A stretch of DNA of 43,411 nt from an uncultured Bacteroidales bacterium. GTDB lineage: Bacteria; Bacteroidota; Bacteroidia; Bacteroidales; Muribaculaceae. Both the position numbers and the translations under genes were made by a program. The stretch is taken from assembly GCA_902776955.1 (NCBI GenBank), contig CACYSG010000014.1:1-43411 (forward strand), written 5' to 3'. The notes under the pieces are model-generated. The model made no database searches. It saw only the letters and a list, made by a program, of their open reading frames with translations, and was not told the DNA's origin. How positions within the stretch are numbered: position 1 is the first letter of the stretch; every line of letters starts with the position of its first letter. Below are positions 1 to 43,411 of this stretch, in pieces.

Positions 1-1
1 C

Positions 2-631
2 TTCCGCAGCGCCGACGTGCCCGCCGAGTGGGAGGATTACCGCGCCATGTTTGACTACTTCGACGGCGGTATGGAGGACTACCCGGTGACCGTGGAGCAA
101 CCCCGCCCGTCGTTGACACGGCAGATGGGTCGCCGCTGGTGGGGCATCGCCGCTGCTGCCTGCATCACGGCCGCCATCGTGGCAACCGTCGTACTGCATA
201 GCCCGACGACTGTGCCTGAGACGCCGCCTATCGCTTCTAATGAGACGCAAGAAAAAGCCACGCCTATCGGGGAGACGCAAGATTTTGCGTCTCTACATGA
301 GACGGAACAATCACCTGAAACATCCATCACCCAACCTGTAGAGACGCAAAATCTTGCGTCTCCATCCCGTCCCACCCGTTCTATCCGTTCTGTCCGTCCT
401 ATCCGTTCCACCCGCCGCCTGCAGGCCGAGAACGCCAAACTCGCCCAGGAGAACGCACGCCTGCAACGCGAACTGGCCGACCTGAAGCGCCGCGCCTTCA
501 TCATCGACCTTGAGGCCAATGGATTCCGAGCGGTACAGGACGAGGACGGCAGCATCGTGCTCATCGACATCGAGCAAGAGTTAGAAAACGAACTGAACAA
601 CCAACCCACAACCAATATCCCTGCATTATGA
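2..631 (+). CDS. Anti-sigma-like single-pass membrane protein (5' end outside window)
   Basis: The frame is open to the left edge (codons FRSADVPAEW precede the first internal GTG at 17), so the true start lies upstream. The visible N-terminal part resembles the short soluble head of Bacteroidetes proteins encoded next to ECF sigma factors; this is family recall and is not proven here. A membrane segment (roughly WWGIAAAACITAAIVATVVL) follows, then a low-complexity linker and a C-terminal coiled coil rich in Glu, Lys and Leu. The linker is encoded by two REP-like palindromes (272-293 and 341-362) and an adjoining CCGT-rich repeat, giving the echoes ETQDFAS and ETQNLAS and then a TRSIRSVRPIRSTRR stretch. 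Its TGA overlaps the ATG of the next gene (ATGA), so translation is probably coupled. A sigma factor gene is expected just upstream. Confidence 0.7.
   Translation, partial: FRSADVPAEWEDYRAMFDYFDGGMEDYPVTVEQPRPSLTRQMGRRWWGIAAAACITAAIVATVVLHSPTTVPETPPIASNETQEKATPIGETQDFASLHETEQSPETSITQPVETQNLASPSRPTRSIRSVRPIRSTRRLQAENAKLAQENARLQRELADLKRRAFIIDLEANGFRAVQDEDGSIVLIDIEQELENELNNQPTTNIPAL
272..415 (+). repeat. Two REP-like palindromes and a CCGT-rich tract inside a gene
   Basis: Arms GAGACGCAA/TTGCGTCTC occur at 272-293 (loop GATT) and 341-362 (loop AATC, preceded by CTGTA). They are followed by a CCGTTCTAT-type tandem tract to about 415. All of it is in frame within the anti-sigma-like gene. Confidence 0.9.
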
Positions 632-1534
632 AAACAACCAGTTATATCATCATCGCGACGCTTATCGCCCTGCTCGTGCCTGCAACGGCCAGCGCCAACG
701 TCTATGAGGGGACAACTCGATGTGTACAAGTTCACCATCGACAGCGAGAGCATGAAGCTGATTAACAACGCCAAGCAGGTCTATGAGCAAATGAATGGCA
801 ACAGCGACGCAGATGTCTTCGTCCTGTGGTGGAACGACAACGACGACGGGAGTTTCCAGGGCTACAGGCTCTATTACAACCCCGAGCAAACCATTGTCGT
901 GGGTCTGGCCTGTGACCACTGCTACACCGTGGGCTTTGTCGCCCCCGATGACAAGCAACACCGCAAGACCTACACCCTGGAGTGGAGCTATCTCGACGAC
1001 AGCGACAGCATTACGGGTCGGCTCATCACTACCTACGCCCCCGTCAAAGCCAAAGCAACCGATGGCCATAGGATGATCAGTTCTGTGGTGATTAGTTCTG
1101 ACGACTACGACAAGTACATGGAGCAATTCCAAGCCGGCATGGATAAGTATCAGGCCGCAATTGAAAAAGCCCAAGGGGCGCTGTCTGATTTATCGGACGG
1201 CCAAAGTCATTCCTTCTCTTTCTCATCCTCCAGTTCTTCCTCCTCAAGCCATAACAATGCCAAGGACTGGATGAAGAAACTGCTCTTCTACATCAACAAG
1301 GTTCAAGAGAACGGCGACCGCTACCTCTACCTGTCCAAGCTCTACGAACTGTGCAAGGACACCGACGGCCTAGACCAGACTGACCTGAAAATCGGCATGC
1401 AGCAACTGGCATCGGTCTATAAACAACTCAAGGAAAAGAAAAAACTCAAGGAAAACGAACTCCTCTTCCTAGAAAGCATGGTCGATCTCCTTGAGAACAA
1501 AACCAAGTGTATACACTACTGGAATCCAGACTAA
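628..1534 (+). CDS. Secreted hypothetical protein with an apparent frameshift after the signal peptide
   Basis: An ATG at 628 encodes a clear signal peptide (MKTTSYIIIATLIALLVPAT, then ASAN), but this frame soon stops. The rest of the protein (from MRGQLDVYKF at 704 to the stop at 1534) is in another frame. Removing one G from the GGGG run at 708-711 would join them as ...ANVYEG-QLDVYKF..., so the gene looks interrupted by a single-base insertion or a sequencing error. The downstream 276-codon part has a serine-rich tract (about residues 167-180) and a Lys/Glu-rich helical C-terminus. I do not recognise a family. It sits between an anti-sigma-like gene and an outer-membrane barrel gene and is probably co-transcribed with them. 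Translation from 704 alone would give a cytoplasmic product. Confidence 0.65.
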
Positions 1535-1603
1535 AGCAGACTAAAGTTTAACCTACTGTTTCATGTAAATCATTGCATGAAACAGCCATAACTATGCTCT
1601 ATT

Positions 1604-4288
1604 GTGAAATACTACATTACAACTATCTTACTGATATTCAGTTCATTATTCACTCATGCGGATATCATCACCGGGCGCGTCATCGACACCGATACCAGGG
1701 AGACTTTGCCTGGCGCAACGGTTCAGTATATGAAGCAGATCAATGAAACCAGTTATTCGGGCAGCACCGTGATTGCCGACTCGCTGGGACGGTTCTCGTT
1801 CTATACCGACGGACGTGTCGAGTTGACAGTGTCCATGCTGGGCTACTACAACAAGAAAAAAAACGTCATGGCGCTGTCCGACAGCCGCAAGGACACGCTC
1901 GACATCGGCGCCATCGAGTTGAAGATGTCCTCACAGATGTTGCAGATGGTCGAGGTCACGGGTCATGCCCGACGGTTCACGATGCACGGCGATACCATCG
2001 TGTTCAACCCGTCGGCCTTCAGACTGCAAGAAGGCGCCCGCCTCGACGAACTCATCAAGCAACTGCCTGGCGTTGAAACGGATGCCAACGGCAAACTGTG
2101 GTGGAACGGCAAGCCCATCCGCCTGACGATGGACGGCGAGAGCCTCTTTGGCGGCAATGACTTGGTGAGCCAACTGCCTGCCGAGGCGGTGCAGAACATC
2201 AAAGCCTACAACAAAGCGTCGGAACTCAAGGAGCATACGGGTAATGACGACGGCAGCGAGGACATGGTGCTGGACCTGACCATCAAGCCGGGATTCCTCG
2301 ACCGCTGGTATGGCGACGCCACTGCAGGCTACAGCACCCGAGACCACTATGAGGCCGAGGTCCAAATGAACCGTCTCTCCAAGAATGATCCGGTCATGGT
2401 GTTCGGTGACGCCAATAATGTGGCCAAACGGCATAGACGCTACCAAAACCAATCTATATTAAGTTCGGGTTACGGCTATGGCCAAGAGCAAGGCATTTCG
2501 GGCGGATATCAGCACAACTGGAGCCGCGAGCAGGGTAATAAGACGCTGAAAAGTTACTACAGCATCAGTGGAGGACTGGCACATGATGACCGATGGAAAA
2601 ATTCGGGCATTGAGACCAAGAATTACTTCCCTGGTGAGGCTCAGAGTTATAACAAGACCACGGGCTTTGACCGCAGCCATGAGTTGATGCCGACAATCCT
2701 GGGCATGATGCGATGGAGGCCCGACACGACCAACAATATCTTCTTGTGGGCTCAAATTGAATACACAAACGACCGTTCCACCAACCGACGCGAGACCGAG
2801 CAGTCGGTCAATTCGGGCAACGGCTACATTCCCACCATCAATCAACAGGTGAATTCACTGAGCCGTGGACACGAGACCCTGTTCGAGACTACTGGTAATT
2901 GGACACACCTTTTCAAGGACGGCTCCCTCAAAGTTGCTGGAGGACTGAACTACACCGACAGCAAGAGCAAGCAGTGGACCGACCGCGCCATCACCGACTA
3001 TCAGAGTGACTTCGCATCGACGCTCAGCCAGTATGCTATCGAGCCTTCATCAAAGTTCGCATTGAACGGCAGCATGACCTACCAGCACTGGCTCACCAAG
3101 CAGTGGATGCTCACTATGGCCTATCAATTGGACTATAACAACATTCGGATAGACCGTGAATTTACCACCGACGGCATGGCCGATGCCGCCAACTCGTTCA
3201 ACAACCGCTACCACAGCACGGGCCACACCGTCACTGCCGGCTCGACAATCAACATCGGCCAGGTGCAGTTGCTACCCAGTGCGGCCTTGAATTGGAACCG
3301 CGAGCATCAGGACTACCATCGGGCAATGCTCGATACGACTGCCGTGAGGAACCGCTTCAAGATTGAGCCCTCGTTCAAGGTGTCATGGAAAATGAACAGC
3401 GGCATGAACCTGGAGTTGAATTACAGTTACAAGACCATGCGACCCGAACTGCTCCAGACCATCGGCTATCGTGACTTGAGCGACCCCTTGTTCATCACCG
3501 AGGGTAATCCCGGCCTGAAGGACAATCACACCAACGAATTTCAGTTGGCCTACAAGGCCGTGGTACCCAGCCGCCAACTGTCCATCGGCTTCAACGCCAA
3601 GTACAGCACATCAGATCACAGCAACATCACGGCGCTCAGTTACGACCCTGTGACCAACGTCTATACCAGCCGCCCTGAGTCGGTGCCCGGCAGCCGCACG
3701 TGGGAAGTGAACCTCAACTATGACCACGGCTTGGGCAACTACTTCCGCCTGCAGAACGACCTCAAGGTTATGGGCGGGCGCTACTACGGTTACCTCACCA
3801 TGCTGCCCACCCACGAGGAGCGTATCCTGAACCGCCAGACGAGCGTCCATCCCAAGGACAAACTGACCGTCTCGTTTGACCATAACTGGATCAAGGCCGC
3901 GGTCTTTGTCGAACTCAACGCCGACCGCTTGCGTTTCTCGCAGTCGCCAATCCAGAACACCACACTGTGGAACAACAATTACGGCATGGAGTTTGAAGCC
4001 AACTACCGCAACTTTGTGTTTGAGACATCACTCACCGAGGCCATGCGACGCGGCTATGCCTCCAGCGGCATGAACCGTAACCGCCTGCTTTGGGACGCTT
4101 CCATCACTTGGAAAATCCTGAAGAACAAAGGCAGCGTCAGGCTCTTTGCCGATGACATCCTCAACCAGGATGACTGGCGCTGGAGCAGCCAGACCGCCTA
4201 TCAGCAAACCAACGAGTGGCAAGACACGCTGCACCACTACATCGGCATCTCGTTCACCTACCACCTCGACGCCAAAAAGAAAGATTGA
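1604..4288 (+). CDS. TonB-dependent-receptor-like outer membrane beta-barrel protein
   Basis: The 894-residue protein starts at GTG 1604; there is no in-frame ATG nearby, and the GTG leads directly into a signal peptide (MKYYITTILLIFSSLFTHAD). Residues about 20-115 form a carboxypeptidase-regulatory-like domain (GRVIDTDTRETLPGATVQYM). A plug-like region follows (GKLWWNGKPIRLTMDGESLF), then a long barrel with alternating aromatic strands and Asn/Tyr-rich loops, ending in strand GISFTYHLDA. This matches the outer-membrane beta-barrel family related to TonB receptors. No SusD partner follows, so it is not a standard Sus glycan locus. The position after an anti-sigma-like gene suggests sigma/anti-sigma control. 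The substrate is unknown. Confidence 0.85.
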   Translation: MKYYITTILLIFSSLFTHADIITGRVIDTDTRETLPGATVQYMKQINETSYSGSTVIADSLGRFSFYTDGRVELTVSMLGYYNKKKNVMALSDSRKDTLDIGAIELKMSSQMLQMVEVTGHARRFTMHGDTIVFNPSAFRLQEGARLDELIKQLPGVETDANGKLWWNGKPIRLTMDGESLFGGNDLVSQLPAEAVQNIKAYNKASELKEHTGNDDGSEDMVLDLTIKPGFLDRWYGDATAGYSTRDHYEAEVQMNRLSKNDPVMVFGDANNVAKRHRRYQNQSILSSGYGYGQEQGISGGYQHNWSREQGNKTLKSYYSISGGLAHDDRWKNSGIETKNYFPGEAQSYNKTTGFDRSHELMPTILGMMRWRPDTTNNIFLWAQIEYTNDRSTNRRETEQSVNSGNGYIPTINQQVNSLSRGHETLFETTGNWTHLFKDGSLKVAGGLNYTDSKSKQWTDRAITDYQSDFASTLSQYAIEPSSKFALNGSMTYQHWLTKQWMLTMAYQLDYNNIRIDREFTTDGMADAANSFNNRYHSTGHTVTAGSTINIGQVQLLPSAALNWNREHQDYHRAMLDTTAVRNRFKIEPSFKVSWKMNSGMNLELNYSYKTMRPELLQTIGYRDLSDPLFITEGNPGLKDNHTNEFQLAYKAVVPSRQLSIGFNAKYSTSDHSNITALSYDPVTNVYTSRPESVPGSRTWEVNLNYDHGLGNYFRLQNDLKVMGGRYYGYLTMLPTHEERILNRQTSVHPKDKLTVSFDHNWIKAAVFVELNADRLRFSQSPIQNTTLWNNNYGMEFEANYRNFVFETSLTEAMRRGYASSGMNRNRLLWDASITWKILKNKGSVRLFADDILNQDDWRWSSQTAYQQTNEWQDTLHHYIGISFTYHLDAKKKD

Positions 4289-4337
4289 CAAGACCGACAT
4301 AGCCAACAACTCTTCACTACAGTAAACCTGCTTCTTT

Positions 4338-4372
4338 GCGGCTATCGTCGACCGCGACGATAGCCGCAAAAT
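4338..4372 (+). terminator. Strong hairpin after the outer-membrane barrel gene
   Basis: Perfect 13-bp arms GCGGCTATCGTCG (4338-4350) and CGACGATAGCCGC (4355-4367) flank the loop ACCG and are followed by AAAATTTTGCG. It lies about 50 nt after the stop of the barrel gene. Rho-independent termination is inferred; the T-run is short. The sequence runs straight into REP-like TTGCGTCTCC and CCGT-rich repeat DNA. Confidence 0.6.
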
Positions 4373-4581
4373 TTTGCGTCTCCCCCGTAACCCCCGTAAT
4401 CTCCGTAATCTCCGCCCCCCCGCAACCAAGAGCAGCTAACAGGCCCACAGGCACGCCCATCATTTTGGGAGTGATCTAGGAGCTGCCCCAGAAAGTTTTT
4501 AATGCGTATTTCGCTAATGAGACTAATTTCACGAACAAAATCTATTCGCAAAAATTTGATGAAATTCGTGAAATTCGCATT
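4364..4581. repeat. REP half-site, CCGT-rich repeat and a long imperfect inverted repeat
   Basis: GCAAAATTTTGCGTCTCC (right half of the REP-like palindrome) runs into a CCGTAA/CCGTAATCT tandem stretch up to about 4430. Further on, AATTTCACGAA (4525-4535) and TTCGTGAAATT (4565-4575) are perfect inverted arms. They are flanked by outer AATGCG (4501-4506) and CGCATT (4576-4581), so 4501-4581 could fold into one long hairpin. I see no gene between 4289 and 4755. Confidence 0.6.
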
Positions 4582-4717
4582 AGCCCCGCAGGGTTTTGGG
4601 TCAACATATATTTTCTGATGGTGATCAATCAACATCCTAATAATGTAAAATGAAATTTTTATTAGCCTCCAATGGTATTTTTTATCGTTTTCTTGTGGTT
4701 ATCTGTTCAAGAGTGGT

Positions 4718-4725
4718 TATATTTG
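4718..4725 (+). promoter_or_regulatory. Bacteroidetes -7 box for sodB
   Basis: TATATTTG matches the Bacteroidetes -7 consensus TAnnTTTG, 30 nt upstream of the sodB ATG. A TTG at 4693-4695 is a possible -33 element but is spaced 22 nt away, slightly long. Confidence 0.5.
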
Positions 4726-4755
4726 CGGTGATTAACCTAATAAACATTAAGGACG

Positions 4756-5367
4756 ATGAAACAGACAATGCCAATAGACGGAAAATTTGAGTTGATGCCC
4801 TTGCCTTATGCCCCCGAGGCGTTAGAGCCGGTCATCAGTGCTAACACGTTGAACTTTCACCATGGGAAGCACCTGGCGGGCTATGTGAACAACCTGAATG
4901 CCGCACTCCCCGGCAGCGGACTGGAGGGGATGTCGATTGAGCAGATTGTGCTTAACACACCGACCGGTATGCACAACAATGCTGGCCAAATCCTGAACCA
5001 CAACCTGTATTTCTCGCAGTTTAGGAGCCCCAGGGCCGATAATGCGCCCACAGGAAAGATTGCACATGCCATTCAAGTGGAGTTCGGCTCGTTTGAGGCT
5101 TTCAAGGAGGTCTTTGCCAAAGCCGGCGTGACGCTGTTCGGCTCGGGATGGGTGTGGCTCAGTGCTGACAAGGACGGCAACCTCAAGATTACACAGGAGC
5201 CTAATGCCGCCAATCCCATCCAGCATGGCCTGCGTCCGTTGATGACGATGGACGTGTGGGAGCATGCCTACTATCTCGACTACCAGAACCGTCGCCCCGA
5301 TCATCTGGCTGCCCTGTGGCAAATCATCGACTGGGATGTGGTCGAGGCCCGTTACAACGAGCCGTAA
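4756..5367 (+). CDS. sodB: Superoxide dismutase, Fe/cambialistic type
   Basis: The 203-residue protein converts superoxide to oxygen and hydrogen peroxide in the cytoplasm. The sequence aligns by eye from end to end with the Bacteroidales Fe/Mn SODs. The metal ligands expected for the family are present: His35 (NFHHGKH), His82 (QILNHNLYF), Asp166 and His170 (MDVWEHAYYLDYQ). Gln78 in NNAGQ sits where iron-type enzymes carry their outer-sphere glutamine, as in the metal-flexible Porphyromonas enzyme. The N-terminus carries about five extra residues before the usual start; an alternative ATG is at codon 5. A promoter box lies at 4718. The gene for a secreted protein follows after 6 nt, so the two probably share a transcript. 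Confidence 0.97.
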   Translation: MKQTMPIDGKFELMPLPYAPEALEPVISANTLNFHHGKHLAGYVNNLNAALPGSGLEGMSIEQIVLNTPTGMHNNAGQILNHNLYFSQFRSPRADNAPTGKIAHAIQVEFGSFEAFKEVFAKAGVTLFGSGWVWLSADKDGNLKITQEPNAANPIQHGLRPLMTMDVWEHAYYLDYQNRRPDHLAALWQIIDWDVVEARYNEP

Positions 5368-5373
5368 AATGCG

Positions 5374-6351
5374 ATGAAACGAGCCCTCACGGCCCTCATG
5401 GCGCTATTGTGCCTCATGGGCACGGCTATGGCTGGCGACAAGGTCAACGAGAACTGGCAGCGGGCGGTGCTCGCTGCCATTGACTCGTTCCCCGAGAACG
5501 GCGGTTACTATACGGGCAGTCGCCCCAATGAGCTCTTCCCCAAGACCACCTGGCGCGGCCTGCACGATGCCTACCAGATGACGGCCGCCGACGAGCGCCC
5601 GCGCTTTGACCCGATGCTGGCGCAGCCGTCCTTCTGCTCGAGCGCGACCTATGGCGTGCTCATCAAGGCCCTGCTCATCTGGGACACCCGTCACAAAATC
5701 AAACGTCAGGCGTGGGTCAACATGAAGCCCCGCGTGGGCATTGCCGACGAGTTCAACCCCGATGGAGTGGGGCAGGACGACGGTGTGGGCTTCTGGGGAC
5801 GGGCCAACGCCAACGGGCCGGGCCTGGGCGTGCTGGTGCGGGAACTGGGAGCCGGTTACAGTTTCACCGCCTACCGCGGCGCCAAGAGCGAGCGCAACCG
5901 CGAGACGCCCGACGAGCGATATATGACCGTTGACGAGTGGTGCGCCCTCGACGTGTGGAATAGGGCTGTCCCGGGTGACCTGATGAAAATCTTCTGGAAC
6001 CGCAACGAGAGCCGCGGCAGCGACAGCGGAGCCATCATTGGCTGCAACGACGACAAGACCGCCGACCAGGAAGCCGGCCACAGCGTCATCTTCATGGGTT
6101 GCGAGGGAGATACCGTCACCTACTGGTCCTCTAACGGCCCCGGCAAGCACCCCGAACTGATGGGCTACAGCATGGGCCGATGCCACAAGACCGCCATCCA
6201 GCGCGTCGTCTTCACCCGCATCACCCGCCCCGAGCGCTTCAACAACGCGCGCAAAATGGCGCCCACCGATGTCAACGCCTACCTGCGTGACCTCAACGGC
6301 GTGCGCCACAGTTCTACTGCCGAAATGCTCCGCCAAATCGGCATCAAGTAA
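5374..6351 (+). CDS. Secreted protein, putative papain/NlpC-like cysteine hydrolase
   Basis: The 325-residue protein has a signal peptide (MKRALTALMALLCLMGTAMA) and begins 6 nt after the sodB stop. I do not recognise a named family. The order of conserved-looking residues suits a papain-fold hydrolase: Cys88 in FCSSATYG at a helix start, His236 in GHSVIF on a strand, and Asn254 in YWSSNGPG. This assignment is inference from pattern only. Other notable motifs are GVGFWGRANANGPG and VPGDLMKIFW, the latter reminiscent of NlpC/P60-type PGDL loops. The last 43 residues (ITRPERFNNARK to LRQIGIK) are repeated almost exactly at 7634-7765, after the ATPase gene, which marks an insertion or duplication event here. 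Confidence 0.75.
   Translation: MKRALTALMALLCLMGTAMAGDKVNENWQRAVLAAIDSFPENGGYYTGSRPNELFPKTTWRGLHDAYQMTAADERPRFDPMLAQPSFCSSATYGVLIKALLIWDTRHKIKRQAWVNMKPRVGIADEFNPDGVGQDDGVGFWGRANANGPGLGVLVRELGAGYSFTAYRGAKSERNRETPDERYMTVDEWCALDVWNRAVPGDLMKIFWNRNESRGSDSGAIIGCNDDKTADQEAGHSVIFMGCEGDTVTYWSSNGPGKHPELMGYSMGRCHKTAIQRVVFTRITRPERFNNARKMAPTDVNAYLRDLNGVRHSSTAEMLRQIGIK
6220..6351 (+). repeat. Direct repeat flanking the ATPase gene, copy 1 (3' end of the hydrolase gene)
   Basis: These 132 bp align without gaps to 7634-7765 with seven mismatches. Most mismatches are silent; only Met to Leu and Ile to Leu change the encoded tail. The copy here is the functional 3' end of the secreted hydrolase gene. Confidence 0.9.
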
Positions 6352-6388
6352 AAGCAAATACCAGTACTAATCCCGAAAAGTGGTTACT

Positions 6389-6447
6389 TTTTTGGAACAT
6401 AATCCAAAAAAGACATGACTTTTTGGGATTATAATCCAAAAAAGTTG
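6389..6447. promoter_or_regulatory. Twin palindromic operator-like sites before the ATPase gene
   Basis: Two successive palindromes lie just upstream of the ATPase promoter: CTTTTTTGGA...TCCAAAAAAG and CTTTTTGGGAT...ATCCAAAAAAG. Both share the half-site ATCCAAAAAAG or its near copy and are about 30 bp apart. The second touches the TTG of the -33 element, so a dimeric repressor bound here could block transcription. That function is inference. Confidence 0.5.
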
Positions 6448-6475
6448 CAAAAACCAAATCAAAGGCTTACCTTTG
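6445..6475 (+). promoter_or_regulatory. Promoter of the AAA/DUF4143 ATPase gene
   Basis: TTG (6445-6447), a 20-nt spacer and TACCTTTG (6468-6475) form a good Bacteroidetes -33/-7 pair. The predicted start of transcription is about 10-15 nt before the ATG at 6494. Confidence 0.65.
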
Positions 6476-6493
6476 CGTCAAAAAAAAGAGGTG

Positions 6494-7621
6494 ATGTATT
6501 ATAGGGATTTACAATCTGTCATTAAAGATAAGTGTTATCGTCAAAAAGCCATTCTGATATTAGGCGCACGTCAGGTGGGTAAAACTACCTTGCTTAAAGA
6601 ATTCATGAAAGAGCAGGCCGATGAAGTGCTATATCTTAATTGTGACGAACCGTTGACGGTATCAATGCTGGCTAACCGCAACCTCAAGCAGTTGCAGATA
6701 ATGATAGGAACAGCTAAAATCGTCATCATTGATGAAGCACAAAAGGTTGATAATATAGGGTTAACACTCAAGATAATCGTTGACAATTTCCCTGAAGTTC
6801 AAGTGATAGCTACTGGTTCTTCAGCCTTTGAACTGCGCAACAGGCTGAATGAACCATTGACGGGACGCAAATACGAGTATCAGCTATTTCCTATCTCCAC
6901 TAATGAAATATACAAGACTGCAGGTTATGTGGATGTAACGCGTCAATTGGAGTCAAGACTCATCTATGGATCATACCCCGATATCCTGACGCATGAACCA
7001 GAAGCGCATGAACTGTTGAATTCACTAACAGATAGTTATTTATATAAGGATATTCTTGTTTCAGATAACTTGCGCAAACCCGACTTACTGGATAAGTTGG
7101 TAAGGGCATTGGCGTTTCAGGTAGGTTCAGAGGTCAGCTATAACGAGTTATCGCAAATAATAGGAAGCGATCCGAAAACAGTAGAGCGTTACATTGAACT
7201 CCTGGAAAAGAGTTTTATTATTTTCCGCCTCAATGGCCTTAGTCGAAATCTGCGCAATGAGCTGAAAAAAACAAAAAAGATTTATTTTTACGATAATGGT
7301 GTTCGTAATGCTGTGATACAGCAGTTTGCCCCGCTTGACATGCGAAGTGACGTGGGAGCTTTATGGGAGAACTTCTTTATTGCCGAGCGCATCAAGTTCA
7401 ACCACTATCGTCAACATTATTGCAACATATACTTTTGGCGTACCAAATCACAACAAGAGATAGACTATATTGAGGAAAGAAATGGCACATATGATGTTTT
7501 TGAGATGAAATGGAACCCGAGAAACGCCGAAGTTGCTTTCCCTGCTAGTTTTCTAAATGCATACCCTGTGGCAGATACAGCTGTCATCACTCCCGAGAAT
7601 TATCTGAATTATCTGATTTAG
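6494..7621 (+). CDS. AAA ATPase with DUF4143 C-terminal domain
   Basis: The start is taken as ATG 6494 (MYYRDLQSVI), which follows AAAGAGG; an in-frame TTG at 6473 lies inside the promoter and is unlikely. The 375-residue protein has Walker A GARQVGKTT (residues 24-32), Walker B IVIIDEAQ and a sensor-like ATGSSAF. These are followed by the PLTGR motif and a C-terminal DUF4143 region that ends in a nuclease-like fold segment (WRTKSQQEIDYIEE). The family is widespread in anaerobes; its role is unknown, though links to mobile or stress functions have been proposed. The gene is clearly more AT-rich than its neighbours, has its own promoter, and is bracketed by a direct repeat of the preceding gene's 3' end. 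All this points to acquisition by transfer. Confidence 0.9.
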   Translation: MYYRDLQSVIKDKCYRQKAILILGARQVGKTTLLKEFMKEQADEVLYLNCDEPLTVSMLANRNLKQLQIMIGTAKIVIIDEAQKVDNIGLTLKIIVDNFPEVQVIATGSSAFELRNRLNEPLTGRKYEYQLFPISTNEIYKTAGYVDVTRQLESRLIYGSYPDILTHEPEAHELLNSLTDSYLYKDILVSDNLRKPDLLDKLVRALAFQVGSEVSYNELSQIIGSDPKTVERYIELLEKSFIIFRLNGLSRNLRNELKKTKKIYFYDNGVRNAVIQQFAPLDMRSDVGALWENFFIAERIKFNHYRQHYCNIYFWRTKSQQEIDYIEERNGTYDVFEMKWNPRNAEVAFPASFLNAYPVADTAVITPENYLNYLI

Positions 7622-7627
7622 GAGCTA

Positions 7628-7765
7628 ATGAATATCACCCGCCCCGAGCGCTTCAACAACGCACGCAAATTGGCGCCCACCGATGTCAACGCCTACCTGC
7701 GTGACCTCAACGGCGTGCGCCACAGTTCTACTGCCGAAATGCTCCGCCAGTTAGGAATCAAGTGA
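7628..7765 (+). pseudogene. Second copy of the hydrolase 3' end after the ATPase gene
   Basis: An ATG at 7628, 7 nt after the ATPase stop, opens a 45-codon frame (MNITRPERFNNARKLAPTDV...) that repeats the last 43 residues of the secreted hydrolase, with its own TGA stop. Differences from copy 1 are mainly at third positions and the two replacements are conservative, so this tail diverged under coding constraint before it reached this place. It is best read as the orphaned 3' end of a gene variant, separated from its body by the ATPase insertion. Confidence 0.8.
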
Positions 7766-7812
7766 GCTCTTGGAAAACTCCAAAAAGTCCAAGAGTTCCA
7801 GAACTCCGAGTT
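7766..7812. terminator. Hairpins between the repeat copy and the converging lipoprotein gene
   Basis: CTCTTGGA (from 7767) pairs with TCCAAGAG after a 13-nt loop, and GGAAC/GTTCC and CTCGGAG-like short arms follow before GTTTTTATTTC. The region lies between converging genes and could stop transcription from either side. Confidence 0.45.
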
Positions 7813-7813
7813 T

Positions 7814-8611
7814 TTATTTCAGACCCGAGATGTCAATGTCGCCACTGCCGGTGACCTTTTCCTCGTGAGTTTCTGCGGTGCCTTGCAACTTGATATCGCC
7901 ACTTCCCGCGATTTTGGAAGAGACGTAACCTACCTTGAGGTTGCTGACATTGATGTCGCCCGATCCAGTGATACTGTTTGTCAAGTTACTGCATTCGAGC
8001 GCTGCAATGTCGATATCGCCCGAACCGGTGACCGTGTTCTCAACAATGCCTGCCATGATGGGGCCTATGGCAACGTCGCCCGATCCCGTGACAGTGATAC
8101 CTACAGCGTTGGCTTTCAACTCGGCGATGGTGATGTCGCCCGAACCAGTCACATGAAGTTCGAGGTAACTCGTGTTCAATGCATAAGGCGCTGTCACTGT
8201 ACCTGATCCGGTGACGGTGATATCCTTAATATGCGGAGATGTGACGAATATCCTCATGTGGTCAAATGTGTTTTCCTTGAGGTTCTCGACACTCACGTCG
8301 ATGGTCAACTGGCCGTCCTTGACATAGATGGTCATCTTCTCCAACTGTTCGGGAGTACCTTCAACACGCACGGTGTGATCATTGCCAATCTCATAGATGA
8401 CGTTAAATGGACCGACCGACTTCAAGCAGTCAAACGGGTCCATCTTAATGGTTTCGTTCACTTGATGAACTTGTGTGGGCGTATCGTTCTTATGTCCACC
8501 GCCAAGGGACCAGCCGTTGTCACCGATTTTCACATGCATGCATGACGTCATCGTCATGGCTACCAGAGCCACGAGGCTCATCAGGAAAATTTTCTTCATA
8601 TTCTGTTTCAT
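7814..8611 (-). CDS. GIN-domain (DUF2807) lipoprotein
   Basis: The 265-residue protein begins with a lipoprotein signal ending in the lipobox MTSC, so it should be anchored in the envelope. The body is a right-handed beta-solenoid-type repeat: the motif VTGSGDI recurs at least seven times at spacings of about 18-22 residues (VTGSGTVTA, VTGSGDITI, VTGSGDVAI, VTGSGDIDI, ITGSGDINV, IAGSGDIKL, VTGSGDIDI). This is the signature of the head GIN/DUF2807 family, common in Bacteroidetes. Its molecular function is not known. Met5 (MKKIF) is an alternative start. The protein stops right after the last repeat, with no C-terminal extension. Confidence 0.88.
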   Translation of the reverse strand: MKQNMKKIFLMSLVALVAMTMTSCMHVKIGDNGWSLGGGHKNDTPTQVHQVNETIKMDPFDCLKSVGPFNVIYEIGNDHTVRVEGTPEQLEKMTIYVKDGQLTIDVSVENLKENTFDHMRIFVTSPHIKDITVTGSGTVTAPYALNTSYLELHVTGSGDITIAELKANAVGITVTGSGDVAIGPIMAGIVENTVTGSGDIDIAALECSNLTNSITGSGDINVSNLKVGYVSSKIAGSGDIKLQGTAETHEEKVTGSGDIDISGLK

Positions 8612-8783
8612 TTTTAGTTATTGTTGTTCGTCTACACTATAGACGCACGAGAGACCCAAAAAGTTTCAAGTTTTATCAAAAAAAATGCTTCTTTTCTCCA
8701 AAATCACTGTCTTTCAATACATTACGAAATATCAAAAAAAGTAGTACCCAGTAAAAAACGCTTTGCTATAGAAGCCGCACCAT

Positions 8784-9010
8784 GTAGGGCCTCGCCTTGG
8801 CGTGGCCTAAAATAAACTACGAATTACGCTAATTAAACAAATAGGCATCCGCGTTCAATTAAGCCAGATTCCACGAATTGCGGCCACGCCAAGGCGAGGC
8901 CCTACTTGCCAGCGACCGGGGACGGCGACCGGGGACGGCTCTTCTGGATGAAAAATGCTTGCATTTTTCGGACAGAAGAACCGTCCCCCCGTAACCTCAA
9001 ACCCCGTCCC
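8784..9010. repeat. Composite GC-rich intergenic repeat, copy A
   Basis: It begins with a 24-bp module (8784-8807, core CGCCTTGGCG) that is present again in inverted orientation at 8882-8905, so the two can pair as arms around an AT-rich centre (CTACGAATTACGCTAATTAA...). A GACCGGGGACGG stretch follows, then the palindrome GAAAAATGC/GCATTTTTC, then CCGTCCCCCCGTAACC. The same order of modules occurs at 30410-30620 and 41316-41607, and in degenerate form at 12343-12520. GGGGACGG and CCGTCCCC can extend the inner palindrome into one long hairpin. Confidence 0.8.
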
Positions 9011-9392
9011 TCGTAACCTACAGGTAAGCCTACCACTCCTATTTTACACTCACCCGATAAAAGCTGCAGGCCGATGTGGTCGAAGACCACGACAAGGCCG
9101 TCGGCCTTGAATTGAGGCAACCCCAGGGCGCACAGGCCGTAGGCCTCGTGTGGCCTGGGGAGCAAGGCTCCCTCTCGATGGGCCCTGAAGGGGGCCACTC
9201 ACGTTAGGCGGTGGGCATCCCGTTAAATTCCGGCATTTTGCAGGTGTTTGCGGTATTCGTCTTCAAAGGATTCCCGTTGATGATGTGCGCCCTGTTCAAG
9301 TCAAGGCCGTCGGCCGTGTACCAAGCAGTTATCCGCTGAGCCCTATTTTAACTTCAAATGTTCACAATGCGAAATTATCTGGACACCCTAAT
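9011..9392. other. Gene-free stretch with many short hairpins
   Basis: Apart from the possible transposase tail, I see only small inverted repeats: GGTCGAAGACC, AAGGCCGTCGGCCTT, GGCCGTAGGCC, GGGAGCAAGGCTCCC and GGGCCC/GGGGGCC. They occur in quick succession, with a second GGCCGTCGGCC near 9306-9316. The one long minus frame (8902-9198) is built of this repeat material and does not look like a gene. Confidence 0.5.
9223..9302 (-). pseudogene. Probable remnant of an IS200-like/REP-associated Y1 transposase C-terminus
   Basis: On the minus strand a short open frame reads LEQGAHHQRESFEDEYRKH... and ends at TAA (9223-9225). The HHQ...SFEDEYRKxL pattern matches, from memory, the C-terminal tail of IS200-like transposases that accompany REP palindromes in Bacteroidetes. 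A stop lies immediately upstream in this frame and no catalytic HUH or tyrosine motif is visible, so at most the tail survives. The assignment is tentative. Confidence 0.4.
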
Positions 9393-9435
9393 GAAAAAAA
9401 AACACGCCTGTAACCCTAGTGCGGTTGCAGGCGTG
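9393..9435 (-). terminator. Terminator of mscL
   Basis: Arms CACGCCTG (9403-9410) and CAGGCGTG (9428-9435), extended by TAACC/GGTTG, form a hairpin. On the minus strand it is followed by a run of T (plus-strand A-tract 9394-9402). A standard Rho-independent terminator. Confidence 0.85.
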
Positions 9436-9488
9436 GTTGTGTCATTCACATACGGTAGCACAGGGCTTCCGTAACTGGAGGGCAGGGC

Positions 9489-9986
9489 TTACTTCTTGTC
9501 CTTGAGCAGGTCGCGAATGTCGGTAAGCAGCTCTTCGGTCGAGGGACCAGCGGGAGCCTCGGGCTCTTCCTTCTTGGGCATGAGCTTGTTCATAGCCTTG
9601 ATCATCAAGAAAATACAGAAGGCGATGATCAAGAAGTCAATGATGTTCTGCAGGAACAGACCATACTTAATGGTTGCACCAACTGCCTCGGTGGCTACAC
9701 CGGCATTGGCGGCAACGGTGCTGGCAGCATCGGCAACGGCCTCAACAGCCCCGTCGGCACCTACTGCCGAGGCGGCATCGCCCACCATCTCGGATACGGG
9801 AGGCAAGTGATACTCCAGTCCAGAGAGATCAACACCGCCAGTGAGGATTCCGATGAAAGGCATCAGCACATCGTCAACCAGCGAAGTGACAATCTTGCCA
9901 AAAGCACCACCGATGATAACACCGACAGCCATGTCCATCACGTTGCCTCGCATGGCAAACTCTTTAAACTCTTTGAAAAAACCCAT
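9489..9986 (-). CDS. mscL: Large-conductance mechanosensitive channel MscL
   Basis: The 165-residue inner-membrane protein forms a pentameric pore that opens under osmotic downshock. The family's N-terminal amphipathic helix and first membrane helix are clear ([20 protein letters not shown], then [17 protein letters not shown]), as is the second helix ([20 protein letters not shown]). A charged C-terminal bundle with a [12 protein letters not shown] motif follows. The protein is about 30 residues longer than usual because the periplasmic loop has an Ala/Val-rich insert (about residues 64-105, [20 protein letters not shown] and onward). An mscL terminator lies at 9393-9435. A possible minus-strand -7 box (TATCTTTG, 10160-10167) lies far upstream. 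Confidence 0.96.
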
Positions 9987-10114
9987 AATTTTACAATTTT
10001 AAAAAATTAATATTATGATGAAATACAAAAAATTAGCGAGTATTAAACTATCTTAATTATGTCGGAAAAGTAGCATTTTGTCAGTCAAAGTCAGTGTAAT
10101 ATCAAAAAATTACT

Positions 10115-10141
10115 TAACTTTGCAGTCGTAATAGCGACTGC
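10115..10141 (+). promoter_or_regulatory. -7 box of gap and an initial-transcript hairpin
   Basis: TAACTTTG (10115-10122) matches TAnnTTTG. The predicted transcript begins within or next to the perfect hairpin GCAGTCG-TAATAG-CGACTGC (10122-10141), leaving a roughly 100-nt leader before the gap ATG. No clear TTTG -33 element is visible. Confidence 0.5.
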
Positions 10142-10211
10142 ACTGACGTTATTGCCAATGCAAAGATAGTAAAAAATTGAACTAATAGTTATATAACTAC
10201 ATTAATTTTAA

Positions 10212-11270
<1,059 letters not shown>

Positions 11271-11291
11271 TCAGCCACTTTGACACTCATC

Positions 11292-11330
11292 AATCCCCGC
11301 ATCGCGTCATGGCGATGTCGGGGATTTTTT
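11292..11330 (+). terminator. Terminator of gap
   Basis: AATCCCCGCATCGC pairs with GCGATGTCGGGGATT around the loop GTCATG and runs into a T6 tract. A strong Rho-independent terminator 20 nt after the gap stop. Confidence 0.92.
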
Positions 11331-11349
11331 CATAAAAAACGATAAAAAA

Positions 11350-11382
11350 TTTGGAATATAGGTTTTGCTTGACTTAACTTTG
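11350..11382 (+). promoter_or_regulatory. Promoter of the rubredoxin/reverse rubrerythrin unit
   Basis: TTTG (11350-11353), a 21-nt spacer and TAACTTTG (11375-11382) match the Bacteroidetes promoter pattern. The rubredoxin ATG is 47 nt downstream of the -7 box. Confidence 0.7.
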
Positions 11383-11428
11383 TAACCAACAAATCGTTTT
11401 TATTAACCATCTTAAATATTTCACGACA

Positions 11429-11542
11429 ATGAAGAAATGGAAATGCACTGTGTGTGGTTACATCCATGAGGGTGACACACCTCCCGAGGAATGCCCCCTG
11501 TGCGGCGTAGGACCCGAGGACTTTGAGGAAGTGACCGAGTAA
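11429..11542 (+). CDS. Rubredoxin
   Basis: This 37-codon gene (ATG 11429, TAA 11540-11542) encodes [20 protein letters not shown] followed by a second CPLCG motif. The two Cys-x-x-Cys knuckles (Cys6/Cys9 and Cys22/Cys25) bind one iron atom. Rubredoxins are small electron carriers that feed peroxide-reducing enzymes such as rubrerythrins in anaerobes. It is shorter than typical rubredoxins (about 52 residues). It matches the N-terminal domain of the next gene almost residue for residue, suggesting a recent duplication or a domain split. It has its own promoter and no terminator before the next gene 129 nt downstream. Confidence 0.88.
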
Positions 11543-11671
11543 GGCTCCACGCTCTCTCTTAGGCTTTCGGCTTTATGCTGCCTGGCTTTAACGCTACTAA
11601 CAATTCACAATTAAAAAATTACTAATTCATCAACAAACAACTAATAACTATCATTCATTATTATTATCATT

Positions 11672-12223
11672 ATGGCAAAGAAATGGATCTGCACCGTGTG
11701 CGGTTACGTACATGAGGGCGACACGCCCCCCGAGAAATGTCCGCAGTGTAAACAACCCGCCGAGAAGTTCAAGGAACTCAAGGAAGACGAGGAAGTAACC
11801 TATGCCGCCGAGCATGTACTCGGCGTCGCCAAGGGCGTTGACCCCGAAATCCTCGCCGGACTCAAGGCACACTTCGAGGGCGAATGCTCCGAGGTCGGCA
11901 TGTATCTGGCCATGTCGCGCCAGGCCGACCGCGAGGGATATCCCGAGGTAGCAGAGGCCTTCAAGCGCTACGCATTTGAGGAGGCCGAGCACGCCGCCAA
12001 GTTCGCCGAGCTCCTGGGCGAGGTCGTTTGGGACACCAAGACCAATCTCGAGAAGCGCATGGCAGCCGAGGCTGGCGCATGTGAGGACAAATTCCGCATC
12101 GCCAAGCTCGCCAAGGCACAGAACCTCGACGCCATCCACGACACCGTTCACGAGATGGCACGCGACGAGGCACGCCACGGACAGGGCTTCACCGGCCTGT
12201 ACAACCGCTTCTTCAAGAAGTAA
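11672..12223 (+). CDS. Reverse rubrerythrin (N-terminal rubredoxin, C-terminal di-iron domain)
   Basis: The 183-residue protein starts with a rubredoxin domain (CTVCGY at about 7-12 and CPQC at about 24-27). It continues with a ferritin-like four-helix domain carrying the di-iron ligands expected of rubrerythrins: [24 protein letters not shown] and a C-terminal [11 protein letters not shown]. The domain order is the reverse of classical rubrerythrin, as in the clostridial reverse rubrerythrins that act as NAD(P)H-dependent peroxidases with a flavin reductase partner. With rubredoxin upstream and sodB elsewhere in the window, it fits detoxification of oxygen products in an anaerobe. A terminator follows at 12251. 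Confidence 0.93.
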
Positions 12224-12250
12224 GCCGCAGCCGCCTGCACGACACTTTAG

Positions 12251-12307
12251 TAGGGTTTAGAGGTAAAGAGGAGAATACTCCTCACCACCCCTAAACCCTA
12301 ATTTTTT
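12251..12307 (+). terminator. Terminator of reverse rubrerythrin
   Basis: TAGGGTTTAG pairs with CTAAACCCTA, with an inner AGGAG/CTCCT stem. It is followed by ATTTTTT. Confidence 0.85.
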
Positions 12308-12342
12308 ACCCCTTAAGGTCATTGCCGTATAAACCACCCACT

Positions 12343-12520
12343 GTAGGGCCTCGCCAAGGTCCTACCCGCCATCGACCCAGGACAGCGACCGGGGGTAGCG
12401 ACTGGGGACTGCTCAACCCCCGTCGCCTCCGTCCCCCCCGTCCCCTCCGTAATCTCCGTTCCCTCCGTAACCCCCGTGACCTCCGTGACCCCCGTATCCT
12501 AGAGCCACTAGCAGTGTCAC
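12343..12520. repeat. Composite intergenic repeat, degenerate copy with CCGT-rich tandem tract
   Basis: GTAGGGCCTCGCC begins the element as in the other copies. The second half of the module is altered (AAGGTCCTAC), the GACCGGGG stretch is recognisable, and the AAAAATG palindrome is missing. From about 12415 a purely CCGT-based tract follows (CCTCCGT, CCCCCGT, CTCCGTAAT and so on) with a period near 9 nt. The tract is open in several reading frames but shows no gene. Confidence 0.65.
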
Positions 12521-12572
12521 AGGCAATCCCATCAGACAGGGGCCGAAACACCCGGAGGGTGTCATCTGAGTA

Positions 12573-12630
12573 ACCGGTGGTACCTGCCAATGAAACGAGC
12601 GAAGCGAGTGAATTGGCAGGCACCACCGGT
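12573..12630. repeat. Long near-perfect inverted repeat
   Basis: ACCGGTGGTACCTGCCAAT (12573-12591) pairs with ATTGGCAGGCACCACCGGT (12612-12630), with one mismatch. The loop itself contains the small dyad CGAGCGAAGCGAG. A shorter dyad (ACACCC GGA GGGTGT) lies just upstream. It resembles a REP-type hairpin; no gene is present. Confidence 0.7.
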
Positions 12631-12691
12631 GCCACAATGCCTCCCTATCGTCGCCGGAGGCGACCCCAATTAACCTCTATCCTATAAACTA

Positions 12692-12723
12692 GCAACGCCT
12701 GGGCCATACGGCTCAGGCGTTGC
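12692..12723 (-). terminator. Probable native terminator of tRNA-Arg, displaced by the element
   Basis: GCAACGCCTG and CAGGCGTTGC form a hairpin with inner GCC/GGC pairs. On the minus strand this would directly follow the tRNA-Arg 3' end if the 15-bp repeats were recombined and the element removed. Its T-run is weak (TAGTTTATAG). Confidence 0.5.
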
Positions 12724-12731
12724 AATCTCTC

Positions 12732-12746
12732 GTACTCCCGCTGGGA
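12732..12746. other. attL core
   Basis: GTACTCCCGCTGGGA is identical to the tRNA-Arg 3' end at 18731-18745 but is not followed by the rest of a tRNA. It marks the left end of the element. Confidence 0.88.
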
Positions 12747-12863
12747 CTACTTAAATAGTAATTTGCTACATCTTGAAACATTCATAACTACTTGAAAAAC
12801 ACCGCAAAGATAAATCTATTTTTTGAAATAGAATATAATAGAAGGCAATAAAATGTGAAAAAA

Positions 12864-12884
12864 TTGCCAGTAGATTTGCCAGTA
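12864..12884. promoter_or_regulatory. Left pair of putative integrase arm sites
   Basis: TTGCCAGTA occurs twice (12864-12872 and 12876-12884), 12 bp apart. The same doublet appears near the right end at 18651-18671. The second left copy overlaps the -33 element (TTTG, 12875-12878) of the integrase promoter, so binding by integrase or excisionase could repress int. Function is inferred. Confidence 0.55.
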
Positions 12885-12906
12885 AAATGAAAAGTGCCTA
12901 TATTTG
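12875..12906 (+). promoter_or_regulatory. Promoter of the integrase gene
   Basis: TTTG (12875-12878), a 20-nt spacer and TATATTTG (12899-12906) form a full Bacteroidetes promoter, 25 nt before the integrase ATG. Confidence 0.75.
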
Positions 12907-12931
12907 CACTGGATTATAAAATGATTTGATT

Positions 12932-14356
12932 ATGGCAACTTATAGATTTGAACTGAATGCAAAGCCGAACAAGAAGCAGCAATACAATATTTTGCTGTGT
13001 ATCACCATTGCCGGCAAGAGAAAGAGAGTAAAGACCGACATTTACTTGAACCGAAAAAGTGACTTCAGCACTGAATATAAGGGGGACAAATGGATTAAGC
13101 CCAGCAACCCTGATGCAAAGAAGCTGAATCAGGAATTAGCAGACATTCTTGCAGAAGCCAAAAAGACCTTCAAGGAACTGAAGGAAGATGATGCAGCACC
13201 CACAGCCGAGAATGTTGCAAGACTGGTGAAGGGCGAAGAAAAGTCCAAGACCTTCTTGAAGGTTGATGCTGGTGAACTGGCTGGCTTTGCAGCCGAAAGG
13301 ACACAGCAGATTCTTGATGCTGGTGGCATCAGGAACTGGAAGTGTTACAATGGCTTCCTGAACAAGCTGGCTGGCTTCCTCGACAAGAAGATGAACCACA
13401 AGAAGGAATTGCTGTTTAGTGAAATCACCCCTGAATTTCTCACAAGGTTTGATGCTTACCTTCACACCCTTCACAATTCAAGAAGCAAGAAAGAAGCAGG
13501 GAAGATGCTTCACCAAAACACTATTGCAGTAGTGCTGAAAGTTTTCAGGGCTATGATGAGGGAAGCTGTCAAGCTGGGCTATATCACAGCCGACAAGAAC
13601 CCCTTTTTAGTTTTCACTTATAGCAAGGTTAAGACCGAAAAAGAAAAGCTTGATGAAGCCGAAATTCAGGCACTGGAAGCACTGGAACTGGCTGAAGGTA
13701 GTCTTGACTGGCACAGCCGAAATTGCTTCTTGTTTAGCTTCTATTGTGCCGGCATCAGGGCTGGTGACTTGCTGCAATTGCGCTGGCTGAATGTCGAGGG
13801 TGGAAGGCTTAACTATCAAATGGGCAAGAACCACAAGACAAGGGACTTGAAGCTGGTGGCACAAGCAGCAGCCATCCTCGACTTGTATAGGACTGAAGCC
13901 AGCAAGCCCACTGATTACATCTTTCCCTTCATGGACAACCGCAAGACCTATGCAAGTGCCATTTCTCAGGCTGATAGGGACACCCTGCCCAGCGACATGA
14001 AGCAGAAACTATTTGAAGAAGTGTCTGCCAAAAATGCCCTGATCAATAAGAGCCTGAAGAAGCTGGCTGAAAAGGCTGGCATCAGCAAGAAAGTGTCCAT
14101 GCACATCAGCCGACATTCATTTGCGAAAGCAGCAGCACAAAAGGGCATCGAAAGCAATAAAGTGAAGTCTTTGCTGGCACATTCAAAACTGCAAACAACT
14201 GAAGGCTACATGGGCAACTTCAGCACTGATGAAAATGACAAGGCACTGGAATCGGTATTTGGTAGCCCAGCCGACAAGAAGGCACAACTTCTTGCACTGA
14301 TTCAGGGCATGAGTAAAGAAGAAGTGGAATCGGTACTGGCTACCCTCGACAAGTAG
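12932..14356 (+). CDS. int: Tyrosine integrase of the tRNA-Arg element
   Basis: The start is ATG 12932 (MATYRFELNAK); an in-frame TTG at 12926 is less likely. The 474-residue protein has an Arm-type N-terminal domain (residues 1-90), a SAM-like core-binding domain (about 105-215) and a C-terminal catalytic domain. Catalytic residues are visible: Arg276 in CAGIRAGDLL, His391-x-x-Arg394 in HISRH, His417 in LLAHSKLQTT and the nucleophile Tyr426 in TEGYMG. It resembles Bacteroidetes integrases of transposons and islands that use tRNA genes. Its promoter overlaps a putative arm site, consistent with self-control. It is oriented inward from attL and probably catalyses recombination between the 15-bp cores. 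The next two genes follow without a terminator. Confidence 0.95.
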   Translation: MATYRFELNAKPNKKQQYNILLCITIAGKRKRVKTDIYLNRKSDFSTEYKGDKWIKPSNPDAKKLNQELADILAEAKKTFKELKEDDAAPTAENVARLVKGEEKSKTFLKVDAGELAGFAAERTQQILDAGGIRNWKCYNGFLNKLAGFLDKKMNHKKELLFSEITPEFLTRFDAYLHTLHNSRSKKEAGKMLHQNTIAVVLKVFRAMMREAVKLGYITADKNPFLVFTYSKVKTEKEKLDEAEIQALEALELAEGSLDWHSRNCFLFSFYCAGIRAGDLLQLRWLNVEGGRLNYQMGKNHKTRDLKLVAQAAAILDLYRTEASKPTDYIFPFMDNRKTYASAISQADRDTLPSDMKQKLFEEVSAKNALINKSLKKLAEKAGISKKVSMHISRHSFAKAAAQKGIESNKVKSLLAHSKLQTTEGYMGNFSTDENDKALESVFGSPADKKAQLLALIQGMSKEEVESVLATLDK

Positions 14357-14417
14357 CCAGTAGCCGACCACTGCATAATATAAGCATAGAATAACCACAA
14401 TAATAATTGATACTATT

Positions 14418-14651
14418 ATGACGAATTGGCAAGAAACAGCGCAAGCCTACCAGCAAGAAATAGATAGGCTTAATGAGAGTGTAAAGATTGAAAGGGAAGC
14501 CAAAAATAGGGCATATTCTTTTATTCTGCAAAGTGGGTTATATTCTCAATGGGTTGAATTCTGCAAGTTAGGGCTTTATGGTGAAAATCCACACAAGGAA
14601 TGTGCTGAATATTTGTCCCGATCCCCTTATATAGACCCCAAAAACATATAA
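14418..14651 (+). CDS. Small hypothetical protein of the element
   Basis: A 77-residue product (MTNWQETAQAYQQEIDRLNE...) begins 61 nt after the integrase stop. The first half is a charged, coiled-coil-like helix and the second half is rich in Tyr and Cys (Cys at about 51 and 62). I recognise no family. Its last codons are part of a 40-bp repeat (14623-14662) also found at the end of the replication-protein gene. Codon use matches the other element genes. Confidence 0.65.
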   Translation: MTNWQETAQAYQQEIDRLNESVKIEREAKNRAYSFILQSGLYSQWVEFCKLGLYGENPHKECAEYLSRSPYIDPKNI

Positions 14652-14662
14652 ATTTATATGCT
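14623..14662. repeat. 40-bp direct repeat, copy 1, with perfect palindrome
   Basis: The repeat starts CCCCTTATATAG and ends with the perfect palindrome CATATAAATTTATATG (14645-14660) plus CT. It matches 17963-18002 at 35 of 40 positions. Both copies cover the stop region of a gene, so this is not simple coding homology. Confidence 0.85.
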
Positions 14663-15563
14663 TATGACACTGGAAGAAGTAAACAAGAAGTATGATGAAT
14701 TCCAAAGGCTTCTACTAAAGACCCCTTTGGAAAAGCACACCCAGCCACTATGGGAAGCTTTTCAGGCTGTTGCAAGTGGTGATATTAAGGTGGAACATCG
14801 TATTAAAGAAATAGAAGCAGCTATAAAGAAATGCTATGATGATGCATTATCGGTAGCAAAGCCACTTCTTGCTATACTCAATCATGAGCCAGTGAAAGCC
14901 GGAAAGGAACACATCACAAATGAGCAAGCACTGGAAGCACTGAAGCAAGCACTTGTGGCTGAATACAAAAGAATGAAATTGGATTATCGTGATATGACAA
15001 TAGAGGAAGCCCAAGCATTTCTTCAGGGCTGGAAGAATGACAAGAATATTGAAAGGTGGATTGTGGAATACAAGGAAGACATGATGTTAAATATTGATTT
15101 TGATGAATCATTTCTTCTTGATGATGTAATAGATGATTGGCTGGAAGAGAATCCAAGTATTTATGAAGACTTTGCTTCAGGCTGCGAAGTGAAGGCAGAA
15201 ATCACACCACAACAAGTTACTGATACAATCAGAAGAAATAGCATCAAGAGGAAGCAGGGAAGAAGAATAAAGAACAAAGAATTATTGTGGCTGATTGTGG
15301 TGATTAGAAGCTATTACAAGGGGCATTGCAATAAAGATTATAGAATGTTTTTCGACTGCATGGACTTATTTGGGCTGATTGATGAGAATGTGAAGAAGGC
15401 ATGGAACAAGAAAGATGAAAAGGAACTGAATGCAGCCAAGACCCAATATTTGAAATCCATGTATGACCAAGCTACTAAATATGATAAAGGAACAATGCCG
15501 ATTCTAATAGCAAAGGACATTCACACCGGAAAAGAATTCATGGAACAAGGGCTACCATACTAA
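14658..15563 (+). CDS. Hypothetical protein of the element (301 aa)
   Basis: The ATG at 14658 lies 6 nt after the previous stop, inside the 40-bp repeat; ATG 14664 is an alternative start (MTLEEVNKKYDEF). The product is soluble, mostly helical and acidic in the middle (FDESFLLDDVIDDWLEENPS), with a basic patch afterwards (IRRNSIKRKQGRRIKNKEL) and a hydrophobic helix (LLWLIVVIRSYYKG). No signal peptide, membrane anchor or catalytic motif is recognisable. It is the last gene of the integrase unit, closed by a terminator at 15575. Its position between integrase and excisionase is where satellites and islands often carry cargo, but a cargo or defence role is only a guess. Confidence 0.75.
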   Translation: MLMTLEEVNKKYDEFQRLLLKTPLEKHTQPLWEAFQAVASGDIKVEHRIKEIEAAIKKCYDDALSVAKPLLAILNHEPVKAGKEHITNEQALEALKQALVAEYKRMKLDYRDMTIEEAQAFLQGWKNDKNIERWIVEYKEDMMLNIDFDESFLLDDVIDDWLEENPSIYEDFASGCEVKAEITPQQVTDTIRRNSIKRKQGRRIKNKELLWLIVVIRSYYKGHCNKDYRMFFDCMDLFGLIDENVKKAWNKKDEKELNAAKTQYLKSMYDQATKYDKGTMPILIAKDIHTGKEFMEQGLPY

Positions 15564-15574
15564 CTGGAACAAAA

Positions 15575-15599
15575 AGGCATCAAGTTTGGTGCTTTTTTT
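15575..15599 (+). terminator. Terminator of the integrase unit
   Basis: AGGCATCA pairs with TGGTGCTT (two wobble pairs) around the loop AGTT and is followed by T7 (15593-15599). It separates the integrase unit from the excisionase unit. Confidence 0.75.
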
Positions 15600-15657
15600 G
15601 TTCCAAAAATGGAACTGAAATGCTTGAAAGAAAGTCTTTTAATGTTCCAAGAAAACC

Positions 15658-15689
15658 TTTGGCAGCCTATTACATCGGGGGTAACTTTG
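15658..15689 (+). promoter_or_regulatory. Promoter of the excisionase/replication unit
   Basis: TTTG (15658-15661), a 20-nt spacer and TAACTTTG (15682-15689) match the Bacteroidetes pattern. GGGGTAAC (15678-15685), overlapping the -7 box, has an inverted match GTTACCCC at 15727-15734; the pair could be an operator or a leader hairpin. Confidence 0.7.
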
Positions 15690-15751
15690 CAGCATCTTTC
15701 AGGCACAATAAGCAATGTTGCGAATTGTTACCCCTGATAGATTAGAATGCA

Positions 15752-16060
15752 ATGGTAAACAATACAATACCGGCAGCAATGCCTTCAGTAGTGATGCTTC
15801 CTCAGGCTGAGTGGGAGGGCATCAAGCACTTGCTGAATGAAGTGAAAGAAACACTTCAAAGCAGATCAGCCGAGGAAATCAGTAGCCAGTGGATAGAAAG
15901 TGCCGAGGCGAGGAAGATGCTGGGAGTATCGGCGAAGACATGGCAAGACTATCGTGACAAAAGGGTGATCCCCTTCAGCCAGTTTGGTAGGAAGATTTAT
16001 GTGCGTAGGGCAGACATCGAAGCCTTCATGCAGCAGCACTACATCAGTGCCAATAACTAA
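15752..16060 (+). CDS. Excisionase-like helix-turn-helix protein
   Basis: The 102-residue protein has a short helical N-terminus and then a winged HTH of the excisionase/MerR-like kind (about residues 48-97). In it, WIESAEARKMLGVSAKTWQD is the helix-turn-helix and GRKIYVRRADIEAFM is the wing and final helix. This is the layout of HTH_17-type proteins that serve as recombination directionality factors in Bacteroidetes mobile elements. It is the first gene of its transcription unit and is followed 17 nt later by the next gene. A role in excision, or in control of the unit through the GGGGTAAC dyad, is inferred. Confidence 0.85.
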   Translation: MVNNTIPAAMPSVVMLPQAEWEGIKHLLNEVKETLQSRSAEEISSQWIESAEARKMLGVSAKTWQDYRDKRVIPFSQFGRKIYVRRADIEAFMQQHYISANN

Positions 16061-16077
16061 GAGAGGGGGATTATATT

Positions 16078-16431
16078 ATGATTGACTTAAAAGAGAAATT
16101 TGGGATTGTGTTCGATAAGCTTGACACTTCCTATTGCGAAAGTATTTTCGAAGGTGAATTTATTGAGAAATGCAGTGTGCTTTTTGATGAATCGAGCAAG
16201 CAATTTGTGACTGAATCAGGCGAAAGGCTGTGTGTGCATGACATCACCATGAGCAAAAAAAAGAATTACCTTTACATTGTCTTGAGGTCAGCCGAATTTG
16301 ATTATCAATGCTGGGCTGATTTTGGTAATTACATGACCCACAGCATTGCACCTTTCTTGGAACAGCAGGGCATCAGGGTCAGGGATTTGGACTTGAAGAA
16401 AAGAAGGTCAAGAAAGGGGGCTGCATCATGA
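16078..16431 (+). CDS. Hypothetical protein of the element (117 aa)
   Basis: It starts at ATG 16078, preceded by a purine-rich AGAGGGGG, which is unusual for Bacteroidetes and resembles a classical ribosome binding site. The product (MIDLKEKFGIVFDKLDTSYC...) is mixed alpha/beta and ends in a strongly basic tail (DLKKRRSRKG), suggestive of nucleic-acid binding. No family is recognised. Its stop overlaps the next start by 4 nt (ATGA), so the two are translationally coupled. Confidence 0.7.
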   Translation: MIDLKEKFGIVFDKLDTSYCESIFEGEFIEKCSVLFDESSKQFVTESGERLCVHDITMSKKKNYLYIVLRSAEFDYQCWADFGNYMTHSIAPFLEQQGIRVRDLDLKKRRSRKGAAS

Positions 16432-16904
16432 CTGAAGAATTCATTAGAAAGTCGATGAAGGTAGCTGTCTACCAGCACAAGGAAGGCACTAAAGCAAGCT
16501 ACTATTGGAAGCAGGGATTCAAGTTACTTCCAAATAGGCTGTCCATTAAGGATGAAGAAATGACCAATGTACAGCACAAAGGAAGGAATGCCATGCACAA
16601 AATAGTGGGGCAGCTTCTTAGCACGTTCAGGCTGGATGAAGAATCACCCCTGAAGCAGCACAAGCCCTATACTTGCCGGACACAAATTTGGCAAGTGCCA
16701 TTGTACCCCCTTTTCATTGGTTATGGTACTATCGGCATCACCAACGAACAACGCAAGGTAAAAGACACTGGTGACCTTATAGTGCTGCACAGCAGCGACC
16801 AGTGGGAAACAATCCGCATCTTTTATTTCGCTGGCATGGGCAACATCAATTACCATGAACAAGTGATGAGGTTTTTATCCAGCTATGTTGAAAGTGGCAA
16901 CTGA
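16428..16904 (+). CDS. Hypothetical protein of the element (158 aa)
   Basis: The ATG overlaps the previous stop. The product begins MTEEFIRKSMKVAVYQHKEG and has several aromatic beta-strand-like segments (YTCRTQIWQVPLYPLF, WETIRIFYFAGMGN). There is no signal peptide and no recognisable catalytic motif. Its place directly before the replication-like gene suggests a role in replication or its control, but nothing in the sequence proves this. Confidence 0.7.
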   Translation: MTEEFIRKSMKVAVYQHKEGTKASYYWKQGFKLLPNRLSIKDEEMTNVQHKGRNAMHKIVGQLLSTFRLDEESPLKQHKPYTCRTQIWQVPLYPLFIGYGTIGITNEQRKVKDTGDLIVLHSSDQWETIRIFYFAGMGNINYHEQVMRFLSSYVESGN

Positions 16905-16966
16905 TATTGCCGAGGTACGAAAGAGGGGGAATGCTTCACAGCAGACCCCCTCAATTGGATTATAAA

Positions 16967-17974
16967 ATGATTGACTTCATTAGCATAATAAAGCCGAATC
17001 AGGGTGGCAAAGTTAGCCCTTTTTTTGGACATTGCCAAATTGTTGCTACCTACCCCACTGGGGCTGCAAGATACCGGCTGGAAGGCTGTGAAGGGCTGGA
17101 CATCTACTGGAATCCTGACAGCTTCCTGAAGCTTCAGGGCAGCATCATGTATTATTGGCAGGGGCATAACTTCACCTATGACCCTGAAGCCTTCCAAGCA
17201 GCCATTGACTACATTGGGAAGATGCTTCATGTGGACTTGTGGGATAGTATTGTGGAAGTGTTTGAATATGGGGTGATCATACCAGTCGAGGTGAAGCCGA
17301 GGGGCTACATTCAGCACCACAAAGCAAAGCCCAGTGAACACCTTCAGCAATACATTAATGGCAAAGACAAGGGCAATTTCACAAGCTGGCAAGATTCAAA
17401 TGTTAGGCTGAAGATGTATGATGCCGGTAAGAACATCGAAATGAAGCAGGGCATGAGCCGAAGGGAAATCATTCAGGAAGCTGGCTGGAATCCTCAGGGC
17501 AACTTCCTGAAGTTGGAAGCCCACTACCTGAAGCCCAGTGTCCTGAATCATGGGAAAGGCTTGATACTTGCCAACCTGATCAATCCTGACTGGCAAAGTA
17601 TCTTCAAGGAAGATTTATATCAACAATATAAAAGACTAATACCAATGGCACAAATTGAAACACCGACAAGCAAGGCTGATTTATCTACAGCCAGCATCAT
17701 TGCACTGGTACTGGTTGAAGATAGCCTGAATGATAGCAAGACCCTTCAGGAAGTGAAAAAGATGCTGTATAATCGCATCAATTCCTTCCCTGATGAAGTC
17801 CTAAGTAAGGCTGACAAAGACAGCAGAAAAAGGCAGGTTAAAGCCATTCTTGGCAAGATGAGGGAAGCCGACACCAGCAAGTGGGATTTGTCCCAGCAGC
17901 TTGCAGCAGCACTGGAAGCTGGCACTGGTGATCAGGGGAACAGCCAGCCAGCAGACACCGACCCCCTTATATAG
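16967..17974 (+). CDS. Putative replication initiator resembling the gene II/X family
   Basis: The start is placed at ATG 16967 (MIDFISIIKPNQGG). The frame is open from 16907 with another ATG at 16931, but the MIDFI start fits family habit. The 335-residue protein shows, in order, motifs I associate with phage/plasmid gene II/X-like initiators: LQGSIMYYWQGHNFTYDPE, an AIDYIGKMLHVD helix, VFEYGVIIPV, then NVRLKMYDAGKNIEMKQG and LKLEAHYLKPSVL. The family call rests on this motif order, not on a search. The C-terminal third is charged and helical. It ends in the second 40-bp repeat and is followed by hairpins and an iteron-like array, as expected if the origin lies downstream. The leader GGATTATAAAATGATT is shared with the integrase gene. 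Confidence 0.62.
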   Translation: MIDFISIIKPNQGGKVSPFFGHCQIVATYPTGAARYRLEGCEGLDIYWNPDSFLKLQGSIMYYWQGHNFTYDPEAFQAAIDYIGKMLHVDLWDSIVEVFEYGVIIPVEVKPRGYIQHHKAKPSEHLQQYINGKDKGNFTSWQDSNVRLKMYDAGKNIEMKQGMSRREIIQEAGWNPQGNFLKLEAHYLKPSVLNHGKGLILANLINPDWQSIFKEDLYQQYKRLIPMAQIETPTSKADLSTASIIALVLVEDSLNDSKTLQEVKKMLYNRINSFPDEVLSKADKDSRKRQVKAILGKMREADTSKWDLSQQLAAALEAGTGDQGNSQPADTDPLI

Positions 17975-18002
17975 CACCGAAAAGCATATAATTTTATATG
18001 CT
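17963..18002. repeat. 40-bp direct repeat, copy 2
   Basis: It matches 14623-14662 at 35 of 40 positions: CCCCTTATATAG, then A-rich, then the dyad AGCATATA-ATTT-TATATGCT. It covers the last codons and stop of the replication-like gene. Confidence 0.85.
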
Positions 18003-18340
18003 GTGCTTCCTTCCCTCGACCCCTCAGGCATGGGGAAAGGGTGAAGCCCCACTAAAGTAGTGGGAAAGTAGTGAGGGCTTGGAAGGCAATGCAGAGGGGG
18101 TGAACTTGCTGACTTCCCCTCTAAATTAGATAAAAAGTAGAGGGGCAGCAGCCAGTGAGAATATGGGGGGTGTTTTTTTGGGGAAGCAAGCAGCCAGTAA
18201 ACCACCACCAGCCGCATCGAACAATAAATTTGTGTTTCGGGTGGAAATTCACCAAACAATAGGCTGAAGAAGCAGCCCATTTCATTGCTATCGTCAGGAA
18301 GCCAGTGTGCCATATCGGTGTGCTGGCTTCAGTCTTGCCG
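18003..18340. other. Gene-free tail of the element with strong hairpins (candidate origin region)
   Basis: Two clear dyads are present: CCCACTA-AAG-TAGTGGG (18048-18064) and CCCCTCTA...TAGAGGGG (18116-18145, 14-nt loop). A G-rich segment with a T7 run follows near 18166-18180. No credible gene is seen. A role as single- or double-strand origin for the replication-like protein is inferred from position. Confidence 0.45.
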
Positions 18341-18564
18341 AGGCATGGCAGCACATGGAACCATCCCAGCCGAGGCATGGCAGCACATGGAACCATCCCA
18401 GCCGAGGCATGGCAGCACATGGAACCATCCCAGCCGAGGCATGGCAGCACATGGCATCATCCCAGCCGAGGCATGGCAGCACATGGCATCATCCCAGCCG
18501 AGGCATGGCAGCACATGGAACCATCCCAGCCGAGGCATGGCAGCACATGGAACCATCCCAGCCG
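18341..18564. repeat. Seven tandem 32-bp repeats, iteron-like
   Basis: Units start at 18341, 18373, 18405, 18437, 18469, 18501 and 18533, exactly 32 bp apart; a partial eighth starts at 18565. Each unit begins AGGCATGGCAGCACATGG. Units 4 and 5 carry CATCATCCC where the others have AACCATCCC. A 32-bp unit is three helical turns, so bound proteins would sit on one face of the DNA. The unit has no stop codon in any plus frame, which produces several overlapping false reading frames. Confidence 0.95.
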
Positions 18565-18650
18565 AGGTGAAAAACTCTATAAAAATCTATATGGAAAACT
18601 GGGTAAAGCTGTACATGAAAAGCAGCCTAAAAAGGGGGTAAAAAAGACAT

Positions 18651-18671
18651 TTTGCCAGTAGTTTGCCAGTA
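18651..18671. promoter_or_regulatory. Right pair of putative integrase arm sites
   Basis: TTTGCCAGTA occurs twice, 11 bp apart, 60-80 bp inside attR. It mirrors the doublet near the left end. Confidence 0.55.
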
Positions 18672-18673
18672 GT

Positions 18674-18716
18674 AAAAAAGCAAAGGCACTGCAAGTAATT
18701 GATTTGCAATGCCTTT
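18674..18716 (-). terminator. Element-borne terminator behind tRNA-Arg
   Basis: On the minus strand AAAGGCATTGCA pairs with TGCAGTGCCTTT (one wobble) and a T6 run follows (plus A-tract 18674-18679). It starts about 15 nt after the tRNA 3' end and lies inside the element, so it replaces the tRNA's displaced terminator. Confidence 0.8.
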
Positions 18717-18730
18717 ATTACTATATTGAA

Positions 18731-18745
18731 GTACTCCCGCTGGGA
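18731..18745. other. attR core within the tRNA-Arg 3' end
   Basis: GTACTCCCGCTGGGA covers the acceptor 3' strand and part of the T-stem of tRNA-Arg and is repeated exactly at 12732-12746. Confidence 0.88.
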
Positions 18746-18803
18746 ATCGAACCCAAATCTAAGGTTTAGGAAACCTCCATTCTATCCATTGAACTACAGG
18801 AGC
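18732..18803 (-). tRNA. tRNA-Arg (anticodon CCT)
   Basis: Read on the minus strand, the acceptor arms GCTCCTG and CGGGAGT pair with two wobbles. The D-arm region contains AGTTCAATGGATAGAAT, the anticodon loop is TTCCTAA, and the T-loop is TTCGATT between TTGGG and CCCAG. The discriminator base is A at 18732. CCA is not encoded. The 3' end is the integration target of the element to its left, and the gene remains complete. It lies directly downstream of secDF on the same strand. Confidence 0.93.
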
Positions 18804-18810
18804 ATCAAGA

Positions 18811-18850
18811 AATCGGCTGGTCACGGGCTTGGCGCTCAGGCCAGCCGATT
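18811..18850 (-). terminator. Hairpin between secDF and tRNA-Arg
   Basis: AATCGGCTGG and CCAGCCGATT form a 10-bp stem. No good T-run follows on the minus strand (TTCTTGATG), and the tRNA starts 7 nt later. It may therefore act as a processing or partial termination site in a shared transcript. Confidence 0.5.
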
Positions 18851-18873
18851 CGTTTATTTCACTTGGTCAGGAA

Positions 18874-21800
18874 TTACTTCCTGGCGGTAGCGAGGGCAGC
18901 CTCTTTCTTATCGCTGCGACGGGCAATCCAGTAAGCCACGGGCGAAGCGATGAACAACGAGGAGCAGGTACCGATGATGACACCGAGGATCATCGCGAAG
19001 ATGAAGCTGCGGATGCTTGCACCACCGAAGATCAACATGATGATCAGCACGAGCAGGGTCGTGATTGACGTCATCATGGTACGTGACAGCGTGCTGCACA
19101 GGGCCTTGTTAAAGGTGGTGTACAGATCCTGCTTGGGATACAGCGAGCGGTACTCACGCACACGGTCAAATACAACCACGGTATCGTTCACCTGATAACC
19201 GATAACGGTCAGGATAGCGGCGATAAAGGTCTGGTCAATCTCCATCGAGAAGGGCAGCAGGCCATGCAGGTTGTAGAAGCCGATAACCACAAATGTGGTG
19301 AATGCTACGGCTGCCAGGGCACCGATTGAGAACGCGATGTTGCGGAAGCGGAACAGGATGTACAGTGCCATTGCGAGCAATGAGAACAGCACAGCCCAGA
19401 TGGCCTCACGGGTCATATCGCTTGCGATGCTCGGGCCGACGGTCTCGCTGGAGACGATGCCGACGTTCTCGTTAGAGGCGCTGAAGTCGGCCTTGGCCAT
19501 ATTGCCCAGGTCATTCTTCAGACCCTCGTAGAGCTTGCCGACGATTTCGTCGTCAACACCCTCACCGTTGTCTTCGATCTTGTAGTTGGTCGAGATACGT
19601 ACCTTCTGATCGTTATCGATGGTGATGACCGAGGTGGTAGCACCGGGGAACTGAGCCTCGAGCTGCGATTCCAGAGTCTGGGTCGATACGGGATGATCAA
19701 ACTTCACAATGAAGTTGCGGCCACCCGAGAAGTCGATACCGCTCTGCAGACCGCGCAGGCCGAACAGCAGACCCATCAGGACGATAAGAGCAACGACGAT
19801 GATCGAAGTCTTCTTGGCAGCGCCCATGAAGTTGAAGCTTACGTTCTGCATCAGGTTGCGGGTGAGCGGCGTGGAGAAGGTCATCTTGTCGAAGGTGCCC
19901 TTGTTCACGAAGTGCTCCATCACCAGACGGGTGGCAAACACTGCAGTGAAGAACGAGCAGCAGATACCGATTACCAGGGTAACGGCAAAACCGCGGATGG
20001 GACCCGAACCGAGCAGAATCAGGATGATACCGGTGATGATGGTGGTCAAGTTAGAGTCGAAGATGGCCGAGAACGCGTTCTTGTAACCGTCGCTCACGGC
20101 GGCCTTCAGACCCTTGCCGGCGCGCAACTCCTCCTTACAACGCTCAAAGATAAGCACGTTGGCGTCCACCGCCATACCCAGCGTCAACACGATACCGGCA
20201 ATACCAGGCAGCGTGAGCACGCTCTGGAACGAGGCGAGGATACCCATGGTGAAGAACAGGTTGAGCAGCAGACCCAGGTTGGCGATCGAGCCAGCCTGCC
20301 AGCCATAGGCGAACCACATGAAGAACATCAACAGTACGAGGGCCACGATGAACGAGATGAGACCCTTCTGGATGGATTCCTTACCCAGCGACGGACCGAT
20401 AACGCTCTCGCTGGCCACGTTAACGCGTGCTACCATCTTACCAGACTCGAGCACGTTAGCAAGGTCGTTTGCCTCCTCGAGGGTGAATCTACCGCTGATT
20501 TGCGAGCGGCCACCGTCGATCTGAGCGTTCACAGTGGGGAACGAGTAAACCTGATCGTCAAGCACGATGGCAATGCACTGACCGATGCTCTGACCGGTGA
20601 TGCGGCTCCAGTTACGGGCGCCCTCATCGTTCATGGTCATCGATACGACCTGACCCTGCAGGTTGTCAAACTCGCTGGTGGCGCGGGTAACGACATCACC
20701 GTTGAGCACGGGCTGGCCGTTGACGGTGCGCAGGGCGACGAGCTGGAACACGTCGTGGCCGTTCTGAGCCTTCTCGGGCTTAACGGTCCAGGCGAGCTTC
20801 AGGTCGGCGGGCAGGATGGTCTTGGCAACCGGTGAGTTGATGATGGCGTTGACCTTGGCGGTATCGCTGGCGCTTACATAGCCGACAACGGGTGAGCTGC
20901 CGGAGGCACCAAGCATGGCCTCAAAGCCGGTGAGCTGGGCGAGGGTAAGAGCCTCGTTGCCCTTAGCGGCAGCCTTGGCATCGCTAGCGGCAGCCTTCTT
21001 GGTGGTGTCGGTAGCGGCCTTAGCGGCGTCGGTAGCCTGGGCAGTGGTAGCCTCGGCGGTCTCCTCGGCAGGCTGCTCCTCGGTAGCGGTGACCTTGTTG
21101 GCCTGGGCCTGGTCACTCAGCTGACGCAGCGGAGTAGCGATGTCGGTAAGAGTGTAGGTCTGGTAGAACTCCAGGTTAGCGGCGCCCTGCAACAGTTTGC
21201 GAACGCGCTCGGGCTCTTTCACGCCCGGGAGCTCGAGCAGGATACGGCCGGTGCTCTGCAGCTTCTGGATATTGGGTTGAACCACGCCAAAGCGGTCGAT
21301 ACGGTTACGCAGCACCTTATAGGAGTTGTCCACCATGCTGTTAACCTCGTCCTTGAGGATGTTTTGTACCTCACCCTCCGAAGCATCGGGCTTCTCCTTG
21401 ATGCGATCGATGTTGCGGAAGATCTGGGCCAGATTGCCCTCGGGAGCCAGCTTCTTGTACTCCTTGCAGAAGGAGCCAACGAAGTCGTCCTGAGCGGTCT
21501 GGTTCTTCGACACGTTGTCGATGGCCTGGTTGAACTTCTTGTCTTGATTGTTGTTCGAGAGGGCGCGCAGGATGTCGGGCACCGAGATTTGCAGTGTCAC
21601 GTTCATACCACCCTTCAAGTCGAGGCCGCGGCCCAACTCTTTTTCACGAACTTGCTGGAAGGTGTAACCAAGCCACACCTTCTTGTTAGCGATGGAGTCC
21701 AGGTACTCGTTGAGAACCGTCTTGTAGGTATCGTTGCTGGTGTCCGGGCTCTTGATGCCGGCTGCAGCGAGGGCCTTCTGCTCTGCCTTATTCTGGTAGT

Positions 21801-21888
21801 GATTGCTCACCAACGTGAATGACAGATAGAAAAGACAAATCAAAAACAGTGCAACAGTAAGGACTCGAATAAAACCTTTAGTTTGCAT
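18874..21888 (-). CDS. secDF: Fused protein-export membrane protein SecDF
   Basis: The 1004-residue inner-membrane protein joins SecD and SecF, as is usual in Bacteroidetes. It uses the proton gradient to pull preproteins out of the SecYEG channel. The SecD half begins with one membrane helix and the motif GRGLDLKGGMNVTLQI. It has a large periplasmic part and five further helices with VLTLGMAVDANVLIFERCKE. The SecF half starts near SIIVVALIVLMGLLFGLRGL and contains GIDFSGGRNFIV and IGYQVNDTVVVFDRVRE. A low-complexity Ala/Thr/Lys-rich insert (ATDAAKAATDTTKKAAASDA and on, about residues 285-315) sits in the periplasmic region. A minus-strand -7 box (TATATTTG, 21955-21962) lies about 65 nt upstream. 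Confidence 0.97.
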   Translation of the reverse strand: MQTKGFIRVLTVALFLICLFYLSFTLVSNHYQNKAEQKALAAAGIKSPDTSNDTYKTVLNEYLDSIANKKVWLGYTFQQVREKELGRGLDLKGGMNVTLQISVPDILRALSNNNQDKKFNQAIDNVSKNQTAQDDFVGSFCKEYKKLAPEGNLAQIFRNIDRIKEKPDASEGEVQNILKDEVNSMVDNSYKVLRNRIDRFGVVQPNIQKLQSTGRILLELPGVKEPERVRKLLQGAANLEFYQTYTLTDIATPLRQLSDQAQANKVTATEEQPAEETAEATTAQATDAAKAATDTTKKAAASDAKAAAKGNEALTLAQLTGFEAMLGASGSSPVVGYVSASDTAKVNAIINSPVAKTILPADLKLAWTVKPEKAQNGHDVFQLVALRTVNGQPVLNGDVVTRATSEFDNLQGQVVSMTMNDEGARNWSRITGQSIGQCIAIVLDDQVYSFPTVNAQIDGGRSQISGRFTLEEANDLANVLESGKMVARVNVASESVIGPSLGKESIQKGLISFIVALVLLMFFMWFAYGWQAGSIANLGLLLNLFFTMGILASFQSVLTLPGIAGIVLTLGMAVDANVLIFERCKEELRAGKGLKAAVSDGYKNAFSAIFDSNLTTIITGIILILLGSGPIRGFAVTLVIGICCSFFTAVFATRLVMEHFVNKGTFDKMTFSTPLTRNLMQNVSFNFMGAAKKTSIIVVALIVLMGLLFGLRGLQSGIDFSGGRNFIVKFDHPVSTQTLESQLEAQFPGATTSVITIDNDQKVRISTNYKIEDNGEGVDDEIVGKLYEGLKNDLGNMAKADFSASNENVGIVSSETVGPSIASDMTREAIWAVLFSLLAMALYILFRFRNIAFSIGALAAVAFTTFVVIGFYNLHGLLPFSMEIDQTFIAAILTVIGYQVNDTVVVFDRVREYRSLYPKQDLYTTFNKALCSTLSRTMMTSITTLLVLIIMLIFGGASIRSFIFAMILGVIIGTCSSLFIASPVAYWIARRSDKKEAALATARK

Positions 21889-21954
21889 TTTGTGAATTGT
21901 GAATTATTTAATTAAATTTTGTTAATTTCGCTTCAAACGTCATTTTTCAGCCTG

Positions 21955-21962
21955 CAAATATA
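21955..21962 (-). promoter_or_regulatory. -7 box of secDF
   Basis: The plus strand reads CAAATATA, giving TATATTTG on the minus strand, which matches TAnnTTTG. No good -33 partner is visible. Confidence 0.4.
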
Positions 21963-22359
21963 CATCAATTTCTTAACGTGGGGCATAAAAAAATCAAGTT
22001 TTTGCCTTTTACCTTACTAAAATTGAGGAGAAAAACCCTTTTATAGCCCCTAAATGAGCGCTTTTTTATGCAAAATGAGAGGAAAATCCTTGTCAGTTGA
22101 TGATTTCGCCTTGTTTCAAGATTTGTTAAATAATCGGCTATAAGTGTGAGTCTTTGGCATTTTTTGTTTTTAGGCTGGTCGTGCACGGCAGTGTGTGCCG
22201 CTTTTGGTGTATTTTTGCACCAATAGGGTGAAATGATCAAAAAATGGCCGATGGCTTTCTTTTTTTTCATTAATGTGTAGCTTTTTGAGCGCCTCGTGCG
22301 TCTAATAGGCAGAAACAACAGACAAGAACGACCAAACATAATACATAATCATATATAAT
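21963..22359. other. AT-rich divergent intergenic region
   Basis: No credible gene is present. A plus-strand TATTTTTG (22210-22217) within a small GGTG/CACC dyad may be the -7 box of the efflux operon, whose first ATG is at 22360. Otherwise I see only A/T-rich sequence. Confidence 0.4.
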
Positions 22360-23724
22360 ATGAGACCTATCGGTAATTTCATCTTAGCGGCCTGCCTGCT
22401 CCTCATGGCAGGTAGCGTCATGGCACAGGATAACGCCGCCACCGTCGAGAAGCCGTTTGCCTGGACTTTGCAGGACTGTATCGCTTGGGCCAAGCAGCAG
22501 AACATCACTGTGCAGCGCGGCAAGGTGGCCGTGAGAGCCTCACAGATTGAGTTGAGGGACGCCAAGGGGAACCGCCTCCCGACTGTGGACTTCTCGACCA
22601 ACCAGTATGTGAGCAACCGCCCGTTCCAGGAAACGTACAGCGGCGTGGTCGGCAACGAGGTGGTGTCCTACAACAACAAGAACAGCTATAGCGGAAACTA
22701 CGGCTTGTCTGCCACGATGAACCTCTACAACGGAGGCCAGACCCGCAACAACATCAAGTTGGCCGAGATCAATACCCAAATGCAAGAGCTGAATGTCCTT
22801 GCCAGCGAGTTGAGCATCGAGGAGCAGATCACCCATCTGTATGTGCAGATTCTCTATACCCAGGATGCCGTGAAGCATGATGAGGAACTCATCGCCCTGG
22901 GAGAGGTGCAGCTCGAGCAGGCAAGGGCCCGCAAGCAGGCCGGATTGCTCAACAGGGCCGATGTCTCGCAGCTCGAGTCGCAGCTGGCACAGGATAAGTA
23001 CCAGAAGGTCGCCCACGAGACGACACTCGAGGGCTACCGTCTGCAACTCAAGCAACTCATGGAACTCGACGGTGACGAATCTCTGGTGCTCGCCGATACG
23101 GCCCTGGTGGGCGATGTGCTGGCCGAGTTGCCGAGCAAGCAGGAGGTGTATGAGCACGCATTGGGCTCCCGACCCGAAATCAAGGCCCGGCAACTGGCTA
23201 TGGATAGGACCTATATCAGCGAGGAACTGGCGAAGGCCAGCGGCCGACCCACGGTGTATGCCAACGCCTCCATCTCGACGAACAACTCGTCGGGCAACGG
23301 CAACATGTTCAACCAGCTCAAGAAACAGTGGAACAACGGCATCGGGGTGACGTTGAGCATACCCATCTGGGACCACGGCAGGACCAAGAACGCCGTCGCC
23401 AGGGCCCGCCTCGAGCGTGAGAACACTTACCTGGACATGGTGGAGACCCAGAAGAACCTCTGGAAGGCCATCGAGAACTACTGGCTGCAGGCCCATAACA
23501 ACCAGCAACGCTATGTCGCCGCACAGGAGAACGTGAACTCCTGCCGCGAGAGCTACGCCTTGACCAGCGAGCAGTTCCGCCTGGGACTGAAGAACATCGT
23601 CGAACTGACGCAAGACAAGACCAACCTGAGCGCTGCCATCCAGCAGATGCTGCAATCCAAATATGAAGCCCTGCTCAATATCGCGTTGCTGCGCTATTAC
23701 AACGGAGGAGGAATTCAATTCTAG
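22360..23724 (+). CDS. TolC-like outer membrane efflux protein
   Basis: The 454-residue protein has a signal peptide (MRPIGNFILAACLLLMAGSV MAQ). It shows the two-fold repeated helical layout of outer-membrane efflux proteins: WTLQDCIAWAKQQNITVQ at the start, long Gln/Leu/Glu-rich helices in each half, and SYALTSEQFRLGLKNIVELT at the corresponding point of the second repeat. It forms the outer-membrane exit duct of a tripartite pump. The genes for a periplasmic adaptor, an ABC ATPase and an ABC permease follow on the same strand, so this is an OMF-MFP-ABC operon of MacAB type. The 88-nt gap to the next gene holds a short GTTTAGAG-type repeat. Confidence 0.93.
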   Translation: MRPIGNFILAACLLLMAGSVMAQDNAATVEKPFAWTLQDCIAWAKQQNITVQRGKVAVRASQIELRDAKGNRLPTVDFSTNQYVSNRPFQETYSGVVGNEVVSYNNKNSYSGNYGLSATMNLYNGGQTRNNIKLAEINTQMQELNVLASELSIEEQITHLYVQILYTQDAVKHDEELIALGEVQLEQARARKQAGLLNRADVSQLESQLAQDKYQKVAHETTLEGYRLQLKQLMELDGDESLVLADTALVGDVLAELPSKQEVYEHALGSRPEIKARQLAMDRTYISEELAKASGRPTVYANASISTNNSSGNGNMFNQLKKQWNNGIGVTLSIPIWDHGRTKNAVARARLERENTYLDMVETQKNLWKAIENYWLQAHNNQQRYVAAQENVNSCRESYALTSEQFRLGLKNIVELTQDKTNLSAAIQQMLQSKYEALLNIALLRYYNGGGIQF

Positions 23725-23734
23725 TCCGAATGAC

Positions 23735-23785
23735 TAGAATTGAAGTTTAGAGTATAGAGTTTAGGGTTTAGAGATTAGATATAAC
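23735..23785. repeat. Short degenerate tandem repeat in the efflux operon spacer 1
   Basis: Near-copies of GTTTAGAGTATAGA / GTTTAGGGTTTAGAGATTAG occur between the tolC-like and adaptor genes. The repeat unit is about 7-8 nt. Confidence 0.6.
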
Positions 23786-23812
23786 TGGAATATAATAATA
23801 CACTATATAATT

Positions 23813-24952
23813 ATGAAAAAGAAGAAAATCATCATCCTGGCAGTGGTGGGACTGCTTGTGGCCCTGGGGCTGTTCTCGTTATTAGGCAGGAAGGCCGAGA
23901 ACCCAATCAGCTTCCAGACGACCCAGATCGAGCCTGGCGAAATCATGACCAACATCACCGCCACGGGCACCATCGAGCCGGTAACCACTGTTGATGTGGG
24001 TACGCAGGTGTCGGGTATCGTCAAGCGGCTGTATGTGGACTATAACAGCGTCGTCAGGCGAGGGCAGATCATTGCCGAGCTGGACCGCACCAACCTGCTG
24101 AGCGACCTGTCAACGGCGCAGACCCGCTTGAGGTCGGTGCAGATCGAACTGGATTATCAGAAGAAGAACTATGCCCGCTATGCCGAACTCAAGGAGAAAG
24201 ACCTCGTGAGCCTGGCAGAATATGATGTGGCTCTGGAAAATTACCGCAAAGCGCAGGAAAGCGTCCGAATCGCCCAGCAGGATGTCGCCAGGGCCAAGAC
24301 CAACCTGGGCTATGCCACGATCTATTCGCCCATCGACGGCGTGGTCATCAGCAAGGCGGTCGAGGAGGGACAGACGGTGGCCTCGGGATTCAGTACACCC
24401 ACCATCGTCAAGATTGCCAAGGACCTGACCGACATGCAGTGCATCGCCAAGGTTGACGAGGCCGACATCGGCGAGGTGCAGGAGGGACAGCGCGTGACCT
24501 TTACCGTCGACGCCTACCCCGACGACGTGTTCTCGGGAACGGTCAAGCAGGTGCGACAGAATCCGATCGTCACCAACAACGTGGTGACCTATGAGGTGGT
24601 CGTCACCGCCCCCAATGCCGACCTCAAGCTCAAGCCGGGCTTGACGGCCAGCATCACCATCTACACGCTGGAGCGCAGCGGTGTCAAGAGCGTGCCCGCA
24701 GCCGCCCTGCGCTTCGTGCCCGAGCCCAGCGTCTTCGGCGACAAGTATGTCATCAAGGACACGACAGCCGACCACAAGCTGTGGACGCTTAATGGCAACG
24801 TGCTCACGGCTCACAAGGTGGAAGTGGGCGTGACCGACGGCATCCGCACCGAGGTCCTGAGTGGCCTGGACGAGGGCACTACTGTAGTCCAGGGTTTTGA
24901 ACTGGGTGTCGCTACACTACCCGGCAAGAAAGACAGCAAAGACAAGAAATAA
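23813..24952 (+). CDS. macA: MacA-like periplasmic adaptor (HlyD/RND family MFP)
   Basis: The 379-residue protein has an N-terminal membrane anchor (IIILAVVGLLVALGLFSLL). Then comes a lipoyl-like half (TIEPVTTVDVGTQVSGIVKR), a helical hairpin (about residues 95-165), and the second lipoyl half (TIYSPIDGVVISKAVEEGQT). A beta-barrel and membrane-proximal domain ending in VEVGVTDGIRTEVLSGLDEG complete it. This order is diagnostic for MacA/HlyD adaptors, which join the ABC permease to the TolC duct. It lies between those two partners in the operon. The C-terminus is Lys/Asp-rich. Confidence 0.94.
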   Translation: MKKKKIIILAVVGLLVALGLFSLLGRKAENPISFQTTQIEPGEIMTNITATGTIEPVTTVDVGTQVSGIVKRLYVDYNSVVRRGQIIAELDRTNLLSDLSTAQTRLRSVQIELDYQKKNYARYAELKEKDLVSLAEYDVALENYRKAQESVRIAQQDVARAKTNLGYATIYSPIDGVVISKAVEEGQTVASGFSTPTIVKIAKDLTDMQCIAKVDEADIGEVQEGQRVTFTVDAYPDDVFSGTVKQVRQNPIVTNNVVTYEVVVTAPNADLKLKPGLTASITIYTLERSGVKSVPAAALRFVPEPSVFGDKYVIKDTTADHKLWTLNGNVLTAHKVEVGVTDGIRTEVLSGLDEGTTVVQGFELGVATLPGKKDSKDKK

Positions 24953-24958
24953 ATAAGG

Positions 24959-25011
24959 AAAAAGTCCTTAAAGTCCTTAAAGACCTTAAAGACTTTAAAG
25001 ACCTTAACGAC
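24959..25011. repeat. CTTAAAGAC-type tandem repeat in spacer 2
   Basis: Five to six degenerate copies of a 9-nt unit (AAAGTCCTT, AAAGACCTT, AAAGACTTT) fill almost the whole spacer between the adaptor and ATPase genes. Confidence 0.75.
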
Positions 25012-25026
25012 TTGATCAAACGAATT

Positions 25027-25773
25027 ATGGCACAGAAACCAGTCATAGAACTTGAAGGCATACGCCGCGACTTTATCGTGGGGTCCGAGACGGTTCACGC
25101 CCTGCGAGGTGTCTCCTTCACCATCAACGAGGGCGAGTTCGTCACCATCATGGGCACCTCGGGCTCGGGAAAATCGACCCTGCTCAACATCCTGGGTTGC
25201 CTGGATACACCCACCAGCGGCGAATACCGCCTGGACGGTACACCGGTGCGCACGATGAGCAAGACACAGCGTGCAGTGCTCAGGAACCGCAAGATAGGCT
25301 TCGTGTTCCAGAGCTACAACCTGCTGGCCAAGACCACTGCGGTGGAGAACGTTGAGCTGCCGCTGATGTACAACAGCTCGGTAGGTGCCCGTGAGCGACG
25401 CGAGCGCGCCGTTACGGCCCTGCAACGTGTGGGCTTGGGCGACCGCCTGAACCACAAGAGCAACCAGATGTCGGGCGGCCAGATGCAGCGCGTGGCCATC
25501 GCCCGCGCCCTGGTCAACGACCCTGCCGTCATCCTTGCCGACGAGGCGACGGGTAACCTGGACACCCGCACTTCGTTTGAAATCCTGGTGCTGTTCCAGC
25601 AACTGCATGCCGAGGGGCGCACCATCATCTTTGTGACCCACAATCCCGAGATTGCCCAATACTCGACACGCACCATCACCCTGAGTGACGGACGCCTGCG
25701 CGAGGACGTAGTTAACAACAACATCCTAGATGCCGCCGACAAATTAGCCACCCTCCCCATCGAAGAAGAATAA
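25027..25773 (+). CDS. MacB-type ABC transporter ATP-binding protein
   Basis: The start is ATG 25027 (MAQKPVIELEGI); an upstream in-frame TTG at 25012 is inside the repeat and unlikely. The 248-residue ATPase has Walker A GTSGSGKST (residues 43-51), Q-loop FVFQSYNLL, signature MSGGQMQRVAIARAL, Walker B VILADEATGNLD and the H-loop FVTHNPE. It is of the LolD/MacB subclass and here is separate from its permease, whereas E. coli MacB has both on one chain. It powers the mechanotransmission pump formed with the following FtsX-type permease. Confidence 0.96.
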   Translation: MAQKPVIELEGIRRDFIVGSETVHALRGVSFTINEGEFVTIMGTSGSGKSTLLNILGCLDTPTSGEYRLDGTPVRTMSKTQRAVLRNRKIGFVFQSYNLLAKTTAVENVELPLMYNSSVGARERRERAVTALQRVGLGDRLNHKSNQMSGGQMQRVAIARALVNDPAVILADEATGNLDTRTSFEILVLFQQLHAEGRTIIFVTHNPEIAQYSTRTITLSDGRLREDVVNNNILDAADKLATLPIEEE

Positions 25774-25779
25774 TCCTCT

Positions 25780-25880
25780 CCCCCTCTAGAATATCTAGAC
25801 CCTCTAGATCATCTAGATCCTCTAGAATATCTAGAAAACTAAAAACTAGGGACTAGGGACTAGGGACTAAAAACTAACAA
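25780..25880. repeat. TCTAGA-rich and GGGACTA tandem repeats in spacer 3
   Basis: CTCTAGAATATCTAGA, CTCTAGATCATCTAGATC and CTCTAGAATATCTAGA follow one another, each a small palindrome. They are followed by three copies of the 7-nt unit CTAGGGA. The array fills the gap between the ATPase and permease genes. Confidence 0.8.
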
Positions 25881-25887
25881 CTAAACA

Positions 25888-27129
25888 ATGAATATCACCA
25901 ATCTATTCAAAATCGCCATGAAGGCCATCGGTGCCAACAAGATGCGCAGCTTCCTCACCATGCTGGGCATCATCATCGGCGTGTCGTCGGTCATCATCAT
26001 GCTCGCCTTGGGAACAGGCTCCAAGGCCACCATCATGCAAGAGATTGAAGATGTGGACCCCGGTGCCCTGAATATTATTCCCGGGCCCGATTATGAGGAA
26101 ACGGGCGGTAATTGGCTCCCGGAGTATAGCCAAACGATCACCCAGGCCGATTATCAAAAAATCTTGGAGAAGAACAAGTACCTGAAAGCCGTCTGCCCGT
26201 TGGTTTACACGTCAGGTCAGTTTGTCAACGGAAAGAACAACCATACCGGCTCGGTGCAGGGCGTGAATAATGAATTCCTTGATATCAATGGCCTTTCGAT
26301 TATCGAGGGTGATATGTTTACCGATGCCGAAGTCAAGGGCTCGGCCAAGGTCTGCATCGTCGGAAAAACCGTTGTGGACAAACTCTTCCCCAATAATGCC
26401 GACCCCATCGGGGCGGTGATTCGCATCAACAGCCTCCCGGTGCGGGTCGTGGGCGTGCTCAAGAGCAAGGGGCGCACCGCATTTGGGCAGGACCAGGACG
26501 ACATCGTGCTCATGCCCTACACAACGGTGATGAAACGCATGATCTCACAGGATTATTTTGATATGATTTTTGTCGCTGCCACGAGCAAGGAAATGGCCTC
26601 GTTGGCCAAGCAGGATGTGACCGAGATTCTGCGCGAGAGCCACAAACTCCGCGAGGGCGACATCCAGGATTTCAGGGTCAACTCGCTGGAGGAAGCCACA
26701 TCGATGGTCGATACCGTCATGAATATTCTCACCCTGCTGCTCTCGTGCATCGCCGGCATCTCGCTGCTGGTGGGCGGCATCGGCATCATGAACATTATGT
26801 ATGTGAGTGTGACCGAGCGCACACGCGAAATCGGCCTGCGCATGAGCGTCGGCGCCAGCACCGCCGATATCATGAGCCAGTTCCTCATCGAGGCAATCCT
26901 CATCAGCGTCACTGGTGGGCTCATCGGGGTGCTCATCGGTGCCGGCATCTCTTATCTGGCACGTTATATCTTGTTGAACTTCACCGAGTATCACATCCTC
27001 ATCGGTGTAGAGCCGTGGACCGTGATACTCTCGTTCGCCATCTGTACCATCACGGGCATTTTCTTCGGCTGGTACCCCGCCCGCAAGGCCGCAAACCTCG
27101 ACCCCATCGAGGCCCTCCGCTACGAGTAA
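25888..27129 (+). CDS. MacB-type ABC transporter permease (FtsX family)
   Basis: The 413-residue protein has one N-terminal membrane helix (MRSFLTMLGIIIGVSSVIIM), a large periplasmic MacB-type core domain (about residues 45-270), and three C-terminal FtsX-type helices. Motifs include LLVGGIGIMNIMYVSVTERT, REIGLRMSVGA and the ending GWYPARKAANLDPIEALRYE, all characteristic of MacB-like permeases. It completes the efflux operon. Possible substrates include antimicrobial peptides, lipids or macrolides; none is indicated by the sequence. Confidence 0.95.
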   Translation: MNITNLFKIAMKAIGANKMRSFLTMLGIIIGVSSVIIMLALGTGSKATIMQEIEDVDPGALNIIPGPDYEETGGNWLPEYSQTITQADYQKILEKNKYLKAVCPLVYTSGQFVNGKNNHTGSVQGVNNEFLDINGLSIIEGDMFTDAEVKGSAKVCIVGKTVVDKLFPNNADPIGAVIRINSLPVRVVGVLKSKGRTAFGQDQDDIVLMPYTTVMKRMISQDYFDMIFVAATSKEMASLAKQDVTEILRESHKLREGDIQDFRVNSLEEATSMVDTVMNILTLLLSCIAGISLLVGGIGIMNIMYVSVTERTREIGLRMSVGASTADIMSQFLIEAILISVTGGLIGVLIGAGISYLARYILLNFTEYHILIGVEPWTVILSFAICTITGIFFGWYPARKAANLDPIEALRYE

Positions 27130-27152
27130 CAATAGTGATGCAGCGTCCAAAA

Positions 27153-27177
27153 AGAAGCGTTGATTATCAACGCTTCT
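27153..27177. terminator. Hairpin ending the efflux operon
   Basis: Perfect 12-bp arms AGAAGCGTTGAT and ATCAACGCTTCT flank a single T. There is no T-run, so termination strength is uncertain. Confidence 0.5.
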
Positions 27178-27180
27178 AAT

Positions 27181-27217
27181 CTGTAGAGACGCAAAATCTT
27201 GCGTCTCCCACCGTTAG
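27181..27217. repeat. REP-like palindrome (GAGACGCAA/TTGCGTCTC)
   Basis: CTGTA precedes 9-bp arms (27186-27194 and 27199-27207) around AATC and is followed by CCCACCGTTAGGCG. It is identical in arms and flank to the copies at 341, 41023 and 41189. Confidence 0.9.
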
Positions 27218-27229
27218 GCGTATATGACA

Positions 27230-27257
27230 AGGCGCTAAACGATATCGCTTAGCGCCT
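27230..27257 (-). terminator. Hairpin after the aldo/keto reductase gene
   Basis: AGGCGCTAA and TTAGCGCCT form a 9-bp stem around ACGATATCGC, itself a small dyad. It lies 29 nt beyond the minus-strand gene's stop. Confidence 0.5.
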
Positions 27258-27285
27258 ATGTAGTATCAGGCCTCTTGACATGGCG

Positions 27286-28734
27286 TCAGGCCTCGAGGCC
27301 GCGGTCGATACCACGCTTGAGGGCCTCGACGTAGTTGTTGATGCGCTGCATCTCCTTGGGGATGTCGATGCGCTGGGGGCAGTGCTCATTGCACTGGCCG
27401 CAGCCGATGCAGTGGTCGGCCTGTCTCAATTTGGGCACGCTACGGTCGTAGCCGACGAGGAAGGCCTTGCGGGCACGGGCATAATCCGGGTCTTTGCGGT
27501 CGCGGGTCAGGTCGCCTTCGGCGATGCACATGTTGTAGTGGGTGAGCACGCCTGGGATGTCGATGCCGTAGGGGCAGGGCATGCAATACTTGCAGTCGTT
27601 GCAGGGGATAGTGTTGTAACTCACTATCTCGTTGGCGATTTCATAGAGGAATTCCTTATCCTCATCGGTCAGCTCTTCAAACGGGCAATAGGTGCACAGG
27701 TTTTCCTTGAGGTGCTCCATGTAGGTCATGCCGCTCAACACGGTGAGTACTCGAGGGAACGAGCCGGCATAGCGGAAGGCCCACGAGGCGAGCGTGCGCT
27801 CGGGGTCACGCGCCAGAATCTCTTCGGCCAGCGGCTTGGGCAGCGAGGCAAGGCGTCCGCCCAGCAGGGGCTCCATGATCACGGCGGGGATGCCGCGCTT
27901 GTCGAGCTCGGCATACAGGTACTCGGCATTGGTGTTGCTGTCGTTGATTTCCTTGGCATGTCCCCAGTCGAGGTAGTTGAGCTCAATTTGCACGAAATCC
28001 CACTTGTACTTGTCGTGGTTCTCGAGCAGGTAGTCAAACACCTTGATTTCGCCATGATAGGAGAATCCCAGGTTGCGGATGACGCCCTTCTCGCGCTGCT
28101 CCAGCAGGTAGTCGAGAATGCCGTTATAGATGTAACGATTCCTGAATAGCTCCATCGCCTCCTCGCCGTCGCCGCCGCCGATGGCGTGCAGCAGCATGTA
28201 GTCGATGTAATCCACCTGCAACTCCTTGAGGGAGTTCTGGAACATCTCGATGCTCGCGGCACGCGTTTGGGTCTCGGGAGCAAAGTTGGAGAGCTTGGTG
28301 GCGATGAAGTACTCGTCGCGTTTGTGGCGGCTCAGGGCGATGCCCGTAGCGTGCTCGCTCAGGCCCTTGCAGTAGGCGGGTGATGTGTCAAAATAGTTCA
28401 CTCCGTGTTCAATGGCATAGTCCACCTGCCTGTTGACCATCTCCTGATCAATCTCGGCGTCATTGTCGCGGCCGAAGGGCTTCCCGTTGGTGGCGGGCAG
28501 GCGCATCATGCCGTAGCCCAGGATGGAAACTTTCTCATGGGTCTTGGGATTCTCGCGGTAGGTCATCTTGCCCACAGGCGGCTCCTGGACGGGTAACTTC
28601 TTGTTGTTGTCACTGGCGCAACTCACGATGGTCGGGGCGGCGACGGTAGCGGTGCCCAGACCCAGGGCCTTGAGGAACGTGCGGCGATTCAGTGTCTTGC
28701 CACCATGGCTATTGTTTTGCTTGTTATCGTTCAT
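27286..28734 (-). CDS. Aldo/keto reductase with C-terminal 4Fe-4S domain and Tat signal
   Basis: The 482-residue protein has a twin-arginine signal (NRRTFLKALG) followed by a hydrophobic stretch ending APTIVSCAS, possibly a Tat lipoprotein. The barrel domain carries the aldo/keto reductase pattern: YFDTSPAYCKGLSE (Asp and Tyr), FIATKLSN (Lys) and YMLLHAIGG (His). The C-terminus has ferredoxin-like clusters: CNDCKYCMPCPYGIDIP and CIGCGQCNEHCPQRIDIP. This combined family is common in anaerobes; the substrate is unknown and electrons could pass through the clusters instead of NADPH. The polyferredoxin gene lies 23 nt upstream on the same strand, so the two are likely redox partners. Confidence 0.92.
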   Translation of the reverse strand: MNDNKQNNSHGGKTLNRRTFLKALGLGTATVAAPTIVSCASDNNKKLPVQEPPVGKMTYRENPKTHEKVSILGYGMMRLPATNGKPFGRDNDAEIDQEMVNRQVDYAIEHGVNYFDTSPAYCKGLSEHATGIALSRHKRDEYFIATKLSNFAPETQTRAASIEMFQNSLKELQVDYIDYMLLHAIGGGDGEEAMELFRNRYIYNGILDYLLEQREKGVIRNLGFSYHGEIKVFDYLLENHDKYKWDFVQIELNYLDWGHAKEINDSNTNAEYLYAELDKRGIPAVIMEPLLGGRLASLPKPLAEEILARDPERTLASWAFRYAGSFPRVLTVLSGMTYMEHLKENLCTYCPFEELTDEDKEFLYEIANEIVSYNTIPCNDCKYCMPCPYGIDIPGVLTHYNMCIAEGDLTRDRKDPDYARARKAFLVGYDRSVPKLRQADHCIGCGQCNEHCPQRIDIPKEMQRINNYVEALKRGIDRGLEA

Positions 28735-28757
28735 AATTGTGTAATGCTAGGAAGTGA

Positions 28758-30248
28758 TTAAAGCTGGCTGTGGACCTCGTGGCCCTCGACATAGATGGCA
28801 CTGAAGGGTCTGGCGGGACATACATACTCGCATGTGCCGCAGCCGATACACATCGCGTTGTTGACAGCGGGCACCATGGGCGCATTCTCGTCATCGGGAT
28901 TGCTGGACACCATCATGATGGCACCGGCAGGACAATGACGGGCACAGTTGCCGCAATTCACGCCATCGGTCAGCACGACGCAGTTGGCCTTGATCCACAC
29001 GGCGTGGCCCACAATGGTCGAGGACTTCTCGGCGACGGTGATGGGCTTGATGGCTCCCGTGGGACATACCGTGGAGCACTCGACGCACTCGGGACGGCAG
29101 GCTCCGCGCTCAAAGCTCAGCTCGGGTTGCATCAGGCGCATCGGGTCGGACGAGGGACGCAACACGCCGTTGGGACACTTGGAAACGCACAATTGGCAAG
29201 CGGTACAGTGCTGCGCGAAGTTGCGGGCGCTCACCGAGCCTGGAGGCGTCAGCGGCGTCGTGCGCTTGGCGGGAACCTTGTCCTCGATGATGGCAAGGCC
29301 GCCGTCCACCTTCTTGGCGGCTTGGGCAAGGGCGATGTCGGCGCCCACGATAGCGGTTCCCACGAGGAAGGCGCGGCGTTTAGTGTCGGTGTTTTTCTCC
29401 TCGCCACTGGTCGGCGCGGGCTGGGCCACGGCCTTGGGGTGACCGTAGTGCAGTGCCCCGAAGTTACACTTCTCAAGGCAGTTGCCGCAGGTCACGCAAC
29501 GCGAGTAATCCACCTTGTGGGTCTTGAAGTCGATGCACGAGGCCTTGCAGTTCTTGGTGCACAGGCTGCACGACTTGCACTTGTCGGCATCAAAGTAGAC
29601 CTTAAGCCACGAGAAGCGGGCAATCAGCGAGAGGAACGTGCCCACGGGGCAGATGGTATTGCAATAGGTGCGGCCGCCTCGCCATGCCAGCACTGCGATG
29701 ATGACAAACGTCGCCAGGGCAATCAGGAATGTGGGCAGTGACTTCATCCACACGTCCACGCTGTAGAAGGTGTAGCTGTCCATTCGCTCCGAGAGGTAGG
29801 CGAGCACGTTGTTTCCCCACTGATAGACGGGCAACAGCAGGTTGGTCACCATGCGTCCGTAGCTGCTATAGGGTGCCAACAGCGCCACCAGCGCATGGAT
29901 GCCGGCGACAAGGGCAACGATAAACACGGCCAGCACGCCGTAGCGCAGCCAGCGCATCTCGGGGCTTGCCGTGAAGCGGTTCTTCTTGCGCTTGCCGTGG
30001 ATCCACGACACGATATCCTGGAAGATGCCCAGCGGGCAGATGACCGAGCAATAGATGCGGCCAAAGATGAGCGTCAGCAGCACCAGCGCCACAATGACGA
30101 CCACATTCAGGGCCAGCACAGCGGGCAGGAACTGGATGCGTGCTGTCCATCCCAGGAAATGATGCAGCACTCCACTCACGTCAAGAAACAGCAGCGTCAC
30201 CATGAGCATCATGAGTGTCGCCAGTGTTATGCGGATTTTCCTTAACAT
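28758..30248 (-). CDS. Membrane polyferredoxin: NapH-like part fused to NapG-like part
   Basis: The first about 250 residues form a NapH/YccM-like membrane domain with CSVICPLGIF and CNTICPVGTF on cytoplasmic loops. Two 4Fe-4S motifs follow (CKSCSLCTKNCKASC and CVTCGNCLEKCNFGAL). Near residue 287 an internal twin-arginine-like segment appears (TKRRAFLVGTAIVGADIALA). After it come more clusters: CTACQLCVSKCPNGVL, CVECSTVCPTGAI, CGNCARHCPAGAI and CIGCGTCEYVCP. This looks like a fusion of NapH with a NapG/MauM-like ferredoxin that kept its Tat-type helix as an extra membrane anchor. It probably carries electrons across the membrane to the reductase encoded downstream. A weak -7 box (minus TAATTTTG, 30296-30303) lies upstream. 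Confidence 0.88.
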   Translation of the reverse strand: MLRKIRITLATLMMLMVTLLFLDVSGVLHHFLGWTARIQFLPAVLALNVVVIVALVLLTLIFGRIYCSVICPLGIFQDIVSWIHGKRKKNRFTASPEMRWLRYGVLAVFIVALVAGIHALVALLAPYSSYGRMVTNLLLPVYQWGNNVLAYLSERMDSYTFYSVDVWMKSLPTFLIALATFVIIAVLAWRGGRTYCNTICPVGTFLSLIARFSWLKVYFDADKCKSCSLCTKNCKASCIDFKTHKVDYSRCVTCGNCLEKCNFGALHYGHPKAVAQPAPTSGEEKNTDTKRRAFLVGTAIVGADIALAQAAKKVDGGLAIIEDKVPAKRTTPLTPPGSVSARNFAQHCTACQLCVSKCPNGVLRPSSDPMRLMQPELSFERGACRPECVECSTVCPTGAIKPITVAEKSSTIVGHAVWIKANCVVLTDGVNCGNCARHCPAGAIMMVSSNPDDENAPMVPAVNNAMCIGCGTCEYVCPARPFSAIYVEGHEVHSQL

Positions 30249-30409
30249 AATGAGATAATTTTGGTCAAAAGGTGAATGATATTGAATTCAATACGCAAAA
30301 TTAATGAAAAAATCTCACACCCCCATCCCCCAACCCCCATTTTTCTCCTCCAAAAACGCCTTATGCAAATAATATTATAGACTTTCCGCTAACGTAGAAG
30401 CCGCCTGCT

Positions 30410-30620
30410 GTAGGGCCTCGCCTTGGCGTGGCCGCCCCTGCCCGCGACAAGGGTATCGACCGGGGACGGCTCTACTGGATGAAAAATGCCTGCATTTTTC
30501 GGGCAGGAGACCCGTCCCCCCGTGTCCTCAAAACCCCGTCCCCCCGTTCTATCTCCCCCGCAACCCGGCTGTAGGGCCTCGCCTTGGCGTGGCCGCCGTC
30601 GACCCCCCCGTCCCGGTTCC
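30410..30620. repeat. Composite GC-rich intergenic repeat, copy C
   Basis: It is bounded by two copies of the 24-bp module (30410-30433 and 30571-30594). In between are GACAAGGGTATCGACCGGGG, the GAAAAATGC/GCATTTTTC hairpin and CCGTCCCCCCGT/TTCTATC material. The right module is followed by CCGTCCCGGTTCCCTGT and then directly by the MITE-like element. The same module order occurs at 41316-41607. Confidence 0.85.
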
Positions 30621-30624
30621 CTGT

Positions 30625-30800
30625 GACGGTGTTGCAAAACTCATGTCTCTTAATTGGTTCTCGCGCGCAGCGCGAGAACCAATAGCGAAGCCAAATCAAA
30701 AGAATTATTAATGAAATTATAATAATAATTTCTTATTTTTTTTGATTTCTCGGCCGTTAGGCCGATTTAAACTGTGTCAAGTGGATTTTGCAACAGCCTG
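30625..30800. mobile_element. MITE-like element with IS1182-type ends
   Basis: The left end GACGGTGTTGCAAAAC (30625-30640) and the right end, read inward as CAGGCTGTTGCAAAAT (30800-30785), are inverted repeats. They closely match the ends of the IS at 41608-43411 (GAGGCTGTTGCAAAAC and GAGGGTGTTGCAAAAC). The 176-bp interior has no gene but contains a strong hairpin (TTGGTTCTCGCGC/GCGCGAGAACCAA). It could be mobilised by the IS transposase. Confidence 0.7.
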
Positions 30801-30832
30801 TATTTCCCGAATTTTACCGGACGCCCTAAAAC

Positions 30833-30902
30833 AAAAAAAATAAACACCCCGTTTCACAACGCGATGTTCATTTAGGATGAATAGTATTAATATTTCCAAC
30901 TT
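30833..30902 (-). ncRNA. Candidate small RNA on the minus strand
   Basis: A complete promoter (30908-30939) predicts a transcript starting near 30902. The RNA would contain a hairpin TTCAT-CCTA-AATGAA type and then a terminator: AACATCGCGTT pairs with AAACGGGGTGTT (one mismatch), followed on the minus strand by TTTATTTTTTTT. The predicted length is about 65-70 nt. No open reading frame fits. An alternative is that this is the stub of a gene cut by the neighbouring MITE. Confidence 0.45.
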
Positions 30903-30907
30903 TGTCG

Positions 30908-30939
30908 CAAAGGTACTACCGTTATCGTTAATGACCAAA
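30908..30939 (-). promoter_or_regulatory. Minus-strand promoter of the candidate small RNA
   Basis: Minus-strand TTTG (plus CAAA, 30936-30939), a 20-nt spacer and TACCTTTG (plus CAAAGGTA, 30908-30915) match the Bacteroidetes promoter in both boxes and spacing. Confidence 0.6.
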
Positions 30940-30991
30940 TTTATTATGCAAAAAATTGTTATTATTAGTTAACTGATTTCGGTAGGGAGAC

Positions 30992-31025
30992 AAAAACGGA
31001 GATTTCAATCGAAATCTCCGTTTTT
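30992..31025. terminator. Bidirectional terminator after the M6 proteases
   Basis: Perfect 15-bp arms beginning AAAAACGGAGATTTC flank the loop AATC, so either strand shows a stem followed by T5. It lies 33 nt beyond the stop of the second protease gene. Confidence 0.88.
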
Positions 31026-31058
31026 ATTCAGTAACAAAGTTTTATGTGATAAATCTGC

Positions 31059-33266
31059 TTAGGCCTTAGCCATGATGATGTCAAGGATAGCGTTGATGTC
31101 GCTGATGCCAATCTCGCCGTCTCCATCCACATCGGCGCGCTTGAGCAAATCGTCGCTGCGGCTGTCGCCCAGGATGAGCGAGATGACCATATTCACGTCG
31201 CTGACGCCGACCTCGCCGTCACCGTCCACATCGCCCTTGATATACTCGGGCTCCCAAATGTCCGTGTAGACGAGTTTGATGTCATCGAGGTAGCAGCTCA
31301 CCTTGTTGCTGCCGGAGATCTGGTTAAAGCGCAGCATGACAGGTGCCGTGGTAGACATGGGTACCGTGGTGGTCAACGATGACTGGCCAGCCACGGTGAT
31401 TTGACCCTCGGCGGGAGATTTCCAGTTTGCGCCCTTGTCCTCGCTGTAGGAGAACTTGAACTTGGCCTCGGTCGAGGTGGGATTGTACACCGTGAAGCTT
31501 ATCAACATGGGTTTGTAGCTGATGGGCTTCGAGGTCGTGATCTGGGCCGGTCGCTTCATGGCAACGGCCTGATTGCCGCTCTCGTCCATGGCCTCGATGG
31601 CACATTTCACAAAGTCCCACCTGCTGAACACGCCCTGCACGCCAGTAGCGCTCTGGTCTTGGGTAACGGGCATCGTCTCGAAGTCCTCGAAAATTGTCTG
31701 GATGGAGGTATCGCGGACAACGTCAAGGGTGATGATGCCTTGTGTTTCGGTGATATTGTGGAAGCCGAACTCGTTGAAGTTCTTGTTCCACGTGAGCAGG
31801 CTCGGGTTGGTGGAGTTGGTGAGCTCAGTCACGCCGTCAGTGCCGGGGAACGGGTCGCTGCCGCTGTCGCGTTGGTTGTAGCTTGCCCTGAGCAGGTCAT
31901 AGTACATCCTGTTGGGGTTGCAGTTCACCTCGTTCATCCACCATATGCGCCAGTCGCTAGAATCGACACGTGCCACCATCATGCCGTGACCCGGAAGGAA
32001 CCTGTCCCACTTGCCGCTCTGGCGGTTCTCGATGAGGAAGAATTCATCCTGGTTAGGGGTGTTCAGGCGGTAGCCCAAGTTGCTACGGTCCAACGGCTCG
32101 ATGGAAAGAGTGCCCTCCTCGTTGATCAGGGTGGGGATGGTGAATCCCAGCGCATAGCGCTCATACAGGCTGTAGCCCACCGGGTTGCGGCCGAAGTTGT
32201 TACCGCTGCCGCCAGCCATGATAGACCATTCGCCCGGGTTGCGGCTCTCGCCGCCGGTGCCGCTGTAGTCCGTGTCATAGAGGTCGGGCAAACCCAGCAC
32301 GTGGCCGAACTCGTGGCAGAAGGTGCCGATGCCGTTCACGTCGCTGTAATAATTCTCCCATCCTGCAATCTCGGTCGAGCAGGCATAGAGGCCGAAGCTC
32401 ACGCCGTCATGCATGGGAGCGCGGTAGAGGTAGTACATGTGAGGCCACAGGTAGGACTCGTTGTTGCCGCTGTAGTTTGCCGACAGACCTGCCACGAGGA
32501 AGAATACCATGTCCACCTCACCGTCGCCGTCGCTGTCATAGTCGTTGTAGTTCACCAGCGAGTCGGCGGCTTCAAGGGCGGCGTTGAAGACGGGGTCCGA
32601 GTTGGACGTGCCGCCAGGGAAGGTGCAAGGATAGTTGACTTCGACCGGTCCCACTACGTCAAAGACCGGGTCGAAGATATGAGCCGAGTTGTCATAGAAA
32701 TAGTCGCGAACGCTACCCGTCATGCCCACACGGCGACCGTTGAGCGTATAGCCCTGGTAGTCGTGGGTGTTGACCATGTCGTCATAGAAACTGCTCGCGT
32801 CGTCCATCGAGAACTTTTTGTCCGTATAGTTGATCAGGATGATCAGGCCGCGGAACCGGTCATAGTCCATACGGCCGTCGGCTCCCACGCGGCGCATAGC
32901 GCTGTTGCGCTGGCTCATCAGGCGCAAGCCCGTCTGCACTTTAGCGGCATTGGTCAGCCCCTTGGGGATGGTGGTCAGGAAGGCACGGTCTCCCGCGGGA
33001 CGCTGCGAAGCGTCGCGGGCGATTCGGCCGCTCGACACGAGGTTATCGCCATCGAGCATGGCATAGGTGTAGAAGCCTTGGGCATTCTTCACAACGGTGT
33101 ATCCGTCAAGGGTGGTGGTGAAGTGGAAAAACTCGTCACCATGCAGCGCCACCGTCACGGTGGTGCCGTCGGGTTGGGTCACCTGGATGGGCGTGGGGTC
33201 TGCGGGGATAGCCTTGGCCATCAGGCACAGGACTCCCACCATCAAGAAACAAAAAATTCTCTTCAT
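31059..33266 (-). CDS. Secreted M6-family metalloprotease with dockerin-like C-terminus (paralogue 2)
   Basis: The 735-residue protein has a signal peptide (MKRIFCFLMVGVLCLMAKAI) and an N-terminal propeptide-like region. The M6 catalytic domain follows, with the zinc motif His318-Glu319-x-x-His322 in CHEFGHVLGLPDLYD. DSDGDGEVDMVFFLVAG is a typical element of this family ahead of the zinc site. A beta-sandwich domain follows. The last about 65 residues hold two EF-hand-like dockerin repeats (GDVDGDGEVGVSDVN and ADVDGDGEIGISDIN). It is a close paralogue of the gene 42 nt upstream and is probably co-transcribed with it. The likely role is extracellular protein degradation; no cohesin gene is present in this window. 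Confidence 0.92.
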   Translation of the reverse strand: MKRIFCFLMVGVLCLMAKAIPADPTPIQVTQPDGTTVTVALHGDEFFHFTTTLDGYTVVKNAQGFYTYAMLDGDNLVSSGRIARDASQRPAGDRAFLTTIPKGLTNAAKVQTGLRLMSQRNSAMRRVGADGRMDYDRFRGLIILINYTDKKFSMDDASSFYDDMVNTHDYQGYTLNGRRVGMTGSVRDYFYDNSAHIFDPVFDVVGPVEVNYPCTFPGGTSNSDPVFNAALEAADSLVNYNDYDSDGDGEVDMVFFLVAGLSANYSGNNESYLWPHMYYLYRAPMHDGVSFGLYACSTEIAGWENYYSDVNGIGTFCHEFGHVLGLPDLYDTDYSGTGGESRNPGEWSIMAGGSGNNFGRNPVGYSLYERYALGFTIPTLINEEGTLSIEPLDRSNLGYRLNTPNQDEFFLIENRQSGKWDRFLPGHGMMVARVDSSDWRIWWMNEVNCNPNRMYYDLLRASYNQRDSGSDPFPGTDGVTELTNSTNPSLLTWNKNFNEFGFHNITETQGIITLDVVRDTSIQTIFEDFETMPVTQDQSATGVQGVFSRWDFVKCAIEAMDESGNQAVAMKRPAQITTSKPISYKPMLISFTVYNPTSTEAKFKFSYSEDKGANWKSPAEGQITVAGQSSLTTTVPMSTTAPVMLRFNQISGSNKVSCYLDDIKLVYTDIWEPEYIKGDVDGDGEVGVSDVNMVISLILGDSRSDDLLKRADVDGDGEIGISDINAILDIIMAKA

Positions 33267-33308
33267 AGCTTTTTATATACTGATTTCAGTTAATGTTGAC
33301 TCATTAGT

Positions 33309-35540
33309 TTATTTAAGAATGATAGCGATGACAGCGTTCACGTCGCTGATGCCGATCTCGCCGTCAAGGTCAACGTCAGCGCGACGCATGGTGTCGTCGT
33401 CGGCCGAACCGCCCAGGATGATGTCAAGCACGGCATTGATATCGGCCACGTTGACCTCGTTGTCGCCGTTCACGTCACCGGGAATGTCGGTGATGGGACC
33501 GCCTTCTTCGCCCGTGTAGTAAAGGGTGAAGTTGTCGATATAGGTTGCGGCGTTCTTGTTACCGCCAGTCTGCGAGATGCGGAACAGGGCGCCCTGCCTG
33601 TTCTTCAGGTTGAGATTCCAGTAGCAGGTACCGGTGCTCTTGATGGCGACATCCGACGTGGTGCCGTTGTTCGGGGTGATGGCCTTGGTCCAGGTCTTAC
33701 CGTCATCGGTGGAGTATTCAAGGGTGTACTTGGCCACATAGTTGCCGGGGTTGAACACGATCATCTGGGCCAGGTAGAAGTTGTAATAGACGGGTGTCGT
33801 GGAAAAGAACTGGCTGGGCAGTTTCATCATCACGCTGTGTTCGCCGTCGGCTTTGTCAGCACCGGGAGCGCGCACGCCCGACTTGTTGAACGACCAGGTC
33901 GCAAATCGGCCATCGACATCCTGGTCGGTGGTGCTGCTGGTGGCAGGCATACCCTCAAAGTCCTCGACCAGCGTCTGCAACGAGCCTTCCCTGGCGACGG
34001 TGAAGTTGATGATACCGTTCTTCTCGTTGATACCCACGATGTTGTACTCGTTGGGCTTGCCGGCCCACGTCTTGAGGTTGGGCTCGGTAGAGTTGGTGAG
34101 CATCGGGTTGCCCGAGGTGCCGGGGAACGGGTCGCTGCCCAGGTCGCCGCTCGTCGTGTTGCCGGCGCGCAGCAGCTCAAAGTAGTTGTGGGCAGGGTTG
34201 CAGTTCACGGTGTTATTGGTCCACACGCTCACGTTGGTACTGTCCACACGCGTCACGATCATGCCGTGGCCGGGAATGTAGGCGTCCCAACCGGTCTTCT
34301 GGCGGTTCTCGATGGTGAAGAACTCGTTAGGCACGGGGGTGCGCAGGATATAGCCCTCGCGGGAGACGTTTACGGCCTCGAGCGAGAAGTTGCCTTCACG
34401 GTTGACGGTCTTGGGCTTGGCCCATCCCAGTGCGTACCTCTCATAGAAGGTGTAGCCCGCGGGCGTGCGGCCATAGTTGTAGTCCGCTCCGCCGGCCATC
34501 ACGTCCCAACCGCCGGGGTTATGGCTCTCGCCGCCACCCTCATCGTAGTCGGTGTCATAGAAGTCGGGAAGACCCAGCACGTGGCTGAACTCGTGGCACA
34601 CGGTGCCGATACCCTCAACAACGACCGTCGACGGGCTGCTTTCCCAGCCGTACAGCTCGGTTGAGCAGGCGTAACGGTCCATCCACTTGCCGTCATAGTT
34701 GATGTAGTAGCGGGACAGATTGGAAGCGTGAGGCCACAGATAGCCTGTTTCCCTGCCATTGGCGGCAGCCGAGTAACCGGCGACGAGGAAGAACACCATG
34801 TCCACCTTGCCGTCGTTGTTGTTGTCATATTTCTTGAAGTCAATGTCGTCGTTGGCGGTTCTCAAGACATTCCTGAAAATCGTGCCGGAATTGTTGGAGC
34901 ATTGACTGGCTTTATAGGACGTCGTGTAGGGACCATAAACGTCAAACGGCGGGTTGAATGCTCCGTCAGACTGGTCATTGAAGTAATCGCGCACGCTGCC
35001 CGGGCAAGTCACGTCCCTGCCGGTGTGGGGATCGCGCCAGCCGGTGAGACCCTCGGTGCTGAACATCTCGGTATAGAATGCCCGCGGGTCTTCGGCCTCA
35101 AAGTGCTTGTCCGAAAAGTCAATCAGGATGACCAGACCGCGGAAGTTCTCGAAGTCGAAGTTCGACAGGTCTACGTTGCGCTTCACGCGGCGGATATTGG
35201 CTTGTTCCACCGACACCCTGTCGGTCATGCGCTTGTTCAGGGTAGACAGCAGGGCCAATTCGGTGGCGTCACGCTGTCCCTCGTCATGGGCGAGAACCGT
35301 GGTCGGCACCAGCGAGGTGCCTTCGCGCTGGGCGTACACATAGGCGCCGTTCTCGTTGAGAAGCACGGTGTAGTCGTCGGCGGTAGTGTTGAAACTGTAG
35401 AATTCGTCACCCACGAGACGGATGCTCACGAGCGTTCCGTCGGGTTGGGGCATCTGTACCAGGCCACGGATTGCAGGATTGGCAAATGCCTGAATGCACA
35501 TGAATGCTGATAATACCAGCAGAGCGGTTAATTTTCTCAT
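33309..35540 (-). CDS. Secreted M6-family metalloprotease with dockerin-like C-terminus (paralogue 1)
   Basis: The 743-residue protein has the same plan as its downstream paralogue: signal peptide (MRKLTALLVLSAFMCIQAFA), propeptide-like segment, and catalytic domain with His316-Glu317-x-x-His320 in CHEFSHVLGLPDFYD. DNNNDGKVDMVFFLVAGYSA again precedes the zinc site. A beta-sandwich region and two dockerin-like repeats (GDVNGDNEVNVADIN and ADVDLDGEIGISDVN) complete it. It is the first gene of the pair; a weak minus -7 box (TAAATTTG, 35652-35659) lies about 110 nt upstream. The two proteases differ most in the surface loops and the beta-sandwich, which suggests different substrates. Confidence 0.92.
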   Translation of the reverse strand: MRKLTALLVLSAFMCIQAFANPAIRGLVQMPQPDGTLVSIRLVGDEFYSFNTTADDYTVLLNENGAYVYAQREGTSLVPTTVLAHDEGQRDATELALLSTLNKRMTDRVSVEQANIRRVKRNVDLSNFDFENFRGLVILIDFSDKHFEAEDPRAFYTEMFSTEGLTGWRDPHTGRDVTCPGSVRDYFNDQSDGAFNPPFDVYGPYTTSYKASQCSNNSGTIFRNVLRTANDDIDFKKYDNNNDGKVDMVFFLVAGYSAAANGRETGYLWPHASNLSRYYINYDGKWMDRYACSTELYGWESSPSTVVVEGIGTVCHEFSHVLGLPDFYDTDYDEGGGESHNPGGWDVMAGGADYNYGRTPAGYTFYERYALGWAKPKTVNREGNFSLEAVNVSREGYILRTPVPNEFFTIENRQKTGWDAYIPGHGMIVTRVDSTNVSVWTNNTVNCNPAHNYFELLRAGNTTSGDLGSDPFPGTSGNPMLTNSTEPNLKTWAGKPNEYNIVGINEKNGIINFTVAREGSLQTLVEDFEGMPATSSTTDQDVDGRFATWSFNKSGVRAPGADKADGEHSVMMKLPSQFFSTTPVYYNFYLAQMIVFNPGNYVAKYTLEYSTDDGKTWTKAITPNNGTTSDVAIKSTGTCYWNLNLKNRQGALFRISQTGGNKNAATYIDNFTLYYTGEEGGPITDIPGDVNGDNEVNVADINAVLDIILGGSADDDTMRRADVDLDGEIGISDVNAVIAIILK

Positions 35541-35651
35541 TTTTCTCAGTATAATTTCTAGTTTTTAAGTCTTGTCACAATCAATGGGACGGAGCCACTG
35601 TCTAGATGGTAGTGATAGAATGCCCCCGTCGCTATTTTTTATAGTAGCCCG

Positions 35652-35659
35652 CAAATTTA
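35652..35659 (-). promoter_or_regulatory. Possible -7 box of the protease pair
   Basis: The plus strand reads CAAATTTA, giving minus TAAATTTG, which fits TAnnTTTG. No -33 partner at the right spacing is visible. Confidence 0.35.
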
Positions 35660-35769
35660 CAGCAATTTTTGTCAATAAGGGTAAAAAATAAGGTTAAATG
35701 TTGTATTTTTGAGCATTTTACTATACAAATGTGGGACAGTTTGACAAAAAAGCCGTACCTTTGTTAGCG

Positions 35770-35893
35770 TGAAATAAGTGAAATAATTGATAATTAGCAA
35801 AAGGCCGCTCTTTGAATCAGATGTGGCCTGTAAAAAGATGTTTTAAGGTTTACTATTGTGGTGGTTGCGTCGGGACGATGCGACCACCGTTTT
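35770..35893 (+). ncRNA. Candidate small RNA upstream of parA
   Basis: TACCTTTG (35756-35763) is a good -7 box, though the nearest TTTG (35740-35743) is too close for a normal -33 element. The predicted RNA of about 125 nt holds a hairpin AGGCCGC/GTGGCCT. It ends in a 13-bp GC-rich hairpin (GGTGGTTGCGTCG, 35860-35872, with CGATGCGACCACC, 35876-35888) followed by GTTTTC. No reading frame fits. It could also be an attenuated leader of parA. Confidence 0.4.
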
Positions 35894-36040
35894 CATCTGT
35901 GACACCCGCACATTGCAAAAAATTGAATGTTCCACGATTTATTGACAATTCAAGGGAGTTTTGAACAATTCACCCATTTTAACGGACTTTTACAAGGTTT
36001 TTTGACTAAAATATTGTTCCTTTGCACCCGTGAAACACTG

Positions 36041-36300
36041 TGCAAGCCGAAAGCTGTGAAAGTTTACTTTCAAAGCTGAGGCGCCGCCAGTGTTATTCAA
36101 ACATCGTGCAAGCCGAATGCTGTGAAAGTTCACTTTCAAAGCTGAGGCGCAGCCGATGTTATCTAACCATCGTGCAAGCCGAATGCCACGAAAGTTCACT
36201 TTCAAACAGCTGAGGCGCCGCCGATGTTATCCAACCATCGTGCAAGCCGAAAGCCACGAAAGTTCACTTTCAAACAGCCGAGGCGCCGCCGATGTTATTT
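36041..36300. repeat. Four tandem 66-68 bp repeats upstream of parA
   Basis: Units begin with TGCAAGCCGAA at 36041, 36107, 36173 and 36241 (periods 66, 66 and 68). Each unit contains the dyad GAAAGTTYACTTTC and the GC-rich GAGGCGCCGCCGATGTTAT (one unit has GCAGCCG). The later two carry a 2-bp insertion (CAAACAGC). There are no variable spacers. The array ends about 30 bp before parA. Confidence 0.93.
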
Positions 36301-36326
36301 ATTGATTTTTGAAATAAAACACCTAA

Positions 36327-37097
36327 ATGGGAAAAATAATAGCGATTGCCAATCAAAAGGGTGGGGTGGGAAAAACCACCACATCCATCAACCTGTCGGC
36401 GGCCTTGGCCAGCATCGGGCAGCGGGTGCTGCTCATCGATGCCGACCCTCAGGCCAATGCCACATCGGGACTGGGCATTGAGCCCAAGGATATGTCATCC
36501 ACCATCTATGAGTGCCTGGTGGATGAGTACCCGATGCGCAGCGCCGCCATCGACACGGGGATCGAGGGACTGAGACTGCTGGGCTCACGCATCGACCTGG
36601 TGGGTGCCGAGCTGGAACTGGTCGAGAGAGCTGGACGCGAACGCGTGCTGAGTTCGGCCATACGTGATATTAAGGACGACTATGACTACATCATCATTGA
36701 TTGCAGCCCGTCGTTGGGACTGATTACCGTCAACGCCCTGACGGCGGCCGACAGCGTCATCATTCCCGTACAGGCCGAGTATTTCGCGCTCGAGGGAATC
36801 AGCAAGCTGCTCAACACGATACGCATCATCAAGGGCAAACTCAACGCCGGCCTGCGCATCGAGGGTTTCCTGCTGACGATGTATGATGCCCGCTTGAGGC
36901 TCGCCAACGAGATCTATGAGGAACTCAAGGGCCATTTCGGCGACATGGTGTTCAACACCGTGATTCCGCGCAACATCCGCATCAGCGAGGCGCCGAGCCA
37001 CGGCCTGCCGGTCATCCAGTATGACCCCACGTGCCGCGGCGCGACGAGCCACATCCAGCTGGCCCGTGAGATTGTAGCCCGTGGCCAGGGCAAATGA
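36327..37097 (+). CDS. parA: Chromosome partitioning ATPase ParA/Soj
   Basis: The 256-residue cytoplasmic ATPase has the deviant Walker A KGGVGKTT at residues 11-18, the A' motif LLIDADPQANATSGLG, and the Walker B region YDYIIIDCSPSLGLITVNAL. It lacks the N-terminal HTH of plasmid ParA proteins, so it is of the chromosomal Soj type. With ParB bound to parS it segregates replication origins. parB follows 68 nt downstream. The four-unit repeat array lies directly upstream. No clear promoter consensus is visible between the array and the ATG. Confidence 0.97.
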   Translation: MGKIIAIANQKGGVGKTTTSINLSAALASIGQRVLLIDADPQANATSGLGIEPKDMSSTIYECLVDEYPMRSAAIDTGIEGLRLLGSRIDLVGAELELVERAGRERVLSSAIRDIKDDYDYIIIDCSPSLGLITVNALTAADSVIIPVQAEYFALEGISKLLNTIRIIKGKLNAGLRIEGFLLTMYDARLRLANEIYEELKGHFGDMVFNTVIPRNIRISEAPSHGLPVIQYDPTCRGATSHIQLAREIVARGQGK

Positions 37098-37165
37098 CCG
37101 TTGCCCTCCCAGCGTGACCATTCAACAAGTAATCAACAAAACAAAAATATAGACAACCTAGAATT

Positions 37166-38038
37166 ATGAAACGAAGTGCATTAGGCAAGGGCTTGGGATC
37201 GCTGATCTCGATGGACGACATCCAGACAGGTGGATCCTCGGCCATCAACGAGATAGCGGTATCCCAGATTACCCCCAACCCCGACCAGCCACGTCAGAAC
37301 TTTGACGAGGAGGCTCTTGAGGAACTGGCGACCAGCATCCGCGAGTTGGGAATCATCCAACCGCTCACGCTGCGTTCGCTGGGCGACAATGCCTATCAGA
37401 TCATATCGGGCGAACGCCGTTACCGGGCTGCCTTGCTGGCGGGACTGGAGACGGTACCGGCCTATGTTCGCACCGCCAACGACAGCGAGGTCACCGAGAT
37501 GGCCTTGATCGAGAATATCCAGCGCGAGGACCTCAACGCGATCGAGATCGCGTTGACCTTCCGCAAACTCATCGACCAGTACCATCTCACCCAGGAACGC
37601 CTCAGCGAGCGCATCGGCAAGAAGAGGGCCACCATCGCCAATTTCTTGCGACTGCTCAAGTTGCCCGCCGAGGTGCAGCTGGGACTGCATGACCACACGT
37701 TGGACATGGGACACGCCCGTGCGCTCTTGTCGCTGGACGACCCCAAACTCCAACTCAAGTTATACAACGAGACCATCAAGAAGGGACTCTCGGTAAGGCA
37801 GGTGGAGCAGCGGGCAAAACAGATGCAACAGGCTGCCGAGGACGAGCGGGCCGGACAGGGACGCGTAGTCAATGCCAAGGATTATGAGATTTTGCAGAAG
37901 CATCTCGCAGCCTCCTTTGGCGTGCCGGTGAAGTTCACCTGTGACAAGACGGGTAAGGGCAAGATCACCTTCCCCTTTACCAACGAGGAACAGCTCGAGC
38001 GCATCATCAGCATCTTTGACAACTTAAAAAACGCTTGA
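37166..38038 (+). CDS. parB: Chromosome partitioning protein ParB/Spo0J
   Basis: The 290-residue DNA-binding CTPase begins with the usual ALGKGLGSLI motif. It has the N-terminal ParB/Srx domain (ITPNPDQPRQNFDEEALEEL and SGERRYRAALLAG), the ENIQREDLNAIE segment, and a central HTH (LTQERLSERIGKKRATIANF). A C-terminal dimerisation region ends the protein. It spreads from parS sites and stimulates ParA. No full parS (TGTTCCACGTGGAACA type) is seen in this window, only half-site-like TGTTCCACG near 35929. Confidence 0.97.
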   Translation: MKRSALGKGLGSLISMDDIQTGGSSAINEIAVSQITPNPDQPRQNFDEEALEELATSIRELGIIQPLTLRSLGDNAYQIISGERRYRAALLAGLETVPAYVRTANDSEVTEMALIENIQREDLNAIEIALTFRKLIDQYHLTQERLSERIGKKRATIANFLRLLKLPAEVQLGLHDHTLDMGHARALLSLDDPKLQLKLYNETIKKGLSVRQVEQRAKQMQQAAEDERAGQGRVVNAKDYEILQKHLAASFGVPVKFTCDKTGKGKITFPFTNEEQLERIISIFDNLKNA

Positions 38039-38050
38039 CTCTTGTAACCT

Positions 38051-38896
38051 GTGGGCCGCTTGACGACATATCGTAACCGCAACCTCTGGCGCATCGCCGC
38101 AGTGGTGTTGCTGTGTCTGATTGGGCACGGCATGAGCGTTGTGGCCCAGAATGTGACAGAGCATCCCGTCGTCGAGCCGGCGGGTGACAGCGTGCGCGTC
38201 GTGCCGCCCATCCATCGCGAGCGTGTCCCCGTCATCGTTAGTGACAGTTCACGCCTCGCGGGCGCCCATCCGGTGCGCGTGGTCAATGCCTCGGGCGACA
38301 CGGTGGTGTTCGCCTCCATCGATTCGGTGCGCGATCTTGACAATGTGGAGATCCTCATGGACAGCACCTTCACCGCACCACAGGAAGCGGTGCGCGTTTT
38401 CAACCCCGATCCGCAGCGCGCCTTGTGGCTCTCGGCACTGTGTCCGGGACTGGGACAGATATACAACCGCCGCTACTGGAAACTGCCCATCGTCGTGGGT
38501 GCATTCGTCGGACTCAGCTACGGCACATCCTGGAACAACAGGATGTACAAGGACTATTCCAGGGCCTACCGCGACGTGATGGACGACGACCCCGACACGC
38601 GCAGCTACATGGATTTCTTCCCGCCGACGGTCAAGGAGAGCGACCTCGACACCTCATGGCTGCAGAAGGTCATGAAGAACAAGCGGGATTACTACCGGCG
38701 TTATCGCGAGATTTGCGTCATCGCCATGGTGGGCGTTTACCTGATAAACATCGTTGACGCCTATGTTGACGCCTCGCTGGCCCACTTCGACATCTCGCCC
38801 GACCTCACCCTCGACGTGGCCCCCACGGCCATCGACAGCGGCATCACGGGCGGACGCCTGCCCTCGCTGGGACTGCAGTGCGCCTTCAGCTTTTAA
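38051..38896 (+). CDS. DUF5683-type membrane protein
   Basis: The 281-residue protein starts at GTG 38051, 12 nt after parB. It has an N-terminal signal or membrane segment (IAAVVLLCLIGHGMSVVAQN), a variable Val/Pro-rich region, and the DUF5683 core (ALWLSALCPGLGQIYNRRYW, then KLPIVVGAFVGLSYG and a final EICVIAMVGVYLINIVDAYV). The ending LGLQCAFSF resembles an outer-membrane-type terminal strand. Its function is unknown. The order parA-parB-DUF5683-lytic transglycosylase is conserved across Bacteroidetes and suggests an envelope role coordinated with segregation. Confidence 0.85.
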   Translation: MGRLTTYRNRNLWRIAAVVLLCLIGHGMSVVAQNVTEHPVVEPAGDSVRVVPPIHRERVPVIVSDSSRLAGAHPVRVVNASGDTVVFASIDSVRDLDNVEILMDSTFTAPQEAVRVFNPDPQRALWLSALCPGLGQIYNRRYWKLPIVVGAFVGLSYGTSWNNRMYKDYSRAYRDVMDDDPDTRSYMDFFPPTVKESDLDTSWLQKVMKNKRDYYRRYREICVIAMVGVYLINIVDAYVDASLAHFDISPDLTLDVAPTAIDSGITGGRLPSLGLQCAFSF

Positions 38897-38924
38897 TGAC
38901 AGAAACTAAACAACAAGACACAAT

Positions 38925-40961
38925 ATGACAAGACATCGACTCTTCACGTTACTGATCACGACCCTGCTGGCGTCATTGACCCTGCTGGCGGTGCCGCGTG
39001 AGAAAAACAACATACTCTCGTTGAAGAATTCCATCACCGATGACGATATCGTCTTCCCCGAGAGTTTCGACACCGACGTCCACAAGATGATGACCAACTG
39101 GTACCTGCAGAACTATGCGGTGCTGGATGCCGACGTCGAGAACACATCGCCCGGAGAGGTGAGCGACGAGGTCTTCATCCGACGCTTGGCCGCCATCCCC
39201 TCGGTCATCGAGATGCCCTACAACCAGATCGTGCGCAAGCACATCGAGCGCTACGTCTATCGCAGCCGCACACTCGTCGAGGAGATGCTCGGCATGAGCC
39301 TCTACTACATGCCCATCTTTGAGCAGGCATTGGAAAAGGAAGGCTTGCCCCTGGAACTCAAGTACCTGCCCATCGTCGAGAGCGCCCTCGACCCTAACGC
39401 GGTGTCACGCGTGGGGGCTGCTGGACTGTGGCAGTTCATGATCGGCACCGGCAAGGGATTGGGACTCGAGGTGAACTCGCTCGTTGACGAGCGCCGCGAC
39501 CCCTACCGCTCCAGCGCCATGGCCGCCAAGTACCTCAAGAACCTCTACCAGATTTATAACGACTGGTCGCTGGCCATCGCCGCCTACAACTGCGGACCCG
39601 GCAACGTGAACAAGGCCTTGCACCGCAACGGCGGCACGGGAGACTTCTGGGACATCTACGAGTACCTGCCCCGCGAGACTCGTGGCTATGTGCCCGCATT
39701 CATCGCCGCCAACTATGCGATGACCTATTACAAGCAGCACAACATCAGCCCGTCGCTGGCGCGCAAGCCCCTCATCACCGACACCGTCACCGTCAACCGT
39801 CGCATCCATTTCGCACAGATTTCACAGGTGCTCAACATCCCCATCGAGGAAATCCGCACCTTCAACCCCCAGTACCGCAAGGACGTCATCCCCGGCGACA
39901 ACCACCCCTACGTGCTCGTCTTGCCCTCACAGCAGATCTATAGCTACATCATGAGCGAGGACAGCATCGACAACTACCGCGACGACCTCTACGCCCACCG
40001 GCCCATTGTCGAGCCAGGCGGCTTGACACCCACTACCGAGGAGTACATCTCGGGAGTTACATCAACGGGCGAGGTGCGCACCATCAACCACAAGGTGGGC
40101 AAGGGCGAGACAATGTCCACAATCGCCTCCAAGTATAACATGACAACCGACGAGCTTATGGCGCTCAACGGCAAGAGCAGCGAACGCGTGCGCCGCGGCG
40201 AGACCCTTAAGGTCAAGGCTCCGGCCCACGGCGGCTCAACCTCCACCAATGCCAGCTCCGACAACGACGAGATCAGGGAAGTGCACTCCGATGTTGCCGC
40301 CGCCCCCGAGGGCGACATGGCCATGGACGATCCCGCACAGGAGCAGGCCCAGTACGACGAGGTCAAGGAAGTGGAACGCACCGCGGCCACCAAGGCCCCT
40401 TATACCGGTTCCTATACCGCCAAGTCCAACCAGCCCGCCACGACATCAACCACAAGGGCCTCCAAGACCTCTGACCAGTCAGCGCGTCAGCAGGCCTCAC
40501 GCAGCAATAGCCGCGACTGGCGTGACCGCAACAGCAAGTATTCCAGCAAGGACAACAAGGGCCGCAACCGCGGCGATAATGCCGAGCGCAGCTCCAGGAA
40601 GGGCAGCAAGAAAGCAGCCCCGGCCAAGCCCAAACAGCCCACAGAGGTAACCGTCCAAAAGGGTGAGTCCCTCACCAAGATTGCCGAGAGAACAGGCGTT
40701 TCGGTCAAGGAACTCGAACGCGCCAACGGTATCGAAAACGGCAACAAAATCAAGGCTGGAGACAAAATCAAGATTCCCACCAAGGCCGAGTCACGTCAGG
40801 CAGCAGCCAACGAGAAGAGTGGCAAATCCTCCAGCAAAAAAGAGAGCAAATCCTCCAGCAAAAAGGAAAGCAAGTCTTCAAGCAAAAAGGAAAGCAAATC
40901 CTCCAGCAAAAAGGAAAGCAAGTCCTCCAGCAAGAGCAGCAAGAAGTCCAAAAAGAAATAA
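38925..40961 (+). CDS. MltD-like lytic transglycosylase with two LysM domains
   Basis: The 678-residue secreted enzyme has a signal peptide (MTRHRLFTLLITTLLASLTL) and an SLT catalytic domain. The likely catalytic Glu152 is in YLPIVESALDPNAVSR, with GAAGLWQFMIGTGKGLGL and LAIAAYNCGPGNVNKAL following. It cleaves peptidoglycan glycan strands to 1,6-anhydro products. Two LysM domains lie at about residues 386-432 (VGKGETMSTIASKYNMTTDE) and 574-620 (VQKGESLTKIAERTGVSVKE). They are separated by a long Ser/Arg/Lys-rich linker. The C-terminus (from about 628) is a basic low-complexity tail with four exact or near KSSSKKES units, which is unusual for the family. It begins 28 nt after the DUF5683 gene. 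Confidence 0.95.
   Translation: MTRHRLFTLLITTLLASLTLLAVPREKNNILSLKNSITDDDIVFPESFDTDVHKMMTNWYLQNYAVLDADVENTSPGEVSDEVFIRRLAAIPSVIEMPYNQIVRKHIERYVYRSRTLVEEMLGMSLYYMPIFEQALEKEGLPLELKYLPIVESALDPNAVSRVGAAGLWQFMIGTGKGLGLEVNSLVDERRDPYRSSAMAAKYLKNLYQIYNDWSLAIAAYNCGPGNVNKALHRNGGTGDFWDIYEYLPRETRGYVPAFIAANYAMTYYKQHNISPSLARKPLITDTVTVNRRIHFAQISQVLNIPIEEIRTFNPQYRKDVIPGDNHPYVLVLPSQQIYSYIMSEDSIDNYRDDLYAHRPIVEPGGLTPTTEEYISGVTSTGEVRTINHKVGKGETMSTIASKYNMTTDELMALNGKSSERVRRGETLKVKAPAHGGSTSTNASSDNDEIREVHSDVAAAPEGDMAMDDPAQEQAQYDEVKEVERTAATKAPYTGSYTAKSNQPATTSTTRASKTSDQSARQQASRSNSRDWRDRNSKYSSKDNKGRNRGDNAERSSRKGSKKAAPAKPKQPTEVTVQKGESLTKIAERTGVSVKELERANGIENGNKIKAGDKIKIPTKAESRQAAANEKSGKSSSKKESKSSSKKESKSSSKKESKSSSKKESKSSSKSSKKSKKK
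40823..40945. repeat. 24-bp tandem repeat in the lytic transglycosylase tail
   Basis: Four units of about 24 bp (AAATCCTCCAGCAAAAAGGA plus AAGC) encode repeated KSSSKKES. Variation is mostly at third positions. Confidence 0.85.
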
Positions 40962-41017
40962 TGTGACCAAATCTCAATAAAGACCCTAACACTCAATTCA
41001 TACCCCCCCTCCCCCCT

Positions 41018-41260
41018 CTGTAGAGACGCAAAATCTTGCGTCTCTTTTCCGTCCGAATAGAATGCGACGAATGCGTCTCTACAGGCCAACCCGATGCCCT
41101 GAAATCAACGGGTGCCATCACCCGAAACCATCACCTAAATTTAAACAAAGACAAAGAATTGACAATCAACACTTCCCCCTCTCCTGTAGAGACGCAAAAT
41201 CTTGCGTCTCCCTTCCGTCAGGCGTAACTAATCTGCTGCAAAATCTTGCCTCTCCAGGCC
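41018..41260. repeat. Cluster of REP-like palindromes
   Basis: Full palindromes (CTGTA plus GAGACGCAA/TTGCGTCTC arms) lie at 41023-41044 and 41189-41210. Partial or decayed copies lie at about 41069-41080 (ATGCGTCTCTACAGG) and 41236-41256 (GCAAAATCTTGCCTCTCC). CCGTYAGGCG follows the second full copy, as at 27208. No gene is present between 40962 and 41753 apart from the IS end. Confidence 0.88.
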
Positions 41261-41315
41261 ATAATCATGTAATGTCTAATATTAGCGTGTCTGGTAAGTG
41301 TAGAAGCCCCCAGCT

Positions 41316-41607
41316 GTAGGGCCTCGCCTTGGCGTGGCCGTCCCAGTCCGCGACAAGGGTATCGACCGGGGACGGCTCTCATGGATGAAAAATGCTTGCA
41401 TTTTTCGGACAGGAGACCCGTCCCCCCGTTCTATCTAACTCCGTCCCCCTGTCCTATCTAACTCCGTCCCCCCGTTCTATCTAACTCCGTCCCCCCGTCC
41501 TATCTAACTCCGTCCCCCCCGTCCTATCGCCCCCGCACTCCCGCAACCCAGCTGCGGGCCCTCGCCTTGGCGTGGCCGCCGTCGTCTCCTCCGTCCCGGT
41601 CCCCTGT
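41316..41607. repeat. Composite GC-rich intergenic repeat, copy D
   Basis: Modules run as in copy C: the 24-bp module at 41316-41339, GACCGGGGACGG, the GAAAAATGC/GCATTTTTC hairpin, a CCGTCCCC tract, a variant of the 24-bp module at 41554-41577, and CCGTCCCGGTCCCCTGT. The IS then begins exactly where the MITE begins in copy C. Confidence 0.85.
41418..41532. repeat. Five tandem 23-bp repeats
   Basis: Units start at 41418, 41441, 41464, 41487 and 41510, exactly 23 bp apart. Each reads CCGTCCCCC(C/T)GT(T/C)CTATC and then TAACT. This expands a tract that is present about once in copy C. Confidence 0.92.
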
Positions 41608-43411
41608 GAGGCTGTTGCAAAACTCGGCTGCTGAAGTTTCTGAGAGTTGGATAAAATTGCCGGGATCCCGATTTTGTGATTTATTTTTGCGAAATCAATT
41701 CTCGTGGAGTTAATTTTGTTCCAGAAACGCGAAAACAAGAAAAAAACAGCGTTTTATGCTGTTTTGTGAGAGTTTTTGTACAGTTTTCTGATATTATGGG
41801 CCATGAGCAGGAAGCCGAGGTCCATTTCGACCTGGGCTTTTCCGAAGTGGCGGAACCGTGTGAATCCGTGGTTGTGTTTTATCTGCCCGAAGACCGGCTC
41901 TGGCTCAAGTTGCCGTCGCTTGAGCCGCGCTTGGTTCTCGGGCTTGTCAAGCCGTTCTCTCGCCGCCCTCTCTTGCCTGAAGTTGCCGAGTCCGCGGTGT
42001 ATGCTCCTGTCTTCCCGTTTGTAGACCGGACAGCCCCGATTGAACGGGCATCCGTCGCAATGGCGGCAGGTCATCTTGGTCGAGTCGTTCCTGAAGCCGC
42101 TCCTCGTGACCCTGCGTTCGTGTCCGACCACCTCCATGAGGTGTCCTGCCGGGCAGATCAGGGTAGTGAGGCACGGCGACAGACGGAACCCGTTCAGGTC
42201 GCAGTCGCTCGGCCACTTGTTCGATGGCGAGGTCTCCCTGTCGTATCCGGGGTATTTCACCACGGCCTCTATATGCCGCTGCTCAAGGCCGGAATAAACC
42301 TCTTCCACCCCGTACCCGGCATCTTCTACAACTGCTTCAGGCCTGACGCCGTTACGCTGGATGCACTCGTCGATGAAGTCCAAGGCGGTGTCCTTGTCCG
42401 AAGGGGTGTCATAAGTGCCGTAGTTGGTCACGTACTGATTGGTGGTGGCGATCTGCACGTTGTAGTTCGGCGTGGCAAAGCCTTCGTAGCCGTCCTCCTT
42501 GGCATGCATGATGCCGCAATCGGGGTCGGCCGGAGACACGCCGCATCTGTCTCCGCACTGCTCCAGCGTGTCATCATGGGCCCGCTTGCGCCCGATGGCG
42601 CGGCGTATCGTGTTGGCCTTGCCTTTGGCCTTCCTGCCCTTTGCCGCCGAACGGGCCTCCAACTCGTCCACGATGTCCAAAGCCGCCTCGGGGGAGCAGT
42701 CGGCGCATTGCCGCTTGAGCTCCTCCGCATTGTCCGCCTCGTCTATCTGCTCGCACAGGTCGGCCACGCCACGCTCTATCTCTTCGCGGGCCAGGGCAGA
42801 AAAGCGCTCGGCCCTGCTGCGCCATTTTATCCTGCGGCGGGCAGCACGCGAGCGGATTGTGCTGCCGTCTATGTAGAGTTCCTTACTCAACGTGACCTCA
42901 CCGCGCTCGACCAGCAGGCGCACCAGATCGCTGAATATGTCCTTGATGAAGGGCGAGCAGCGGTTCCTGAAGCGGTTGATGGTCGTGTGGTCCGGAAACT
43001 GGTACGACGAAAGCCAGACCATGTGCACATCGCGACGGGCGCTCTCCTCAAGGTTACGCGAGGAGAAGATGTTGTTCAGGTAGCCGAAAAGCACCAGCTT
43101 CATCAGCATGCGGGGATAATAGGCGGGACAGCCCTCGGCACTCGAGCTGTAGGTTGCAAACACCTGTTCCATATCAAGCTGATCCACAATCGAACTGACA
43201 AGACGAACAGGAGCGTCCAGGGGAATGAAGTCACCCAGGTTAGGCGGAAAAATCAACTGTTCCTGTTGACAATATGACTTAAACATTGTAATTTTGCCTT
43301 ACTTTTTATTTAATGCACCGTAAAATTACATGTTTTTACGGATATGACAAAGCCTCCGCTTGAGAAAGTAGAGGCTTTATTCATTTTTCGGGGATGTTTT
43401 GCAACACCCTC
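41608..43411 (-). mobile_element. IS1182-like insertion sequence (right end at or beyond the window edge)
   Basis: Terminal inverted repeats GAGGCTGTTGCAAAAC (41608-41623) and, read inward from the right edge, GAGGGTGTTGCAAAAC (43411-43396) flank one transposase gene on the minus strand. The visible length is about 1.8 kb. The right repeat ends at the last base of the window, so the exact boundary and any target duplication cannot be seen. A hairpin AAGCCTC...GAGGCTT lies inside the right end (about 43351-43379). Confidence 0.85.
41754..43286 (-). CDS. IS1182-family DDE transposase
   Basis: The 510-residue transposase begins MFKSYCQQEQLIFPPNLGDF and has the N-terminal IS1182-type domain (YYPRMLMKLVLFGYLNNIFS, SSYQFPDHTTINRFR). 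DDE catalytic residues are likely Asp in ELYIDGSTIRSRA, Asp in AVVEDAGYGVEEVY and Glu in EPVFGQIKHNHGF. A cysteine cluster (MTCRHCDGCPFNRGCPVYK) and the ending MDLGFLLMAHNIRKLYK are typical of the family. The frame is intact, so the element may be active. It is not related in base composition or context to the cell-wall operon upstream. Confidence 0.94.
   Translation of the reverse strand: MFKSYCQQEQLIFPPNLGDFIPLDAPVRLVSSIVDQLDMEQVFATYSSSAEGCPAYYPRMLMKLVLFGYLNNIFSSRNLEESARRDVHMVWLSSYQFPDHTTINRFRNRCSPFIKDIFSDLVRLLVERGEVTLSKELYIDGSTIRSRAARRRIKWRSRAERFSALAREEIERGVADLCEQIDEADNAEELKRQCADCSPEAALDIVDELEARSAAKGRKAKGKANTIRRAIGRKRAHDDTLEQCGDRCGVSPADPDCGIMHAKEDGYEGFATPNYNVQIATTNQYVTNYGTYDTPSDKDTALDFIDECIQRNGVRPEAVVEDAGYGVEEVYSGLEQRHIEAVVKYPGYDRETSPSNKWPSDCDLNGFRLSPCLTTLICPAGHLMEVVGHERRVTRSGFRNDSTKMTCRHCDGCPFNRGCPVYKREDRSIHRGLGNFRQERAARERLDKPENQARLKRRQLEPEPVFGQIKHNHGFTRFRHFGKAQVEMDLGFLLMAHNIRKLYKNSHKTA

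Follow-up and report, generated by a model that had tools for sequence, protein, structure and literature searches.

A 6.0 kb integrative element in tRNA-Arg(CCT) of an uncultured Bacteroidales bacterium: a probable PICI-like satellite whose relatives carry a small-terminase-like gene

The element and its genes

The window, i.e. the whole 43,411-bp stretch of DNA analysed here, contains an integrated element that measures 6,014 bp from outer end to outer end of its repeats. Each end carries an exact copy of the 15-bp core GTACTCCCGCTGGGA (attL, 12732-12746; attR, 18731-18745), which matched the 43,411 bp at these two places and was found in 0 of 100 shuffles. A complete tRNA-Arg(CCT) gene on the reverse strand (18731-18803; ARAGORN; Rfam RF00005, 62.1 bits) has the attR core as its 3′ end; all other features described for the element are on the forward strand. 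A first-pass annotation had proposed a 6.0 kb element in this tRNA gene between 15-bp repeats, and that description holds. The G+C content of the element is 44.1%, versus 54.5% in the rest of the window. Two TTGCCAGTA repeats lie inside the left end (12864-12884; copies at 12864 and 12876) and two near the right end (18652 and 18663). They are also present at both ends of three relatives (L003, L004 and L005, introduced below) and are candidate arm sites for the integrase.

The first gene (12932-14356) encodes a tyrosine integrase of 474 aa with arm-binding, SAM-like and catalytic domains in Pfam (PF00589, E 7.4e-17; PF13102, E 3.5e-15; PF17293, E 5.9e-7). The gene previously called excisionase-like (15752-16060, 102 aa) does encode an HTH_17 protein, putatively of the excisionase/AlpA type (PF12728, E 3.2e-12; phrog_66, excisionase and regulator, E 3.4e-7). 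A 158-aa core protein is encoded immediately 5′ of rep (16428-16904) and is kept in eight members aligned; its model has a pLDDT of 83 and no clear fold match. Every listed frame in the element is open. At the limits used, Pfam, PHROGs and NCBIfam named no transfer or virion gene and no coupling protein in the element, with nothing more than weak sub-threshold PHROGs rows, in agreement with the absence of these genes noted earlier.

The remaining genes are variable. The 77-aa protein (14418-14651), which appears to be cargo, has its sole relative among 101 genus genomes in locus L054. The 301-aa protein (14658-15563), which received no Pfam or PADLOC call, has relatives in L004 and L073, and its slot is filled by different proteins in L003, L005, L006 and L019. 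The 117-aa protein (16078-16431) has a relative in none of the loci fetched and is so far specific to the window copy. The order int-77aa-301aa-HTH-117aa-158aa-rep, put forward as a signature for finding relatives, is thus not that of the relatives.

Between rep and attR lies a 32-bp tandem array (18337-18567; 7.2 copies, 97% matches). The array is real, as had been reported, but the word "iteron" is unsafe for it because it is absent from relatives: TRF did not find it in L003, and no array stands at the corresponding place in the alignment of L003, L004 and L005. It is unlikely to be an origin. Tandem repeats also occur outside the element (12415-12500, 36033-36298, 40822-40933 and 41418-41528), including a GC-rich 9-bp array adjoining attL and a 66-bp unit in four copies.

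Relatives, empty sites and neighbouring elements

A query of genome contigs with the Rep protein of the element recovered four relatives among 21 pattern matches: L003 (Bacteroidales MAG RUG12169), L004 (UBA4277), L005 (a 5,950-bp contig binned to Clostridia) and L006 (Phocaeicola faecium Sa1YUN3). L003 is a sister element. The same 15-bp core, unchanged, bounds it on either side; it lies at the same tRNA-Arg(CCT) and shares the flanking genes of the window, recognised by eye as rubrerythrin-like and SecDF-like; the block is therefore bounded by the same repeats in a second genome. In L004, a direct repeat of 23 bp occurs at its own tRNA-Arg(CCT). The first-pass annotation had allowed that the integrase might always belong to a larger conjugative module, and no such module was found with it in L003, L004 or L005. 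Two further observations concern these loci. The L005 contig consists of the element alone. By eye its two ends share TACTTTGT, while a scripted comparison detected no overlap of at least 10; the contig may represent either a circle after excision or a sequence that the assembly broke off at the att sites. In L006 (2874-5463), the integrase appears by eye to be disrupted by other integrase genes, with its C-terminal piece at 5068-5463 followed by an ORF6N protein.

The site also exists without the element. The tRNA flank was matched in all 61 genus genomes searched, and 30 loci were stored, one of them the window's own. Eight of the 30 are empty sites, in which the rubrerythrin gene lies 67-223 bp from a complete tRNA with a single core; the other 22 comprise the window itself, loci with other DNA at the site and cut contigs. 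The Rep family is rare, as judged by its matches in 4 of 101 genomes of the genus (including the window's), 2 of 297 in the family sample (single-protein query), 7 of 393 in the order sample (four of the seven strong) and 2 of 395 in the phylum sample.

Between the window and L003, dS was 0.16 for int (bootstrap 0.12-0.22) and 0.17 for rep (bootstrap 0.11-0.23), versus 0.43-0.87 for six host genes. The ancestor of these two element genes is therefore more recent than that of their hosts, and judging from this sequence divergence the element has probably been transferred between species. The alpA and 158-aa genes do not share these low values (dS 0.23 and 0.53), which indicates that the element is a mosaic.

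Other small elements were seen at this site and elsewhere. At the same tRNA-Arg(CCT), L054 (G688, reverse strand) spans about 7.1 kb from integrase to tRNA and encodes an integrase like that of L018 (see below), AlpA-like, DUF3987, PriCT_2 and DUF5681 proteins and a terminase large subunit (Terminase_3C, E 1.7e-16); the relative of the window's 77-aa protein adjoins the tRNA. No capsid gene was seen in L054 and its left repeat was not located. Integrase-like, HTH-like and terminase large subunit genes also occur together in L092 (G703, 7222-13256) and L093 (G256, 6416-13623), the latter with an L054-like DUF5681 protein; these blocks lie near tRNA-Met and tRNA-Leu. A different element of 6.4 kb occupies the same tRNA-Arg core in L058 (7334-13721) and L057 (near 12858); its genes include integrase, HTH-like and DUF3987 genes, and none was named as a terminase. 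Finally, L056 (16631-18251) has a 1.6 kb block between two core copies; its single gene encodes an ATPase (AAA_14/DUF4143; PADLOC candidate PDC-S01, E 2e-113), and an integrase is missing.

Rep, the paired repeat and the terminase-like gene

Rep is best read from 16967 to 17974 (335 aa), a start common to relatives. Neither Pfam nor NCBIfam places the window protein in a replication family, and the likeness to gene II proteins therefore required profile and fold tests. The window Rep did not match Phage_CRI (PF05144) at E up to 1, and the Reps of L004 and L019 scored 15.4 and 16.1 bits against a Pfam cut-off of 21.7. When the Rep family was aligned with Phage_CRI by hhalign, in one chosen comparison, the result was 93.6% with E 2.1e-7 over 156 columns. 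The predicted fold, from a model of middling quality (pLDDT 68.5), agrees with rolling-circle initiators; Foldseek returned no PDB match for it at E 0.001 or better. Based on profile and predicted fold, the gene II/X-like initiator of the first-pass annotation thus stands as to its rolling-circle type, but without a named Pfam or NCBIfam family for the window protein. The resemblance to filamentous-phage initiators also has its limits, since Phage_CRI rows show a conserved YDK..E stretch where the window Rep has YDAG.N, and the element carries no filamentous-phage genes.

A 45-bp direct repeat, composed of a nick-like prefix and a dyad, is present at 14618-14662 and at 17958-18002, where it overlaps the end of rep; the copies are 87% identical and form a candidate Rep site. 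In the relatives, one copy precedes the variable gene and the other lies at the rep end. Both copies are present in six of nine Rep-family members (the window, L003, L004, L005, L006 and L019, with the first copy of L003 and those of L019 recognised by eye in printed sequence). L020 has the second copy only and L073 the first only, and none was found in L021. Copies within one element share element-specific changes, such as CATAAGAATTTATATG in both copies of L006 and GGGTAA..TTACC in both of L019. Controls for the paired repeat had a mixed outcome. M13 protein 2 is reported to nick in CTTT/ATT adjoining hairpins (PMC11765958). Some relatives have such a nick-like motif beside the dyad, the prefix being CTTTATT in L006 and L020; that of the window is CCCTTATATAG instead. 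The repeat is a candidate Rep origin, and a role as operator is equally possible because the copies sit right before start codons. Were the pair to work like paired f1 origins, Rep might initiate at one copy and terminate at the other, releasing a second, smaller circle of about 3.3 kb that lacks the integrase.

The relatives also have a gene that the window copy lacks. A terminase-small-subunit-like gene lies 3′ of rep in five of eight Rep-family relatives (L003, L004, L005, L006 and L020). In the first four it encodes a protein of 157-166 aa, matched by PHROGs terminase small subunit in L004 (1.9e-9), L005 (1.5e-9) and L006 (6.1e-5); the L003 protein, which was not in that scan, is 70-76% identical to those of L004 and L005 and 51% identical to that of L006. 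In Pfam, the L004 and L005 proteins are best assigned to the HTH family PF13022, with terminase families below cut-off. Among L003, L004 and L005 the gene has a dN/dS of 0.16-0.28. In the distant L020 (Rep 35% identical), an unrelated but clear Terminase_2 protein (E 3.4e-24) occupies the corresponding place. No terminase gene was seen in L019, where the contig ends 487 bp past rep within a partial frame, in L021, which has a stop in rep, or in L073, in which rep is broken.

In the window, the site of this gene is 18144-18165. BLASTN blocks between the window and L003 abut at 18144-18162, with L003 9196-9726 (about 530 bp) lying between them and the gap clean, and the multiple alignment shows the same gap of about 530 bp. 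No remnant was detected in the window by tblastn, and a terminase profile had no match in the window's own genome (89.7% complete). Since the gene is present in the sister and in outgroups, loss in the window copy is the simpler history. The window copy is therefore not the full form of its kind.

Of the 297 genomes in the family sample, three had a match to the terminase profile: L003's own genome, G146 and G173. The latter two hold a second lineage. L018 (G173), beside tRNA-Leu(CAA), has int, two frames, a 211-aa frame, a Phage_CRI Rep (E 1e-21) and a terminase-like gene; L017 (G146), in which an HTH gene was scored, is its near twin. L022 (G312) has integrase-like, HTH_17 and terminase-like genes with a weak Rep match. 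Together, these gene sets indicate that int, HTH, Rep and small terminase recur with different Reps. A paired repeat of the same plan and other sequence flanks rep in three of five CRI loci (L018, L017 and L081, of which L018 and L017 are close kin), and the plan was not seen in L080 or L082. The L022 element lies amid a long repeated unit with translations FQFQYGSIK, by look CRISPR-array-like, on both sides.

A probable phage satellite and its alternatives

Taken together, these analyses lead us to consider, with fair confidence, that the window element belongs to a family of 5.5-6 kb PICI-like satellites of Bacteroidales tailed phages, and that the window copy has lost its packaging gene. 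The integrase and the HTH protein, a likely excision factor, would excise the element at the 15-bp tRNA core and allow its reinsertion. Rep would then drive rolling-circle replication, probably from the paired nick-plus-dyad repeat. In relatives, the satellite-coded small terminase would steer the packaging motor of a tailed phage to satellite DNA, and the window copy would either rely on the helper's own small terminase or be packaged no longer. Several observations weigh against this view. No helper, particle or excised circle was seen, and queries with Rep and terminase sequences drew no match from the phage, plasmid and viral-contig collections searched. The missing terminase gene in the window and its genome, the Pfam HTH assignment of the L004 and L005 proteins, the mosaic dS values and the lack of a PDB match for a middling Rep model likewise count against it. 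A more specific picture, of a Bacteroidales satellite lineage that combines filamentous-phage-like copying by a G2P-type Rep with tailed-phage-like packaging and has its rep module flanked by two direct copies of its own origin, is one we advance tentatively.

The family resembles PICIs in its genes: a site-specific integrase with att repeats, an AlpA-like HTH gene, an initiator of its own, no virion genes and, in relatives of the window copy, a small terminase. It differs in its size (PICIs average 9.5 kb), its Bacteroidales host and its rolling-circle, G2P-like Rep, and the window copy lacks the packaging-redirecting small terminase. The Rep of PICIs is usually of the primase/helicase type. 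One study names many Firmicutes and Gammaproteobacteria as hosts of PICIs and describes PICMIs, which lack terS; for PICMI115, it reports rolling-circle replication and packaging in concatemer form (PMC10803314). The window copy is similar to PICMIs in its very few genes, integrase, AlpA and lack of terS, but PICMIs lie next to fis in Vibrionaceae and the relatives of the window element do have a small terminase. No PICI-like satellite of Bacteroidales was found described in the literature searched, in which preprints and subscription journals are sparsely covered.

The first-pass annotation left open whether a phage or a conjugative element moves this DNA. Its idea of a helper-dependent satellite is retained, but the terminase-like gene of the relatives favours phage packaging over conjugation. 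For the same reason we think it rather unlikely that the element is an integrative mobilizable element whose Rep is a MobT-type relaxase. Such elements do combine an integrase with a rolling-circle initiator-like protein, with which the predicted fold of Rep agrees, and a packaging gene is missing from the window copy itself. In Tn916 and ICEBs1, MobT/Rep_trans relaxases act in transfer as well as in replication, and proteins of this type occur in many streptococcal IMEs (PMC5704250). Against this, five of the eight relatives have the terminase-like gene, including the clear Terminase_2 case, and neither a coupling protein nor another transfer gene was seen.

An ex-satellite without its packaging gene could also have become chromosome-bound, perhaps kept for its cargo. 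The lost terminase gene and the expanded 32-bp array are consistent with such a remnant, as are the decayed relatives (L073, L021 and L056, where the ATPase gene alone is left between att cores). We regard it as improbable to a similar degree, since all frames are open, the att cores and arm repeats are intact, and dN/dS against L003 is 0.07 for int and 0.09 for rep, values that also reflect the L003 branch. Least probable, and very doubtful in our view, is an integrated rolling-circle plasmid or filamentous-phage relative in place of a tailed-phage satellite. Rep does resemble Phage_CRI/G2P proteins and plasmid initiators, and the paired repeat recalls the nick site, next to a hairpin, of filamentous phages. 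However, none of the plasmid and phage records searched carries this Rep, no coat or assembly gene was named, and terminases are genes of tailed phages.

If the PICI-like reading is true, a major bacterial order has small satellites of its own, and a single tRNA-Arg site in one genus hosts several unrelated kinds of small element. The short elements would be suited to defining the minimal requirements of a satellite, and two sister copies of which one has lost the terminase gene offer a natural comparison. The paired origin-like repeat, for its part, provides a concrete and testable prediction of how Rep may act.
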